From positions 1 through 64,000 of the forward strand of contig JAKJFO010000002.1 in NCBI GenBank assembly GCA_022704885.1: a DNA stretch of 64,000 nucleotides, written 5' to 3'. The position numbers were made by a program, and so were the translations under genes. The notes beneath the pieces are model-generated. The model was given only the letters and a program-made list of their open reading frames with translations, was not told the DNA's origin and searched no databases. Source of the stretch: Candidatus Rifleibacteriota bacterium. GTDB lineage: Bacteria; Riflebacteria; Ozemobacteria; Ozemobacterales; Ozemobacteraceae. Of the stretch, positions 1 to 64,000 are shown in pieces (position 1 is the first letter of the stretch; every line of letters starts with the position of its first letter).

Positions 1-15
1 GAGGTCTATACCATT

Positions 16-663
16 ATGAGAATGATAGAAATTCTTAGGGACATCTGGGGGACAGCAAAAACAGTTCTCCCCTTAGCCATGATCTTAGTGATACTCCAGG
101 TCATTGTCCTCAAGAAGCCCATTAAGAATGAACTGGGCTGCAAAGACATCAGCCGCAGTCTGTTGAAGCGCGGCATCAAACTCGATCATCTCGATACCGG
201 CGGCAACAGCGCTTTGCATTACGCAGTCGCCAGTTGCGACAACGACATCGTTGCCGAAATGATCGACAAAGGCGCCGATATTTTTGCCGTGAACAATTTT
301 GCCCGCGGCATGATGCATGTTGCCGCCGAGAATTCCAACGAAGTCATTTTTCCGACTCTGATTGCCAATGGTTGTGATGTAAACCAGGAAGACATCAGAG
401 GCAATACCGCTTTGCATCTGGCTGCAAAGGCAAATAATTTCACCATCCTGCAGGCTCTGCTCACCAACGGAGCCGATTTTGCCGTCAGAAACATGCAGGG
501 AAAAGTCGCAGCCGATCTCGCCACAAGTCATGAAGCAGCCCAGCTGCTGCGCAACCGCTTCGAAATCGAGGGTTCGAACCCGGCCAAACGCGCACTTCCA
601 GCTGAGGTACGCACTATGACGACGCCAACCCGAGACCTGGTCGAGCAGAGAGATGCCAGATAA
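16..663 (+). CDS. Membrane-anchored ankyrin-repeat protein
   Basis: Unknown function; ankyrin repeats normally bind partner proteins. One hydrophobic segment lies at about residues 16-34 and is followed by about three to four ankyrin repeats (residues 55-170) with the hallmark GNSALHYAV and GNTALHLAA turns. A GAGG at the very start of the window precedes the ATG. The 3' end overlaps the start of the first large cyclase by 11 bases, so the two are translationally coupled. It heads the five-gene cyclase operon, so a scaffold or regulatory role for the cyclases is plausible but only inferred. Upstream sequence is outside the window, so more genes may precede it. Confidence 0.85.
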   Translation: MRMIEILRDIWGTAKTVLPLAMILVILQVIVLKKPIKNELGCKDISRSLLKRGIKLDHLDTGGNSALHYAVASCDNDIVAEMIDKGADIFAVNNFARGMMHVAAENSNEVIFPTLIANGCDVNQEDIRGNTALHLAAKANNFTILQALLTNGADFAVRNMQGKVAADLATSHEAAQLLRNRFEIEGSNPAKRALPAEVRTMTTPTRDLVEQRDAR

Positions 664-3646
664 CAGCTCTGAACGCCAGTTCAGAAAGCTGGCGCCCAGC
701 ATCCCCGGCATTGGCTATCTTCTATTATTCTGGCTTCTGGCGGTTGGACTGCCTGCTCTGGCGATTCTTACCCTGCTCAACAGCAGCGAACTCAGTCGAA
801 AAGAACAACTGAAGAACTCGGTCAGTGACAGAATGCTCGACGACATGAACAGTCTACTGCGCGAGTTCAGCGCCGAATCATACTTCAGCGCCCGCATCAC
901 ACAGGCCGAAACGGCAGCCGGACTGCCACCGCGCCATTCCAACCTGACTTCGCAGATAGTTTCTGTTCGCGAAATTCACCAGCAGCTGCACAGAGAATTT
1001 TCTAAAATCAGAGGTCTGCGGCTGATCACCATCATCTCTGGCGATCAGAACTTTTCTGACATACTGATAGATCATGACAACGAAAACTTCGCCGATTACC
1101 CCAAACCCGGGCAATGGGCTGCCAGAACCATACTGAAGGCAATAACCGCACGCGCGCAGAACCAGTCGACCGATCAGACGCTTTCGGCCGTCGAGCTGCG
1201 CATGTTGAGAAATTTCAACGACTCGATATTCGGATCCTACTTCAACCCAGTTGACAGCGACGAAGACTTCAACAGTGGGTTCATCACCAGAAACAACGGC
1301 AGCAATCTGCATACAGCCCGCAGAGTTGTGGTTAACAGCGAGAAAGAGGTGGTATTTTCTTATCTCGCCATATTTGTCGAGACGGCACAGATATTCACAG
1401 AAGCCTGTCAGGAAATTACCGGTCGGAACAGGTTTTCTGAATTCGCTATGCGCTTCGTTTTAAAGCCGGCAACGGCTTTTCCTTTTCTCATCGAGAACAG
1501 AGATTCAAGCTTGAGTCTCTATGCCCCGGTCAGCTTCGGAAAACTCAACGCTGGAGCGCATGCACACGGCAATCTGATCGACCGACTGATCGCTCAGGGA
1601 AAATTGACTGAAAAACCCGCACAGTATCCACATCTCGTGCTGTCTTCGCGACCTTTGCAGGAATTGATCGGTAAACGTCATGCTCACGCAAGAATGCTGG
1701 TATTTCTGGTTTTATGTGCTTCTCTGCTTGTATTGAAGCATTTTCAGCAGACAGGCATGCTCAGTCTAAGAATAAGAGTGCGCCTGTTCGCAGCAGTCTT
1801 TCTGGCCACCATTCTGCCGGCAACCGCTTTCATGTTTTCAGCCTATCGCCACAACCAGCAGCAGACAGAGTTGCGTCAGACAGCTCTCATCGAAGAAATG
1901 AAAACCAGACTCAAGCTCTTCGAACTCAACATCAGGTCTCAGGACGAGATACTCAATCAGAAAGCTTTCGCACTTGTCGACGAGCTCAACCGCAATATCG
2001 ACATGCCAGACGAAGTTGTCAGCGAAATCCTCACCCGACATGCAAAAAGCAATTTTGCCGGAGCCATGTTGATCAGAAACAATGGCCTGAGCCTCGAGAT
2101 CGTTGATCGAAGTTCGACTACACTGCGCAACAACCCTGATCAACTTACGTTTTCGCGAGATATCTATTTTGCCTCGATGATAAAATTTTTCGACTATCTC
2201 GGCCTCATACTCGAAAATTTCTACAGCAAACTCGAAAGCACTCCGAATGGCCGAAAACTAAAGGCTCTGTCGGCCATTTTCACGTCAGAAGACGTCGAAA
2301 ATTTCTGCAGTTACGAAGGCTCAGCCCAGACGACGAAAAAAGATTCGGCAACGCTTCGCTTCAGCAACTTCAAGATCATTCCGCATGGTAATAAAAAGGG
2401 AGCGGGCGCGGCAGTTCTGCTGCTTGTGCAGGATATTCGGAAAGTTATCGACCAGATTCTCGCCGATCAGCTGGCAAAATGGTCATTCTATGACCAGCCA
2501 ACCAGCGAAGGCAGAATCCGCAACATGCTGGCGGGCACCTTCGACCTCGAAGCCAGTTCACTCGACCTCTCGCGTATCTGGCCGGCAGGAACGAAACTCG
2601 ACAGCAGCCAGAAAAGCCTGATTGCAGAAATCGCCAACGGCAAAGCCGAAGTCAGCCGTATAATCAGCGAATCAGATGCGCCACCGGTTGCAATGGTCGC
2701 CGCCAAGATCGGCGGTTATCCTCTCATTGCCATCTCCAGGTGCACAATGCAGAAACTCAACGCCGACAACAGCCATACCGACCTGTTTCTGCTGGCGAGT
2801 TTTGCCTGGCTCATGATCATTCTGATGATTCTGGTCAGTCTGCTCGACGAACTGTTCGCCACCCCGATCAACCGGCTTCTGACGGCTGTCAGATTGACAG
2901 AAAAAGGTTACGAGGCAGAAATAATAAATGATTCTGACAATGAACTGGCGCAACTGACCGGTGAATTCAACCTGATGAACCGTAATCTCAAAGAACGTGA
3001 GCGCCTGGCCAGATTCATCTCGCATGAGGCGGCCCAGACAATATCCCGCGAAAGCAGGGAATTGTCTGACATACCTCCCTGCCGCGAAGAACGCAGCATA
3101 CTGTTCATACATATCCGCGGTTTCAGCGAGTTCAGCGAAAGACTCAGCCCGGAACAGCTGATCGACCTGCTCAATCGGTTTTTTCCCTTTGCTGAAAAAC
3201 TGATCAATGAAGCTGGAGGACAGATCGACAAATATATTGCCGATGCGATAATGGCTGTTTTTTCAGGCGGCGAGAACGAGCTTACAGCGGCAGTCAGAGC
3301 GTGCATGGCGGCACAGGCGATTCGACGCGACATTTCTCGGCTGAATCATACGCTGGCGGCCGAAGGACTGCCAGGCATCGCTCTGGGCGCCGGCATCGCC
3401 AGCGGTGAAGTGATTTCGGGCAGAATCGGCGCAACCAGCGGCCGGCGCGACTATACCGTGATTGGCGACCGGGTGAACCTTGCCGCCCGTCTCGAAACCA
3501 TGTCGCATTTTTCCGATCAGACAAGAATTCTGGTCGATGAACAGACGAAACTGGCGGCGTCGGCCGCATTTTCCTTTAAAAACCACGGAGAACTGCCGGT
3601 AAAAGGCAAAACTGCGCTGGTGCAGGTATATGAGCTGCATGATTGA
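653..3646 (+). CDS. Transmembrane class III nucleotide cyclase, C2-like half (first metal Asp replaced by His)
   Basis: A 997-residue receptor cyclase. Predicted membrane segments lie at about 21-42, 347-361, 378-397 and 710-731, giving two extracytoplasmic regions of about 300 residues each, then a HAMP-like linker and a class III cyclase domain from about 810. The domain keeps the purine-site Lys860, second metal ligand Asp864, Thr935 (class IIIb type), and the transition-state Asn942 and Arg946 in VNLAAR. The first metal ligand, Asp in the usual F-x-D-I-x-x-F motif, is His820 (FIHIRGF). Alone it should be a poor enzyme. The next gene has the opposite set of residues, so the pair is inferred to form a heterodimer like animal C1/C2. 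Translation is coupled on both sides by overlaps. Adenylate rather than guanylate specificity is not proven. Confidence 0.9.
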   Translation: MPDNSSERQFRKLAPSIPGIGYLLLFWLLAVGLPALAILTLLNSSELSRKEQLKNSVSDRMLDDMNSLLREFSAESYFSARITQAETAAGLPPRHSNLTSQIVSVREIHQQLHREFSKIRGLRLITIISGDQNFSDILIDHDNENFADYPKPGQWAARTILKAITARAQNQSTDQTLSAVELRMLRNFNDSIFGSYFNPVDSDEDFNSGFITRNNGSNLHTARRVVVNSEKEVVFSYLAIFVETAQIFTEACQEITGRNRFSEFAMRFVLKPATAFPFLIENRDSSLSLYAPVSFGKLNAGAHAHGNLIDRLIAQGKLTEKPAQYPHLVLSSRPLQELIGKRHAHARMLVFLVLCASLLVLKHFQQTGMLSLRIRVRLFAAVFLATILPATAFMFSAYRHNQQQTELRQTALIEEMKTRLKLFELNIRSQDEILNQKAFALVDELNRNIDMPDEVVSEILTRHAKSNFAGAMLIRNNGLSLEIVDRSSTTLRNNPDQLTFSRDIYFASMIKFFDYLGLILENFYSKLESTPNGRKLKALSAIFTSEDVENFCSYEGSAQTTKKDSATLRFSNFKIIPHGNKKGAGAAVLLLVQDIRKVIDQILADQLAKWSFYDQPTSEGRIRNMLAGTFDLEASSLDLSRIWPAGTKLDSSQKSLIAEIANGKAEVSRIISESDAPPVAMVAAKIGGYPLIAISRCTMQKLNADNSHTDLFLLASFAWLMIILMILVSLLDELFATPINRLLTAVRLTEKGYEAEIINDSDNELAQLTGEFNLMNRNLKERERLARFISHEAAQTISRESRELSDIPPCREERSILFIHIRGFSEFSERLSPEQLIDLLNRFFPFAEKLINEAGGQIDKYIADAIMAVFSGGENELTAAVRACMAAQAIRRDISRLNHTLAAEGLPGIALGAGIASGEVISGRIGATSGRRDYTVIGDRVNLAARLETMSHFSDQTRILVDEQTKLAASAAFSFKNHGELPVKGKTALVQVYELHD

Positions 3647-6638
3647 CAACACTGACAAAAAAGCGGCGGTTAAACTGAAAATAGAACGCAGCCTGTTTCT
3701 CAGACTGGCGCCAGTTCTGCTCTGGGTTCTGGCGGTGTTTCTGCCAATGCTGATCGGCAGCCGCGTTTACTTTATATCGTTACAGAAACGACAACAGAAT
3801 CTGGCCGCGCAATCTCGCCAGCAGCTGATGGCGCGAGCCCAGCAGCTGACCTACCGGTTACAGCCAAAAACCATTGCCAGAAGTTTTTTCAATATAAACG
3901 ATTACGAATGGCATTACGTGAATTACCGTTATCACTCGGTGCGCAATGTCTTTGAGGGTCTACCGGTCGTCAAGGCACTGCCAGATTTTGAAAAGGACAT
4001 TGACGCCGAAGTCCTCAGATTCAGTCGATATCTGCATGATAATTACCGTTTCGAACCTGAGTTTTTGTTCGCTCTCGACGAGAACCAGGCGAGTTGCAGC
4101 ATGCTTGTCTCGAAACGGCTCAGCATGCCCGCCAATGACATGGCCGCACTCAGAAGAGAGCTGCCCGAAATCTGTAAAGGGCTGAACTATAAAGACACCT
4201 ATGGCCAGCAGACACCTCGCGAATTGCGGCATTACAGAGAATTTGCAACATTCAATCAGATGGTGGCCGTAGCTCACCCCTTCAATACCAGACCATGGCG
4301 CCTCGGCAGCCGATTTTCGGCTAAGCTCAACCAGAACCTGTATCTGGTAACCATAAGCTATCCGGTCATAAACAATCGTCAAAACTATCTGTTGCTGGGC
4401 TTTACCATCGACAACATCAGACAAAATGTCATACTCGATCACCTGTGCGCCTCGCTCAGCGATGAATTCATCAGCCTTCAGGCTGGCCATTCGAACGCGC
4501 GAAATATTCCTTCATTCATCGATCATGAAGAAAAGGTCGAACTGTTGACCAGATTGCCACTCGCTTTCGAACTGCTTTTCAGAACTGCTGCCGCCGGAAA
4601 ATCTGATAAAAAGACCGTAATTAAGCTGACTTCGAGCACAAAAGCTTTCAATCGCCAGTTCAAGCGGGAAGTCGATGCCGCCAACATCCTGCTGCTTGTC
4701 GTCGGCAGCCTGAGCCTGCTGGCAGCTGCCGGCCTGGCAATGGGCAGGTTCCGACTCACCGCAGGACTTACCAGAATAATCACTGCAAGCTTTGTCGCCT
4801 GCATGGCTTTTCCGCTGACGGCAATCTTCTGGCAGGGGCTGCTGCAGCACCATTCAAGCAGCGAAAGCGACATTCAAAACACCATGCACAAGATTTCCCG
4901 GCAGATCAGAGAACTCGATCAAAGTTTTCTACTGCAGAGTTACCGGCGTATGCTGCTGTTCAAATTCGTCGCCGACAGTTTTGAGCGGCTACCCATGCCT
5001 GCGTGGGGACGCATGGTCAGGCTGATGTTTTCAGACCAGGCAGAAGACCGTTTTTCAGATCAGTTCAAGACTTGTTATCTTTATGATTCACTCGATCGCG
5101 AATTTTACCGCGGCCAGGTGAAAACCGAGAATCAGGCGATAGGCGATATGTCACGCCTGTTCGTAGGTGTTTCGCGCAAGCTGATGATGCAGATTGGTGC
5201 AATGTCAGGATTGAGCGAAAAGGATCGTAGCAGAATTGGCCAGATTGCTGATTTTGCCTCAGGCCTGATGGAACAACTGCTGCGGCCAAAACTGTTGAAC
5301 CAGATTTATAAAACGCAGGGCGAGTTGTTTATGAGCGATTTCATGGCACGACGTTCACTTCTCTGCAGCCATTTTTTGCGATCAGCCGGGAAAATAACCG
5401 GATATCTGATGTTTGTGACCGAGAACTTTCTGCTGATGGAACGCATAAGTGAAATGCAAAGGCAGAACTCTTTTCCGACACGGCTGACCGTCGATGATTA
5501 CCTGGTCGATCTGGTGTTTTACCCGATCGATGATTATGCCGAGCGTGGCCTCAATGATCGAATCATATACGAAGACGACAATCTCACGCAGCGAACCGAC
5601 AATCTCAAGGAAATTGCCAATGCCTTGTATGCAGGCGCTGATTTTAACCAGATAAACAATCTTCATCTGCAAAACCCGCATCTGATAGTTACCGACAGAA
5701 TCTTCAACAACAATGTATTCGTTTTTGCCATGGCGAAGCCGCTGCGAAGCCCCTACCGCATGCCGTGGTCGCTGCTGGCATTGTCGCTTATCGCCATCAT
5801 AAGTTGTCTGGCTCTGGCCGGCGGCGTAGCAAAAATGCTTCTGCTGCAGATTCCACCATTTCTGGTGGCCATGCGCGAGATCGAAAACGATCGCTATGAC
5901 TGGCAACTCAACCTGTCAGGCTCTGACGAGTTTTCTGAGCTGGCAGGCTCGATCAATTCAATGCGGATAAGCCTGCTCGAGCGCCGCAAGATGATGCAGC
6001 TGGTATCAGCCAGTGCGATCGAAGCCGCCCGCTCAGACCTTCAGCAGCAGGGCGCTGCTCGACGCCGCGATGCTGCTATTCTGTTCTGTGATATCAGAAG
6101 TTTTACTACTATCAGCGAAAGCCGGTCGGCCGAAGAAGTGGTCGATATGCTCAACAGCTATTTCTCATACATGTGCCCGATCATCGAAGAACATGGCGGC
6201 TTCGTCGACAAGCTCATCGGCGACGCTATTCAGGCAGTATTTCTCGGAGATCCCGCAACAGCTGTATTGGCAGCAGCAAGAGCAGCTTTGCAGATGCGCG
6301 CAGGCCTCGACGACTTCAACCGACAACGCAGAAACAACGGGCTGTTTACCATCGACAACGGTATCGGCATAGCCGCCGGAACAGTAGTAACCGGTCTGGT
6401 AGGTTCGCAGACCGGCAAACTTGATGCCGCCCTGCTCGGCAATGTGTTGCACAAGGCCCAGACTCTCGAAGCCAAAAGCAAACATGCTGCCGACACAAGA
6501 ATTCTGATCGACCGCGAAAGCTGGCATAGTGGCGGCGAATTGTTGATTGTCAAAACAATCCAGGATCCTTCGGCAATCAGTTCAGAAACAGAACGGAATC
6601 TGTTCGAACTTATTGCAATCAAGGCTGCTGCAGAATGA
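3630..6638 (+). CDS. Transmembrane class III nucleotide cyclase, C1-like half (catalytic Asn and Arg lost)
   Basis: Same layout as the preceding gene: N-terminal membrane helix, a long extracytoplasmic region, a double helix near the middle, a second extracytoplasmic region, a fourth helix, a HAMP-like linker and a C-terminal cyclase domain. Both metal ligands are present (Asp821 in FCDIRSF and Asp865 in LIGDAI), as is Lys861. Where active cyclases have V-N-L-A-A-R, this protein has L-H-K-A-Q-T, so Asn is His941 and Arg is Thr945, and the purine-site Thr is Ala934. This is the complement of the upstream partner, which it overlaps by 17 bases. The start could instead be the in-frame ATG at 3639; the first ATG is chosen because an AGG-containing stretch lies just upstream of it. 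Confidence 0.9.
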   Translation: MSCMIDNTDKKAAVKLKIERSLFLRLAPVLLWVLAVFLPMLIGSRVYFISLQKRQQNLAAQSRQQLMARAQQLTYRLQPKTIARSFFNINDYEWHYVNYRYHSVRNVFEGLPVVKALPDFEKDIDAEVLRFSRYLHDNYRFEPEFLFALDENQASCSMLVSKRLSMPANDMAALRRELPEICKGLNYKDTYGQQTPRELRHYREFATFNQMVAVAHPFNTRPWRLGSRFSAKLNQNLYLVTISYPVINNRQNYLLLGFTIDNIRQNVILDHLCASLSDEFISLQAGHSNARNIPSFIDHEEKVELLTRLPLAFELLFRTAAAGKSDKKTVIKLTSSTKAFNRQFKREVDAANILLLVVGSLSLLAAAGLAMGRFRLTAGLTRIITASFVACMAFPLTAIFWQGLLQHHSSSESDIQNTMHKISRQIRELDQSFLLQSYRRMLLFKFVADSFERLPMPAWGRMVRLMFSDQAEDRFSDQFKTCYLYDSLDREFYRGQVKTENQAIGDMSRLFVGVSRKLMMQIGAMSGLSEKDRSRIGQIADFASGLMEQLLRPKLLNQIYKTQGELFMSDFMARRSLLCSHFLRSAGKITGYLMFVTENFLLMERISEMQRQNSFPTRLTVDDYLVDLVFYPIDDYAERGLNDRIIYEDDNLTQRTDNLKEIANALYAGADFNQINNLHLQNPHLIVTDRIFNNNVFVFAMAKPLRSPYRMPWSLLALSLIAIISCLALAGGVAKMLLLQIPPFLVAMREIENDRYDWQLNLSGSDEFSELAGSINSMRISLLERRKMMQLVSASAIEAARSDLQQQGAARRRDAAILFCDIRSFTTISESRSAEEVVDMLNSYFSYMCPIIEEHGGFVDKLIGDAIQAVFLGDPATAVLAAARAALQMRAGLDDFNRQRRNNGLFTIDNGIGIAAGTVVTGLVGSQTGKLDAALLGNVLHKAQTLEAKSKHAADTRILIDRESWHSGGELLIVKTIQDPSAISSETERNLFELIAIKAAAE

Positions 6639-6648
6639 TACGGTATTC

Positions 6649-9579
6649 ATGAAAACACTTAAACCAGCCAGATTTTCCAACATCAAACTGCTGGTATTCT
6701 GGCTGTTCGTTTTCGTATTCCCGGTAGTAACGGCAAAAGTCCTTATCAACACTCATGAAGCACAGCAGCTCCGCAGCAATGAGACAGGTCGACAGGCTGA
6801 ACTGCGTTATGAAATGGATCAGTTCATCGCAGACCTCGACCTTGGCTATCAGATCGAAAAGCAGATAAAGTCGGCTGAGCGCATTCTGAGCGGCAAACTT
6901 GCCGGCAGCAGCGTGAATCCACAGACAGTATGCCGACTGGTCCGGGAAAGTTTTGCAGAAACAGGCATCTTCATGCCGGTTCTTATCGCTGCTTATCTGC
7001 CTGAAAACGGAAAGACCGAAGTTCTGCTTTCTGATCCCGGCTATGTAAACCCGGGCCGAAAATCTCTGGAAATAATCATGTCATATATCAATGACAAAAC
7101 CCATGGCAGAATAGACGAGAGCAGGGACAGAATGTACAAACTGGTCTGCCGGGCAGCATTTGGCGATTATCTGCAGCCTGGAGAACAGGATGGACTTCTG
7201 ACCAGCGGTTTTATGAGCAGAGGAAAGGGTGATCGCACCTTTATCTACCATAATCATGTTGCAGCCAATTCTGAAAAAAAGCAGCGCATCCTGCTGCTGA
7301 CAGTTTTCGCCGAGTCCAGAACCGGAGTGCGCGAGCTGCTGCAGCTTGCTTTGAAAGCAGGTAAAAACTCGTCGACGGCAAGAAGTTACGCCCTGCTTCA
7401 GACTGCAGTCAGCCGTGACTTCTTCTACGACCGCCACAATCGTATGTATTACGCGGTTCCTGTGCCGCCGGCAGCTTTAAGAACCGGTTCACATCAACGC
7501 AAAGACTGGTATTCCAGTGCCATAAATTCGCAACAGGCACTGCATAAGCCAGGTCGTCTGCCTTATGCCGTGGTTTCGCACAAACCGCAACTCAATCATC
7601 ACGACAAAGTTTCAATCCGCGACCTCGCCAACCTGCTGTTGCTTGCCATATTTTTTACCGGCACCGCACTAGTGCGTCAGATCGTTACCGACCGCTTTGC
7701 CAGAGCGCCGGTGAATCGCAAGTTTGCCATGTGCATCCTGCTTTCTACAGCCCTGCCCTTTGCCATCATGGTTGTTGCAACTTACCGCTATTTCGCCCAT
7801 TTCAGCCAGACCACTATTCAGAACCATTTAAGCAACATGAGCAATGATCTCTATCTCATGGAATCAAACATTCACAATCATGAACAGCGCGAAAAGTTCA
7901 AACGGGCTTCCTTCATTAACCGGCTGAAAGCCAGTTCACATCTGGAAGCGGCCGAGCTCAGGCAAATTCTCGACCAGGAACTCGGGCGACTGTTCATGGG
8001 ATACATAATGTTTCGTAACGACGCCACTCTGGTAGAACGCCTGCCCGAAACGGGTGAAGTAAGCGAAGATGATCGCGGCAAGCTTATGTTATGGAGAGAC
8101 CTGACACTGGCTCAAGCATATGACGTATTTGTCAACGCCGGCGTACTTGGCAGAGATTTTGACCGGAGAATTCTCCAGGTTCCCGATTTCAAGCGCTGGC
8201 GGGCATTCAGCGTACACTACCTTGATATCGACCGCAGCTCATTCTGCAGCCAGGACGGAGAATATTTTCCTGCCAAAATTTCTGAGCGGCAATACGTCGA
8301 GTTCTCAACCCATAACCTGTTTCGTGAAGGCAGTCCAAATCCGGTATGGGCGATTCTTGCCCTGCTGACCGACTCGCGAGCATCCTGCGAAAGATACCTC
8401 AACGAACTGCCGGGCAACACCTTCATCAGCTTATCGGATGATATGGTCACACATACCGCAATATATTGCCTGAATTCTCTGAGTCAGATCGACCGGCAAC
8501 TGTCATGGCCGATGAGCGCCCTTGCCGATGACCAGATGTTGCAGGCAGTGGCCAACCTGACTGCCGGAAAAACAGAAACAGCCTGGTACAGCTTCGACCA
8601 GAGCGGCGCCGCCAGACTTTTCTGCGCCAGAGCCGTTTCTGACACACCTTTTATCATAGCATCGCACAGCACTCTACACTCTCCAGCTATAATCAAAGCT
8701 TTTCTGCCGATTCTTCTACTGATTACCGTTCTTTATCTGCTCGCGCTCATCAAACTTCTGAGCATGGTGCTGGCCGAGAGTTTCATCAGTCCGGTAAATA
8801 TGATGATGCAGGGGTTGTCGGCGCTTGATCATGGCTGTTACCCGGCGATTGTCTGCCATTCTTCAAATGAGCTTGGCAGTCTCATCGATGACTTCAACGG
8901 TATGGTTCTGGGCATGAGACAGCGACGCATTCTCGAGAGGTTCATCTCAGATGAGGTTTCACAGAGCGTTGCCAGCGTTGAGTCCAACGACGATCAGGCA
9001 GCCGGCACTCTGGTTCATCGCGCCATCATGTTCATTCACATTCGCAGCTTTGAAAAAATCTGTGAAAGCCTTGAGCCTGAGGCGGTAATTACCCTGCTCA
9101 ACCTCTACTTCAGCACCCTTGAACCGGCAATAATGTCATGCGGCGGCCAGATCGACAAATACATCGGCGACGCCATAATGGTAAGCTTTTCGGCTGAACG
9201 CTGCAATGGCCGACCAGAATATGCTGCAGCTGTGACAGCCCTGCTCTGTCGGCGAAAACTGCCTGAACTCGGTCACCGGCTTGCCGGTTGTAACCTCCCG
9301 CACATCGTTATTGGCACAGGAATCGCCGCCGGCCCGGTAATTCTTGGCAAAATCGGTGCCAAAAATGGCCGCAAAGATTTCACTCTTATCGGCGACGCAG
9401 TGAATCTTGCGGCCAGGCTTGAGTCAGCATCGCACCATGACACCAACCCGCACATACTGGTGTCCGAGATAATCAAAGAAGCAGCTGCACCACTGCATTT
9501 CATCTCTTCCGGCAGGCTTGAGATCAAAGGCAAGAAAGTCGCGGTCGAAGTTTTCGAACTTGAGGATCAGGGTATATGA
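6649..9579 (+). CDS. Transmembrane class III nucleotide cyclase, C2-like half, second pair
   Basis: Receptor cyclase of 976 residues with the same four-helix, two-sensor architecture as its operon neighbours. The cyclase domain has His797 (FIHIRSF) in place of the first metal Asp, but keeps Lys837, Asp841, Thr912, Asn919 and Arg923. The reading frame is open from 6547, but the ATG at 6649, ten bases after the previous stop codon, is preferred: it puts the first membrane helix about 12 residues from the N-terminus, as in the sister proteins, and avoids a 92-base overlap. It ends in a 4-base ATGA overlap with the next gene, its inferred dimer partner. Confidence 0.88.
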   Translation: MKTLKPARFSNIKLLVFWLFVFVFPVVTAKVLINTHEAQQLRSNETGRQAELRYEMDQFIADLDLGYQIEKQIKSAERILSGKLAGSSVNPQTVCRLVRESFAETGIFMPVLIAAYLPENGKTEVLLSDPGYVNPGRKSLEIIMSYINDKTHGRIDESRDRMYKLVCRAAFGDYLQPGEQDGLLTSGFMSRGKGDRTFIYHNHVAANSEKKQRILLLTVFAESRTGVRELLQLALKAGKNSSTARSYALLQTAVSRDFFYDRHNRMYYAVPVPPAALRTGSHQRKDWYSSAINSQQALHKPGRLPYAVVSHKPQLNHHDKVSIRDLANLLLLAIFFTGTALVRQIVTDRFARAPVNRKFAMCILLSTALPFAIMVVATYRYFAHFSQTTIQNHLSNMSNDLYLMESNIHNHEQREKFKRASFINRLKASSHLEAAELRQILDQELGRLFMGYIMFRNDATLVERLPETGEVSEDDRGKLMLWRDLTLAQAYDVFVNAGVLGRDFDRRILQVPDFKRWRAFSVHYLDIDRSSFCSQDGEYFPAKISERQYVEFSTHNLFREGSPNPVWAILALLTDSRASCERYLNELPGNTFISLSDDMVTHTAIYCLNSLSQIDRQLSWPMSALADDQMLQAVANLTAGKTETAWYSFDQSGAARLFCARAVSDTPFIIASHSTLHSPAIIKAFLPILLLITVLYLLALIKLLSMVLAESFISPVNMMMQGLSALDHGCYPAIVCHSSNELGSLIDDFNGMVLGMRQRRILERFISDEVSQSVASVESNDDQAAGTLVHRAIMFIHIRSFEKICESLEPEAVITLLNLYFSTLEPAIMSCGGQIDKYIGDAIMVSFSAERCNGRPEYAAAVTALLCRRKLPELGHRLAGCNLPHIVIGTGIAAGPVILGKIGAKNGRKDFTLIGDAVNLAARLESASHHDTNPHILVSEIIKEAAAPLHFISSGRLEIKGKKVAVEVFELEDQGI

Positions 9580-12569
9580 AGCGCGTTACGATAAGCTCAA
9601 GTCCGGGCCTGATAAAAGGATTATCACCGCTGCTGCTCTGGATAACGGTCATTCTGCTACCGGCATTCGCTGCCAGATTGATTTTCAACTCGGCCACTAC
9701 CATGGAAAACGATCTGTATCATGCGCGTATGCAGCAGAAACTGCGCATAGAACTACAAAAGTACGACTCGACACTACAGCCTCAAATTTTTATCAGCACA
9801 GCTTTTGAAAGAAGCACCAGCGAAAAACTCATGCAGGAATGGGATACAGGCAAGGACATCAGAGATAGTTACCTGGCCCATAAAATTCTCGGCCGACTGC
9901 CAGGTTTTCTCGCCGCAGCGAACTCGCCTGTCGACAAGTTCATGCAATTCAGCAGAGAGATTGCCGGACTGCCTCCGCAGGCGGTTTTTGTTATCGCCGA
10001 AAGCGAGCAGAACTGTCACTGGCATTTGGAAAAGCCTTTCAGCCAGTCACAAAACCATGGCAATCTGACAAAATTGCTTGCAGCAGTATGGCAGTTTCTG
10101 GAACAACGCAACAGCTTCGCCGGACAACCGCTCATTCCCAAAAAATATGAAGATCTGGCCGCCTTTCCCGAACTCAACCAGGCCATCGGTCTTTTTCAGC
10201 CAATCAAGTGCTCATATGGTGCAATAATCGAACGTTATTCCCATAAGGCCAGAGATATCACCTATGTCGCCATTCTACCCGTTCCTGCGGCAGTGACCGG
10301 CAAAGAAAACCGCTACATCATCGCCGTCTACTGCCGCAACGCATTTTCCCCGCAATTCATGCTGCAGAAAACCACCAGAGGCTTTTCCGACGGCAGTTTT
10401 ACCCACAAAGCAATTTTGACACCGGAACGCGTATTGCCATCATTCTGCGAAGACAAGCGGCAGATGACACTGACCGGACAGCTGCCGCACGAGTTTACCA
10501 GACTGCTCGCAGCAAGGAAACTGCCAGAGGGTCAGCAGCCGGCAATAAGTATCAGCTGCCCGGTCAAATCACCAGATGCCGACCATAAGGACATTGCTGT
10601 CAATCTGTTTCTAAAAATCACGGCAATTTTATCATTTATGTTCACCGTTGCCGTCATGCTCGGCAGAATCGGCAATTCCGGCACTCTTCACAAACTGGTC
10701 AGAGCATGCTTTCTAACCGGCATACTCTTACCCCTTACCGCTTCAATATGGCTCGGAATCTGCCATGACAACTCAAGAAAGCAGCTCGAAACCGAACTGA
10801 TGCTTGATTTCATGCAGCAGCAACTGGCTCTGACCGAGCAGAAAATTCTTCTGCAGATTTCCCGCAGCATACTTTTCCAGAATATTTTTATTGAACGCAC
10901 GGGCAGACTTTCGCCCCAGAAACTGCGCAAAATCAATGAAATCACGAAATATGTCAGCTACATGCCGAAAGATAAAAGCAGACTCGAAGTCTGTGAACAC
11001 ATGGGAAGACGCTTCTACAGTTATTTCATGCTGCACCCCGAAGTCGATGACAATATAATCGGCATGGGGGCAGGCCAGGGCCAGGTAACGGAGTCCCTTT
11101 ACCCTGTTTTTATAAGTCCGGCACAGGAAATTCTGTTCCAGCTTGGTGCCTGGAATATCTCAAGCGAGAAATCCAGACAGCTGTTGCAGAGATCTCAAAT
11201 CACCCAGGGGCTGATCGATGTTGCCATTGATCGCCGGATGCTGTCGCGCATATTTGCCGAAGAACGGATACCGGTATTCAACAGCATGACGACAGGCAGA
11301 GAATACATTACCTGTGGTTTCTGGAAAGACAGCCAGAATACCAAAACCGGCATTCTCTTCATGCAGTCGAATCGTGAGAACTGGAAAAGCGACATTCTCG
11401 AACTGATCAAGGAGAATATGCTGCAGACAGTATATTACCGGGACGGTTTTGAACTGACGGTACGGGTATTTTTCCCGAATGCTTATCGGCAGAGGGTTCT
11501 CGACAGCGACACTCACAATGTAGCAGCCAGGTTTTCACCTGACAACAGGACTCTGTGGGAAGCCGCCCAGGCCATGTTTCTGGTTTCGCAGGTTTCACGT
11601 ATCAACAACCTTGACTCAGAGCAGCCACATCTGCTTTGCGGCCAGGCTATTCTAAGTGGCGATAGTTACCTGATGGCTCATGCGGTGCCGGTTCCCGACC
11701 GCTATCAGGCCAGCGGCATGGCTGGTTACGCGCTTCTAATGCTGCTGGCCATTCTTAGCAGCTATTATCTGGCAGGCGGTGTGGCATGGCTGCTTTTGCG
11801 CTCGATTCCAGCCTTTCAGGCTTCGATGCATGAAATGGCACAACAGAATTATCTCTGGCAGATCGAGCTGAACAGCGGCGACGAATTCGACCGGCTGGCA
11901 CACACCTTCAATCATCTTGGCCGACAGCTTTACGAAAGGCAACAGATAAGCCAGCTCGTTTCTCGTAACGTTCTCGACGCGATAAATTCAGGTGACGACC
12001 TGATGCTGCGCCCCGGCGGCAGCAGGGTGAACGCCTCGATACTCTTTGCCGATATCCGCAATTTCACAACTCTCACCGAAAAATACCCGCCACAGCAGAT
12101 TGTATCGATGCTCAACGATTATTTTTCGCTGATGGCAGAACAAATCGAAAGCCGCGGCGGCATCATTGACAAATTGGTTGGTGACGCGATTCAGGCGGTT
12201 TTTTACCATCATGAATGCGAAAACGGCGCAAAAGCTGCGGTAACCGCCGCTCTGGCGATGCGCGCCGGCCTTGCCGATTGCAACCGGCAGCGAAGTAAAA
12301 GCGGTCTGTTCACTATCGACAACGGGGTCGGCATCTGCACCGGCAGCGTTATCTGCGGGCGCGTAGGCTCAGACCAGGGCAAGCTCGATGCGACGCTGGT
12401 CGGCAGTCTGGTCGGTCAGGCCGCTCAGCTCGAAAGTATGAGCAAGGCCGGAACCAGCAGCAAAGTGTTTATCGACGGCAGAACCGCCGCCATGCTTGGG
12501 CCGGATCTTGTCTGTCAGCCGGTAGCAGCCGATAATCGGGTGTTCGAAATTCTGGAGCTGAATGACTGA
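9576..12569 (+). CDS. Transmembrane class III nucleotide cyclase, C1-like half, second pair
   Basis: A 997-residue protein with the same two-sensor membrane layout. Both metal-binding aspartates are kept (Asp826 in FADIRNF, Asp870 in LVGDAI), with Lys866 and Thr940. The Asn and Arg needed to stabilise the transition state are Gly947 and Gln951 (L-V-G-Q-A-A-Q instead of V-N-L-A-A-R). It complements the protein encoded directly upstream, to which it is coupled by an ATGA overlap. It is the last gene of the operon; only six bases separate its stop from the convergent cyclase gene, and no terminator hairpin is visible in the gap. Confidence 0.9.
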   Translation: MKRVTISSSPGLIKGLSPLLLWITVILLPAFAARLIFNSATTMENDLYHARMQQKLRIELQKYDSTLQPQIFISTAFERSTSEKLMQEWDTGKDIRDSYLAHKILGRLPGFLAAANSPVDKFMQFSREIAGLPPQAVFVIAESEQNCHWHLEKPFSQSQNHGNLTKLLAAVWQFLEQRNSFAGQPLIPKKYEDLAAFPELNQAIGLFQPIKCSYGAIIERYSHKARDITYVAILPVPAAVTGKENRYIIAVYCRNAFSPQFMLQKTTRGFSDGSFTHKAILTPERVLPSFCEDKRQMTLTGQLPHEFTRLLAARKLPEGQQPAISISCPVKSPDADHKDIAVNLFLKITAILSFMFTVAVMLGRIGNSGTLHKLVRACFLTGILLPLTASIWLGICHDNSRKQLETELMLDFMQQQLALTEQKILLQISRSILFQNIFIERTGRLSPQKLRKINEITKYVSYMPKDKSRLEVCEHMGRRFYSYFMLHPEVDDNIIGMGAGQGQVTESLYPVFISPAQEILFQLGAWNISSEKSRQLLQRSQITQGLIDVAIDRRMLSRIFAEERIPVFNSMTTGREYITCGFWKDSQNTKTGILFMQSNRENWKSDILELIKENMLQTVYYRDGFELTVRVFFPNAYRQRVLDSDTHNVAARFSPDNRTLWEAAQAMFLVSQVSRINNLDSEQPHLLCGQAILSGDSYLMAHAVPVPDRYQASGMAGYALLMLLAILSSYYLAGGVAWLLLRSIPAFQASMHEMAQQNYLWQIELNSGDEFDRLAHTFNHLGRQLYERQQISQLVSRNVLDAINSGDDLMLRPGGSRVNASILFADIRNFTTLTEKYPPQQIVSMLNDYFSLMAEQIESRGGIIDKLVGDAIQAVFYHHECENGAKAAVTAALAMRAGLADCNRQRSKSGLFTIDNGVGICTGSVICGRVGSDQGKLDATLVGSLVGQAAQLESMSKAGTSSKVFIDGRTAAMLGPDLVCQPVAADNRVFEILELND

Positions 12570-12575
12570 ATGGAG

Positions 12576-14669
12576 CTACTTGCTCTGAACCCTGAAGACG
12601 CCGTCCCAGTCAGGGCCAGGTGGGCTTGCGTGCAGTTCGCGGCAGCGGCTGAGATACATTTCGGCAGCCGGATCTTCCTGCAGAATTTCGAGCAGCTTCT
12701 GAAATTTCTCGTAAGATTCCCGCCATTCGCGATTTAGATAACTTCGCAGCGCATCTTCAGACAGGGCAGCGACTTCCAGCTGATTTTCAGCATCGGCCGA
12801 CTCTCGTGAACCCAGCAGCTGATAAATCTTTACGCTGCCATGGCGCCCTTTTACAGCAACGATATCGAGCGGTCGGAAAATGAATTCCTCGCCGGCAGCT
12901 TTGGCAGTCGACTGGCTGACGATTATTTCGGTTTCGTACAGCTTGTTGAGGCCTTCAAGACGACTTGCCAGATTGACGTTGTCACCGATGGCCGTGTAAT
13001 TGAAGCGATCTGAAGAACCAAAGTTGCCGACCAGCGAAACTCCAGTATTTATACCGATTCTCGTGGCAAACACCTCTTTTCCTTCATTGCGCCATTTTTC
13101 GTTAAGCTCACCCGTGGCCCTGATTATCTCGACTGCGGCGCGGCAGGCATGGCGAGCCTGATCAGAACTGGCCATCGAAGCACCCCAGAAGGCCATTACC
13201 GAATCGCCGATATATTTGTCGATCGTGCCGCCATGGCGGTGAATCAGGGCAGCAATGCAGTCGAAATATTGTGAAAGCTGCTCCATCAGCTGCGATGGCG
13301 ACACTTTTTCGGCAATCGAAGAAAAATTCGAAATATCGGTAAACATCAGGGTAATCTCTTCGGCATGCGCTTCGAGACGCGCTTCATCATGCCGGTTAAC
13401 CAGCCCCAGAACGATCTCTGAAGGCACATACTTCTTGAAGGCTCCCAGCGCCTTTTTCATCGAGTTCATGGCCTCGCTCATTGCATGAATTTCTGAAATT
13501 GGCGAGTGAATTTCAATCTCACCCTCAAAATCAAGCTTCTGAATCTTTTCGGCTTCGTGCGTTATGCGCTTGATCGGGTTGGTCAACTCTCGCGCCAGTG
13601 TCGAAGTCAGAAATCCGCCAATGATCAGCAACCAGAACGAAAAAAGCAGCGTCGTCTCATGAATTCGCGCGATCGGCCCGATAAAATCCTCTTCCGGCAC
13701 AATTATGCCAAGAATCCAGTCACGACCGAAATTATCAGGAAACGGCCGGAAAGAGGCGATGTAATTATCGCCACCATGTTCGTAAGTAAAACGCAGCTTC
13801 TTTTCTTCGATGAACTTTTCGAGCGCCGACTTTATCCAGCCGGTTTTGATACTCTGTTGCAAAGGTGAGCGCGGCGCTCTGACGTTATCGACATCGAGTC
13901 CCGATTTTTCTGGATAAGCCAGAATATTGCCCTCGCTGTCTGCAATGAACGCCAGACCTGAATCGCCAATTTTGAGACTTTTCAGGAACTCAGCCAGCTC
14001 ACCCAGTCGAAAATCGATGCCGACTGCGCCGGCATAGGTTCCATCAGGCCCATAAACCGGATGTGCGCAGGTAATACCCGGCACCTGATCGGTAAACAGA
14101 CGGTATTCACGGCTCCAGACGGCATGCCCTTCGGCCTTGGCCAAAACATACCATGGCCGCTCACGTGGGTCAAAATTGAGAATCGAGCTGCTGCGCGTCG
14201 CAATTATCTGCCAGTCATGATCACGGTCGATCTCGAGCACTCCGGCCGGCTCTCCGGTTCTTGAGACGATTCTGGTCGAATAGGTGCCGTCGGTCAGACG
14301 CCGCGCCATCACGAAGTTTCCACCTTCGTCGCCAAGATATACGGCTGAGAACTGCGGGTAGGCGTCGAGAGCCTCGAGACTGATCGTCTCGATCATTTCG
14401 GGGGAATTGGCAAACGTATCGCCGCGCTCGATCATGCGCCGCAGCAGATGTCCAGTCTTGCGGGCCGGCTCGAGATGGTTGCTGGTCTGCCTGATGATCG
14501 TTTCTGAGATCTGGTATAACAGCTCATCAGAAGACTGCAGCATGATTTCGGAATTGCTGCGGTAACCATAAATGACGATACCGGCCACAATCAACGAAAA
14601 CAGGGCAAGAAACGAGAAAAAAACGACCACCTGCAGGCGATAGGTTCGGTAGAGAGCTCGTTTCATCAT
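12576..14669 (-). CDS. Receptor class III adenylate/guanylate cyclase with dCache sensor, HAMP and complete active site
   Basis: Makes a cyclic nucleotide, probably cAMP, in response to an extracytoplasmic signal. A membrane helix lies at about 12-34, then a periplasmic region resembling a double Cache domain (30-345, with the RPWY-containing small-molecule-sensor pattern), a second helix near 350, a HAMP linker and a cyclase domain. All catalytic residues are present: Asp445, Lys485, Asp489, Asn566 and Arg570. A helical tail of TPR type ends in PPGPDWDGV plus a short basic end. The same ending is found in the GAF cyclase at 34069. Unlike the six giant cyclases it should be active as a homodimer. 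It is convergent with the cyclase operon and divergent from hutU. Confidence 0.93.
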   Translation of the reverse strand: MMKRALYRTYRLQVVVFFSFLALFSLIVAGIVIYGYRSNSEIMLQSSDELLYQISETIIRQTSNHLEPARKTGHLLRRMIERGDTFANSPEMIETISLEALDAYPQFSAVYLGDEGGNFVMARRLTDGTYSTRIVSRTGEPAGVLEIDRDHDWQIIATRSSSILNFDPRERPWYVLAKAEGHAVWSREYRLFTDQVPGITCAHPVYGPDGTYAGAVGIDFRLGELAEFLKSLKIGDSGLAFIADSEGNILAYPEKSGLDVDNVRAPRSPLQQSIKTGWIKSALEKFIEEKKLRFTYEHGGDNYIASFRPFPDNFGRDWILGIIVPEEDFIGPIARIHETTLLFSFWLLIIGGFLTSTLARELTNPIKRITHEAEKIQKLDFEGEIEIHSPISEIHAMSEAMNSMKKALGAFKKYVPSEIVLGLVNRHDEARLEAHAEEITLMFTDISNFSSIAEKVSPSQLMEQLSQYFDCIAALIHRHGGTIDKYIGDSVMAFWGASMASSDQARHACRAAVEIIRATGELNEKWRNEGKEVFATRIGINTGVSLVGNFGSSDRFNYTAIGDNVNLASRLEGLNKLYETEIIVSQSTAKAAGEEFIFRPLDIVAVKGRHGSVKIYQLLGSRESADAENQLEVAALSEDALRSYLNREWRESYEKFQKLLEILQEDPAAEMYLSRCRELHASPPGPDWDGVFRVQSK

Positions 14670-14878
14670 TACATCCGTCTAAATGTTTTTTGAGATTCTA
14701 ACATTTTTTGCCCGGAACCGCAGCAATATCAATTTGCCTGTTCTGAAGGGCGACGATAAGTTGTTTATAATTTTGCGGAAAAGTTATATGATTGAGCCTG
14801 ATGCCGGAACATTTGCGTTTTGCTGGCATCAGCTGCAGAATTCTGTTAAATACACTGCAAAAAACGCGGAGGTAAGGA

Positions 14879-16903
14879 ATGTTGAATAACAAAGCTATTT
14901 CAGAGGCAATGACGATTAAACTCGATGCGACGCTGCCAGAATACCCTGAATTCGTGCCGGGAATCCGGCGAGCGCCCGATCGCGGTTTCACTCTTAACCG
15001 TCAGGAAACCGAAACTGCTCTCAAAAATGCTTTGCGCTATATCCCAGAAGAGCTGCACGAAGCACTGATACCAGAATTTCTCGATGAACTCAAAACGCGC
15101 GGCCGCATTTACGGCTACCGCTTCCGACCGGCCGGAAATTTATATGGAAAGCCGATAGACGAATACAGGAGCAATTGTACTGAAGGCAAGGCATTTCAGG
15201 TAATGATCGACAACAACCTCGATTTTGCGATCGCTCTTTATCCCTACGAACTGGTCACTTACGGCGAAACTGGCCAGATCTGCCAGAACTGGATGCAGTA
15301 TCGACTGATTAAAAAGTATCTCGAAGTGATGACCAGCGAACAGACGCTGGTAGTCATGTCAGGACACCCGCTCGGGCTGTTTCGTTCGCACCCTTCGGCG
15401 CCACGCGTGATTATGAGTCATGGTCTGCTGATCGGCATGTTCGACAATCAGGAAGAATGGCACCGCGCTATGCAGCTTGGTGTCACCAATTACGGTCAGA
15501 TGACCGCCGGCGGCTGGATGTACATCGGGCCGCAAGGCATAGTTCACGGCACTTTCAACACGATCCTGAACGCCGGCCGCATCAAACTCGGCATCAAAGC
15601 CGACGAAGACCTGACCGGGCATCTGTTCGTCTCCTCAGGTCTCGGCGGCATGAGCGGCGCTCAGCCCAAGGCTGTCGAAATTGCCGGCGGCGTTGGCATT
15701 ATCGCCGAAGTCGATGAATCGCGCATCAAGACACGACACGAGCAGGGCTGGGTTTCGCTTGTCGCCAGGACGCCGGCTGAAGCCTTTGCGATGGCCAGCG
15801 AACACATCAAGTCACGCAAAACCACTTCTATCGCCTTTCACGGCAACATCGTCGATCTGCTCGAATATGCCGTCGATAAAAAGATTCATATCGAACTGCT
15901 CTCAGACCAGACCTCCTGCCATGCAGTCTATGACGGCGGATACTGCCCCAAAGGCCTCAGCTTCGAGCAGCGCACCGAGATGATCGCCAAAAGCCCGGCA
16001 AAGTTCAGACAACTCGTCGATGCCTCGCTGAAAGACCATTTCAAGGCCATCAAAACCTTGTCAGAGCGTGGCACCTACTTTTTCGACTACGGCAACGCCT
16101 TTATGCGCTCGGTCTACGACGCTGGCGTCAAAGAAATCTGCGCTAACGGCGAAAACCCGCGCGACGGCTTTATTTTTCCGTCTTACGTCGAAGATATCAT
16201 GGGCCCGATGCTGTTCGACTATGGCTATGGCCCGTTCCGCTGGGTATGTCTGAGCGGCCGCCACGAAGATCTGCAGAAAACCGACAAAGCGGCGATGGAC
16301 TGCATCGACCCGAACCGCCGCGCCCAGGACCGCGACAACTGGGTATGGATACGCGACGCCGAAAAGAATGCGCTGGTAGTAGGCACTCAGGCCCGCATTC
16401 TTTATCAGGATACCGAAGGGCGCGTAAAAATCGCACTCAAATTCAACGACATGGTTCGCAGAGGCGAGATTGGCCCGGTAATGCTCGGCCGCGACCATCA
16501 CGATACCGGCGGCACTGATTCCCCATACCGCGAAACCGCCAACATCAAGGATGGCAGCAATATCACCTCTGAAATGGCAGTTCATTGTTACGCCGGTAAC
16601 GCTGCGCGCGGCATGAGTCTGATTTCGCTGCACAACGGCGGCGGCGTCGGTATCAGCAAGTCAGTCAACGGCGGCTTCGGCCTGGTTCTCGACGGCAGCG
16701 AACGTATCGACGAAATCATCAGACAGGCGATGACCTGGGACGTCATGTGCGGCGTCTCGCGCCGCGCCTGGGGCCGCTGCGAAAACGCCGTCGAAGTGAC
16801 CGCAGCCTTCAATAAAGCCGGCAACAAAAATCACGTCACTCTGCCCTTCATCCCGGCAGAAGACAAGATCAAAAAAGCCGTAGCTGCGCTTTTCGACAAG
16901 TAA
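14879..16903 (+). CDS. hutU: Urocanate hydratase (urocanase), long form
   Basis: Converts urocanate to imidazolonepropionate in histidine breakdown, using tightly bound NAD+. The 674-residue protein matches the family along its length, with the NAD-site motif GLGGMSGAQ (about 254-262), the FDYGYGPFRWVCLSG region holding the conserved Cys, and the HHDTGGTDSPYRE segment. It is about 110 residues longer than the usual 550-560-residue bacterial enzyme and so resembles the long form known from animals and some bacteria. A strong ribosome site, GGAGG at 14868-14872, lies six bases before the ATG. No other histidine-use gene (hutH, hutI, ftcD) is present in the window, so it appears to stand alone. 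Confidence 0.96.
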   Translation: MLNNKAISEAMTIKLDATLPEYPEFVPGIRRAPDRGFTLNRQETETALKNALRYIPEELHEALIPEFLDELKTRGRIYGYRFRPAGNLYGKPIDEYRSNCTEGKAFQVMIDNNLDFAIALYPYELVTYGETGQICQNWMQYRLIKKYLEVMTSEQTLVVMSGHPLGLFRSHPSAPRVIMSHGLLIGMFDNQEEWHRAMQLGVTNYGQMTAGGWMYIGPQGIVHGTFNTILNAGRIKLGIKADEDLTGHLFVSSGLGGMSGAQPKAVEIAGGVGIIAEVDESRIKTRHEQGWVSLVARTPAEAFAMASEHIKSRKTTSIAFHGNIVDLLEYAVDKKIHIELLSDQTSCHAVYDGGYCPKGLSFEQRTEMIAKSPAKFRQLVDASLKDHFKAIKTLSERGTYFFDYGNAFMRSVYDAGVKEICANGENPRDGFIFPSYVEDIMGPMLFDYGYGPFRWVCLSGRHEDLQKTDKAAMDCIDPNRRAQDRDNWVWIRDAEKNALVVGTQARILYQDTEGRVKIALKFNDMVRRGEIGPVMLGRDHHDTGGTDSPYRETANIKDGSNITSEMAVHCYAGNAARGMSLISLHNGGGVGISKSVNGGFGLVLDGSERIDEIIRQAMTWDVMCGVSRRAWGRCENAVEVTAAFNKAGNKNHVTLPFIPAEDKIKKAVAALFDK

Positions 16904-16970
16904 AGAATACAAGCAGTAACTCAGGGGTCCTGCTTACTCGGGCTCTCGACAGGGTCCCGACGAGGCATTT

Positions 16971-17819
16971 TTAACGGGTCCAGACATACAGGGCCTGGGA
17001 AACCTGATAGGCCAGGGTCAGGTGACCGCTGGCATCCTTTTGTATGGCTGAATTGAGATAAGCGTCGAATTCGGCGCTTTTGCAGTCTTCAGCTTTGACG
17101 CCGGCTTTTTTGAGCAGCGTCTGGCGCGCTTCTTCGAAGCTGGTGAATGTCCAGCGGAAGGGGCGTTTAACGATGTAAAGATCTGGCAGCATGCCGCAGT
17201 CGACCATAGCGAAGTAAAGCACGCCGACGCGCATGCGTTCGAGTGGAACAGCGTCGAGTCTGAGAATCTGCCGCATTTCAGAGTTCAACGGCGAATCGGC
17301 ATGCGGAATCAGAATAATCAGGCGGCGCGCACAGGCGTCAGCAAGCTTCTGCAGGGTTCGAGCCAGATGCGGCTGCCGCTGTTCGTCAGCTGATATTACG
17401 CCGAGACTGTTGAGGCAAAGCACGGTATCGTAGCGGCCGGGCAGCTGCAGGTCGAGCCAGCGGCCGGGCAGCTGTCTGATGTTACTGACACCTTCACGCG
17501 AGGCCTGCAGCTGTAGCTGATCGAGCATCGCCTGCGAGAAATCGGTGACCGCGAGCTCTTTGACCATACCGGCAAGAGGAATTGCAAAAGTGCCGGGCCC
17601 GGCGGCAACATCGAGAACAGTCTCGTCACGCGACCACTCGAAACGCCGCAAGAATTCGAGGCTTTCCTGGCGGGCTTCGTCAGAATGTGCCTTGGCAGCG
17701 AAATCTGCTGCACGGCTGTTCCAGAATTCAGGGGTCTCCTTGTCTGAGGTATCGCCGTAGTTCTGCGACCAGCTATGCTGATAAAATTCACGTATCTTTT
17801 CAATATCGAAGTTCTGCAT
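16971..17819 (-). CDS. Class I SAM-dependent methyltransferase
   Basis: Transfers a methyl group from S-adenosylmethionine to an unknown small molecule or macromolecule. Residues 67-82 contain motif I (VLDVAAGPGTFAIPLA), the glycine-rich SAM-binding loop, and the following Asp in AVTDFSQAML fits motif II. The length of 282 residues is normal for the methyltransferase-25/11 type. The start is well supported by AGGAGA seven bases upstream. It is monocistronic as far as can be seen: hutU ends convergently 67 bases away and the next gene upstream ends 188 bases away. The substrate cannot be predicted from sequence. Confidence 0.85.
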   Translation of the reverse strand: MQNFDIEKIREFYQHSWSQNYGDTSDKETPEFWNSRAADFAAKAHSDEARQESLEFLRRFEWSRDETVLDVAAGPGTFAIPLAGMVKELAVTDFSQAMLDQLQLQASREGVSNIRQLPGRWLDLQLPGRYDTVLCLNSLGVISADEQRQPHLARTLQKLADACARRLIILIPHADSPLNSEMRQILRLDAVPLERMRVGVLYFAMVDCGMLPDLYIVKRPFRWTFTSFEEARQTLLKKAGVKAEDCKSAEFDAYLNSAIQKDASGHLTLAYQVSQALYVWTR

Positions 17820-17933
17820 CTGAATTCTCCTGGCTACAACTATACCCCCTACTCCATCGTTTTTTCTACAACGATATAGTCAGGGCCATGCACAGGTTGA
17901 ATCGACAGCAGACAGATGCGGCGTACAAAGTGA

Positions 17934-17956
17934 GGCTGTCTCCTCATGAGACAGCC
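17934..17956 (-). terminator. Hairpin, possible terminator of the 18008-19136 operon
   Basis: A perfect 9-bp stem (GGCTGTCTC at 17934-17942 with GAGACAGCC at 17948-17956) with a five-base loop, about 50 bases after the stop codon at 18008. There is no good T-run on the minus strand, so intrinsic termination is uncertain. The rest of 17820-18007 holds nothing recognisable. Confidence 0.4.
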
Positions 17957-18007
17957 CGAAAGCATTGGTTTGCACCCAATAGAATCCCTTGTAACTCCCT
18001 TTTTATC

Positions 18008-18997
18008 TTATATCAAAACTTCTTCAGTCTGGTCGGGAACATCTTCGTCTACGGCGTTAATCCTCAGTGACGGGACCGTTTCCCTAACTTCCATGTCACG
18101 GCTCACAGCATTGTCGAAATATGATATTGACAAGCCTGCCCTGACGACTTTGCCGTTGATGGCACCCGACATATTGTCTATGAGCTGAAGAAATCTTTCG
18201 AGAATTTTATCTTTGCTGCTGACAGCTGCCACATCGTTACTTACTGCCACTGCCGGCGTTTCTGACTGTTCTGGCACGATTTTGAGCGGTTCGGTCGCGC
18301 CTTTGACCATCGACAGCTGATAACCACCGCCGTAACTGACGGCGCCGGCTGAAGATGAACCGACGATGTTAGCTGGATTGGCAGCACCTTTGTTGATGCT
18401 GTCCTGCAGATAGATCTTGGCGATATCGGCCATCGAGACGCCAGTCAGCGAAGAGGCAGACCCACCGCCGAGACTCGACATCCATGAATTAGAAGTCATC
18501 GACGCGATCACCGATTTAAGGCCATAATCAGCCGCACTCAGCATATCGTTGACCATGCTTTTGGTAGTATCCAGGCCTTTACTGACCGAGCTTTCGGCCT
18601 GGCCGAGATAGTTGTCGAGCACATCGACGCCGGCTTCCTTTTCTGCAAGCAACCCGCTGACAAATCCCTTTGTCAGGCTGGCGAACTCTTCAGCAAGTGT
18701 CTGGCTCATGCCGCCGATATCACCGCTGACTCTGATGAACACTGTGAAACGATACATTGCCGACCGGTTTACCTCTGGCTCGATGTCGACTGCAGTGGTA
18801 TCATCACTCCTGGTAGTATCAGCAGCGTCAGTTACAGTGACACCTGTGCTGCAGTTCGCGCAGCCGGCTTCTGATGCCTTGTCTTCGATAGCAGTCTTGA
18901 CCACCTGGTCGAATCCTTCCTTCTCAGGTGCCGTTTCTTTGGTGACAGCAGCAGAAGGACTATCATACATTTTCGCGACAACATTGATTGCAGACAT
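18008..18997 (-). CDS. Hypothetical protein, alanine/serine-rich
   Basis: I do not recognise a family. The 329-residue product has no clear signal peptide or membrane helix. It has a Thr/Asp-rich, probably disordered N-terminal part (to about residue 75, including the C-A-N-C pair near 45), a helical central part, a low-complexity Gly/Ser region near 175-235, and a final segment ending acidic. The start is supported by AGGAGG five bases before the ATG. A 41-codon gene ends 13 bases upstream and is probably in the same operon. Confidence 0.7.
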   Translation of the reverse strand: MSAINVVAKMYDSPSAAVTKETAPEKEGFDQVVKTAIEDKASEAGCANCSTGVTVTDAADTTRSDDTTAVDIEPEVNRSAMYRFTVFIRVSGDIGGMSQTLAEEFASLTKGFVSGLLAEKEAGVDVLDNYLGQAESSVSKGLDTTKSMVNDMLSAADYGLKSVIASMTSNSWMSSLGGGSASSLTGVSMADIAKIYLQDSINKGAANPANIVGSSSAGAVSYGGGYQLSMVKGATEPLKIVPEQSETPAVAVSNDVAAVSSKDKILERFLQLIDNMSGAINGKVVRAGLSISYFDNAVSRDMEVRETVPSLRINAVDEDVPDQTEEVLI

Positions 18998-19010
18998 AAT
19001 GCCTCCTGAT

Positions 19011-19136
19011 TTAACGTTCGATTACGGCTACCGGGCCGGCCGCGGGTTGATGCACCACTTTCAGCAGCGACTGCATCATCAGTGAATCGAGCTTCTCAAG
19101 CAACTTTTGGCGCTGTTGTCCATCTATTTTAAACAT
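19011..19136 (-). CDS. Small 41-residue hypothetical protein
   Basis: A short reading frame, starting MFKIDGQQRQKLLEKLDSL and ending PVAVIER, read on the minus strand. It begins six bases after a strong AAGGAG ribosome site and stops 13 bases before the larger unknown gene, whose own ribosome site lies in the gap. The predicted protein is an amphipathic helix (residues 6-30) with a short Pro/Ala tail and no membrane segment. The clean ribosome site, operon-like spacing and helix suggest a real small gene, perhaps a partner of the 329-residue protein; function unknown. Confidence 0.6.
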   Translation of the reverse strand: MFKIDGQQRQKLLEKLDSLMMQSLLKVVHQPAAGPVAVIER

Positions 19137-19290
19137 CGTTCGCTCCTTATTTTTCAGGCCGAGAGGTGGCTTTTCCGAATCGTCTTAGTCTCTAATTATT
19201 TCATCGTCTTAAACCATCGCCGAAATGAAGTGAAATTTCGCCGGTTTAGAGCTATAATTTGTATGTTTTCTTCAAATTGCTCGCTTTTTG

Positions 19291-20313
19291 ATGCAAATAT
19301 CTCCTATATACAGATTTTTTAAAATTTATCTGCAATTGATGATATTGCCGGCGATTCTGCTGGCAATCAGCTTCAACCCGGCATTCGCCGCCGAGAATTT
19401 TTCTCTTAAACCGATCAGACCACCCATATTCAACCGCCTGACACGACTGCTGGAAAAGGCGCAGCGTTCGCATCTGCTGCAACATATCGATGCGCTGCTC
19501 AGCCTGAGCGGATTCTATGAACTGGCAACCGCTGTCTGCCGGCCTGCGATTACCATTATCCCGCCAATAGGCACACCCTGCAACGAACCGACAAAAAACC
19601 GTTCAATAAAGGTGCTCAGCGCCAATCTGCTGCTTTTTCCAACACCATTTTTCTTCAATCAGCAGCAGCGAATAGAAGAATTCACTGACTGCGTGCGCAC
19701 CCTCAATCCTGACATCATCTTCATGCAGGAAGTATGGGACAACCACAGCCTGGCGCTTCTGATGGCCGCCATGTCTGATTATCATGCGATCTATTCCCCC
19801 GGCATCGGCTACAACTACTCGGGTTTGCTCACATTAAGCCGATTCGCGCCGCGCAACGCCGAAGTTCGGCGCTTTGCTCCGTCTCTGCGCCATTCGCTCG
19901 AAGAATTCATTGCGCAAAAGAGCATTCTCATCGTCGAGCTGAACGCCGAAGGACAGCCACTATATCTGCTCAATACTCATCTTTACTCAGCAGCCCCTTA
20001 CAAGAGCTATCGACCTAATATTGAGCAGTTCAGACGGGTTACCGAGATAACCAGAACATTACCAGGTCGAATAATTCTCGGCGGTGACATTAACCTGCGC
20101 CCAGAAGAGTTAGAAAAAATGCTGCCGGCAAATCTGCAACGAGACGACTGCAACCTTCCGACTGCCGGCTATCCGCGCCTTTCTCAGAAGCTCGACTATA
20201 TCATTGCCGGCAACACCAGCGGTCATACCCGCATTGCAGGCAAACGCGTCGATCCGCCCCGGCGGTTTTCAGACCATAACCCGATTTTCAGCGAAATCTC
20301 ATTCACCGACTGA
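19291..20313 (+). CDS. Exported endonuclease/exonuclease/phosphatase-family protein
   Basis: A 340-residue hydrolase of the EEP fold (nucleases, sphingomyelinases, inositol phosphatases). An N-terminal hydrophobic segment (about 8-34, ending AFAAEN) looks like a signal peptide, so it acts outside the cytoplasm. Family landmarks appear in order: Asn112 (SANLL), the metal ligand Glu147 (QEVWD), NTHLY, Asp266 and Asn268 (GGDIN), LDYI and the catalytic Asp328-His329 (SDHNP). The ATG at 19291 is preferred over a TTG codon immediately before it; neither has a good ribosome site. It is convergent with the cyclase gene at 20320, six bases away. A phospholipase/sphingomyelinase-like role is possible, but the substrate is unknown. 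Confidence 0.88.
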   Translation: MQISPIYRFFKIYLQLMILPAILLAISFNPAFAAENFSLKPIRPPIFNRLTRLLEKAQRSHLLQHIDALLSLSGFYELATAVCRPAITIIPPIGTPCNEPTKNRSIKVLSANLLLFPTPFFFNQQQRIEEFTDCVRTLNPDIIFMQEVWDNHSLALLMAAMSDYHAIYSPGIGYNYSGLLTLSRFAPRNAEVRRFAPSLRHSLEEFIAQKSILIVELNAEGQPLYLLNTHLYSAAPYKSYRPNIEQFRRVTEITRTLPGRIILGGDINLRPEELEKMLPANLQRDDCNLPTAGYPRLSQKLDYIIAGNTSGHTRIAGKRVDPPRRFSDHNPIFSEISFTD

Positions 20314-20319
20314 AGCGAC

Positions 20320-23300
20320 TCAAGCCTGCAGGCTGAATACTTCGACTTCCTGTTTCTTGCCGCGAATCTTTTCGACGGCAACCGGCTTCACCTTGTAACC
20401 TGCGCCCAGACAGTCTCTGATTGCACCCGAGATGATAATCGGCATTGTCTCGCTGGTTGCCAGCGAACACATGCGCGCGGCCACATTGACCGGATCACCG
20501 ATGACCGTATTATCGATGCGCACTTCAGGAGTACCGATTATACCGGAAATGACGCGCCCTGAGTTGATGCCAAAAACCGGCTTGATATCACGGTCACCCT
20601 TGAAATCGCTCAAGATTCTTCGGGCCAGCTTGATGGCAGCGACAGCAGCATTTTTTTTGCCGTGCTGCTCATGCGAAAACACTATAAGAAGCTTTTCTCC
20701 GATAACCTTGTCGACCTCACCGCCATATTCTTCGGCATAACGGAAAAATCTTTCGAGACTGAACTCGAGTTTCCTCTGCACCTGCTGTTCGCTGGCTTCG
20801 GCAGCAAACTCGGTAAAGCCATCGAAATCTGCGAAAAGAATGGTAAATTTTGCCTCACTGCCCTGGCGCGCCTTTTCAAAGAGTTCCGGGTTGCTGGCCA
20901 GACGGCGCACAGATTCAGAGACAAAGCTGCCGAGAGCATTGCGTTCGCGCAAGCCTTTGACCATGCGATTGAATGCGCGTGAAATCGAGCCGAATTCATC
21001 CTCACGGCTGTCCTTGAGTTTCACATCATAATTGCCGGCTTCGATACAATTGAGACCCCAAAGCAGATGTTCAAGCGGTCCGGTAAACGATCTGCTGATA
21101 TTCACTGCTGCCAGCACCGCAAATATCAGAAAAATCACCATACCCGACATGAAAATCACGTTTCGCCAGAATTCGATTCGGTCGAGATGTGAAGTATCCT
21201 GACGGCCGCCAAGCGTATAAAGGCCGAGATATCTGCCGGGCAGCGCCTGATAAATTGCCTGATCATCACCAGTGCCGACATGTCGCAACAGACGCCGGTT
21301 ACGCGAAGCACTTCTGATCAGGGCAGACAAACGTGGCGATTCTGTCGTCTGTGAGAAGAAAGATTCGGCCCGGAAGCCACTGAAAGTCTGAACCAGAACC
21401 GGCGTTGCCATTATCAGAACAGCCGGATCGAGCAGGTCAAGCAACGAGCTGATATTTTTGCGACCATTATTAACGTTGACGATCTCTGAGAAGGCCCGTT
21501 TGAGATATGATTCACCAATCGCGTATTCATCCCAGCCAATTCCGCAGAAATATTCAATCAGGCCATTGATTCGCAACGGAAAAACGGCGAAAAGAGTGGT
21601 GCCGATACTGGTGCGCATGCTGCTGAGACCTTCCAGCCTCGAAAACAGATCATAAAAGCGTTCAGTGCCTACCGAATCGATCAGCTGCGACTTGATTTCG
21701 TCATACATGGCTTTTTCGAGTGCCTCGGCTGAAGCGGTTTTTTTGTGGTCGATAAGGCCGGCAACAAAATCGCTGCGGGGAAAGAACTTCTCGATAGTCT
21801 TGCGATACATGTCGAGCAGCATGAACATCGAGTCATGGCGGGAATCTGCGGTATGCCCGACAACTTCACGCTTGAAACGATCGTAGTAGCGAATAAAACC
21901 ATCTGGCCCCATAACCAATATTGCATTGGCACGTCGTTCTGCATCGCCAGCCGTTTCGAATCCGGTTACAAAAGGAGCAAAAGCGCGTTCAGCAATATTA
22001 AGAACGGCGCCGTCATACTCCTTTACGTTGATTTTTGACTTGTCACCGACGGACTTATCGTAAAGAACCTGCTGAATACGCGCTTTCTTCAACGCACTCA
22101 GCGTCTCAGGATGAGCGAACGAACTCAAAAAACTTCTGAACAGATTGGCGTTATAAAGACGAACTCCCGAATCGAGTCCCGAAAGAGTGTTGTGCAGATT
22201 GCGTTCTATTTTCAGTCTCTCTGTTTCAGAGGCCTCACGCAATATCAGCTGAAAAATCGAACGCCCCATCATGAAAGGCATGAATATCGCAAACATGCTG
22301 GCGAGAATCAGAACCTTACCGACACTCAATCTAAGACCACGACCAAACACAACGGTCTGCACGAATAGAAGCAGAACCAGGCTGGCTCCGGCAAATGCAA
22401 GAATTTTTGTCGACTGTGCCGCATATGACTCGGAAGAGCCATGCAATCTTGCAATGACGACCGGCAGCAGACCTGTTCCGGCAACTTCCCGGCCAACGAC
22501 TACTGTCAGGCTTCCCTGACGGAACACTTCGGTACGCAACCGCCGTGATCTGTCGTTGCGCGAAACAATATCCCGGCAGACCCGGTTGGCGAAAGCTACT
22601 TCAGATTCCCTGGAGGAAGCTTTATCACCGCTGCCGGTCACAAATTTGCCGCTGCGACTGTCAAAGAACATCGTCATCATGCTGTCGGTCTGTTCTGAGT
22701 CGGCAATCGTCCGATAAATATGCAGATCTGGCATTTCATGCAGATCGAGTCGACAGAAAAAATATATCAGCTGATCTGAAGAGACCGCCATCTTATCCCA
22801 GTAAATGCCGATAAGCTCCTCAGCTGACCTGAAAGTAGTCAGACGACCGGCGCGCATCTGCATGAATGCAACCCGATCAACCGGGCAACCAATGTATTCG
22901 CCAAGTAACCGGTCAGCATATTGCCGCAATTCGGCATGCTTCGGGTTGAAAAGCACGTCTTCCTTGTATTTGCGAAATTTCAGGTAATCAACGTAGACGA
23001 ATTTGGCAATAAGCTCCGGGTCAGTTTTTCCACGCAGGTCGGCCGAATCGATGAGAGCGCCGTTTTTGTCGACAAGCGCTATTGCCAGTGAATATTTCGG
23101 CAGGTTTCTGTCGATAAAATCGGGAGACCACGCAAATCGGAAAAACGCCTTGTGGTTCTGCGATATCAGATCACGGAACTGGCTGAAGGTCTTCTGCACA
23201 AGCGTGTGAACATTGGCTTCCTGGCGCACGCGGGTATTGAGATGAATCGCCTGTGACAGCTGATCCATTTCTACACGGTCATTTCGAATCAGCTGGCTGT

Positions 23301-23370
23301 CCAGTCGAAGTGTCAAAACAAGAATGACGATGAAAACCAGCGTAAAAAACAGACTTCTGTGCAGCGTCAT
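20320..23370 (-). CDS. Transmembrane class III nucleotide cyclase, C2-like half, third pair (second metal Asp replaced by Glu)
   Basis: Receptor cyclase of 1016 residues: a membrane helix at 7-24, a large extracytoplasmic region, a double helix near 330-380, a second extracytoplasmic region, a helix near 745-765, a HAMP-like linker and the cyclase domain. It keeps Asp848 (FADFDGF), Lys888, Thr955, Asn962 and Arg966 (VNVAARM), but the second metal ligand is Glu892 (VIGEKL instead of IGDxx). Glu might still bind metal, so residual homodimer activity cannot be excluded. The upstream gene overlaps its start by ATGA and lacks Lys, Asn and Arg, so this protein would supply those residues to a heterodimer. 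Confidence 0.9.
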   Translation of the reverse strand: MTLHRSLFFTLVFIVILVLTLRLDSQLIRNDRVEMDQLSQAIHLNTRVRQEANVHTLVQKTFSQFRDLISQNHKAFFRFAWSPDFIDRNLPKYSLAIALVDKNGALIDSADLRGKTDPELIAKFVYVDYLKFRKYKEDVLFNPKHAELRQYADRLLGEYIGCPVDRVAFMQMRAGRLTTFRSAEELIGIYWDKMAVSSDQLIYFFCRLDLHEMPDLHIYRTIADSEQTDSMMTMFFDSRSGKFVTGSGDKASSRESEVAFANRVCRDIVSRNDRSRRLRTEVFRQGSLTVVVGREVAGTGLLPVVIARLHGSSESYAAQSTKILAFAGASLVLLLFVQTVVFGRGLRLSVGKVLILASMFAIFMPFMMGRSIFQLILREASETERLKIERNLHNTLSGLDSGVRLYNANLFRSFLSSFAHPETLSALKKARIQQVLYDKSVGDKSKINVKEYDGAVLNIAERAFAPFVTGFETAGDAERRANAILVMGPDGFIRYYDRFKREVVGHTADSRHDSMFMLLDMYRKTIEKFFPRSDFVAGLIDHKKTASAEALEKAMYDEIKSQLIDSVGTERFYDLFSRLEGLSSMRTSIGTTLFAVFPLRINGLIEYFCGIGWDEYAIGESYLKRAFSEIVNVNNGRKNISSLLDLLDPAVLIMATPVLVQTFSGFRAESFFSQTTESPRLSALIRSASRNRRLLRHVGTGDDQAIYQALPGRYLGLYTLGGRQDTSHLDRIEFWRNVIFMSGMVIFLIFAVLAAVNISRSFTGPLEHLLWGLNCIEAGNYDVKLKDSREDEFGSISRAFNRMVKGLRERNALGSFVSESVRRLASNPELFEKARQGSEAKFTILFADFDGFTEFAAEASEQQVQRKLEFSLERFFRYAEEYGGEVDKVIGEKLLIVFSHEQHGKKNAAVAAIKLARRILSDFKGDRDIKPVFGINSGRVISGIIGTPEVRIDNTVIGDPVNVAARMCSLATSETMPIIISGAIRDCLGAGYKVKPVAVEKIRGKKQEVEVFSLQA

Positions 23371-26264
23371 GCCTTGCCCCCGGCTCGACCAGTTACCTCA
23401 TAGACATCTCTGTCAGCCGCTTTCACATAATCATAAAGCCCCCTGGTCAGAGCATAAACTTTGTCAGAAACCATGATCCTGGTATACGTTCCGGTTTTGG
23501 AAAGCCCTTCAAGAGCCTCAGCCCGCACGCGTGCGTCACCGACGACAAGATATTCGTGACGACTTCCAGCTTTGACTGTACCAGACAGAAGATGCCCAAC
23601 CTCTATACCAACCCCGAAGGCATATGCAAAATCGCCTTCGGCAGCACGTTGCTCACTGATCTGTCGATGCTTCTCGATCATTGCCTCAGCGGCCTTTACT
23701 GCGTGTTCAGCAGCCTCGCCCAGACTTTCGCCATAAAAGATGGCAATTATGGCATCACCGACAAACTGCTCTACCATGCCGCCCTGCTGCTTTATGCACG
23801 AGGACATCGCGGCAAGATGCTGGTTCAGCATGGTAACGATGTCACGAACCGGGTACCGCTCACTGAGAGAGGTAAAAGATCTGATATCTGAGCACAATAT
23901 CGCGCCAAATCTTCCTTCCATCGCTTTGTGCCCGGCTTTTTCATCGATAGCAACCTGTTGATCGAGTGATGCCGAAACGAAACGGCCGAGATTACGACGT
24001 TCTTTGATACCATCGAGCATCTTGTCGAAGGCATGGCTGAGCCTGCCAAGCTCGTCGTCACGATTCAGCCTGAGTTGTTGCGAGTAATCTTCTGCAGAAA
24101 TTTTGGTCAGACCGGTTTCGACATCGACAAGCGGCTTTACTAGATATTCAGCCGTAAGTCTGGCGATCATAAAAACCGGAAGTGCCATGAGAACCACGAT
24201 GAACGAAAGAATCATTTCCTGCTGATAGGCGCGAACCCGGAAGTTCTTGAAAAACACCAGAGTTGTCAGAATGAACGGACCAGATTTGACACAGGGGTAA
24301 ACGACCATGAGATGATCTTCGTTCTGTTCTACAATACTTGTCTTGTTGACAGCCGCCAGTTCAATAAGATGTCCGACCCGGCTGTTGATCAACAAGGCAT
24401 CTCTGCTGTCGTCTGCCGGGAAAACAGTTATCGAGCGTAATCCCTTTACTTCGGCGATGGCATAGACGTTGTCAGAGAAAATATTCTGCAGGCTGAAAAC
24501 CGATTCGCGCAGATACTGCTCAAATGCCCGCCAGATACTTATTCTGAAAAAATACCAGTTGCGCACAGCGCCATCTTTGAGAAGAAAGTTCTGATAGATG
24601 AAATATTTTTCATCGCTGAAGTCGACAAATTCAAGATCTCCACGATTCGAAAGAAAATAGCGCATGATCTCTTTGCCGCTTCGCCCTGTGAACATCTGAA
24701 GTTCAGGCTCTTCACCAAGCATGACCTGCGGCGCAACGCTGAAATAGGCTTTCTTGATCCAGTTTCCGTATAAATTGAAGGTGGCATTTTCGCGCGACTC
24801 ATCGTAGTCAGAAGTCGAGAATCGGTATAAACGTGAATTCATACTTGCAATATCAGGCGGGTAAACATAGGCGGCATCGATGCTGAGTCCGGCATCAGCA
24901 AACTTAACCGGTAATTCATTGATCGCTTTATCCCAGGCTGTTTCATCCCATTTCGTCATGGCGGCAATCCATTCGGGATCGTTTTCCAGACGCAGGCAGA
25001 AATTATGATACTCGGTCAGCAGTTCTTCTCCTGAGGTATCGGCTTCTTCCAGCTGCTGCAGAGCATCCTTTATGGCCTCCTGCTCACGCCGGAACGCAGA
25101 TGCATCGACATGAAAAAGCCCGGCGACATAAAACACCACCAGTGGCAAAACCCCGACAACCATAAAAGTCAGAGTCAGCCAGGATTTAAGACTGATGCCA
25201 ACCGGGTTGCCACTGATCATCACCCGGGCAAAAACCAGGATCCAGGCAGTATAAAAAAACAGGCGCAAAACAAAGCTTATGAATGGTTCTCGATTGTCTC
25301 TGCCCAGCTCGCCACGGCTCATTATCCATATTTCATAAGGTACCGCATAATCGATAAATTCACGCATGATTCGCAGGCCGTGATATTCGACGAACTTGCC
25401 TGGCGGCAACAGTTGATCACGACTTCGCCCGGGCTTGTCGAGTTCGTTAACACACTGCAATACCCTGCTGCGGCTATCTTCGTCGAGATACTGGTCGAAA
25501 ATTGGCTCAAGCCGCTCTTCTGCGTAACGCAGCGGCACGATAACCGAACTTACCGACTTATAGCGACGGCCGAGAATCTCGCTGGCAAGACGCATCGAAC
25601 CTACCCTGTCCAGCGTTTCCGGAGAAAAAATCATCAGGTAAACGAGCTGTTGGCCCGAAGCAATGGTTATGCTGTCCCAGACCAGCAGAGCCGAGCGGCT
25701 CTCATAAACCACTGCAGAAATCTTTCCAGCACGAAAGTTACGCAGAAGCTCAAAATCCATTACTTCGCCGAAGGCGCCACGAACGGTCGCATTGAGACTG
25801 TTCAGTTCGCTGCTGCTGTAACTTCCCTCCGGTCGGGACAGACCGTCCAGAATTCTTTTGAAGAACCTCTGCTTGAGTTTCGTATAACCTTCGCCTTCGA
25901 ACATGTTCACACTGTTGCTGTTGCCGCTGACAAAGCCGGCATAAAAATATTCAGGCATGAACTTCGCCGGAAAGGTACGCCGCACTTCACTCATTAAACT
26001 GTCGCCGCCAATGAACTCGTTCTTCTGATAGCGGCTCAAATTTTTGTTCAATATAAAGAAGCGCCTGATTATCTGCATTTCAAAAGACCACAGCGACCTG
26101 AACAGCTGCAGGTAATTGCCGGCCGACTGCTCCCAGCGCGTTATCTCACGCTCGTTGCGAATCTTGTTGCGCTGATGCTGATTGTATTCGAGCAGGCCAA
26201 AAGGCAGCAAAGTCAGAACAAAAGCGAAAATCAATGGCAGAGCCATGCTCAGTCGTCGCTTCAT
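23367..26264 (-). CDS. Transmembrane class III nucleotide cyclase, C1-like half, third pair
   Basis: A 965-residue protein with the same two-sensor, four-helix layout, and a HAMP-like linker (about 700-760) before the cyclase domain. Both metal ligands are present (Asp793 in CSDIRSF, Asp837 in FVGDAI). The purine-site Lys is Gln833, the Thr position is Leu906, and Asn and Arg are Val913 and Ala917 (sequence G-D-A-R-V-R-A-E-A). By itself it should not be catalytic. It is the first gene of a two-gene unit, with an AAAGGT ribosome site five bases before the ATG, and overlaps its complementary partner by four bases. The gene order (C1-like first) is the reverse of that in the 653-12569 operon. 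Confidence 0.9.
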   Translation of the reverse strand: MKRRLSMALPLIFAFVLTLLPFGLLEYNQHQRNKIRNEREITRWEQSAGNYLQLFRSLWSFEMQIIRRFFILNKNLSRYQKNEFIGGDSLMSEVRRTFPAKFMPEYFYAGFVSGNSNSVNMFEGEGYTKLKQRFFKRILDGLSRPEGSYSSSELNSLNATVRGAFGEVMDFELLRNFRAGKISAVVYESRSALLVWDSITIASGQQLVYLMIFSPETLDRVGSMRLASEILGRRYKSVSSVIVPLRYAEERLEPIFDQYLDEDSRSRVLQCVNELDKPGRSRDQLLPPGKFVEYHGLRIMREFIDYAVPYEIWIMSRGELGRDNREPFISFVLRLFFYTAWILVFARVMISGNPVGISLKSWLTLTFMVVGVLPLVVFYVAGLFHVDASAFRREQEAIKDALQQLEEADTSGEELLTEYHNFCLRLENDPEWIAAMTKWDETAWDKAINELPVKFADAGLSIDAAYVYPPDIASMNSRLYRFSTSDYDESRENATFNLYGNWIKKAYFSVAPQVMLGEEPELQMFTGRSGKEIMRYFLSNRGDLEFVDFSDEKYFIYQNFLLKDGAVRNWYFFRISIWRAFEQYLRESVFSLQNIFSDNVYAIAEVKGLRSITVFPADDSRDALLINSRVGHLIELAAVNKTSIVEQNEDHLMVVYPCVKSGPFILTTLVFFKNFRVRAYQQEMILSFIVVLMALPVFMIARLTAEYLVKPLVDVETGLTKISAEDYSQQLRLNRDDELGRLSHAFDKMLDGIKERRNLGRFVSASLDQQVAIDEKAGHKAMEGRFGAILCSDIRSFTSLSERYPVRDIVTMLNQHLAAMSSCIKQQGGMVEQFVGDAIIAIFYGESLGEAAEHAVKAAEAMIEKHRQISEQRAAEGDFAYAFGVGIEVGHLLSGTVKAGSRHEYLVVGDARVRAEALEGLSKTGTYTRIMVSDKVYALTRGLYDYVKAADRDVYEVTGRAGGKA

Positions 26265-26419
26265 TAAGACCTTTCTCTCTTCAGGTTATATTTACAGCAG
26301 CCATGGTAAAACAATTTTGCCAGATTATCCAGTGTCTGAATTGCCAACTGCCAATCTCTACCTTTACAAACCGTCAAAAAAAATATAGATTCAGGATAGT
26401 CCAATAAGGAATGCCGATA

Positions 26420-26911
26420 ATGATTAACATTGTAAAGAACCTGTCGGTTCTGCTCGCAATTCTGGTCGCCATAGCTGCTGCCGGCTGTTGCGGCAAAAAG
26501 ATGCCGGTTCTCGAAGAAGCAGGCAAGGCCTATCTTGAAGGCGATTACCGCAAGGCAGTTCTCATGTTTCTGCCCGAAGCCGAAGACGGTAACCCGGAAG
26601 CCCAGGTCAATATTGCCTTCATGTATTACTGCGGCATGCATGTCGAGAAAGACCACAGTGTCGCAGCCGAATGGTATCGCAAGGCAGCTGAGCGCAATAA
26701 TGTAACCGCCCAGTTCAGCCTCGGCACGCTTTACGAAAACGGTGAAGGCGTTAACCGGGACTTTGAAGAAGCCTATTTCTGGTATAACCTTGCCGAAAAG
26801 CAAGGCGATAAAGATGCCCAGAAACTTAGACGCGAAGTCGAACAGCACCTGTCGGCCGCTCAGGTCAGCCGGGTCAAAAGCCGGCTTGCCGCATGGAAAC
26901 CGGTTAAATAA
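26420..26911 (+). CDS. Sel1-repeat lipoprotein
   Basis: Small envelope protein of 163 residues. The N-terminus is a lipoprotein signal peptide with a lipobox-like A-A-G-C, giving Cys23 as the lipidated residue. It is followed by two to three Sel1-type (TPR-like) repeats, such as AEWYRKAAERNN and AYFWYNLAEKQG, which serve protein-protein contacts. An ATG at 26411 also opens the frame but abuts the AAGGA directly; the ATG at 26420 has proper nine-base spacing and is preferred. It is followed 30 bases later by a glycosyltransferase gene on the same strand and may be co-transcribed with it. Confidence 0.85.
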   Translation: MINIVKNLSVLLAILVAIAAAGCCGKKMPVLEEAGKAYLEGDYRKAVLMFLPEAEDGNPEAQVNIAFMYYCGMHVEKDHSVAAEWYRKAAERNNVTAQFSLGTLYENGEGVNRDFEEAYFWYNLAEKQGDKDAQKLRREVEQHLSAAQVSRVKSRLAAWKPVK

Positions 26912-26941
26912 GCATTTAAACTACAGCGGCCCGAGGTTACA

Positions 26942-27661
26942 ATGAAGCTTTCAGTCGTAATTCCCGTTTATAATGAAGAAAGCACCGTCGAAAAAATCGT
27001 CGATCTGGTGCGTCAGGCTCCTCTCAGCATCGACAAGGAGCTGATCGTCGTCGATGACTGCTCGACCGACAACACCCGCAGCATTATCGAATCACGCCTG
27101 ACCGGCAAGGTTGCCAGGACCATCTTTCACGAGAGGAACCAGGGCAAGGGCGCGGCATTGCGTTCGGGCTTCGCCGCCGCGACCGGTGATATAGTAATAG
27201 TTCAGGATGCCGATCTCGAATACAACCCCAACGAATTTCAGCGCCTGATTGACCCGATTCTCGCCGGCAAGGCCGATGTCGTTTATGGCTCACGCTTCGT
27301 CAGCGGCGAACCGCATCGCGTTCTCTATTTCTGGCATTCAGTCGGCAATCAGCTGCTGACACTGCTGTCAAACATGTTTTCCGATCTCAACCTGACCGAC
27401 ATGGAAACCTGCTACAAGGCTTTTCGTCGCGAAATCATCGCCGGCATTGAAATCGAAGAAAACCGCTTTGGCTTCGAACCCGAAATTACTGCCAAAATCG
27501 CACGGATAAAAGGTATTCGCATCTACGAAACCGGCATTTCATACAGTGGCCGCACCTATGAAGAAGGCAAAAAAATCGGCTGGCGCGATGGCGTCGCCGC
27601 TCTCTGGTGCATTATAAAATACAATCTGCGCCAGACCAGCAGGGCCCGGCGCCAGAATTAA
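26942..27661 (+). CDS. Family 2 glycosyltransferase, dolichol/undecaprenyl-phosphate sugar synthase type
   Basis: Transfers a sugar from a nucleotide donor, probably to a polyprenyl phosphate. The GT-A fold motifs are clear: VVIPVYNEE at the start, VVDDCSTD with Asp38-Asp39, the metal-binding Asp89-Ala-Asp91 (VQDADLEY), and the GSRF segment. No C-terminal membrane helices are present, so it is the soluble 239-residue, DPM1-like form. A GAGG precedes the ATG. It is convergent with the DHH phosphoesterase gene. The sugar and acceptor cannot be told from sequence. Confidence 0.92.
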
Positions 27662-27677
27662 CTGTTGAAACGGCCGA

Positions 27678-28613
27678 TCAGCCGTCGTGGGTGATCTTTG
27701 CGATCAGTTCCTTAAGAACCGCCTCAGCACGATCATGCTCGATCTGGCAGGTGCCGGCGGCATGATGCCCGCCACCACCGTATTTTAACATCAGTTCGCC
27801 GATATTGGTCTTCGAACTGCGGTTGACAATCGACTTGCCGACGGCAAAAACCGTGTTCTGCTTCTGAAATCCCCATAGAATGTGAATCGAAATATTGCAT
27901 TGCGGATTCAAAGCATAAATCATAAAACGGTTGCCGGCATGAATTACTTCTTCGTCGCGCAGATCGAGAACGATGAGGTTTCGATAAAGCTTCGAACAGC
28001 GGCGCAGCTGCTCTCTGAACAGCTCTTCCTGTTCGAAATAAAGATCGACACGCGCCTTCACGTCGGGCAGTTCCATGATTTCCTCGATCGTCATGTCTTT
28101 GCAGCAGTCGATCAGATCCATCATCAGCTGGTAATTTGAAATGCGGAAAGTTCTGAAGCGGCCAAGACCGGTGCGCGGGTCCATCAGATAATTGAGCAGC
28201 ACCCAGCCGGAAGGCTTGAGAATCTCGTCCACACTGAACTGAGCCGCATCAGCCTTGTCAACGGCTTCCATCATATCCTCAGAGATTTTGGGAAACCGCT
28301 CGCGGCCGCCGTAATAGTTATACACCACACGCGCTGCCGACATGGCGTCTGGTTCGATTATGTGATTGTCGCGCTGCCCTTCATTGCGGATGGTTTCGCT
28401 CAGATGATGATCGAAAACCAGATGAGCGCCGTCTACATAAGGCAGGTTGGTGGTGATATCACGTTCGGTAATTTCGACCTTGCCGTCCTGCATATCCTTG
28501 GGATGCACGAACTTGATATCATCGATCATGTTCATATCCTTGAGAAGCACGGCACAGACGAGGCCATCAAAATCACTGCGGGTCACCAGACGATACTTTT
28601 TTTCCTCTGACAT
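27678..28613 (-). CDS. DHH-family phosphoesterase
   Basis: A 311-residue, probably manganese-dependent phosphoesterase. Signature motifs: Asp14/Asp16 in TRSDFDGL, Asp68-His69-His70 in VFDHHLSE, and the C-terminal DHHA1 glycine-rich motif GGGGHHAAGTC that binds substrate phosphate. Family members cleave nanoRNA, cyclic dinucleotides, pAp or polyphosphate; which applies here is not clear. The frame is open to 28802, but that would overlap the divergent gene at 28760. The ATG at 28613 has GGAG six bases upstream and begins just before the first motif, so it is chosen. Confidence 0.88.
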   Translation of the reverse strand: MSEEKKYRLVTRSDFDGLVCAVLLKDMNMIDDIKFVHPKDMQDGKVEITERDITTNLPYVDGAHLVFDHHLSETIRNEGQRDNHIIEPDAMSAARVVYNYYGGRERFPKISEDMMEAVDKADAAQFSVDEILKPSGWVLLNYLMDPRTGLGRFRTFRISNYQLMMDLIDCCKDMTIEEIMELPDVKARVDLYFEQEELFREQLRRCSKLYRNLIVLDLRDEEVIHAGNRFMIYALNPQCNISIHILWGFQKQNTVFAVGKSIVNRSSKTNIGELMLKYGGGGHHAAGTCQIEHDRAEAVLKELIAKITHDG

Positions 28614-28759
28614 TCCAGTCTCCAGTTCAACAGTTTTATGCAGGTAATTTACCATGCCACAGCGCCAATTTCCACATTTTCCAACAAGGCACTTCAGCGC
28701 CGCTTGCCTTAAATATGGCAAGATAGTAGACTGTTGGCGCATACAGATGGGAGCACAAG

Positions 28760-30820
28760 ATGGCAGTGGATAGAGAGACCTCCAGGAAACGAGGCATTGC
28801 AATGTTCTCGGCCCTCTTCGTTCTGCTCATAATTACAATTTTTGCGATGCAGCTGCATTTTTTCGCACGCCAGGCAAAGTCAGGCGCCTTTCGTTTTCAG
28901 ACTTCGGAAGTGGGCCGCCAGCTTGCTGCCGCCGCCATGGAAGAAGCCTTCGCCCATGTTCTCGCCGCAAGCGAAAACCCCGACGGCAATCTGTTCAGAC
29001 AGATAGTCGAGCGTTCTGCCAGTATCGACTGCAGCCATTACGACCTCTCAGAAAAAAACCAGCGCGGAACCGAAATACCACTCGAACTGACGCAGCAACA
29101 GGCAGCAACCATGGAGACAGCTGCCAGATTCACGGTAACCGCTACCGCCCGTATTATCGACTTTCGCAACACCGATATGGCCGGCACCGCATTTTATGGG
29201 CAGGAAGGTGTCGGCACCATCGAACTCAGGGTCGTCGTTGAACCTCGCGCTGAATTCAAAAATATCATCAGCAGCGCCTGCACCATGACCAGGCATCACG
29301 ACTACAAGGTGGTGGCAGTGGTGGCGAAGCGCGATAACGCCAGACAACGCGAGAGTTACGCCGGCAGCTATGTTCTCGACTATGCACTGTTTGTGCGCAA
29401 TGGCCAGGAAGAGTTCACGAATTCAGCCGGTGCAAGCCTCAATCCGCCACGCCGCCGCCTGGTTGTCAGCCAGGATAGCACCGACGCAGCCAGTTTTGGC
29501 AAGGTCTGTTTCGGTAACCGGCCGGGAAACCACGTCTATCTGAACATCGACGGCAACCGCATGCAGTTTGTGCCGGCGCCGCACCAGAAAGAATTTTTCT
29601 ACAACCCGGCCGACAAGCAGGTTTTCAGATTGTTGCCAGATTTTTATGCTGCGGTAAAAAGGCTCGCTGACCCCATGTTTCCAGAGCTGGAACTGGCGTA
29701 TGACAATTTCGTCATGACCAACTTCGCTGCCGATTTTATTATGGAACGCCTGCCGGCCTGCGATGGCGATTTCGCCGAAGACGATTCGCTGGCCAGCATC
29801 AGAGAGATCAAAGATGCCCTGTTGCTCGGTCGCTGGCCCCGAATTACCGACCAGGCACCACCGCAGCAGGGCGCCGGAATAGTGATAGAGCCCGAAAAGA
29901 GCCTGGCACAGATACTCGAAGGCGATGTCCGACAGCGTTTTCTTCAGATAGCCAGCTTCTTCGTCGAGCTGGCCGAAGCACGTATTTTTGCCGGCCCGGG
30001 CGGCGACACTGACCTCGACAGTCGCCGTATCGATGACCAGCGACTGCTCGAAGACTTTTCGACACGAAAATTCGCCTGCTTTAACCCGCAAAACTTCAAG
30101 GGCAGACAGCCGCAGGGTGTCGATACCCAGTATCTGCACGCCCACATCTACCGTGACCTCAGAGATGAAGACCTCTTTTCACGCCTGAATACAGAGTTTT
30201 CTTACCAGTTGCCACCGGCAGCAGCACTGCCACAACCGATATTTCATCTCAAGCGCTGGGCAGGTCAAATCGAAGATCCCTCGCTGGCAGCCGTTCCCTT
30301 TGCCCATATCAATATCTGGGCCCGGCAACGCCTGACCCGCCGCCAGCTGGAAGAGTTCGGCATCTACAACCCGACCAGCCGCAAGCTCAAGCTGCGTGGC
30401 ATCATCGCCTGCCGGGAACCCGTCGTTCTTGGTGCTGAGGGTGATATCGAGGTCGAAGGCTGTGGTATTCTCATTGCGCCCGGCATACGCATAGAAAGCG
30501 GCATCAGGAAGTCGCAGACAAAGACAACCATATGCGTTCTGGCGACCCGCGGCCAGCCTATCGTTGTTAACACTGACAGAAGAATCGAAGCGTCTCTGGT
30601 CAGTATGGGTATTCTCGATCGCAATGGTCATATCAAAGCCAGCCGACGCCTCGACCTCTCTGGTGCGCTGGCCGTCGACCAGCTGGCGATCGACCGCTGG
30701 GCTCCCGACGTCGAACATCGCATCACCTATGACCCGGCCCTCAAAAGACAACAAGATCTTTACCAGATCAACATCTCGCGCTGGACAACCTTTGAACGGG
30801 TGCTGGAGAGAGACGAATGA
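28760..30820 (+). CDS. PilX/GspK-like large pseudopilin-associated membrane protein, first triad
   Basis: A 686-residue protein that starts with a short basic stretch and one membrane helix (about 15-33, RGIAMFSALFVLLIITIF), like the N-terminus of minor pilins of the PilX/GspK type. The remainder is a large, probably extracytoplasmic domain without a recognised family. GGGAG lies just before the ATG. It overlaps the next gene by ATGA and is followed by two typical prepilins, so the three probably form the tip complex of a type IV pilus or type II secretion-like fibre. The main pilin, ATPase and platform genes are not in this window. Confidence 0.75.
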   Translation: MAVDRETSRKRGIAMFSALFVLLIITIFAMQLHFFARQAKSGAFRFQTSEVGRQLAAAAMEEAFAHVLAASENPDGNLFRQIVERSASIDCSHYDLSEKNQRGTEIPLELTQQQAATMETAARFTVTATARIIDFRNTDMAGTAFYGQEGVGTIELRVVVEPRAEFKNIISSACTMTRHHDYKVVAVVAKRDNARQRESYAGSYVLDYALFVRNGQEEFTNSAGASLNPPRRRLVVSQDSTDAASFGKVCFGNRPGNHVYLNIDGNRMQFVPAPHQKEFFYNPADKQVFRLLPDFYAAVKRLADPMFPELELAYDNFVMTNFAADFIMERLPACDGDFAEDDSLASIREIKDALLLGRWPRITDQAPPQQGAGIVIEPEKSLAQILEGDVRQRFLQIASFFVELAEARIFAGPGGDTDLDSRRIDDQRLLEDFSTRKFACFNPQNFKGRQPQGVDTQYLHAHIYRDLRDEDLFSRLNTEFSYQLPPAAALPQPIFHLKRWAGQIEDPSLAAVPFAHINIWARQRLTRRQLEEFGIYNPTSRKLKLRGIIACREPVVLGAEGDIEVEGCGILIAPGIRIESGIRKSQTKTTICVLATRGQPIVVNTDRRIEASLVSMGILDRNGHIKASRRLDLSGALAVDQLAIDRWAPDVEHRITYDPALKRQQDLYQINISRWTTFERVLERDE

Positions 30821-31281
30821 AAAAGCCCGGCTTCACCCTCATCGAAATTGTTTTTGCCATGGCAATTCTGGCAGTGGCAACATTGTCGATGTTCATGCTC
30901 AACCGCTCCTCCAACCAGCAGGCGATGGATTCATACTATGAATTTCTCGCTTTCAGTCTGGCACGTGAGCCGATCGAGGTTTTTCGCGGTTTTGGTTACG
31001 ACAGTCTGCGTCTGATCGTTGACGGAAACGTCTCACCACCCGCCGGCTACAAGATCAACAGCATGCAGAACCTCGATTTCAATCCGTTTTCGCCGATTCA
31101 GTATCCGGCCGAAGCAGCCATGTTTAAACGCATGATCGAACTGAAGCCGGTAAGCCACGGCAATCTCAATGCCATTCAAATAAGGGTTACCGTAGCGGCC
31201 AGAAGCAGCAGTCGTATCGAAGTCTGGATGAAGAACCGCACCGTCTCTCTCGAATCACTGATTCTGGAGCGTCCACGATGA
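30817..31281 (+). CDS. Type IV prepilin-like (PilV/GspI type) minor pseudopilin
   Basis: A 154-residue protein with a classical class III leader: MKKPG followed by FTLIEIVFAMAILAV. Prepilin peptidase should cut after Gly5, leaving Phe+1 and Glu+5. The hydrophobic helix would pack in the fibre core and the rest forms a small globular head. It overlaps the neighbouring genes by four bases on each side, in the usual order of a minor pilin operon. Confidence 0.88.
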   Translation: MKKPGFTLIEIVFAMAILAVATLSMFMLNRSSNQQAMDSYYEFLAFSLAREPIEVFRGFGYDSLRLIVDGNVSPPAGYKINSMQNLDFNPFSPIQYPAEAAMFKRMIELKPVSHGNLNAIQIRVTVAARSSSRIEVWMKNRTVSLESLILERPR

Positions 31282-32045
31282 TGAATACAGGGCACAAGCA
31301 GCATCTGACACGCAAAAAGCCGGCGGGGTTCACCCTGGTCGAAATCATGGTGGCAGCAGCCTGCCTCGCTCTGCTGGCCGGCACGACCTTTCTGCTGATC
31401 CGGGCCGGAACCCGCTCTTCGCTGCAGGGCATGCTGCGCCTCGAAACGACGCTGGAAGCGCGCAAAATCATCAGGCAGGTCTACACCGACCTCAAACTCG
31501 CCTGTTTCCCGCTTCCCTACAACTCGGTCTATAATTTCGAAAACGTCATGTACACCACCGGCGCCCCGCCCCACAACATGTACAGCTTCCTGAGTTTTCC
31601 CACCCATGCCCGCCTCGATGAGATACTCGTCAGTCAGCAGAACGGCGTAAATTATCGCGAAACCGCATTTATCAACTATCGTGTCGAACCGGCGGCTTCG
31701 CAAACCAGTCATCTGTTAAGGCTGACACGTGAAGAAACGTTCAGAGGACAGACCACCAGAAAGGTACTGAGTGAAAGGGTGAATTTTTTCGAGATAAAAC
31801 CGATCATGCTGCAGCCCTATGGCCGCAACCAGCATTATTTTCTGATCACCCTGCAGCTGGTCGATTCTGTCGATGCGAGCGAACTGCAAAGAGTAACCAG
31901 TGGTGACAAGCTGCCAGACGACCGCAGCAACCTCGCGGTCGCCGACTTTTTCGACATTGTCTACCCTGAGTTCTTTCATGCCGCCTGGAACCAGCCAGGA
32001 ATCAACCCGAACTGGCACACCCAGATTCGTGTACCCGGCGAATAA
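31278..32045 (+). CDS. Type IV prepilin-like (PilW/GspJ type) minor pseudopilin
   Basis: A 255-residue prepilin-like protein. A 17-residue basic leader ends in A-G before FTLVEIMVAAACLALLAG, so cleavage after Gly18 with Glu+5 is expected. The size and operon position (third in the triad) fit PilW/GspJ. The start overlaps the upstream stop (ATGATG), indicating coupled translation. The downstream FecR gene begins about 80 bases later on the same strand. Confidence 0.87.
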   Translation: MMNTGHKQHLTRKKPAGFTLVEIMVAAACLALLAGTTFLLIRAGTRSSLQGMLRLETTLEARKIIRQVYTDLKLACFPLPYNSVYNFENVMYTTGAPPHNMYSFLSFPTHARLDEILVSQQNGVNYRETAFINYRVEPAASQTSHLLRLTREETFRGQTTRKVLSERVNFFEIKPIMLQPYGRNQHYFLITLQLVDSVDASELQRVTSGDKLPDDRSNLAVADFFDIVYPEFFHAAWNQPGINPNWHTQIRVPGE

Positions 32046-32127
32046 TTTTTTTACAATACTGCAACTTTTTGTCATATGCGGTCGTATGTTTAGTGAAACA
32101 GGAGCGAATTATCGCAAAACCAATCTT

Positions 32128-32961
32128 ATGACTGAAACCGAACACAACAGAATCTGCCAGGAAAGCCTGGAAGCCATCATCGACCGGTCGTCACCCGACA
32201 ACCGGATTCAGCAGCACCTGCAGAACTGCGCTTCATGCCGGCAGACCATCAACACGCTCGAGCTGATCAGGCGTGAGGGCACCGCCTTCGCCGGCGAAAC
32301 CCACCCAGAACTCAGACTACGCCTGATAAAAACGCTGGCTCCGATTGTCTCCTCGCGCGGCAGATCGGCAGAAGCAGGCAAAAGTAACAGCTTCGCCTGG
32401 CTCTGGAAGTTATCTCTCGCCTTCGTAGTTATCGCAGTTGCCCTGTTCACTGCTCTGTATCAACCGCCAGGAATCACATTGCCGCCGGCCGGAGCGCCTC
32501 ATGTCGCCAGTCTGCCGGCGCAGCATTCTTTTACACTCAGTCTCAATGGTGGCGAACCGCATGAAGTATCGCTCGACAACCCGGTCGCCCTGTTCGCCAA
32601 CGATTCAGGTGAAATCACGCTGCCAGACCGGTCGCGACTGCTGGTCAGCGGCCCGGCCCGCCTCACTCTTGCGCCGCGAGGATTTCATCTTCTGCAGGGT
32701 CATGTAAGGGCTGAAGTTGCAAAGGGAACCGAAGAGTTTTCGGCTACAACCCCACACGGAATTATTACCGTTCTTGGTACAGTATTCATCTGCGAGACTC
32801 AGTCACGGTTTACAACTGTCGAAGTGCTTTCTGGCAAAGTGAGAGTGAGCTCCGATAACGCCCCGGCGGTAATCCTGGGGCCCGGAGAAAAATCGCGAAT
32901 GGGTCAGCAGACAGTCGGCTCAACTGAAACCGGAACAATTCCATCATTAGAAAGTGAGTAG
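32128..32961 (+). CDS. FecR-domain protein with zinc-finger-like anti-sigma N-terminus
   Basis: Probable membrane-bound anti-sigma or sigma regulator, 277 residues. An N-terminal HLQNCASC segment resembles the zinc-binding anti-sigma (zf-HC2) motif. One membrane helix lies at about 95-112. The periplasmic part contains FecR-type sequence, including TTPHGIITVLGTVF and an EVLSGKVRVSS strand. The start is uncertain: the frame is open from 31900 inside the upstream gene, an ATG at 32086 is also possible, and none has a clear ribosome site; 32128 is chosen because homologous sequence begins there. The convergent ECF sigma gene is the likely partner. A terminator follows at 32994. Confidence 0.82.
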   Translation: MTETEHNRICQESLEAIIDRSSPDNRIQQHLQNCASCRQTINTLELIRREGTAFAGETHPELRLRLIKTLAPIVSSRGRSAEAGKSNSFAWLWKLSLAFVVIAVALFTALYQPPGITLPPAGAPHVASLPAQHSFTLSLNGGEPHEVSLDNPVALFANDSGEITLPDRSRLLVSGPARLTLAPRGFHLLQGHVRAEVAKGTEEFSATTPHGIITVLGTVFICETQSRFTTVEVLSGKVRVSSDNAPAVILGPGEKSRMGQQTVGSTETGTIPSLESE

Positions 32962-32988
32962 CGCTGAAATTTCCCTGTGCAAATAATT

Positions 32989-33564
32989 TCAGCAGCTCCC
33001 GGCCGCACCGGGGGCTTTTTTTTCGAGCGAAATCCGTAGTCTGCCCATTATTCTGAAAAAGCGTGAGCGCAGCGTAACCTCGACTTCACCGGTAAGTTCA
33101 GCGATCTCGGCAAACGGCATGCCCTGAAAAACCCGCATTTCGACAAGAAAGCGCTCTGGCTGCGTCAGCGTCTGCAAAAGTTCGCTGGCAGTCTGTTTTT
33201 CGACGACCTCGTCTTCGGGCGTAGGTGGCGATTCATGCACCTGCTGCTGCAAATGTTCGCGCCGCCGGTTTTCACGCCGGCACTCATCAAAATAGAGATT
33301 TCGCCCAACGGTTAACAACCAGGCTGAGAACCGTTTCTGTTCATCGTAAGCATCAAGTTTTTTGATGACGCGTTCGAAGGTTTCCTGAACCAGATCATCT
33401 ACCGAAGCCTCTGGCGCCCGCAGATATCTGAAAAAGTTTACAAGCTGATTGAGATAGCGGTCGATCAGACGATCGAGAGCAGACAGGTCACCTTCTCTGA
33501 TCTTTCTGACCAGCTGCAGGTCTTCTGCCTGGCGGGCGGCGGCGGCATTGGGTCTGTCTGACAT
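32989..33564 (-). CDS. ECF-type RNA polymerase sigma factor
   Basis: Directs RNA polymerase to a specific promoter set. The 191-residue protein has region 2 (DDLVQETFERVIKKL, SAWLLTVGRNLYFDECRR) and region 4 with a helix-turn-helix (MPFAEIAELTGEVEVTLRSRFFR), joined by a charged linker. Its start overlaps the upstream gene by TGATG, so the two are coupled. A FecR-type protein is encoded convergently next to it and may be its regulator. The last residues (KKAPGAAGSC) coincide with the terminator of the opposite strand and may be free to vary. Confidence 0.93.
   Translation of the reverse strand: MSDRPNAAAARQAEDLQLVRKIREGDLSALDRLIDRYLNQLVNFFRYLRAPEASVDDLVQETFERVIKKLDAYDEQKRFSAWLLTVGRNLYFDECRRENRRREHLQQQVHESPPTPEDEVVEKQTASELLQTLTQPERFLVEMRVFQGMPFAEIAELTGEVEVTLRSRFFRIMGRLRISLEKKAPGAAGSC
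32994..33023 (+). terminator. Intrinsic terminator for the prepilin/FecR operon, inside the convergent sigma gene
   Basis: Stem AGCTCCCGG (32994-33002) and CCGGGGGCT (33008-33016) around a CCGCA loop, followed by eight T residues (33016-33023). It lies within the 3' end of the minus-strand sigma gene, so the last codons of that gene double as this terminator. A second hairpin, GCTGAAATT/AATTTCAGC (32963-32971 and 32985-32993), lies just before it. Confidence 0.85.
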
Positions 33565-34034
33565 CAGCTTTTTCCACCTGCTTCATGTGAATACTGGCTG
33601 ATTTTACGCATGGTTCTTATGCGCGCCAGATACACGTTGTTGGCGCCGCGCCTGAACGGAACCAGCGCTACTCTTTGCAGACTGCCAACTTCAGGACTTC
33701 GAAAACCCTCGGCCTGCGGGTCGATCATAAAACGCTCGCCGGCAGTTGTCACGAACTCGGCAATTCCGTTTTCGAGTCTGGCGATCTGACCCTCGCGCAC
33801 GCACTGAACGGTCAGCACGGCACCACCATGGTCAACTACTGCCGCCGACCGGCCCGGCATAAAAAGACCTATCATCAGAAACACAAAAAATGCGAGCAGA
33901 ACCAGCCCAAAGGCTGGCATAGCAATGCTTTTCCAGGCCCCGGTGCGACTGCCACGGGCGGGTACAGAAAACGCGCCATGGCTTGCTGTCTGTTTTGAAA
34001 AAGGCTTTTCAGCAGGGCGTTTTACGTTCTTCAT
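33564..34034 (-). CDS. Single-pass membrane protein co-expressed with ECF sigma factor
   Basis: Unrecognised 156-residue protein with a basic cytoplasmic N-terminus of about 38 residues, one membrane helix (about 39-60) and an extracytoplasmic domain of mostly beta-strand character (VLTVQCVREGQIARLENG, ERFMIDPQ). It is coupled to the sigma gene by a one-base TGATG overlap. It might sense an envelope signal for the sigma factor, but it has no anti-sigma motif. AAGGT precedes the start. Confidence 0.72.
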   Translation of the reverse strand: MKNVKRPAEKPFSKQTASHGAFSVPARGSRTGAWKSIAMPAFGLVLLAFFVFLMIGLFMPGRSAAVVDHGGAVLTVQCVREGQIARLENGIAEFVTTAGERFMIDPQAEGFRSPEVGSLQRVALVPFRRGANNVYLARIRTMRKISQYSHEAGGKS

Positions 34035-34068
34035 GGTTCAGACCTTATGGCATCAGGCCATAACACAG

Positions 34069-36414
34069 TCATGACTTTGAAGTCATGGTCCAGACGCCGT
34101 CCCATTCAGGACCTGGCGGGTTCTTTTCGAAATGGTAACAGCGACCGACATACATTTTGCAGAGCTCATCGCGCCGGTTAAGCTTTATGGCAGCCTCGAA
34201 TTCAGCGATCGCCGGTTGCCACTGCTGCTGACGATAAAGGTCGATACCGCGATGCGTGAGATCGACAACCTGTTCCAGGCTCGGAAAAGACTGGCGATCG
34301 TGGTGATCGAGAATTTCAAAAACCTTGACCGGCCGATTCTTGCCCTTGACCCTGATCATGTCGACTTCTCTGGTCTGATAGCGATACTTCAACTGATCGA
34401 AAGTCTTTTCGCTGACCAGAATATCGGCATGATAAAACTTGGTGGCCCCCTCGAGACGCGACGCCAGATTGACGCCATCGCCGATTACCGTGTAATCCAT
34501 ACGTTTCATTGACCCGATATTGCCGACGAGAACGTTGTCGGTCGCGATACCGATGCCGATATTGATCGTCTGCTTGTTGGCGAGCATGCGCTCGGCATTG
34601 AACTTGTGCAAAGCCCGCATCATTTCGATCGCCGTTGCGAGGGCGCGATCGGCGTCTTCCCCGGTCGAGAAGGGCGCGCCAAAAACGGCCAGCATCGCGT
34701 CACCGATAAACTTGTCAAGAATACCGCCATGATGGAAAACGATATCGACCATACCGCTGAAATAGTCATTGAGCATCGATACGGTTTCCTGCGGCCCAAG
34801 CTGCTCAGAAATGGTAGTAAAATTGCGGATGTCGGAAAAGAGAATGCTGAGTTCGCGCATCTGTCCGCCGAGCTGCGCCTCGCAGTCCATCAGCTGATCG
34901 GCGACTTCTTTGGTCATGTAACGGGCGAGCGTGCCTTTAAGGCGCTTTTCGACCGAAAGATCTTCGAGTATGACCAGACCGCCCATGGGCTGGTCCTGGA
35001 TGTCGCGCAGCGGCACCACCGTCATGTTGACCGAAACCTTCTTGCCCTGCAGATTGGTGATTTCGGTGTCGATGAAGTTGTCTGAATCGTTGGTGGCGAT
35101 GACGCGGCGCAGACTGTCGACCATCCAGTGGTTGTCGCCGGTGAAAGTGATATCGGCGTATTTGCCGATGACCTGACTCTCTTCGGCGCCGAGAATGCGC
35201 AGCGCGATGCCATTGCACTTTTCGATGCGGCGCATGTTGTTAACACTGATGACGCCGTTACTCAGGCTGCGCAGAATACTTTCGCTGTAATGCTGGGCGT
35301 TGAGCACTTCGTTGAACAGTTTGGCGTTTTCGATCGCAATCGAAGCCTGTGCCGAAAAACTTGCGAGCTTGCGCTCGTCCTGGCGCGAAAAAGCGCCGCC
35401 ACGTTTATTGAGAACCTGCGTAACCCCGATTTTGACGCCGTGCTTGTTGATCAGCGGCATGCACAGAATGTTGTGCGTGCGATAGCCGGTCTTGCGGTCG
35501 ACTTCCTGATTGAAGCGGCTGTCTTTATAGGCATCGGGAATATTAACCGTATTACCGGTCGTAAAAACTTCACCGGCAATACCGCTGTTCGCCGGGATTC
35601 TGATTTCCTGATCGCGCATGCCGAGAGCGACCTGCGACCAGAGCTGGTTGTTCTTCTCGTCATGCAGAAAGATCGTGGCGCGATCGCAGTTGAGAATCAT
35701 GATTACCGCTTCCATAATCTTTTCGAGAAGCGGCTTGAGCTGCAGTTCTGAGGAAATGACCGAAGTGATTTCGAGCAGGTGCGACTCGTTTTCGCGCGCC
35801 TGCTGTATCTGCTCGAACTGGTGGGCATTATGCAGAACCCGCGCGGAATTATGGGTAACCTTTTCGAGAATCACCATCTTTTCGGCAGGCAATGGCAGCT
35901 GTGCTACGTTGATCAGTTCGAGAACCCCGATTACCATACCGCTGGGCTGCAGAGAAAGCGGCAGACAGATCATGTTACGGGTCTGATAGCCTGTCTGCAG
36001 ATCTATTTCCTGGTTAAACAAAGGGTCTTTATAAGCATCTTCGCAAACCCGGATCTGGCCTGAGGCAAGAACCGCGCCGGCAATGCCCTTTTCGAGTGGG
36101 AAACGGATCTCTTCGGTGGCTTCACCACCGAATACCCGCGAAAAAAGCTCGCCTGACTCTGAGTCGACCAGAAACAGCGTGCCGCGCTCAGCGCCGGCAA
36201 TGTCAGAAGTTACTTCGACCAGCAGCTGCAGCAGATTATCGAGCAGACGCTCTGAAACATTGAGCAGATCAGCTACCTGCTCAAGAATCTCAACGAGCGC
36301 TTTCGAATAATCGCCGTCGGCCGCTTCTCTAACACTGCCGACGATGTTTTTTATCTCACTGTCGTCGAGCCTCTCAGTGAGAATGCGATGAATTATCTGC
36401 GCACTGCTTTGCAT
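34069..36414 (-). CDS. GAF-GAF-PAS class III adenylate/guanylate cyclase
   Basis: Soluble 781-residue cyclase. A first GAF domain covers about 45-195 and a second about 215-360. The second carries FNQEVDRKTGYRTHNILCMP and an N-K-x4-F-x3-D-E motif (336-347), the signature of cyclic-nucleotide-binding GAFs in phosphodiesterases and Anabaena CyaB1. A PAS-like domain follows (about 375-490), then a complete cyclase domain: Asp528, Asp572, Asn649 and Arg653. A TPR-like tail ends in PPGPEWDGV. The likely role is a homodimeric enzyme modulated by its own product. AAGGA lies six bases before the ATG. The neighbouring genes on the same strand are separated by 34 and 66 bases. Confidence 0.93.
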   Translation of the reverse strand: MQSSAQIIHRILTERLDDSEIKNIVGSVREAADGDYSKALVEILEQVADLLNVSERLLDNLLQLLVEVTSDIAGAERGTLFLVDSESGELFSRVFGGEATEEIRFPLEKGIAGAVLASGQIRVCEDAYKDPLFNQEIDLQTGYQTRNMICLPLSLQPSGMVIGVLELINVAQLPLPAEKMVILEKVTHNSARVLHNAHQFEQIQQARENESHLLEITSVISSELQLKPLLEKIMEAVIMILNCDRATIFLHDEKNNQLWSQVALGMRDQEIRIPANSGIAGEVFTTGNTVNIPDAYKDSRFNQEVDRKTGYRTHNILCMPLINKHGVKIGVTQVLNKRGGAFSRQDERKLASFSAQASIAIENAKLFNEVLNAQHYSESILRSLSNGVISVNNMRRIEKCNGIALRILGAEESQVIGKYADITFTGDNHWMVDSLRRVIATNDSDNFIDTEITNLQGKKVSVNMTVVPLRDIQDQPMGGLVILEDLSVEKRLKGTLARYMTKEVADQLMDCEAQLGGQMRELSILFSDIRNFTTISEQLGPQETVSMLNDYFSGMVDIVFHHGGILDKFIGDAMLAVFGAPFSTGEDADRALATAIEMMRALHKFNAERMLANKQTINIGIGIATDNVLVGNIGSMKRMDYTVIGDGVNLASRLEGATKFYHADILVSEKTFDQLKYRYQTREVDMIRVKGKNRPVKVFEILDHHDRQSFPSLEQVVDLTHRGIDLYRQQQWQPAIAEFEAAIKLNRRDELCKMYVGRCYHFEKNPPGPEWDGVWTMTSKS

Positions 36415-36480
36415 ATCAATCCTTTGCCAACCCCCATATTTTATAGCAAATCAAGGCGCTTGCCAACAGTAATGAAAAAT

Positions 36481-37554
36481 TCAGTAGTTGTCGTAAATTT
36501 TGAATTCTGGCGGATCGGTGAGAATTGCTTCCATCAAACCATTCAAGGCTCGCGACAGAGCTCTACCGACTTGAATCGAAGTCTCACCTTCTTTGATTGC
36601 GATGCGACTGGGGCTGGCGGCAAGATCGATTTTTCCGATGCCATAGCTTACGGCCAGAGCGGTATCTACCGTCTTAAAATTCAGCTTCACGCCAGAGCCT
36701 TCGTCAATATTCCATGACATCAGACCCTGCTGCAAAGAAATATCTACAGCGGCGACACGCTTGAGCGCTGCATCGAGAGTTACCTTGTCTATCTTGAAAA
36801 TTGCGTCGGCATCAAAAACTATCACCGCCTTTTCGGCAATGGTGATTTTGTGCGCGCCGGTAGTTGTTTTAACATACATGCCTTCTCGCAAGCCGGTTTT
36901 GAAGCCGACAACCTCGACCCATTGTGCGTCAAAATCAGTTTTGAGCTGAAGAGGTGGCTTGTCAATATCGCACTGCAATGTTTTAACTTCGGCAATTCGC
37001 TGATTCTCACGTTCTATCGCAAACTGGTTCGATTTGAAAAACATCTGTCCGATGATAAAAAGCGTTGCCAGCACAATTCCGATGTTGATCAGCTTCTTTT
37101 TCAGCTTCTCAGATCTCTGCTCTGCTTCAATTTCGGCCTTGTCTGAAGTGAGCTTGGCCTTTCTGACACGCGAATACAGTTCATAGATATCATTCTCGGT
37201 AAAGCCGCGCTTCTTTAACTGGTCGATCAAAATGCGCAGTCGGTTGCGTTCCTTGAAGATACCTTCGAGTTCGTCTTTATATGCCGCCTGATACCAGAAC
37301 TTGGAAGCATCGAGGTCAAAGCTTTCGTCATCCTGATTCTGGTCAACTATGCCAAGAATGCGGTCGGCAATTTCATCCGGGCTCATACCTTCAAGCTTGT
37401 CTGCTTCTGCAGCCTTGCCGGCTTTGCCGGCAGGCCTGGCTTTATCAGTACTTGCTGCCCCAGACCTGGTGACAGCAGCACTGACCTTACCAGGAGGGGT
37501 TTCGACTTTCGCTGTTTTATCAGAATTTTTGGGATTACTCACACTGTTACTCAA
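36481..37554 (-). CDS. Single-pass membrane protein with FecR-like C-terminal domain
   Basis: A 357-residue protein: Ala/Lys-rich disordered N-terminus (1-50), a charged helical or coiled region (60-160), one membrane helix (about 163-182), and a beta-rich extracytoplasmic domain that weakly resembles FecR (LREGMYVKTTTGAHKI and later VDISLQQGLMSW). The start codon is TTG: a strong GGAGG lies six bases upstream, whereas no ATG with a ribosome site is available. Last gene of the operon that starts at 47484 or at 39932. Function unknown. Confidence 0.72.
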   Translation of the reverse strand: MSNSVSNPKNSDKTAKVETPPGKVSAAVTRSGAASTDKARPAGKAGKAAEADKLEGMSPDEIADRILGIVDQNQDDESFDLDASKFWYQAAYKDELEGIFKERNRLRILIDQLKKRGFTENDIYELYSRVRKAKLTSDKAEIEAEQRSEKLKKKLINIGIVLATLFIIGQMFFKSNQFAIERENQRIAEVKTLQCDIDKPPLQLKTDFDAQWVEVVGFKTGLREGMYVKTTTGAHKITIAEKAVIVFDADAIFKIDKVTLDAALKRVAAVDISLQQGLMSWNIDEGSGVKLNFKTVDTALAVSYGIGKIDLAASPSRIAIKEGETSIQVGRALSRALNGLMEAILTDPPEFKIYDNY

Positions 37555-37575
37555 AGCGTTCCTCCAGAAAAGCGT

Positions 37576-38649
37576 TCATTCAAAATTCAGCGAAACATGC
37601 TGCGGATTGCACAGCAGAAATGTTGTCCAGGCTTCGTCAAGCGCATCTCCAGCATCTCTGGTCAACTCTACGTCGAGCTGTTCATGCAGCGGACAACTCC
37701 AGTGGTGACGAGTGAACACATAAACATTGCCGCAGCAGACAGGCAGATTGGGCAATCCCCAGCTGCGCTCCAGCTCAGCGATGATCGCTTCAGGTTCGGT
37801 TACCCTTGCGATACCGAGGCTTGACATCTGCAGCAGACGGGCCTGATAAACATAATCCACTTCGGCATAACGTTCTGAAATTTCGGGAGGCGCCAGCAGC
37901 ATATTGGCTGAACGACAACGTTTCTGACAGTATCTCTGACTGCGTATTCTGTCCTGCAGAAAACGTCGGGCGAAGTGCTCTGGTTCATTAACCGCCTCGA
38001 CAAGGGCTGCCGTGGCCGAGGCAATCAGCTCTTTCTGTGAGGCCACCGATTGTAGTATGGCAGCATCAGACGCCAGATAACCGACTCCCGACACGAACTT
38101 TTTACCGGCATACATCGCCGGGAAACCACCGACTACTCTGACAATCGCATCTCTCACCTGGGTTTCGATAATTTCCGGCTTCTGTTCGAGCCATACGACA
38201 AATTTCAGCCGAGCGAGCAGCCAGGTAAAGACAAAGCGCAGATGCCATGGTTGAGGCTTCTCCAGTGCTTCAACCAGAGTTCTTTCTGCTTCCCGGCTCT
38301 TCTGTTTGAGAAGGTAGGCTTTGAACAGCCAGAAATCAGGGGTTTTGTGCAATGGCCAGAGCAACAGATCGGCCGACAGCTTTTTGGCGGTAAGCAGGTC
38401 GGCGGTTGCCGGTCTCGTCTGTATATTTGCCGGCACCGAAGCAGCCTCCACCCTGTCGGGCGAGTCATTTTCTATCGGCACCTCAGCCATGACCGGCTCT
38501 GGAACAGGAGCCTCAATCGAAAACACCGATTCGGCAGGCTCGACGTTCTCCGGCAGATCCGGCCGTGCGTATCTGTCGTAGTATAAATGAATGCTCCAGC
38601 TGAAAACCACAATGATCGCAATAATCAGCCACAATTCGATTCTTTTCAT
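37576..38649 (-). CDS. Hypothetical membrane-anchored protein of the prepilin operon
   Basis: Not recognised. The 357-residue product has an N-terminal membrane helix (MKRIELWLIIAIIVVFSWSIHLYY), then an acidic Pro-rich linker and a helical domain containing a late Cys cluster (RYCQKRC and PVCCGNVYVF) that could bind metal or form disulfides. The frame is open upstream to 38733, but the ATG at 38649 overlaps the previous stop codon as ATGA and directly precedes the helix, so it is preferred. Confidence 0.7.
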   Translation of the reverse strand: MKRIELWLIIAIIVVFSWSIHLYYDRYARPDLPENVEPAESVFSIEAPVPEPVMAEVPIENDSPDRVEAASVPANIQTRPATADLLTAKKLSADLLLWPLHKTPDFWLFKAYLLKQKSREAERTLVEALEKPQPWHLRFVFTWLLARLKFVVWLEQKPEIIETQVRDAIVRVVGGFPAMYAGKKFVSGVGYLASDAAILQSVASQKELIASATAALVEAVNEPEHFARRFLQDRIRSQRYCQKRCRSANMLLAPPEISERYAEVDYVYQARLLQMSSLGIARVTEPEAIIAELERSWGLPNLPVCCGNVYVFTRHHWSCPLHEQLDVELTRDAGDALDEAWTTFLLCNPQHVSLNFE

Positions 38650-39932
38650 CTTGCCGCTTTTCCATCGAGAATAAAGTTGATTTCGGCAAGCAGAATGCCT
38701 GCATTTTCGCCGCAAATCGGGCTGTCTGTACATTTCTGCAGATGCTCGCGGGCAACATCGAGCCAGTCCTGCTTGAAATTATGCAGCTGCCACAGTTCAA
38801 GAGCCAGTCTGGCTGCCTGATACTGCCAGAGACCGTCTGCAACTTTTTCACCCGATGCGATGTGTAATGCCCAGGCATCGTCATAGCGCGCATCAAAAAA
38901 GGCTTCTCTGGAATTTTCCGAAAGTGCGGCGAACCAGCTGGCGGAATCCGCTCCGGCAACAGGCTTTTCCGGCTTCTTTTCGATGATGACACCATACCCT
39001 GCCAGATGCCGGGCAACCTCGGTAAGAATTGCGTCCTTTTCCCAGGCAAGCTTTTTTACCGATGATAGGCCAATGTGCCTGCGGTATTCTTCCAGGCTCA
39101 ATTCACCGGCATTCCACAGCAGAAACTGTCTGACGGTCTCGAGATAAACATCTTTAACCGGACTCTGCAAACGTTTCTGCAACAGCGACCAGTTGGCATC
39201 AGCCATTATCTCAGGCTTTTCTTCGACCGCTGCAAAAATCAGCAGCAACACCTGCTCACTATTGCTCGCACAGGCAGCATCAGTCTCTCGGATAAATTGT
39301 TCATACCGGCTGGCAACAACTTTATCCGGCAACTCGGCAGGCTGATCTGGTGCTTCAGAGCGATCCTCCGGATCGATCGTTTCGCTGGCCATCACAGGCG
39401 TCATCGTGGCTGTTGTAGACTCAGAAGCCGTAAGCGTCAGAGACGCACGTTCTTTGACTGAAATCTGCGCGAGATAGCTCTGATAAGCTACTTCACCAGG
39501 AGCCAGCTGCACCGCATATTGCGCCTGGGTAATCGCCTGTTCCGGCAGACCACCTAGCATCAGTGCTTCGGCAAGGGCGTGACGGTAAACCGCACTGTCG
39601 ACAACCTTAAAATTGAGCCAGGTCAGACGTTTGATTGCCGATTCCGGCTGCTTAAGCCGGGTCTCTGCCACAGCCAGCATATAATGGCCTTCTAGGTGCT
39701 CCGGCGCCAGCGCCAGCAGTTCACCGGCTGCCGAAACAACATCCGGCCACTTCTGCATCTGAAAGGCGAGTCGCGTCTTTTCCAACGCCACACTGGCATC
39801 GGCGGGAAAAACCGGCGGCAAAGCAGACAGCAGAAGAAGAACTGCTGCCAGACTGACAGGCAAAATAAGAGAAACATGTCTGAAACAGATGATGACAGCC
39901 ATGTTTTTCTGGCATATTGTGCGCAAACTCAT
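38646..39932 (-). CDS. Exported TPR-like repeat protein
   Basis: A 428-residue protein with a hydrophobic signal segment (about 15-44, ending VFPADAS) followed by TPR-like helices (ALEKTRLAFQMQKWPDVVSAAGELLALAPEHLEGHYMLA is split over two such units), then a linker and a second helical region with DSPICGENAG near the end. Likely periplasmic scaffold or assembly factor for the neighbouring fibre genes; this is inferred from context. The ATG at 39932 is chosen for the AGGT about seven bases upstream; ATGs at 39986 and 39902 are alternatives. Confidence 0.7.
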   Translation of the reverse strand: MSLRTICQKNMAVIICFRHVSLILPVSLAAVLLLLSALPPVFPADASVALEKTRLAFQMQKWPDVVSAAGELLALAPEHLEGHYMLAVAETRLKQPESAIKRLTWLNFKVVDSAVYRHALAEALMLGGLPEQAITQAQYAVQLAPGEVAYQSYLAQISVKERASLTLTASESTTATMTPVMASETIDPEDRSEAPDQPAELPDKVVASRYEQFIRETDAACASNSEQVLLLIFAAVEEKPEIMADANWSLLQKRLQSPVKDVYLETVRQFLLWNAGELSLEEYRRHIGLSSVKKLAWEKDAILTEVARHLAGYGVIIEKKPEKPVAGADSASWFAALSENSREAFFDARYDDAWALHIASGEKVADGLWQYQAARLALELWQLHNFKQDWLDVAREHLQKCTDSPICGENAGILLAEINFILDGKAAR

Positions 39933-40038
39933 CGCAATACCTGCCCGACTGATGGTACATACAAAAACGTGAACAGTCCTGTGCATGATATGCCCGGACT
40001 ATTCGCAATACTATAAAGGTTTTACGCTGCTCTGTAAA

Positions 40039-40722
40039 TCAGTTGTCGCTGTCAATCTGCTGGGTTGCCGAAGCCTGCTCCAGCAGTGCTTTTTGAAATG
40101 CAGCGACCAGCTCAGGGATTGATTTACCAACTTCTTCATGGATGCGCCCTGATTCCTGCACCTTCTCACCCGGTTCGGCCGTTTCAGAAGCTACTTTGCT
40201 GCCTTCGAGCATCAGCTTGACGGCGCGGCCAAGTTTTTCGAGCTGTGCCTTGATTTCGGGCAGACCCTCTGGAGTGGTGGTCAGATTGCTGGAAAGCTCG
40301 GCCAGACCAATCGTCTGCGCGATAAAATGATCGAGCTGCTGAAGATGTGGTTCAAAAAGAGTCTCCTGCAGGTTGCGCCGTGATGACCGCATCGACCATG
40401 CAATAAAGCCATACGAATTATGAGCAAAATGCAGGGCTTCGATAAGATAACCCTGAACATGCAGCTTATGCTGTGGCTGCAGCCCAACAAAAAAATGCTG
40501 AACGGGAGGCGGAGCAAAAGGTTCTGCAACAGCTGGTTCTGTCGAAACTGGCTCAGTGGCAGCTTGCTGTTCTACAACCACCGGTTTTTCCGATGCTTTA
40601 GCCGCTGTTTTAGCTGCTGGCTTCGCTGCTTTTTTCCCGGCCGCACATGCTGCGTCGAGGTTAACCAACATGGCGGTTGCGGTAAGAATGACGAATGCAA
40701 TGGCTTTTTTTGATATAAACAT
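40039..40722 (-). CDS. Hypothetical exported protein
   Basis: A 227-residue protein with a signal peptide (MFISKKAIAFVILTATAMLV...AACAAG), a Lys/Ala- and Pro/Glu-rich linker (28-80), then a helical domain beginning near QHFFVGLQPQHKLHVQGYL. No known family is recognised. AGGAG lies seven bases before the ATG at 40722; an upstream frame extension to 40749 would overlap the previous gene. It follows the third prepilin gene by 13 bases, so it is part of that operon. Confidence 0.72.
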   Translation of the reverse strand: MFISKKAIAFVILTATAMLVNLDAACAAGKKAAKPAAKTAAKASEKPVVVEQQAATEPVSTEPAVAEPFAPPPVQHFFVGLQPQHKLHVQGYLIEALHFAHNSYGFIAWSMRSSRRNLQETLFEPHLQQLDHFIAQTIGLAELSSNLTTTPEGLPEIKAQLEKLGRAVKLMLEGSKVASETAEPGEKVQESGRIHEEVGKSIPELVAAFQKALLEQASATQQIDSDN

Positions 40723-40735
40723 CCCTTTTCTCCTG

Positions 40736-41395
40736 TCAGAAAGACTCAAGAACTGTTGAAATTCTGAAATTACTCTGTTTGCGAACCTTCATGCTGTCAT
40801 GCAACGGGTAACTCACAACGAATTCAACAGTGAGAACCGTCACATTTTCGTCGGGAAAGAATCGTCGTGAAGAATTTATTTCGTCGACATTGCACATCAA
40901 TCTCTGTTCACTGACAACCCCGCCGCCACGGCTGACGCGGCCATAAAATTCAATGAAAGGTCGAGTTCCTTTGAGAAAACCGGTTACCGTAGATTCGATG
41001 TAACTGGAGCCAGCTGCTTCTTTTTCGAAGGTTTTGAATTCCCATACTGTCCATTCTTTGCCATCAGCCGGGTATTCTGTCATCAGATTACCGTTGCCGC
41101 CACCGCGAATCATTACTGGCTCGGTTGCGATAACGGCAGGCGTAGTTATGACGCCATGTGCATCGACAACCAGTGATTCGATTCTGCTGGTTGCCCCGGT
41201 AAAGTGCTTTTGCCAGAAAATTTCGTTGAGGCGCTGATCGTCGACTGCACTCTGTTTCCATGCGGTTATCTTCTGAGCATTGGTCATCCAGCTGGTGAAT
41301 TGCATGACGACAACTGAGATAACGGCGACGACGCTGACTGAAATTATTATCTCGACCAGGGTGACCCCGCGTCGTTTGATGTTATGACTGTTCAT
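40736..41395 (-). CDS. Type IV prepilin-like (PilW/GspJ type) minor pseudopilin, second triad
   Basis: A 219-residue prepilin-like protein: basic leader MNSHNIKRRG, then VTLVEIIISVSVVAVISVVV, with cleavage expected after Gly10 and Glu+5 present. Overlaps the upstream gene by four bases. The remainder should be a beta-rich head domain. With the two preceding genes it makes a complete minor pseudopilin set distinct in sequence from the sets at 28760 and 51101. Confidence 0.86.
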   Translation of the reverse strand: MNSHNIKRRGVTLVEIIISVSVVAVISVVVMQFTSWMTNAQKITAWKQSAVDDQRLNEIFWQKHFTGATSRIESLVVDAHGVITTPAVIATEPVMIRGGGNGNLMTEYPADGKEWTVWEFKTFEKEAAGSSYIESTVTGFLKGTRPFIEFYGRVSRGGGVVSEQRLMCNVDEINSSRRFFPDENVTVLTVEFVVSYPLHDSMKVRKQSNFRISTVLESF

Positions 41396-41919
41396 CTGTC
41401 TTCCATTTTCAGCATCTGAATCGTTACTGTCATCGAAACGTCGCTTTTGAGGCCTCCGGCCTGAAGAGTCTGCGAAGTCGCATTGGCGGTAATGCGGATG
41501 TAATCTTCGGTATAGCCCGGGTCGAGAGCATTTTCACGCTTGGTCAGACCAATACGTTCGATTGCGGTGACTCTTGCCGAACGACCGGCATTCTCAGCTG
41601 AGAAGCGGTTATCAAGGGTCTCGATCCTCAGATCGGCGATAAATGCCTCATACAAAGCGTCGGTTCGTTTCCCGACCGGCTCATCATGCTTGTAACGAAA
41701 GGCCGCATATAATTCGGTCGGGTGCGCCCTTATCTTGAGCTTGGCCGCCTCGATAGCGGAAACGCATAGCAGTTCGAGCTGTGTTCGTTCGCTGGTAGCG
41801 ATTTTTTCGAAGTTCTGATCGATAGAACGGCTCAACAGAAACGACGCAAAAATCAGCGAGGTGGTCAGGGTTGCAACCACCAGAACAATGACAACGCCAC
41901 GGCGACTGGTTCTTTTCAT
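41392..41919 (-). CDS. PilX/GspK-like minor pseudopilin, second triad
   Basis: A 175-residue protein with an N-terminus of the minor-pilin type (KRTSRRGVVIVLVVATLTTSL...), lacking the conserved Glu+5 as is common for GspK/PilX members, and a short extracytoplasmic domain. It overlaps its neighbours by four bases on both sides. It is much smaller than the PilX/GspK-like proteins of the other two triads (686 and 909 residues). Confidence 0.78.
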   Translation of the reverse strand: MKRTSRRGVVIVLVVATLTTSLIFASFLLSRSIDQNFEKIATSERTQLELLCVSAIEAAKLKIRAHPTELYAAFRYKHDEPVGKRTDALYEAFIADLRIETLDNRFSAENAGRSARVTAIERIGLTKRENALDPGYTEDYIRITANATSQTLQAGGLKSDVSMTVTIQMLKMEDR

Positions 41920-42434
41920 CCGAGATCCGCCTTGTAGACAAAAAGATTGAGACGTTCAGTGTTGCCTGTCATCTTTGATGTCCAGATAACTTCGAATTCG
42001 AGACGAAAATATCTCTTATAGGCCGTCATAGTAGCTGTAGTATCAGGATCAGGCATGGTAACGAACCAGAAATCCTTTTCGTCGGGATCTCTGGTGACAT
42101 AGCGCGTGCGCAGTCGGTAAGTGAACTCAGTGCCATTGATCACGGCACTGGTTGGAATATGCACACTGTTGGAAGGATCTGACCCGAAAGTTTTGCCGAG
42201 CTCGACCGGGCTGCCAAGCGGAATGTCGCGGCCAGGCAGACCAAGAAGCGCGCGCAGATACGATGAACTGCTGTGCATGGCTGCCAGATGGTCGGCATTG
42301 ACCTGGGTGAAGGTGGTGCCGCGGCCGAAAAGGCCAACAAGAGGTATTACCGCAAAGGCAAAGATGGTAATGCCTATTATCACTTCGACAAGAGTCACGC
42401 CGCGATTCAGCGCGACACCACCACATCGCCACAT
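41916..42434 (-). CDS. Type IV prepilin-like (PilV/GspI type) minor pseudopilin, second triad
   Basis: A 172-residue prepilin-like protein. Its leader MWRCGGVALNRG is followed by VTLVEVIIGITIFAFAVIPLVG, with Glu+5. The reading frame runs on to 42599 inside the preceding gene, but the ATG at 42434 lies one base after the upstream stop, has GGAG about nine bases upstream, and gives a normal leader, so it is chosen. The neighbouring genes indicate that it works in the same fibre as the next two. Confidence 0.86.
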   Translation of the reverse strand: MWRCGGVALNRGVTLVEVIIGITIFAFAVIPLVGLFGRGTTFTQVNADHLAAMHSSSSYLRALLGLPGRDIPLGSPVELGKTFGSDPSNSVHIPTSAVINGTEFTYRLRTRYVTRDPDEKDFWFVTMPDPDTTATMTAYKRYFRLEFEVIWTSKMTGNTERLNLFVYKADLG

Positions 42435-42435
42435 G

Positions 42436-45400
42436 TCACTTCGCTCCGGTTCCGCTTCTTTCAGCTTCGGTCGTTGATTCGAGAACGCGTATCTGGAAGC
42501 GGCTCGGAATGATCGGGAAGTCGATATCGAGTTCCCGCGAGTTGCCACCAAGATCGACCACCTTGAGATAGAACGAGTTAGTGCCACTTGAGTTACCACT
42601 CTTGTTTTTCAGCCCTGTTTTGACATCGGCGTTGCCGACACGGAAGACGTATGAAAGTGGCGTTCCGTCTGCATTCAGCAGCCGCAGCGGCGCTTCATCG
42701 TCCATCGACTTGACCGGGTTATCTTCGAACTGCTTCGAGTATAACACTCCGTGCTCATCTTTTACATCTTCTGTGAATTTATAATAGATATTCCTGAAGT
42801 TGTTACGGTCGACGATCTTGCCAAACGGCGCTGCTGCGTCGTTCTGCCAGAACAGAACGTTATCGCGTACCGACAGGTCGAACACTATGACTTCGTCTTC
42901 GGCAAACCCCGGCGCGCCAGGATTCTCCGCGATAAAGGCCGCTTTAACATCGCTGTCTGCGAACTTGATCATCGGATCATCGCGGCGGCTGATGTTCTTC
43001 TCAGTTATTGCCAGATTGCCAGCTGAATTCAGAGAATTTCTGCGATCGTAAACGTAGCCCGGTAAAGTGAAGGTGCTGCTGAAACTGCCGCTGACGAACT
43101 TCTGATCGGGGTCAAAAGCATGCCGCCAGTCGCCCAGCAAGCCGGCCCTGGAACCTTTAACCCTGTCCTTGAGCTCACTGCTGGCCCAGGGTAGAGCTCC
43201 AAACGGCTGTGTCGACGGGCCGAGGGGATTATCCTTCGCAATGTCAGCGAGAAGTTTGAGACTGCCATCGTCAGGCAATGGCTTGTATTTTGCCGTGGCC
43301 AGGCGCAGATCAAGATTGGGGCGCTTGTTGTCAGTTATGCTGAAATAACCTTCGAGGCGGGTATAGTTTCTTGAACCGTCTTCGACCTCAAGCACATACT
43401 TGATCTTACCGGCGATATAATTCGAGAACTGGTGCTGAATCGTCATTTCACGATTTACCGGCGTGCCCAGCTGCTCTTTGGTCTTCGGCTCGATCACAGC
43501 GATGCGATGACCATCGATACGCTCAAGATTGAACTTGTCGATATCAGGCGAGAGATCGCCGTCATATGCGGTAGAGAGCTTATCCTTGATCGCAGGCAGT
43601 ATGATCGGAAACTCGTAACCATTCTGCGGTTCGAGCGTAAAGCGGCCGGCTGCGCCATCGATCTTCTGGAACCACAGGCGCGGGTACCACGAGCGGCGGG
43701 TACCACCGTTCTTGAGACCATCGTTCGGGCCGAAACCAGGATGATTGTCTTCGATACCAATCTGGAACTTGGTCTGGTCACCAGTGTTGCCATATATAGT
43801 GTTGTTCACGACTGCGGCCATTTCGCTGCCATTGAATTCCATAAACTTAGGTATGGAAGGCGGCGTGACATCGACCGTAAACGCCTTGCGCCGCCAGATG
43901 CTGGTCATGTCACGATCGAGATATCTGATCTTACCGTCATTATTCAGAACCAGCCGACTGTAGTCAGCGCCAAAGCGTGCCTTGTTGGCAGATTCCTGGC
44001 TGGGGTGATCGAGGTAGAAGTCACGGCGCATGCAGACCAGCGTCACGATTGTCTCATAGCCTTCGTTCGGGAAAGTCGGTATCGGAAGATCCCATTGATA
44101 TTCTGAAGAGAACGATACCGTCTTGACTTCAAGGAAGCGACTGCCAACGCGCACCAGGTAGGTATTCATCGCCGACTTGTCGATGTCAAGGTTCCCCTGG
44201 GCATCGCGGTCGGGGCGATAAGTGAAACTTCGCCAGTTTTCGACGGCGCCGCCCGGCTGATGGCGCTTGACTTCGATATTCATGCTGATCGGCTTGTCGA
44301 GCAGTATGCCGCTGAACGCTTCAAGATGCCCGGCTCCGGCCAGGTTGCCCTCGTTCAGGTCGGAGGTTTCGTTAACATTGCGGGCGAACTTGAGTTCGAG
44401 CTTTGCCTTGTAGGTATGAAGCGTGCCGGCGGCGTTGACCAGATCGAAGTTCTGGTCGAGATGTTCCTTGCCGTTAACCGATGCCCGCAGATAATACCAG
44501 TCGTTGTTGTTCATCGACGGAATACCGACGGGTCTGATATCGGTCGTTCTGGTTTCCGGGTAGGCTTTGAACGAACCTGAGAAATCGCGATTTCTCAGAG
44601 CTGCCGAATCGCCACCCCACTGTGGAGCATAGGTCGTGATGTTGCCGGGCCCGTTGAGCGTAAGCTTCGGGTCGTCAAAGTCAGCTGGAGTATGGTCATA
44701 AACGGTAACATCATAGGTAAGCGTTCGTGTCTGCGGAATGTCGGTGGCGGCGTAATAGACTATGATACCGAGACCGTCGGTAACCGCCGTGACAATGCGC
44801 TGCGTGTATTTTACCGTGTGAATGACCGTGTATTTTCCAGCCTGCAGAAATTCATAAGTAAAACTGGTGCCGGCGCCAGTTCCACCCGGGACGTCTGGCG
44901 AAATGCGCCAGGTCTGCGACCAGGTGTCTGGCTTGATGATAACCATTTCTGCGCCTGAGAGGCTCCAGGTCTGCGGAATATCTTCGGGGATATCGTTCGG
45001 TCCGATGATATTGGTCGGGAGATATCTGACCTCAGTCGGCGGTTTAGGCGGTTCTTTAGGCTTTTCGGGATCAGACGAACCACCTTCGAGAGAGAAGCGG
45101 CGACCCAGCGAGAACTGATTGCCATCGCCAGAGTCATAAGCCCAGATTGTCGGGTTGATGAACTTGTAGTTGTATGATTCTTTGAGAACGAAATCAGTCT
45201 TGCCATCTGGCGGGTAAGCCGAGAATTTACCGCCGGCGATTACGCGGAAAGTCTTGTCGTTATCGGTCTGAACCGCATGCAACGGCGCCATACCGATTTT
45301 GTGCTGATATACCGTCGACAGCAGAAAGCCGTCTCTGGCTTTGATTTTGTCCCAGTCGGCCATGTCGTTCTTGTCATAGTAACCGTTACCATCAGCATCG

Positions 45401-47484
45401 CCGTAGATGAAAATGTTGCCCATCCAGCCGGATTCAACTGATTCGAGCTGGCCGATGCCCCATGGGTCACCCAGCGCATGCACAGTAGCATTGGTATTGT
45501 TGACCTTGTTGTAAAAGCAGCCTTTTGGATAAACTCTACCGGTCAGAGATTTCAGACGGCCCAGCAGGGTTCCGTCGGGGTAATCCATGGTAGTCTTGCG
45601 ATACAGCTGTGCGAGAGTTGGCTGTGCCTGTGGCCCAAGGTTGGTCAGGAAGTTAGACCCGACTACGCCTGGATCGCTTTTTTCGTTGTAGCTCATCACA
45701 GTCGGCGAAAATTTGAAGTTCTTCGAAGAGGCGCCAGGAATTGGCTGAACATAGAATTCACCGACGAAGGCATTACCACGCCAGCCAATCTGCACGTATC
45801 TGTTTATAGTGCCGGTACCCTGATATACCTCTGGAATCACGACCGGACCAGCAGTTGCCATGAACCGGCGATTGGTGGCAAGCGCCGGAAAGGCGGCGAA
45901 TCTGGCTCTGATCTGGGCAGAAAGTTCGCTGAATGCGGTCGGAAAGCTGACAAAAGCATGATGCCAGACACTGCTGCAGTCATTGATATCTACTTTTCCA
46001 TTTTCATCGAAATCTGCAGTCGGGAAAACCTTGTCAAAAAAATCTTTGTCGGCATTATCGACCTTGTCGTCATTATTGACGTCGAAAATTTTGTTAAAAA
46101 CATACTTGACCGGGCCAGCTTTGGGTCTGCCATCAGAACCGAATATCGGCGGGTTATCACATTCTCTGATGTAACCGCGGGCTCTGGTCTGAGTGGTCGG
46201 ATGAAGGGTATAGCCCTTGATAACGCCTGCGCAAGACAGCCAGTTGGACTGATCTATTGCTGTATATGGCATGGGAGCGATTCTCTGGCCCTTGACGATA
46301 GTAGGTGTCGTAACCAGATACAATCTCGGTTCTGGGCCTTCGAGCGCCATGTAAACCGGCACATCGACCTGGCCAAAACCAAGATTGGCGAGCATCTTGA
46401 TGACATCTTTCATCTTGATCATGCCATCGAAAATCTTGCCGTATTCGATGTAGTATTTCTCTCTGGCGCCACTGCTGCCATTAAGCGAGTCACGCGACCA
46501 TCTGAAGGTGATATTTACTTTGGTATCACCGATGGTGGGATACCAGATTCCGCTGACATCTACCCGCCATGTCGGGTTAATCGCAGGTCTGGGGTGTATC
46601 TCAGCCAGCAGTGATTTTGACGAATCAGGCGGTTTGATCTTGCCAAAAGTGTATTGATACCAGCTCAGATATACTTCATAAAACTCAACCTGATAGCTGA
46701 AAGTCAGATCTTTGATGCCAGTGATGTTTGAGTTGAAAAAATTGCCCGACTCAGGATTCGGATAGATTTTATTTGTCTTTCTGACATAGGTTCTCGATAT
46801 TGGATCCCACACAGTGCTGAAGGTTCTTATGGGGAAATTCTTCTTTTCAGGCTGCTTTACTTTGCGCAAAAAAGCACCGCGATCCCAGTAGTAGACTTCA
46901 TGGTTGTTGTAACAGACATAATAGGTAGAACAACCACCGGACCAGCAATAGCTCCCTGGAGGAGGCCCGGCCCACGACACACAGCCACCTGACCAGCAGT
47001 AGGTTGCTGTGCGATGCCCGGTAGAATACCAGTAATTGATGAGATTCCAGTCATATTCGTTGCGCCAGTGCCAGTAATCGAGGGTCGAGCCGAGATTATA
47101 CTCAACTTTGAGATTGTATCCAGGGGTAAGACGAAAGCCCGGCCCGTTCAACAATTCATATGAACCGATCTTGTTTGGCCCGAAGTAAATGTAAGGCTTT
47201 TTGTCATAAACCATGGGCGAGAATGGAATATTGCGCTGTCTGCCCTCTTCACTGCCAAATTCCGCTGCCGGCAAAGTAAAATTGGTGTTCAGATTGACGT
47301 TGAACCAGTAATTATGTTTGAACGGGTATGCATCAGGAGCCGTGTAGATGATGTACGGCCCGGACGGTTTGGGGGTGTGCGGCGCCGGGTATGTATAACA
47401 GGCAAAAAGCTGCGACGACGCACAAATCATCATCAGACAGAGCAGCCAAAGCAACCCTGTTCCCGGACTCTTCGAGGTTCTCAT
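42436..47484 (-). CDS. Giant secreted protein with dockerin-like calcium-binding repeats
   Basis: A 1682-residue exported protein: signal peptide (LLWLLCLMMICASSQLFAC), a Cys/Trp/Gly-rich section with two copies of YCWSGGC (about 162-182), a pair of EF-hand-like loops D-V-N-N-D-D-K-V-D and D-F-D-E-N-G-K-V-D (from residue 468) resembling dockerin type I, another loop GDADGNGYYDKND near 694, then PKD/Ig-like beta-sandwich regions. Strong AGGAGG eight bases before the ATG. It is the first gene of the operon that encodes the second prepilin triad, so it may be carried or exported by that fibre, perhaps as an adhesin-like or cell-surface component. No catalytic domain is recognised. Confidence 0.8.
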   Translation of the reverse strand: MRTSKSPGTGLLWLLCLMMICASSQLFACYTYPAPHTPKPSGPYIIYTAPDAYPFKHNYWFNVNLNTNFTLPAAEFGSEEGRQRNIPFSPMVYDKKPYIYFGPNKIGSYELLNGPGFRLTPGYNLKVEYNLGSTLDYWHWRNEYDWNLINYWYSTGHRTATYCWSGGCVSWAGPPPGSYCWSGGCSTYYVCYNNHEVYYWDRGAFLRKVKQPEKKNFPIRTFSTVWDPISRTYVRKTNKIYPNPESGNFFNSNITGIKDLTFSYQVEFYEVYLSWYQYTFGKIKPPDSSKSLLAEIHPRPAINPTWRVDVSGIWYPTIGDTKVNITFRWSRDSLNGSSGAREKYYIEYGKIFDGMIKMKDVIKMLANLGFGQVDVPVYMALEGPEPRLYLVTTPTIVKGQRIAPMPYTAIDQSNWLSCAGVIKGYTLHPTTQTRARGYIRECDNPPIFGSDGRPKAGPVKYVFNKIFDVNNDDKVDNADKDFFDKVFPTADFDENGKVDINDCSSVWHHAFVSFPTAFSELSAQIRARFAAFPALATNRRFMATAGPVVIPEVYQGTGTINRYVQIGWRGNAFVGEFYVQPIPGASSKNFKFSPTVMSYNEKSDPGVVGSNFLTNLGPQAQPTLAQLYRKTTMDYPDGTLLGRLKSLTGRVYPKGCFYNKVNNTNATVHALGDPWGIGQLESVESGWMGNIFIYGDADGNGYYDKNDMADWDKIKARDGFLLSTVYQHKIGMAPLHAVQTDNDKTFRVIAGGKFSAYPPDGKTDFVLKESYNYKFINPTIWAYDSGDGNQFSLGRRFSLEGGSSDPEKPKEPPKPPTEVRYLPTNIIGPNDIPEDIPQTWSLSGAEMVIIKPDTWSQTWRISPDVPGGTGAGTSFTYEFLQAGKYTVIHTVKYTQRIVTAVTDGLGIIVYYAATDIPQTRTLTYDVTVYDHTPADFDDPKLTLNGPGNITTYAPQWGGDSAALRNRDFSGSFKAYPETRTTDIRPVGIPSMNNNDWYYLRASVNGKEHLDQNFDLVNAAGTLHTYKAKLELKFARNVNETSDLNEGNLAGAGHLEAFSGILLDKPISMNIEVKRHQPGGAVENWRSFTYRPDRDAQGNLDIDKSAMNTYLVRVGSRFLEVKTVSFSSEYQWDLPIPTFPNEGYETIVTLVCMRRDFYLDHPSQESANKARFGADYSRLVLNNDGKIRYLDRDMTSIWRRKAFTVDVTPPSIPKFMEFNGSEMAAVVNNTIYGNTGDQTKFQIGIEDNHPGFGPNDGLKNGGTRRSWYPRLWFQKIDGAAGRFTLEPQNGYEFPIILPAIKDKLSTAYDGDLSPDIDKFNLERIDGHRIAVIEPKTKEQLGTPVNREMTIQHQFSNYIAGKIKYVLEVEDGSRNYTRLEGYFSITDNKRPNLDLRLATAKYKPLPDDGSLKLLADIAKDNPLGPSTQPFGALPWASSELKDRVKGSRAGLLGDWRHAFDPDQKFVSGSFSSTFTLPGYVYDRRNSLNSAGNLAITEKNISRRDDPMIKFADSDVKAAFIAENPGAPGFAEDEVIVFDLSVRDNVLFWQNDAAAPFGKIVDRNNFRNIYYKFTEDVKDEHGVLYSKQFEDNPVKSMDDEAPLRLLNADGTPLSYVFRVGNADVKTGLKNKSGNSSGTNSFYLKVVDLGGNSRELDIDFPIIPSRFQIRVLESTTEAERSGTGAK

Positions 47485-47676
47485 ATGTCTACCCTCCTGG
47501 CAGCAAAATACGGCTCTCAGATCTTGAGCAACAATCTTTGCACGTTCAATCCCTGAAAAGTTCTTCTAATAAAGTTATACCCAAATTACAACCCTTACGA
47601 CAACGCAAACTTTTTTTACAGAGCCTGCAAAAAATTAGTCTAAATCATCAATATTAAGCCTGTATTTAGTTGCAAT

Positions 47677-47702
47677 CGCGGGCAGTACTGTGACTGCCCG
47701 CG
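47677..47702 (-). terminator. Strong hairpin after the 47712 gene, probable terminator
   Basis: A 10-bp perfect GC-rich stem, CGCGGGCAGT (47677-47686) with ACTGCCCGCG (47693-47702), six-base loop, ten bases after the stop codon at 47712. No T-run follows on the minus strand, so termination might need Rho or be only partial; it may also protect the 3' end. The rest of 47485-47711 holds the promoter area of the giant gene. Confidence 0.5.
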
Positions 47703-47711
47703 AAACATGCA

Positions 47712-49304
47712 TTAATTACCGCTCACGCCGAGGGTTCCCTGTCCCGACTGCTCAGTCGAAGCTGGAGCAGCTGGCTGTTCAGTGGTGGTCATTATGGTCA
47801 GACCGGCCTGAAAGCGCTCAAGTGTCGTGCCGATTCCCGGCCAGGTCTGCTCAGCTATCGCGGCGGCCTGACTGTGGTTCTTCAGATAATCGTCCCAGAC
47901 CTTGATGATATCGAGTGCGCCCTGCAGGCTGCCTGAACCCAGAGCAGCGTTGAATTTGGCAGCCGAATCGATGACCGTGGCCTGCAGCAGCTGCTTCATG
48001 TTGTCATCAGCGTCTTTTGGCAGGTTAATACCTGTAGCTTTGCTGATTTCAGCTGCAAGTGCCGGATTCTCTTTTGCAATTCTGCTCCACTTGTCAGCCA
48101 GTTCGACGGCTCTGGCGATATTGTTGTACCATTCTTCCGAACCCGGCTCGGCCTGCGCAAATTTTTCGCTGCACACGCCATGCTCGGCCAGATCTCTTCT
48201 GAAAGAATCGACATTTTCACTGCTGATCGTCGGGTCGACGCCTGCAAGCTGCGTGCGTGCAGCTACCAGATTGGCCACTGCCTGTGCCTTGTCGAAACCG
48301 AAATTCAAATCGCGACAGAGTGCATCACCGTATTCACCGGCAAAAATCGCTTCCCATTTCGTAATCAAAGCGATGGCGTCGGCCAGGCGGCCCTCGGCTA
48401 CCGCTCTTTCGTAGGCCTTAACATCGAAAGCCCAGAGTTGAACGTATGTCGCCACATTGAAAACAGCTTTCCAGTTGGTCTTGTCAGTAGCTTTTCCTCC
48501 GTCGAAGGCGTTGAAAAGGTATTGCATCGCCGAAGCCCGTTTCGGATTGTCTTTTTCAAAAGCAAGCCATTTTTCGACAAGTGCGAATGCCTTGGTCGCG
48601 TCGCCCGTTCTGACCGCTTCACGCCATTCAGCATGATCTCTTTCGAATTCTTTCATGTCAGTCACGGTAGTCTGCGGATCGACTCCGGCAAATGAGTTGA
48701 AAGCTTCGGGAATCGGGCTGTTCGTGGCGTTCCAGGCCGAAACCACTCTTTGCCAGCCGGCACTGACTCTGGCGGCCTCTTCATGCTTGCCCTCTCTGGC
48801 AAGGCGGCTGTATTCTTCGGCAGCGACAGCATAGGTTCTCATGATGCCATCTTTGATGGCCTGATCCATTACCTGCCTCATCACTGCAACCGACGAATTG
48901 TTGGCGGCGGCAAATTCTTCAAAAATCGCAGGATTGTCGCGGAAATAGCTCTGTATGCCAATTGCAAATTCTGCCGCCTTGACCGAATCCGTGATCATCA
49001 GAGAATTAAAATCATTGCAGATCACGCCGCAGGCTTCACGATAGACATTGTTCAGAACTGCGGTAAGCGATTCTTTTGTCACACCCTCACCGGCAGCAGC
49101 GGCGACTCCGGCTGCATCCTGACCGGCATACTCTACCCATTTTCTGGTTACATTGACCGCCGCGGCATAATTCTTCGGCGTCGAATTCATATATTCCTGA
49201 TACAGCGAATAATCAGCGGCCCACTGGTCAGCCGTTACCGCTGCCCCTGCCATACTCGTTACCAACAGACACAAAACCAATACACACAATAGTCTTTTTC
49301 CCAT
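47712..49304 (-). CDS. Exported helical-repeat protein ending in TLGVSG
   Basis: A 530-residue secreted protein of no known family. Signal peptide MGKRLLCVLVLCLLVTSMAGA, then about five helical repeats of 80-100 residues with a recurring A-x-A-L-V/I-x-K-W-x-x-F/Y pattern (for example AFALVEKWLAFEKDNP, DAIALITKWEAIF, GALDIIKVWDDYL). The last residues, GTLGVSGN, nearly match the C-terminus of the FecR protein encoded just upstream (STLGVSGY). The ATG at 49304 has a GGAGG site four bases away; the frame is open 25 codons further up without a ribosome site. It is probably transcribed with the sigma/FecR genes. Confidence 0.78.
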   Translation of the reverse strand: MGKRLLCVLVLCLLVTSMAGAAVTADQWAADYSLYQEYMNSTPKNYAAAVNVTRKWVEYAGQDAAGVAAAAGEGVTKESLTAVLNNVYREACGVICNDFNSLMITDSVKAAEFAIGIQSYFRDNPAIFEEFAAANNSSVAVMRQVMDQAIKDGIMRTYAVAAEEYSRLAREGKHEEAARVSAGWQRVVSAWNATNSPIPEAFNSFAGVDPQTTVTDMKEFERDHAEWREAVRTGDATKAFALVEKWLAFEKDNPKRASAMQYLFNAFDGGKATDKTNWKAVFNVATYVQLWAFDVKAYERAVAEGRLADAIALITKWEAIFAGEYGDALCRDLNFGFDKAQAVANLVAARTQLAGVDPTISSENVDSFRRDLAEHGVCSEKFAQAEPGSEEWYNNIARAVELADKWSRIAKENPALAAEISKATGINLPKDADDNMKQLLQATVIDSAAKFNAALGSGSLQGALDIIKVWDDYLKNHSQAAAIAEQTWPGIGTTLERFQAGLTIMTTTEQPAAPASTEQSGQGTLGVSGN

Positions 49305-49386
49305 ACTTCCTCCTGTGAAATTGATTCCAACTTTAATTCCATAAACCATCAGACAGTCTCCTGAAGTCTTTCGCTTCAAGTGCTGA

Positions 49387-50517
49387 CTAATACCCTGAGA
49401 CTCCCAATGTTGAATTAGATGCCCCTGTTGTCACATCTTCATTTCCCGACTGCCCTTCTTCTGACCCCTCTGTTTCGTCGAATTCAGGCAAAACATCTTC
49501 GATGTCAGCTTCTTCCGGCGCGCTGTCAGGTTCAGACGAAATCTGTTTCGTTGCGGAAGCCGGATACACGTCCATCGCCTCGAATGTTTGCGAAGAAACT
49601 TCATCACCCACGACCTTGTCATAATCCTGCAGGGGCTCAGGAACTGGCTGAAGCCTTTTCAGATCCATGAGCGCAGTCACCGCTTCCCGGCCGATCTCTT
49701 TCATATCGAGAACCTTGCCGGAACTGGCGATCAGCAGAAGCTGACCAGCCCTCAGAACATTGCTTCCATCAGCTTTTGACCTGAATTCTACAACCCCTTC
49801 CGAGACTCCGATGAAACTTGTGTCAGTTCCGATTTCCTGAACGAAAACTGTCCCAAGAACTGCAGTCAAGCCTAATGGTGTAGTTACTTCAATTGGAACT
49901 GGCGGAGCAAGAGGTTTGACTTTAAAAAGCACACGTCCCTGCTGCTGATAACCTGAACAGTTGCTGTCGCTTAGCTGAAAATGCGCATCTGGCCCGAGCG
50001 AAACCGTTGAACCCGAAGGAAATGTCAGCTCTACCTCAGCAAATTTGCGGGTTCTTACCGAATCACCTTTTGCAAGTGTATCTGAAACCGCTGCCAGAAC
50101 ATAATCAGGGGCTCCGGCAAGATGCTTTTCAACTTCCCGGTCGAGTCTGGTAATTGTGGCTAACGCCTCTGCAACAGTTGCGCTCTGGCTTCTTCCAGAC
50201 GAGCCCGGCCTGACGTAGAAAACTGCCAGAATCAGAAAGCTGACGAGAGACAGCAAAGCCAGTTTCCAGACGACCGGCAAAGCACTACCAGACTTTTCCT
50301 CTCTGACGTGGCACTGCATTATCACCTTTTTCTTAATATCTGGAATGGCAGCCTTCATACCGGCAGGCAATCGTGCAAAAGACTGCTCTGCCAGTCTTTT
50401 CAAAAGAGCTGAACAAACCCGGCAGCTGTCGACATGCTCCCGCAGTTCCGTCGGGAGATTGACCAACCCTGCTTCAGGACAGTTTTCCAGCCACTCTCGG
50501 AATTTATGACAACTCAT
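49387..50517 (-). CDS. FecR-domain anti-sigma factor
   Basis: Membrane-bound regulator of the ECF sigma factor encoded just upstream. The N-terminal HVDSCRVCSALL segment is a zinc-binding anti-sigma motif. One membrane helix lies at about 84-102; the periplasmic FecR domain follows (SVRTRKFAEVELTFPSGSTVSL, TTPLGLTAVLGTVFVQE). The C-terminal 100 residues are acidic and end in STLGVSGY. Its start overlaps the sigma gene by 14 bases, and GGAGG sits inside the sigma coding region, so expression is coupled. Length 376 residues. Confidence 0.88.
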   Translation of the reverse strand: MSCHKFREWLENCPEAGLVNLPTELREHVDSCRVCSALLKRLAEQSFARLPAGMKAAIPDIKKKVIMQCHVREEKSGSALPVVWKLALLSLVSFLILAVFYVRPGSSGRSQSATVAEALATITRLDREVEKHLAGAPDYVLAAVSDTLAKGDSVRTRKFAEVELTFPSGSTVSLGPDAHFQLSDSNCSGYQQQGRVLFKVKPLAPPVPIEVTTPLGLTAVLGTVFVQEIGTDTSFIGVSEGVVEFRSKADGSNVLRAGQLLLIASSGKVLDMKEIGREAVTALMDLKRLQPVPEPLQDYDKVVGDEVSSQTFEAMDVYPASATKQISSEPDSAPEEADIEDVLPEFDETEGSEEGQSGNEDVTTGASNSTLGVSGY

Positions 50518-51043
50518 CCGGATTGTCCTCCTGAAGGCGCTTCAGCGAACGACAAACTACATTTCTCAGAGTACCCGGCGCCATACCGGTAATTTCTGCA
50601 ATTTCCTCATATGATAAGCTTTCCAGAAATCTCAACTGCAATATTTCGCGATCTCTTGCCGGCAACCCCTGCAACAGTTCCGGCGCTTTGCCCGGGCCTT
50701 CTTGAGGCTGAGCGGCCGGCTCTTCAATTTCCTGACTGTCGAATGAAAATGTCTTGAGCTTTTTCTTACGATAACAATCGATCAAGGTCCGCCGGGCAAT
50801 GGTAAAAAACCAGCTTTCAAACCTTCCTGACGACCTGTAACTGCCGAGAGCCTTAAAAATTTTGACCAGTATATCCTGCGTAATGTCTTTCGCCTCTTCC
50901 TGGCTTTTGACAAAAAGAACCACATAACGCATCAGCCTCTCAATGTAACGATCGAAAAGAACGTCAAGCATCTTTTTCTCGCCCCGGACTATTCTGGCAA
51001 CGAGCAGCTCGTCAGTAATTCTATGATTCTCGACAGACGCCAT
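50504..51043 (-). CDS. ECF-type RNA polymerase sigma factor
   Basis: A 179-residue sigma-70 family protein of group 4. Region 2 is recognisable in KDITQDILVKIFKAL and SWFFTIARRTLIDCYRKK, and region 4 in LSYEEIAEITGMAPGTLRNVVCRSLKRL. The gene directly after it encodes its probable FecR/zinc-finger anti-sigma. The minor pseudopilin triad ends 57 bases upstream on the same strand, so it may belong to the same transcription unit or to its regulon. No good ribosome site precedes the ATG. Confidence 0.93.
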   Translation of the reverse strand: MASVENHRITDELLVARIVRGEKKMLDVLFDRYIERLMRYVVLFVKSQEEAKDITQDILVKIFKALGSYRSSGRFESWFFTIARRTLIDCYRKKKLKTFSFDSQEIEEPAAQPQEGPGKAPELLQGLPARDREILQLRFLESLSYEEIAEITGMAPGTLRNVVCRSLKRLQEDNPDELS

Positions 51044-51100
51044 AGTTTCAGTTGTTTCTAATTGTTAAGACGATATTCATGTAAATTTGTCACTGTAAAT

Positions 51101-51853
51101 TCATGGAGTGCCCAAAGCCGTGGCTCCAGCCATCGACAGAGGAACACCCAGCGCCGTGTTGCCGGTCAGCTGTATCATTCCGCCTTGAAACAGCTTAATC
51201 GGAGCTCCCGGCGCATATTCAGCGAACATGTAATTCGGGCACCAGAGGTCACCCGGGCTGACTGTACCCGATGCAGGCACATAAGGAGAATACACGCTGA
51301 CCGTTGTCGCCAGCAGTTCGCTGCCTTTGCTTTCCATGACCAGACGAACTTTTTTCAGGCTGGCAGAATTGGCTGCGTTGTTGATTGGCGCGCCGGTCGC
51401 GTCGAGCAGGTCGATGCGAAAGCTGGCCAGCATTCCCTGCAGGTAATTTCGCTGCAGAACCGGCCCGACTTCGCAAGTTCGCATTACCCCGAAAAGACTG
51501 CCGGCCGGGGCATCTGCCGGCTGCTTCTGGTATGTGATTTTTTCGACAAGGGGGCGGCCGTTCACATCTATGCCATATACTTTGTTGAATTCAAGCTTTG
51601 CTGTATGACCGGAGGCATCGTAACTGATCGATGGAACCGGTATGTTATCAGCGCCGGCGAATATCAGAGTGCGCAGATCCTGTTTGAGCACCGCTATCAG
51701 CCGCGATTTTTCCTGCAGTATCGACAGGTTGTCGTAGCCTCTGGCCGCGCCGGTAAAAGCGCCGCTCAGAAGTTTAAGCACCACTGCCATGACGATTGCC
51801 GTCACCAGAGTGACTATCATCATTTCGATCATGGTGAATGCTCTTTTTTTCAT
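51101..51853 (-). CDS. Type IV prepilin-like (PilW/GspJ type) minor pseudopilin, third triad
   Basis: A 250-residue prepilin-like protein: MKKRA followed by FTMIEMMIVTLVTAIVMAVV. The residue before the cut is Ala instead of Gly, which prepilin peptidase accepts in some pilins; Glu+5 is present. One base separates its ATG from the stop of the gene before it. Large head domain of about 220 residues ending TALGTP. Confidence 0.85.
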   Translation of the reverse strand: MKKRAFTMIEMMIVTLVTAIVMAVVLKLLSGAFTGAARGYDNLSILQEKSRLIAVLKQDLRTLIFAGADNIPVPSISYDASGHTAKLEFNKVYGIDVNGRPLVEKITYQKQPADAPAGSLFGVMRTCEVGPVLQRNYLQGMLASFRIDLLDATGAPINNAANSASLKKVRLVMESKGSELLATTVSVYSPYVPASGTVSPGDLWCPNYMFAEYAPGAPIKLFQGGMIQLTGNTALGVPLSMAGATALGTP

Positions 51854-51854
51854 A

Positions 51855-52316
51855 TCAGTAGCGCCCCTTCAACGTTATCAGCTGAATGCGCCGGTTACGC
51901 GCGCCCCAGCTGACGGTAACCGCAATGCGCAACATGGCCGAATCTTTGACCAGCATACCTGAAACAGGGTAAGAATCGACAAATACATGCGTCGAAAACT
52001 CCGGCGGCAGTGGCCTACTGCTCATGCCGTGCTGGTTTCCGCTCAAAGCAGCCGTAGCGAATGGATCAGGCGCAAAAACACCATTATTGAACGTTACCTC
52101 GGCATCCATAAGACATAGCTGGTCGAACGGCAGCGCCTGCAACGCCTCGATCAGCTCAGAGGCAAAGTTCACCGAAGTGACTTCTTCGAGAGTAGCCCGG
52201 GTATTCTGATGTGATGCCGAGTACGTCGACAAAATCGGCAGCAGCGCCAGCCCGATTACAACCAGCGCCAGCACAAGTTCTATATAGCTGAATGCACTCG
52301 TCGGGTTTCTGGTCAT
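51855..52316 (-). CDS. Type IV prepilin-like (PilV/GspI type) minor pseudopilin, third triad
   Basis: A 153-residue prepilin-like protein: MTRNPTSA, then FSYIELVLALVVIGLALLPI, with Glu+5 and Ala at the -1 position. The start overlaps the end of the large upstream gene by four bases (ATGA). Its small head has conserved-looking Val/Thr strands near the end. Confidence 0.83.
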   Translation of the reverse strand: MTRNPTSAFSYIELVLALVVIGLALLPILSTYSASHQNTRATLEEVTSVNFASELIEALQALPFDQLCLMDAEVTFNNGVFAPDPFATAALSGNQHGMSSRPLPPEFSTHVFVDSYPVSGMLVKDSAMLRIAVTVSWGARNRRIQLITLKGRY

Positions 52317-55042
52317 GGCTGATCCGCCTTTTCATCTGCCCAGTAAACCAGCGATTTGCCGAGATGAACACGAATACCGGCCGAATAGCGGTCGGGATCG
52401 ATCGCGTTGAACTTTTCGTTCCAGACAATTGTCTGCCTCTGGGATCCTGAGCCAGGATATCCATGAAACAACGACGAAGCATTCTTATTGAAGTCGAGAT
52501 AACTGACGGCAGCGCCGCCGACGATGTGTATCGCGCCGGCGGCCGCTCGACGCAGGGTTCCGGACGAGATGAAAAAGGCTTCATAGCGACCAGGCCTGAA
52601 ATGAATATCTTTACCTTCGACTGCGGTGGCGATGACCAGACTGTCCTGCGGATTCTGCATTCGAAGAGAACTTTCGAGCAGTATCTCGCCACCGGAAGCG
52701 ATCAGCATGCCGCCATTACGCACGATTATTTCGTTACCGCCGCCTGCACTCAGCTTTATCTGGTCGTTGAGAACGGTCACCACGCCGCCGCGCAGATCGA
52801 GAACGGTTTTGCCGTTTTCTTCGAAAAGAAAATTTTCAGTAAAAATCTGGGAAGAAGATGCTACGAAAGTCGTTTTCTGACGCAGGTCATAGCCGGTGCC
52901 GCCATTGCCGGCATTTGCGGCGGCCGGCAACGAAAAGGCCGGAGAAAATGGCCAGAGAACGCCGAGCGAGCCAAGCGCCAGCTGGCGACCGGCGGTATCT
53001 TTGATAGATATGCATTCACCACTGATACCACGCCCATTCTGCGAGCTGTCAGGATTCTTGTAAAAGAAACTGTTGCCAAAATCAGCGACCGACCCCGAAA
53101 TCGGCACGCCGCTGCTGCTGTCAGCTCCATGCAGAACGTCGGCCAGCTGTGCCGGCAATGTCTTTAGTCGCAAAGGCGGATCGCTTGGCGCATTGCCGCC
53201 TGGCACAAACAGGCTCACGGCAGTTCCCCGCATGTTGTCGTTGATCATCTGTTCAAAAACAATCATACCGGGATAAACCAGCATTTTCGTCATTATGATG
53301 TCGCAGATTTCAAGCGGATTGCCGATCTTTTCGAAGATATTGGTGTAGACATTGTAGGCAACCTTGGCAAAATCTGCTGTAGCTGTTCCGATATCGTCAT
53401 CGACCCGCCCCCAGACAGGGTAATTTGCCCAACCCACCCTGTCGTTGCCGAATTCAAGAGAGAAGTTCGGAGGATTGACCTGGCGATTGGCATTGATCGG
53501 GAAGTATGGGAAAAAATATTTGACCGGCTTAACCGCATTGACCGGGCTGTCGAGCTGACGCAGCCAGTCTCCGGGCGGGGTCTGGTCCAGTGCTGTCTTC
53601 ATGTCATCGTCGATCTGCGCGATATTGCCAACCTGCAAAAATCGCAGCCAGGCGCCCAGCATGATGGTAGGCGAGCGGCGGTCAGCTATCTGCGAAGAAC
53701 TGAGCGGAAACATGTCGCCCATCGGCAATATCAGAGAAGAATGTACCGACTCAAGACTCGCCGCAGTATCGCCCACCTGATGCTGCGGATGCTCGTAATA
53801 GCTGACGAGCAGGTGATACAATGACACCGCTTCAAGCAGTTCGCGACTCATCGACATCAGACCGAACCTCGTCTGCCAGGCCATCCAGCCGCGCAGATTC
53901 GTGCCATCGCCGTCGACCAGACCTGAGGCCGGCATATTTATACCACCGCTGTTCGGAAAAAAGTTGCTCCAGGGCGGGCTGGTCGGCGAATCGTCGCGCA
54001 GCAGATAATAAAGCTTGCTGCGGTCAGAAAGCATGTAACTGCCGCCGTAAAAGAGATGAAATTTGTTCTGAAAAGCAGATGGCAGGGTTGCGTGATTGGC
54101 GGCGATCTTTACATCGCCATGCATAGGCTGAAAAATGTAGTATTGCAGAGGGCCGCTGTCGGGGCTGCGGCCAAAAAACACCCAGCCGCGCTTGAGCAGG
54201 TCGATACTGGCCCAGTCTGTCGGAATCGGTGGAGCCACCGAATCTTCGGGAATGGCAGACGTATTGCATACCCTGTTTTCGTCATCCGAATGATGAATAA
54301 GCGTCAGCGGGTTGTTAAGGGCATTTGAATCTGGCTCGACAAAGCCGAACGAGTCGAGAAAAGGCGGACTCACGCGCGATGAATTGCGCAACCGGTTCCA
54401 GTCGTAGTCGATTCCGTTCTTTTTCTCTCTGACAAATAGAGTGAATTTGCCGAACACGCTCGGCAGAATGTTGATCGCCTTGATGTCGCGCACGACCACG
54501 AACTTGCGGCGAAAGCCACGAAAATCAGCTTCGATTTCTGCCTTGAGCAGCCCGAAAACATCAGTCGGATCAGGGTATATCTGCCCCTGCGTCTTGGGGT
54601 CAAAAGCGGCTGGCGGCACCGCGACCGGCGTAAAAAGCGGGGTTATGCCAGACAGGGTCAGCGTGACCTTTTTAATGACTTCGATTCCATCGTAACTGTC
54701 GCGCAGAAAATTGATAAAAGGCAGCTGCGTCGCTGTCAACTGCATACTGACCGTATCGGGAGCAGAAGTTCCCGTATCGCGCAACCTCGCGAAGATAAGA
54801 TTGGCCGGATCTTCAGGGTTGTCCTGCAGCCAGCGGAAAGCCTCTTCGGCGACTCCTTCGGAGGCCTTGGTTACCAGATCGTTCCAGTAAACGCGATGCG
54901 CGCGCAGAGCTTCCTGCCTGACATGTGACTGATAGGCCACAACCATGACGATCATGATCGGAATCAGAACCGCCGCCAGCCCCAGCATAAAGCCTCTATT
55001 ACCGGACTTTACCCCTCTTAAATCCGCCAGTAAACGATCCAA
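52313..55042 (-). CDS. PilX/GspK-like large pseudopilin-associated protein, third triad
   Basis: A 909-residue protein with a basic N-terminus and a pilin-type membrane helix (about 16-40, NRGFMLGLAAVLIPIMIVMVV), then a very large extracytoplasmic part that is rich in beta strands near its end. It lacks Glu+5. The start codon is TTG with GAGG nine bases upstream; starting at the first in-frame ATG would remove the basic leader. First gene of the third triad. Divergent from the amidohydrolase gene; the 228-base gap (55043-55270) must hold both promoters, none of which is convincing by eye. Confidence 0.76.
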   Translation of the reverse strand: MDRLLADLRGVKSGNRGFMLGLAAVLIPIMIVMVVAYQSHVRQEALRAHRVYWNDLVTKASEGVAEEAFRWLQDNPEDPANLIFARLRDTGTSAPDTVSMQLTATQLPFINFLRDSYDGIEVIKKVTLTLSGITPLFTPVAVPPAAFDPKTQGQIYPDPTDVFGLLKAEIEADFRGFRRKFVVVRDIKAINILPSVFGKFTLFVREKKNGIDYDWNRLRNSSRVSPPFLDSFGFVEPDSNALNNPLTLIHHSDDENRVCNTSAIPEDSVAPPIPTDWASIDLLKRGWVFFGRSPDSGPLQYYIFQPMHGDVKIAANHATLPSAFQNKFHLFYGGSYMLSDRSKLYYLLRDDSPTSPPWSNFFPNSGGINMPASGLVDGDGTNLRGWMAWQTRFGLMSMSRELLEAVSLYHLLVSYYEHPQHQVGDTAASLESVHSSLILPMGDMFPLSSSQIADRRSPTIMLGAWLRFLQVGNIAQIDDDMKTALDQTPPGDWLRQLDSPVNAVKPVKYFFPYFPINANRQVNPPNFSLEFGNDRVGWANYPVWGRVDDDIGTATADFAKVAYNVYTNIFEKIGNPLEICDIIMTKMLVYPGMIVFEQMINDNMRGTAVSLFVPGGNAPSDPPLRLKTLPAQLADVLHGADSSSGVPISGSVADFGNSFFYKNPDSSQNGRGISGECISIKDTAGRQLALGSLGVLWPFSPAFSLPAAANAGNGGTGYDLRQKTTFVASSSQIFTENFLFEENGKTVLDLRGGVVTVLNDQIKLSAGGGNEIIVRNGGMLIASGGEILLESSLRMQNPQDSLVIATAVEGKDIHFRPGRYEAFFISSGTLRRAAAGAIHIVGGAAVSYLDFNKNASSLFHGYPGSGSQRQTIVWNEKFNAIDPDRYSAGIRVHLGKSLVYWADEKADQP

Positions 55043-55270
55043 CCGGATACCTCATTCAAGAACGTTCTAACTTCTACCAGAATACTATAACGATAATTGT
55101 CGTAAAATGTCATCAAAATCGTCGGGGCAACGACAAAAGCCTGTCTAATCAGCTATTGCAAGACCGATGCTTCTCAACACACCCCCAATACCATATCGTT
55201 ACTGTGTACTGGATTTTAGTTGGAGTTACTGCTATCCTTTCTGCTAACTCAAAGGGAAAGGCCAAAATAG

Positions 55271-57241
55271 ATGAAAAAAGTAGACAAGCTGTTCAAGAAC
55301 GCTACAGTTCTCACTGTAGACGAAAAGTTCAATCAGTATTATCCCGGCGCGGTGGCCGTGTCAGGCGACTCGATTGTCGCAGTCGGCAGCCAGGAAGATA
55401 TCTGCAAGGAATATGAAGGCGCCGAAATCATGGATTGCCATGGTAAGATCCTGATGCCCGGCCTGATCAACGGTCACACGCATGTGCCGATGACTTTGCT
55501 GCGCGGTCTCTCAGACGACCTGCGCCTCGATGTCTGGCTGATGGGTTATATCATGCCGGTAGAACGTGAATTTGTTTCGCCCGAATTCGTCACTCTCGGC
55601 ACCAAACTCGCCTGCGCCGAAATGATCAGATGCGGCACCACCACCTTTGCCGACATGTATTATTTTGAGGAAGAAATCGCCAAAGCGACTGCCGACGCCG
55701 GCATGCGTGCCATCTGCGCCGAGAGCGTTCTCAAGTTTCCCTCACCTGATGCACAGTTTTACGAAGAAGCGCTTACCCGCACCCGCAGCTTCATCGAAGA
55801 ATGGAAAAATCACCCGCTCATCGTTCCGGCCATCGCTCCGCACGCACCGTATACCTGCACTCCTGAAATCCTGCAGGCCTGCTCAGCCATTGCACGTGAA
55901 TTCGACGTGCCGCTGATGATTCACATCGCTGAAACAGCTTTCGAAGTAGATCAGCTGCGCGAAGAACACGGCGTGCCGGTCGTTCCTTACCTCAAGCGCC
56001 ATCACCTGCTCGACGCCAAACTGATCGGTGCCCACCTCGTTCACATCGATGAGGGCGAAATCCGCGATCTGGCCAAGTATGGCTGTGGCGGCGTTCACAA
56101 CCCGTCTTCAAACCTCAAGCTAGCTTCGGGCGCGGCACCCGTTGCCAAGATGGTCGAACTCAACATGAACGTCGGCATCGGCACTGATGGCCCGGCTTCG
56201 AACAACGATCTCGACATGTTCGAAGAAATGCGCCTGACCTCGTTCCTGGCCAAACTCAAATCTGGCGACCCCACCACTCTGCCCGCCAAAACTGTAGTTT
56301 ACATGGCCACCCGCGGCGGCGCCAAAGCCCTGCACATGGACAAAATCACCGGTTCGATCGAACCCGGCAAGCGCGCAGACATCATTCTCGTCGACCTGCA
56401 GCCCGTACACAATGCGCCGCGATTCATGCGTGATCCAGACGGTGCTTACGCTCAAATCGTTTATGCCAGCAAATCAAATGACGTAACTCATGTCATGGTC
56501 AATGGCAAATGGCTGATGAAAGAACGCCAGCTGCTTACCGTCGATGAATCTTCACTGCTCGAAGAAGCCAAAGTATTCGCCGCCAAGGTCGATAAATTTT
56601 TGAGCGAACGCGAACAGTCACTGCTCTCCAAGCTCGTCGCCATCGGCGGCGCCACCCAGGAAGAAAGCTTCGAAGTGCAAACCAAGGTCAAGGTCGATGA
56701 TATCACCCCGATTCTCGAAAAAATCAACCTGCCCGAAATCGTTATCGAACAGAAGAAGCACTACAAGCAGTTCGACACCTATTTCAAGTTCAACAACAGC
56801 GACGAGATGATCCGCTATCGAGAAGACGAACTGCTTGACGAAAAAGGCAACGTCAAGAGCGTGCGCCCGCGCCTGACCATGATTGGCGACAGTAAGAGCG
56901 GCGTTCACCCCGAAAGCAAGGTTCTGCTCTCGCGCAGCCGCTACATCGCCCAGGCCGGCAATTCGCTGCGCTTCTACCGCGAATATTTCCGACCCGACTC
57001 GATGTTCGAAATTCAGAAAGACCGCCTGCGCTTCCACGTGCAGTTCAAGGGCATCAAGTTCTTCATCAACGTCGACACCATGGTACAGCCCGAAATCGGC
57101 AAATTCGTCGAAGTCAAGAGCAAGACCTGGAGCAAGATCGACGCCGAACAGAAAACCCGCCTGATCGCCTCCCTGCTCGCATTCCTCGGCCTCGAATCGC
57201 AGTCCGCCATCCATCAGGACTACCACGAACTCAAAAACTGA
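55271..57241 (+). CDS. Amidohydrolase (MTA/SAH deaminase type) fused to a CYTH-like domain
   Basis: Residues 1 to about 435 are a metal-dependent deaminase of the MTA/S-adenosylhomocysteine/guanine deaminase group: His69 and His71 (NGHTHVP), HAPYTC, His218 (HIAETA), His258 and Asp306 (GTDGPASNN). Residues 466-650 are an extra domain resembling the CYTH superfamily (triphosphatases, class IV adenylyl cyclase): a degenerate ExExK as E468-V-Q-T-K472, then MIRYRE, RPRLTMIGDSK, SRSRY and VEVKSKT strands with basic and acidic residues. Family enzymes are about 430-450 residues, so the 656-residue length is due to the fusion. The ribosome site GGAAAGG precedes the ATG. A bidirectional terminator follows. 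Confidence 0.85.
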   Translation: MKKVDKLFKNATVLTVDEKFNQYYPGAVAVSGDSIVAVGSQEDICKEYEGAEIMDCHGKILMPGLINGHTHVPMTLLRGLSDDLRLDVWLMGYIMPVEREFVSPEFVTLGTKLACAEMIRCGTTTFADMYYFEEEIAKATADAGMRAICAESVLKFPSPDAQFYEEALTRTRSFIEEWKNHPLIVPAIAPHAPYTCTPEILQACSAIAREFDVPLMIHIAETAFEVDQLREEHGVPVVPYLKRHHLLDAKLIGAHLVHIDEGEIRDLAKYGCGGVHNPSSNLKLASGAAPVAKMVELNMNVGIGTDGPASNNDLDMFEEMRLTSFLAKLKSGDPTTLPAKTVVYMATRGGAKALHMDKITGSIEPGKRADIILVDLQPVHNAPRFMRDPDGAYAQIVYASKSNDVTHVMVNGKWLMKERQLLTVDESSLLEEAKVFAAKVDKFLSEREQSLLSKLVAIGGATQEESFEVQTKVKVDDITPILEKINLPEIVIEQKKHYKQFDTYFKFNNSDEMIRYREDELLDEKGNVKSVRPRLTMIGDSKSGVHPESKVLLSRSRYIAQAGNSLRFYREYFRPDSMFEIQKDRLRFHVQFKGIKFFINVDTMVQPEIGKFVEVKSKTWSKIDAEQKTRLIASLLAFLGLESQSAIHQDYHELKN

Positions 57242-57270
57242 CCGAAAAATAAAATCAACAGGGAAATGAC

Positions 57271-57313
57271 ATCCCGTAGTGATCGGTCGCGACCGATCCC
57301 TACGGGATTTTTT
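57271..57313. terminator. Strong intrinsic terminator between convergent genes
   Basis: An 18-base inverted repeat with one mismatch (ATCCCGTAGTGATCGGTC at 57271-57288, GACCGATCCCTACGGGAT at 57291-57308) followed by six T residues on the plus strand (57308-57313). It ends the amidohydrolase transcript; the minus strand has only weak T content but the stem may also stop the HAD transcript. Confidence 0.88.
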
Positions 57314-57315
57314 AT

Positions 57316-57945
57316 CTAACCGATGTCCTGCAAATGTTCGACTACTGCGGGAAATGAGGGGCAGCTCACCGTTCTGGTTGTCGATGAACCAAAGCCATAG
57401 CCCGCATGGATAAAGTCTATGCCGGCAAGTTGTGCGGCTCTTTCGTCTCCGGCAGTGTCGCCCACATAGACCGGTTTTTTTAAGCCAAACCGGCTTATCA
57501 ACCTGGCGAACATCTCGTGCTTCGGTTGCCCTGACATGCCATGGCAGTCGTAGCCGGCCAGCAATGGTTTCATGCCCGAAAACTGTAGAAAAAGCTTCAT
57601 ATACCAGTCCTGGCAGTTGCTTACCAGAAAAATTCTGTGTGAGCCGGCAACTGTTTGCATACCTTCGAGGACGCCAGCATAAAAGGTTCCGCCGGCTGAT
57701 TTGACAACCTCGATTTCGCAGGTATTCAGCGTTTCCAGCAGATCCGGATACTTCTCTCGCAGCCCGGGTAAAAGAATGTCCACGCACTTTTCGTAAGGAT
57801 TGCCGGCTACGCTCTCTATCTGCTCTACGGTTATTTCTATGTCGATGCCAAGTTTTGCAAGACCGGCATTCCAACCGGTTGCGCTTGCCTGACTCGCGTT
57901 CCAGAGTGTTCCATCAATATCGAATATTACTGCGTCATGTTTCAT
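57316..57945 (-). CDS. HAD-superfamily hydrolase (phosphoglycolate phosphatase-like)
   Basis: A 209-residue HAD phosphatase. Motif I is FDIDGTL with Asp9 nucleophile and Asp11; motif II is the Ser in FLVSNC; motif III is the Lys in QPKHEM; motif IV is VYVGDTAGDE. The cap between motifs I and II is the alpha-helical C1 type, as in phosphoglycolate phosphatase and pyrophosphatase. The substrate cannot be assigned. No strong ribosome site precedes the ATG. The gene is convergent with the amidohydrolase. Confidence 0.9.
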   Translation of the reverse strand: MKHDAVIFDIDGTLWNASQASATGWNAGLAKLGIDIEITVEQIESVAGNPYEKCVDILLPGLREKYPDLLETLNTCEIEVVKSAGGTFYAGVLEGMQTVAGSHRIFLVSNCQDWYMKLFLQFSGMKPLLAGYDCHGMSGQPKHEMFARLISRFGLKKPVYVGDTAGDERAAQLAGIDFIHAGYGFGSSTTRTVSCPSFPAVVEHLQDIG

Positions 57946-58026
57946 TTTGTGTAGAAACTCTATATTACGAATTCTCTGAAATGTAAAGTAAGCGCCTGTC
58001 GAGTCAGCAATTCTCGGTCAATAATT

Positions 58027-58097
58027 GTCATTGCGAAGGGCGAAGCCCTGAAGCAATCTTATTGGCAATAGGATTGCTTCGCTTCGCTCGCAATGAC
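58027..58097. repeat. Palindromic repeat element (REP/MITE-like)
   Basis: A 71-base imperfect palindrome: GTCATTGCGA (58027-58036) pairs with TCGCAATGAC (58088-58097), and GAAGCAATC (58050-58058) pairs with GATTGCTTC (58072-58080). The GATTGCTTCGCTTCGCTCG sequence is of a kind known as a dispersed palindromic repeat in many bacterial genomes. It occupies the otherwise empty space between the HAD and YwbE genes. Only one copy is visible here. Confidence 0.75.
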
Positions 58098-58240
58098 GAA
58101 AAGTACAAACGCTTTACACACAGTCTTTATTGATGACAGTTTTGCTCACCGAGTATTACTACTGTCGTGTTTGCCCTTCTGTGTTATATTTAGCGCTGAC
58201 GAATGACAATAACTGATGAATGCAGACAAAAGGAACAAAA

Positions 58241-58447
58241 GTGGACGGAAAAAAAAGAGCAGATGTAAAACCAGGGCAGACCGTCAAAATCATCCTGAAA
58301 CAGGACCAGCGCACAGGGAAGCTGACGGAGGGCGTTGTACAGGACATTCTGACCAATTCGCCGTCGCATCCCTATGGCATAAAAGTTCGCCTGACCAGCG
58401 GTGAAGTCGGCCGCGTTCAGGAAATCTGCCCGGCAGAGAAATCCTGA
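58241..58447 (+). CDS. ywbE: YwbE family protein
   Basis: A conserved 68-residue protein of unknown function. It matches the family along its whole length: KRADVKPGQTVKIILKQDQ, then TGKLTEGVVQDILTNSP, then HPYGIKVRLTSGEVGRVQ. The fold is probably a small beta-barrel. The frame is open from an ATG at 58220, but a GTG at 58241 lies six bases after AGGA and gives the family's usual N-terminus, so it is chosen. Single gene; the next gene is convergent and begins one base after its stop. Confidence 0.9.
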   Translation: MDGKKRADVKPGQTVKIILKQDQRTGKLTEGVVQDILTNSPSHPYGIKVRLTSGEVGRVQEICPAEKS

Positions 58448-58448
58448 C

Positions 58449-58988
58449 TTAGAGTGGCTTCATCTTGCGGGTTTCTGGCTTTGATTCTCCGGCAGCCATT
58501 GATTTTTCACGTTTGAAACTGTTGAGGAAATCGGCAATCTTGTCTTCAAATATGCCAACCGGGCGTTTTTCCATCGAAGGTACCCGATCGGTTTCGTTGC
58601 CTATAAAATAAAGGGCCGGATGAAACTCATAGCGTGTGCGGGTCAAAGTGACTGCAAAACCGACAACTTCGTTTTCGTCGTAAGTGAATTCGCTTGCCGA
58701 AGGAGATGTCGCCAGCTGAACGCGGGTGCCGTCGGCACAGCGCACGGGTTTGCCTTCGTTCGGCTCAGCAAAGGGGAAAAACAGCTGCTGCCCATCTTCG
58801 AGTTCAGCCAGCAGGTCTTTCCAGGTCGGGGCTTCCGGGTTGCCACGCTTCGCAATATTGTCTTTTTCGCGCCAGATGTAATCTGAAAGCACCATGTCGG
58901 TGGTGGCGATGCGCTTAAAATGCGCCAGCATGCTCTTCACGAAATCTTGAAAGTCAAAATCGGCCTTTTCATATTTCCAGGTAACCAT
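58449..58988 (-). CDS. Hypothetical protein
   Basis: A 179-residue protein I do not recognise, soluble and acidic at the start (MVTWKYEKADFDFQDFVKS), with a Lys/Glu-rich tail. The ATG at 58988 has GGAGG five to six bases upstream; earlier in-frame ATGs at 59039 and 59027 lack this. No signal peptide or membrane helix is apparent. The 253 bases upstream (58989-59241) hold no gene or element that I can see. Confidence 0.72.
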   Translation of the reverse strand: MVTWKYEKADFDFQDFVKSMLAHFKRIATTDMVLSDYIWREKDNIAKRGNPEAPTWKDLLAELEDGQQLFFPFAEPNEGKPVRCADGTRVQLATSPSASEFTYDENEVVGFAVTLTRTRYEFHPALYFIGNETDRVPSMEKRPVGIFEDKIADFLNSFKREKSMAAGESKPETRKMKPL

Positions 58989-59241
58989 GTTTTCCTCCGT
59001 TATTTGTGGCAAAGCTTCCGTCGCCATGCCCTCTCGCAAATTTTCTGCCGCCGGCGTTTAAACCCGGTCGCTAAATACAATTTACGCCGCTTCCACAATC
59101 TTTGCAATCACCAGAAAATTTTCATCATTCCCGGTGAAAAACGAAGTCGCAGAATCCCCTTTTCGATGTCTGGTTAAATCTCCCAAAAGATCTGCGCCAA
59201 TCTGTGTAATCTGCGGTTCCTAAGTTTGGCAGAGAATCAGC

Positions 59242-59730
59242 TCACCAGGCGAAGTCGTGGCGTTGGGGGTAGTCGAATTTGTGTTCGTAGTGCCAGGGTG
59301 AGTTCTTTTTGGGACAGAAGACCTGTTCGACTTCGGCGGTGATCGTCGCGTCGCGCGGCAGCCCCTTGAGGGCCATCTGGCTGGAGCCGCGTGGATAAAA
59401 TTTCCAGACGTCACTGGTGTATGGGCGCAGACCGCCGTTGGCGATATGCCTGAAACGATCGGTAAAAAGTCTGAATCGGCCTTTGTCGGCACTTACCGTG
59501 ACCTTGATATAGGCCTGGGTTATCGTTTCGGGTGAGTTGTTGAACACCTTCATCTTGACGAACGGGTCGTAGTTCGCTCGCGAATAAGGATCGGCGGCAA
59601 ACTCGACGCTGATAATCTCGAGCAGGGAAGGTTCGACGAAACCGTAACGCGTATCGGCATCAACCGCGCGATACGTCCAGCCGACCGCTATAACCAACAC
59701 AGAAAACACGATAATCAGCAATTTGTGCAT
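59242..59730 (-). CDS. Hypothetical exported or membrane-anchored protein
   Basis: A 162-residue protein with an N-terminal hydrophobic segment (HKLLIIVFSVLVIAVGWTY) and a beta-rich extracytoplasmic domain (FVKMKVFNNSPETITQAYIKVTV) that resembles a small Ig-like or FxLYD-type fold. The ATG at 59730, with GGGTGG just upstream, is preferred to the open extension to 59778. It faces away from the metalloprotease gene across a long structured gap. Confidence 0.68.
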   Translation of the reverse strand: MHKLLIIVFSVLVIAVGWTYRAVDADTRYGFVEPSLLEIISVEFAADPYSRANYDPFVKMKVFNNSPETITQAYIKVTVSADKGRFRLFTDRFRHIANGGLRPYTSDVWKFYPRGSSQMALKGLPRDATITAEVEQVFCPKKNSPWHYEHKFDYPQRHDFAW

Positions 59731-59883
59731 AAGCCACCCGTTTTTGTCAGAAAATCCACGAACGCTCAACCTTTTCACGCCAATTATCGGCTCATGCCGA
59801 CAATTCTTTTACCCGATCCTTGTCCTGGAAATTCTACAGGGTGATAACTCAAAAAATTACCATTAACCATAACAAAGGGCGTA

Positions 59884-60041
59884 GGCGGGCATCTCATAAG
59901 CGCAAGCTTGTGAGCCGAGCACTTTTGACTCAAAAGGCTCCAGCAATCGAGAAGTCGATGAGGCGAATCGCTGGAGCGTTGAGTCCCTAAAGGGATCCGC
60001 ATCTCTAACGGCTGAAGCCGTAAGAGATGCCTAATCCCGCC
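59884..60041 (+). other. Multi-hairpin structured element in a 445-base gap (possible ncRNA, 5' leader or complex repeat)
   Basis: The gap 59731-60175 has no credible gene but holds a nested structure. The outer stem GGCGGG (59884-59889) pairs with CCCGCC (60036-60041). Inside are five hairpins: 59893-59914 (9 bp with one G-T pair, GCAA loop), 59917-59940 (10 bp, one bulge), 59940-59974 (CCAGC/GCTGG outside ATCGA/TCGAT), 59984-59995 (TCCC/GGGA) and 59999-60030 (14 bp with one A-A mismatch, TGAA loop). A GNRA-type loop and a G-T pair on the plus strand favour RNA read in plus direction, towards the metalloprotease gene. Strand and function are inferred. Confidence 0.55.
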
Positions 60042-60149
60042 GAGAGCCCGGGTTCAAGATGTAAAATATGAATTTTAAACTGAAAGAGCGATTTCTCTTA
60101 AAGTTTTCATGCGGTTTGTCTGGGCGTTTCGGGTTGGTGATTTTTTTTG

Positions 60150-60155
60150 TATAAT
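60150..60155 (+). promoter_or_regulatory. -10 box (TATAAT) of the metalloprotease gene
   Basis: A perfect TATAAT after a run of eight T. The -35 at the ideal distance is poor (TTTCGG at 60127-60132), so an activator may help. The start of transcription would fall near 60162, just ahead of the GGAG at 60166-60169 that serves the ATG at 60176. Confidence 0.55.
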
Positions 60156-60175
60156 GTATGGGTATGGAGAAAACT

Positions 60176-62029
60176 ATGTACATAATCAGATCAGTCAGAT
60201 GTATCCTGCCCGCGATAGTGCTGGCAGTTCTCGTTTGTGCGGCACCGGCTGAAGCCGCGCGCGGCAACCGCATCGACGCCACCCATATTCTTGCCCGCGA
60301 AATCGAACTGCCCGAACGCAGCAGTCCGGCTATGGGACCTATAGCCGGCGTTTCTTATGCTGACATCAACCCCGAACTCTCTGCCAGCCGCGCGCCGGTT
60401 AAATCGCTCGGCCACAAGGAACAGTTCTGGGTCAGGAATATGGCCAACAGCCAGTTCGACAGGGTAACTGCGATCTTGCGCGCTGTCGGCAAGAGCTGCT
60501 ACGTTTATGTCGAAGATACCCAGAGCGTCAAGCAATCTGCCATAGATCGTGTACAAAAAGAATTCGACCAGAAGATCTATCCGGTAACCACCGGCCATTT
60601 CGGTTACGAAGCACGCCCGGGCCTCGATGGCGAAGACCGCATCACCCTGCTCATGCTCGACATCCAGGATGGCTACCAGAACCCTGACGACGGCTATGTC
60701 GCCGGTTACTTCTTTGCCGGAGACCAGATGCTGCAGTCTGAATTTCCGACGCACAGCAAGACCAAAAGTAATCAACGTGAAATTCTGTACATCGACACCT
60801 ACCCCTGCGACCCCGAAGCCGACGACTATCTTGAGATAGTCGCACATGAATTTCAGCACATGATCCATTACAACCAGGACAAAGACGAAGTCTCCTGGGT
60901 AAACGAGGGCTGTTCGCAGATCGCCCCGGTTTTCTGCGGCTTCACGCCACCGGGCCATTACAAACTGCTCAAAGAAGACCCCGATCGCAGCCTCAACAAC
61001 TGGGCACAATGGAACCCGATGCCCGATTATGGGCAGGTCTACCTCTGGAACCAGTATATAGTCGACCGCCTGCTGCACGACAGCAAAAGCCGCACCAGCT
61101 TCTTCAAGGCACTGGCCGGCTCGAAACGCAAAAGTATCGGCGGCTACATCGATGCGCTCAAACCCTTTGCAGTATCGTTCAGCGACCTGTTTACCGATTT
61201 TGCGATTACCAACCGCATCAATGATTCGAAACTGGTTGATGGCCGCTTCGCCTATCGCCAGTCGGTGCTCAAAAAGTTCAAGCTGCCACCAACCCGGCAT
61301 ATCAATACGATTCCGTCGAAGGTCAGTGAAAGTGTCTATGTCTGGGGTTCAGACGCCTTCTTCACCGACATCGCCAACGTCTCAGGAAAGCTCAAAGTTT
61401 CGTTTTCAGGCTACCGCAGAGCGATCGGCCCAACTCACCCCTACTTCAGAGTCGCCACGATCGAACAGGATTCAACCGGTATCAAAGCGCCCAAAATCGG
61501 CTTTTTCAAGCTCGAGGTCAATCCGGCTGACAAAAACCGGCTGATCGGCAGCTTCGAAATAAACTGCAACAATCAGTATGACAGCCTGACCACCATCGTC
61601 ATGGCCCTTGCCCCCGAAAACATCGAAGACAAGGAATACATGCCGGCATCAGGCTTCATTTACGATCTGATTTTCGAAGCCGACCGGCCGATCAGTAATA
61701 TTGCAAGAGCGGCGCACAGCGTCGATATGCAGGCGTTTGCCGAGGCAATCACGCAGGTCTCTGACACGCAGAGCGAAGCAGCTTTCAGATTGCGCGAACA
61801 CTACGCCAACCTGCTGATCAGAACCATTCAACGCGATGCTGACCGTGGCTCTCTGCAGACCGTCGATAATTTTATCGAATCAGCCGGCGACCAGAAAGCA
61901 TTTGCGCCTTTCGCCCGCGACATCTCAGGCATGCTGATGTTTCTGAAAAACCAGCAGAGCAGTTCGATTCCAGATGAAGATCTGCAGAACCGCATCGACT
62001 TTCTCAATCAGCTGGTGCACCAGCGCTGA
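60176..62029 (+). CDS. Secreted zinc metallopeptidase, hyicolysin (M30)-like
   Basis: A 617-residue exported protease. Signal peptide (RCILPAIVLAVLVCAAPAEA), then a catalytic domain with H224-E-F-Q-H228 and Glu244 in the WVNEG motif 16 residues later, as in gluzincins; this spacing and the adjoining sequence fit family M30 or close relatives. A large C-terminal region of beta-type and then helical sequence follows, possibly for substrate binding. The ATG at 60176 has GGAG six bases upstream; two earlier in-frame ATGs (60158, 60164) lie upstream of that site or overlap it. It ends directly against the convergent operon at 62030. Confidence 0.87.
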   Translation: MYIIRSVRCILPAIVLAVLVCAAPAEAARGNRIDATHILAREIELPERSSPAMGPIAGVSYADINPELSASRAPVKSLGHKEQFWVRNMANSQFDRVTAILRAVGKSCYVYVEDTQSVKQSAIDRVQKEFDQKIYPVTTGHFGYEARPGLDGEDRITLLMLDIQDGYQNPDDGYVAGYFFAGDQMLQSEFPTHSKTKSNQREILYIDTYPCDPEADDYLEIVAHEFQHMIHYNQDKDEVSWVNEGCSQIAPVFCGFTPPGHYKLLKEDPDRSLNNWAQWNPMPDYGQVYLWNQYIVDRLLHDSKSRTSFFKALAGSKRKSIGGYIDALKPFAVSFSDLFTDFAITNRINDSKLVDGRFAYRQSVLKKFKLPPTRHINTIPSKVSESVYVWGSDAFFTDIANVSGKLKVSFSGYRRAIGPTHPYFRVATIEQDSTGIKAPKIGFFKLEVNPADKNRLIGSFEINCNNQYDSLTTIVMALAPENIEDKEYMPASGFIYDLIFEADRPISNIARAAHSVDMQAFAEAITQVSDTQSEAAFRLREHYANLLIRTIQRDADRGSLQTVDNFIESAGDQKAFAPFARDISGMLMFLKNQQSSSIPDEDLQNRIDFLNQLVHQR

Positions 62030-62599
62030 TCAGACTGCGACCTCGATGCGTATGCGCGTCGAACCGCCTTCGCTGCTTTCGCTGATATTCGTCACATTGC
62101 CGATCTGCGCTGCCTTTGTTTTGATGGCTTCGCGGTAGGTTTCCTTAAGCGCTGCATTCAGCACCTTGCGGGCAGCCATGGCGAGATCGCGTAACTGCGC
62201 AGCCATCTGCCCGGCCAGTCTGCTGTCGGCATATTCACTCATTCTGCCACCGATCTGTTCGCCTTTCGCCAGCGCATCAGCGATCTGCTCGTTGACACTG
62301 GACAGAATCTCTTCATAGACGCTGGTTTCGTATTCTTTCGGCACCTCGATCCTGAGCCGCAAAACGTGGTTCTCGAGATCGATGAGAGCAGTCTGACCTT
62401 CTTTACAAGGCACAGCGATCTTACCACCGCTCTCGCTGCAACCGGCAGCAAGCAGCGACTTCTTTAACAGTTCCTGCATCTGATCGGCAGGAAGAATCTG
62501 CATGACGTCGAATGGCATCGAAAAGCTGCCGAGCTTGTCGAGCCTGTCGTTGCTAAGTAGAACTTCGATTGGAATTCTGATTTTGTATGATCGACTCAT
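62030..62599 (-). CDS. Hypothetical protein, last gene of a four-gene operon
   Basis: A 189-residue protein starting MSRSYKIRIPIEVLLS with a later helical part (about 95-165) and a final beta strand (TRIRIEVAV), so the ends may pair into a sheet. Not confidently assigned. The start at 62599, with GGGAG six bases upstream, lies inside the end of the preceding gene (47-base overlap). An extension of the frame to 62773 has no ribosome site. Proteins of this general look occur in MoxR/vWA or FtsH-linked ternary systems, but I cannot confirm that here. Confidence 0.7.
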   Translation of the reverse strand: MSRSYKIRIPIEVLLSNDRLDKLGSFSMPFDVMQILPADQMQELLKKSLLAAGCSESGGKIAVPCKEGQTALIDLENHVLRLRIEVPKEYETSVYEEILSSVNEQIADALAKGEQIGGRMSEYADSRLAGQMAAQLRDLAMAARKVLNAALKETYREAIKTKAAQIGNVTNISESSEGGSTRIRIEVAV

Positions 62600-63527
62600 A
62601 AATTGCTCCCTCCATGCCACGGCCTTCAAGATAATCGCTGACCAGCTGCTCGAACTCACGCACCTCTTCGGCAAACCGGTATTGCTGCACTGCGCCTCTG
62701 ATGAATTTTTCGTCATCGAGACCGACACTGCCCTCGCCTGACCAGTATGCAAAAGCCTTTTCGGCCGATGCAATGAACCTGCGAACTGTCGTCACCTTGC
62801 CGCTGAAATCGTGCTGATTGAATGAGACCTTGAGCGGAACCCCATCTTCTCGCAGATCGTTCACGACATCGACAAGTTGACCGCTTGGCGTTGACGGATC
62901 GAGATGCCTCATGTGCCCGCTGCAGGCTATTATCAGATCAGCACATCGCTCGATCAGGTATTCACGCAATGGCAGGGCAACTTCGGCAGGATTGTCGAGA
63001 AGGTATTGCCAGGAAATCCTGTCGATGACAACCTGCTGCCAGGCGACGAACAGCGCCTGCGTCAACCAGTTTGCGCGATTGCGGCACAACCACGGAAATG
63101 AATAACGCCCGAAATTACTGGTGCAGATACTCAATATCAGGCCGTCATCTGGCGTTGCCACCAGAAACATCGGCTCTTCTTCGATAAACTCGCGCATCAG
63201 CAGCTCATAAAGTCTTTCAGCGCCGCGTTGCGAAAAAGAAAATTCGCAGGAGTTCCAGAAGTGCTCATCGGCGCTGTTGAACCTTTTTGTATAGCCTTCG
63301 ACATCGAACAGAAATGGCCGCAATTTGAAGGTATCGGCAACAAAGCGCTTAACCGCAGACTTCACCAGTGACTGCCAGCGCCCGGCAAACTCTTCTGAAA
63401 ATTCGATCATGCGCGGCAGGTGCTTGAGATGCTGAGCGTGTTTGACTACAGCCGAGTCGACACTTACGGCAAAAGATTTCTCGGCATATTCAAGCAATAT
63501 ATCTTCAGGAAAAAGCTGCAGCTTCAC
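62553..63527 (-). CDS. Hypothetical protein, third gene of a four-gene operon
   Basis: A 324-residue soluble protein of no recognised family, mixed alpha/beta, with sequence landmarks LILSICTSNFGRYSFPWLC and CADLIIACSGHMRHLDPSTPSG. It overlaps its upstream neighbour by four bases (ATGA) and its downstream neighbour by 47, so the operon is tightly coupled. No catalytic motif is visible. Confidence 0.75.
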   Translation of the reverse strand: MKLQLFPEDILLEYAEKSFAVSVDSAVVKHAQHLKHLPRMIEFSEEFAGRWQSLVKSAVKRFVADTFKLRPFLFDVEGYTKRFNSADEHFWNSCEFSFSQRGAERLYELLMREFIEEEPMFLVATPDDGLILSICTSNFGRYSFPWLCRNRANWLTQALFVAWQQVVIDRISWQYLLDNPAEVALPLREYLIERCADLIIACSGHMRHLDPSTPSGQLVDVVNDLREDGVPLKVSFNQHDFSGKVTTVRRFIASAEKAFAYWSGEGSVGLDDEKFIRGAVQQYRFAEEVREFEQLVSDYLEGRGMEGAIYESIIQNQNSNRSST

Positions 63528-63823
63528 TGTTTGATTTCCTGCTTTCTGACCGCTTCCTGATTGAGCAGAATGCCGGCGTCACTCTCTTTCAGTTCGGGAT
63601 GATGATCGAGACAGATGGCCTGGAGCCGGCCATCACGCACCTGCTGCGCAACTTCTTCGCCGAATATCACAGCTGTCTGGGCGATGACCTCTTCGAGAAT
63701 CTCGCCGCTGCGCACCGCCTCGTTGATTTCGACGTTGGTCATGCTGTCGTCGTTGAAATCGACGACGATCGAACTGCGCCCTGATGCCTCGTTGTATTCA
63801 AAATCGATGATGAACTTTCGCAT
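63524..63823 (-). CDS. Small hypothetical protein, second visible gene of the operon
   Basis: A 99-residue protein, beta-rich at the start (RKFIIDFEYNEASGRSSIVVDF) and helical later. Two ATGs compete: 63829, which would give an ATGA overlap with the previous gene, and 63823, which stands seven bases from AAGGAG. The latter is chosen on ribosome spacing. No family is recognised. Confidence 0.7.
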   Translation of the reverse strand: MRKFIIDFEYNEASGRSSIVVDFNDDSMTNVEINEAVRSGEILEEVIAQTAVIFGEEVAQQVRDGRLQAICLDHHPELKESDAGILLNQEAVRKQEIKQ

Positions 63824-63825
63824 CG

Positions 63826-64000
63826 TCATTCTCCTTTCTGCATAAACAGGCCGGCGAGTTCGTCGTCGGCAGCGAGTGGAGTTCCGTTGATCAACAGCTC
63901 TTCATCGCCAATTACTATCTCAACTTCCTTTACAAACCTCGGCCAGTCTGCAACCAGCTCAAGATAGCGACCGGTGATGCAATGCAGAGTCTGGTTGTCT
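63826..64000 (-). CDS. Partial hypothetical protein (C-terminal 57 residues; 5' part beyond window)
   Basis: An open frame enters from the right edge and stops with TGA at 63826-63828. It reads DNQTLHCITGRYLELVADWP, then continues through EIVIGDEELLINGTPL to AGLFMQKGE. The next gene's ribosome site lies in its last codons, as in a coupled operon. Too short to assign. Confidence 0.75.
   Translation of the reverse strand, partial: DNQTLHCITGRYLELVADWPRFVKEVEIVIGDEELLINGTPLAADDELAGLFMQKGE

What the first reader, a model, noticed from the sequence alone, without database searches (positions are those of the whole stretch)
653..6638. First split-site cyclase pair: two receptor cyclases with complementary active-site losses
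The upstream protein has His820 for the first metal Asp but keeps Asn942/Arg946. The overlapping downstream protein keeps Asp821/Asp865 but has His941/Thr945 in place of Asn/Arg. Class III cyclases need metal Asps from one subunit and Asn/Arg from the other; animal C1/C2 use this split within one chain. Two bacterial genes that each lost a different half and are translationally coupled imply an obligate heterodimer.
Basis: partly seen in the sequence, partly recalled or inferred. Interest (0 to 1): 0.93.

Follow-up and report, generated by a model that had tools for sequence, protein, structure and literature searches.

The report
Bacterial split-site receptor adenylyl cyclases
Neighbouring genes in this Riflebacteria-like DNA encode receptor cyclases that each lack the half of the active site which the neighbour keeps, so they would likely make cyclic AMP only as a joined pair, in the way that the two halves of animal adenylyl cyclases work.

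The parts
653..3646 (+). A1: receptor cyclase, 997 aa, 4 hydropathy segments, Asn/Arg-keeping (C2-like); catalytic domain 3071-3637; H820 codon at 3110, K860 3230, D864 3242, D939 3467, N942 3476, R946 3488
   Evidence: ORF; PF00211; residues and segments; domain
3630..6638 (+). B1: receptor cyclase, 1002 aa, 4 hydropathy segments, metal-keeping (C1-like); catalytic domain 6045-6611; D821 codon at 6090, D865 6222, N938 6441, H941 6450, T945 6462
   Evidence: ORF; PF00211; residues and segments; domain
3630..3646 (+). overlap of A1 end and B1 start (17 nt; 8 nt with the second ATG at 3639)
   Evidence: sequence
6649..9579 (+). A2: second Asn/Arg-keeping receptor cyclase (H797 for the metal Asp; K837, D841, D916, N919, R923 kept); ATG 10 nt after the B1 stop; the longer listed frame starts at TTG 6547
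9576..12569 (+). B2: second metal-keeping receptor cyclase (D826, D870 kept; S944, G947, Q951 in place of Asp, Asn, Arg); 4-nt overlap with A2
23367..26264 (-). B3: metal-keeping partner, first in its pair (D793, D837, D910 kept; Q833; V913 and A917 in place of Asn and Arg)
20320..23370 (-). A3: Asn/Arg-keeping partner (D848 kept, E892 for the second metal Asp, K888, D959, N962, R966); 4-nt overlap with B3
1..663 (+). ankyrin-repeat protein (5' end outside the window), 11-nt overlap with A1; the same arrangement in Ca. Rifleibacterium amylolyticum (L001 8452-10011)
12576..14669 (-). canonical dCache-HAMP-cyclase with all six residues, converging on the array; internal comparator

Best explanation
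A1 with B1, A2 with B2 and B3 with A3 are predicted to be obligate heterodimeric receptor adenylyl cyclases, in which the B chain would supply the two metal-binding Asps and the A chain the purine-binding Lys/Asp and the catalytic Asn/Arg of one shared ATP site. Shown by sequence: the complementary losses, the neighbouring overlapping genes, the same rule in relatives, and natural one-chain B-A fusions. Shown by a predicted model only: the two domains of one fusion pack like C1 and C2 of human AC9. Inferred: (1) the domains of the two-gene pairs pack in the same way; (2) the interface of B Asps with A Asn/Arg is the only working site, and the other interface is a degenerate pocket; (3) the product is cAMP, because A keeps Lys plus Asp; (4) each chain has two membrane-bound extracytoplasmic segments, so each pair would combine signals from two different receptors and work only when both chains are present; (5) fusion fixes the partner choice in cells that carry 17 or more such pairs.
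Against: No activity, interaction or expression data. The model shows that two linked cyclase domains pack as a class III dimer; it does not show A-B preferred over A-A or B-B, and pTM is 0.64. Foldseek's whole-chain alignments of the same model to AC9, AC5 and AC8 have rmsd 31-38 A and query TM 0.27-0.29, so the membrane and receptor parts do not match. One fusion partner in G006 reads DKDENR, as does P0198: metal Asps, Asn and Arg all kept, only the purine Asp changed. G005 has a B-B-A run, a canonical-B neighbour pair, one lone A and one lone B. A3 and 3 other A domains keep D1 and have only D2 changed, to Glu. Best-match partners disagree in 48 of 171 between-genome comparisons. Class III cyclases can be active without the Asn: Ma1120 has Ala there (passages, PMC4215837). 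All pairs may descend from one split, so counts of pairs are not independent events.
Confidence: 0.86

Rival explanations
1. Nucleotide-sensing pseudoenzyme pair: the A/B dimer binds ATP at the composite site but does not cyclise it, and signals through conformation.
Against: Read by position in the chain, fusions keep both metal Asps in the first domain and Lys, purine Asp, Asn and Arg in the second in 81 of 81. Binding alone would not be expected to hold the whole catalytic set.
Confidence: 0.08
2. Decaying homodimers: A and B are each a weakened cyclase, and the complementarity is a by-product of two separate decay paths.
For: Domains classed as having lost both halves exist (7 in three genomes, 3 of them only partly read), and A1 keeps D864 while His could in principle bind a metal.
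Against: Decay does not make neighbours complementary: 69 of 71 adjacent pairs, no doubly degenerate domain among them. In other A domains D1 is Gly, Ala, Ser, Gln, Thr, Lys or Arg. Kept halves are more conserved than in canonical enzymes. One-chain fusions keep the rule.
Confidence: 0.04
3. Combinatorial pool: the heterodimer is real, but A and B chains of different pairs also mix, so that one cell has many composite receptors.
For: 17-19 A+B pairs per genome in the three genomes, with mean A-A identity 0.32 and B-B 0.39; best-match partners disagree in 48 of 171 between-genome comparisons.
Against: Neighbour co-inheritance (r 0.84; partners agree in 123 of 171), overlapping genes in 43 of 44 unfused pairs and one-chain fusions argue for fixed partners.
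Confidence: 0.2

Closest known systems
Mammalian transmembrane adenylyl cyclases AC1-9 (C1/C2 pseudoheterodimer)
   Different: Bacterial; in the window two separate genes; by hydropathy about 4 TM per half with large extracytoplasmic segments instead of 6-TM bundles; nearest solved sequences are bacterial cyclases.
Human soluble adenylyl cyclase AC10 (tandem C1-C2)
   Different: Cytosolic, no receptor part, C1 and C2 close together (recalled); here about 845 residues lie between the domains (P0151).
Soluble guanylyl cyclase alpha/beta
   Same: A heterodimer of homologous subunits (start of abstract, PMC3591389, listing); one catalytic site is recalled.
   Different: Haem/NO sensor and GTP (recalled); A keeps the Lys and Asp/Asn of adenylyl cyclases.
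Chytrid NeoR/RGC rhodopsin cyclases
   Same: Two-gene obligate heterodimer of membrane receptor cyclases (passages, PMC8815786).
   Different: RGC1 and RGC2 keep all residues known to matter for cyclisation, so the obligation lies elsewhere (same passages).
Bacterial homodimeric class III cyclases (CyaB, OaPAC, Rv1625c)
   Same: Same catalytic domain; complementary point mutants of Rv1625c restore activity.
   Different: Both monomers take equal part in two active centres (passages, PMC9552081).
P. aeruginosa class III AC-like ATP-binding protein (6yii)
   Different: By its title ATP-binding and cyclase-like; its paper was not found and its residues were not compared.

Membership tests
Class III nucleotidyl cyclase (PF00211) | Catalytic domain over the curated cut-off | tested here: met
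   A1 69.9, B1 50.8, A2 52.2, B2 63.3, B3 40.0, A3 58.9 bits against 21.9
Class III nucleotidyl cyclase (PF00211) | All of D1, D2, Lys, Asp/Thr, Asn, Arg within one chain (bacterial homodimer) | tested here: not met
   Not complete in any of the six pair members; complete in 12576-14669 and 34069-36414
tmAC-type C1/C2 pseudoheterodimer | Complementary loss: metal Asps on one domain, Asn/Arg on the other | tested here: met
tmAC-type C1/C2 pseudoheterodimer | Both domains on one chain, metal-domain first | tested here: not met
   Separate genes in the window; met in paralogous fusions of relatives, 80 of 83 proteins
tmAC-type C1/C2 pseudoheterodimer | Two 6-TM bundles | tested here: not met
   Simple hydropathy gives 4 segments in A1, B1 and B2, 5 in A2 (one inside its catalytic domain) and B3, 6 in A3, 9 in one fusion (one inside a catalytic domain)
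tmAC-type C1/C2 pseudoheterodimer | Joint C1/C2 packing of the two domains | tested here: inconclusive
tmAC-type C1/C2 pseudoheterodimer | cAMP formation, allosteric ligand at the second pocket | not testable with these tools
   needs an assay
Guanylyl cyclase (sGC alpha/beta kind) | Glu in place of the Lys, and other residues in place of the Asp | tested here: not met
   A domains: Lys 57 of 57, Asp 52 and Asn 5 of 57; rule from PMC4215837 passages

The most novel reading that the evidence does not exclude
A bacterial phylum evolved the architecture of animal membrane adenylyl cyclases on its own: one ancient split of a receptor cyclase into a metal half and a purine/Asn-Arg half, expanded to about 18 two-receptor pairs per genome, with some lineages welded into single C1-C2 chains. 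Each pair would be a coincidence detector that fires only when two different receptors agree, and its second, degenerate interface would be a ligand pocket like the forskolin site.
Probability: 0.45. Interest if true: 0.95.

Novelty: new variant of a known kind. Interest (0 to 1): 0.88.

Why it matters
A 2022 perspective states that bacterial class III adenylyl cyclases are monomers that homodimerise, that a fused dimeric species is unknown in bacteria, and leaves open what a fused dimer gains (PMC9552081, passages). Here the three genomes read in full hold two-gene pairs in both gene orders and one-chain fusions side by side, so the step from homodimer to split pair to fusion could be tested directly, including whether the second pocket gained a regulator and how some 18 similar pairs avoid mixing. 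It would also offer native two-part cyclases that need both parts.

Tried and rejected
Own genome: none is held for the window, so relatives were used. Independent origins of the split: considered because A1 and A2 branch apart from other A types in FastTree; the data do not reject one A clade (log-likelihood 26 units higher when held together, p-AU 0.90). Control outside the phylum: 77 of 78 domains in 71 other loci are canonical and the last is cut off by the contig end, but the scan looked for motifs that include Asn and Arg, so it is a weak control. No pair: G008 has 14 of 17 domains canonical, one cut off and two lone, short, B-like. Papers: ten searches listed no report of split or fused bacterial receptor cyclases; I saw listings and abstract starts, and passages of six papers (PMC2447327 gave none, PMC9433096 added nothing that I use). 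The library lacks most subscription journals.

Rows dropped: alignment A1 used 21 of 32 A relatives, A2 11 of 14 B relatives, A3 76 of 83 fusions. The tree left out G006 A and B domains, canonical domains other than those of G001 and the window, dead domains and gappy rows. One search read 20 of the 30 loci (not those of genomes already read, nor second loci of one genome); 13 of the 20 hold a two-domain frame, 7 show one domain. The one search list shows the best 120 of 150; I took the 83 that match along the family (P0151-P0233); of the 37 others one has two domains (P0235). G005 was not fully blind: its domain list and one pair (L005) had been seen; the gap limit used was 4500 rather than the 4000 written down, with no effect, since the largest gap is 3496.

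Full report
What is there. The window opens with an operon-like row: an ankyrin-repeat gene (1-663), A1 (653-3646), B1 (3630-6638), A2 (6649-9579) and B2 (9576-12569), all on the plus strand with overlaps of 11, 17 and 4 nt and one 10-nt gap. A third pair, B3 (26264-23367) then A3 (23370-20320), lies on the minus strand with a 4-nt overlap. Each of the six proteins is about 1000 aa and ends in one PF00211 cyclase domain. Hydropathy shows four segments in A1, B1 and B2 and five or six in the others, which fits two membrane-bound extracytoplasmic segments in front of the cyclase; no Pfam family covers these segments. A and B families are homologous end to end (hhalign probability 100, 908 columns, 19% identity). 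Full-length database relatives that carry an organism name are Riflebacteria, or 'uncultured bacterium' for P0013 and P0090.

The active site. With the residues in the order D1, Lys, D2, purine Asp, Asn, Arg, the window reads: A1 HKDDNR, B1 DKDNHT, A2 HKDDNR, B2 DKDSGQ, B3 DQDDVA, A3 DKEDNR, and two ordinary cyclases DKDDNR. A keeps the purine and Asn/Arg side; B keeps the metal side. In AC8 (8buz) the best-matching stretch is 938-1160 for A1 and 410-530 for B1, that is C2 and C1 (names recalled). In the A-family alignment (22 rows) H820, K860, D939, N942 and R946 are invariant; in the B-family alignment (13 rows) D821, K861 and D865 are invariant.

The rule in relatives. I read all PF00211 domains of three relative genomes (G001 61, G003 63, G006 64; lists) and the window's 8, with a profile made from 140 database domains: A-type 18/20/18, B-type 18/20/17, canonical 23/21/26, both halves lost 2/2/3, three of these only partly read; window 3, 3, 2, 0. 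Of 71 adjacent same-strand pairs under 3 kb, 69 are A+B and the other 2 both involve one G006 domain that reads DKDENR; 2 A/B domains lack a neighbour, both in frames under 200 aa. Taken as disjoint pairs it is 57 of 58. I then wrote down the rule and read a more diverged genome, G005 (its best A1 match is 36% identical, against 74, 58 and 53% in L001-L003): 88 domains, 31 B, 29 A, 28 canonical; 28 of 30 adjacent pairs A+B; exceptions are a B-B-A run, a canonical-B neighbour, a lone A and a lone B. G034 and G008 are among the 15 of 39 phylum genomes without a fusion match. In G034 4 of 4 pairs follow the rule among 23 domains (14 canonical, 1 cut off); in G008 none of 17 domains is in a pair.

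Fusions. Frames of about 2000 aa carry two cyclase domains. In the three genomes all 13 fused A+B pairs, plus the one with DKDENR, run metal-domain first; in G005 12 of 12; in 13 two-domain frames from 13 further genomes, 13 of 13. A protein search with one fusion gave 83 relatives along the family: 80 B-A, 1 (P0198) DKDENR then A, 2 with a single domain. In the 81 with two domains the first keeps D1 and D2 in 81; the second keeps Lys, purine Asp, Asn and Arg in 81 and lacks D1 in 80. A search of 39 genomes of the phylum with the fusion profile matched 24, with uninterrupted near-full-length frames in at least 16.

Selection. Mean pairwise identity in the metal block is 0.32 in A, 0.71 in B and 0.53 in canonical domains; in the purine/Asn-Arg block 0.74, 0.39 and 0.60; over the whole domain 0.32, 0.36 and 0.32 (n = 59, 57, 72; the classes are defined by four of these columns, which adds to the contrast). 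Each chain guards its half more tightly than an ordinary cyclase and has let the other half drift. A-A and B-B identities of pairs correlate at r 0.84 (null maximum 0.09 in 2000 shuffles); best-match partners agree in 123 of 171 between-genome comparisons.

Origin. Without the six catalytic columns B is one side of a branch (SH-aLRT 84), and one A clade is not rejected (p-AU 0.90). The simplest history is one split followed by many duplications; counts of pairs are therefore evidence of long maintenance, not of repeated invention. The nearest solved sequences are bacterial cyclases (CyaB 2.3e-20 against AC8 4.1e-5 for the fusion), so likeness to animal enzymes is probably convergence; no tree with animal sequences was made.

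Mechanism. Shown: complementary residues, gene pairing, fusions. Predicted: C1/C2-like packing. Inferred: one working composite ATP site per pair, cAMP as product (A domains keep Lys in 57 of 57, with Asp in 52 and Asn in 5; the Lys/Asp rule for ATP is from PMC4215837 passages), and two-receptor control. That two inactive halves can restore each other is known from Rv1625c D300A with R376A (PMC4821796 passages). The genomes hold 17-20 cNMP-binding domain matches as possible targets.

Noticed in passing
window 12576-14669 (-): The canonical dCache-HAMP-cyclase that converges on the end of the array has a canonical neighbour in the same place in G001, G003 and G006 (domain gaps 271, 304 and 385 bp; 292 in the window): conserved synteny of a homodimer-type cyclase with the split pairs.
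   Followed up: partly
G001:C2:425275, G003:C175:3073, G006:C36:389595: Three domains that group together in the FastTree tree have lost D1, Asn and Arg in all three genomes (ERDPAT, ERGGAH, ERDGAA) yet are kept: a possible pseudocyclase regulator.
   Followed up: no
P0235 (JGI metagenome protein, 1357 aa): A tandem cyclase with DKDPNK then NAHDNR and ATPase/TPR Pfam families, reminiscent of mammalian soluble adenylyl cyclase; source organism unknown.
   Followed up: no
G005:C20:11898-18480: A run of three receptor cyclases, B-B-A, breaks the two-gene rule: two metal chains may share one Asn/Arg chain.
   Followed up: no
G034:C9:193840-208961: Three tandem copies of one A-B pair (GKKSNR with DRDIAY, DRDTAY, DRDKAY): apparent duplication by whole pairs.
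   Followed up: no
G001-G006: 61 to 87 PF00211 matches in five of six genomes and 27 in the sixth; PMC9552081 mentions up to 30 class III cyclases in individual bacterial strains.
   Followed up: partly
window 34069-36414 (-): Another canonical cyclase (781 aa, DKDDNR) in the window, with no cyclase neighbour.
   Followed up: no
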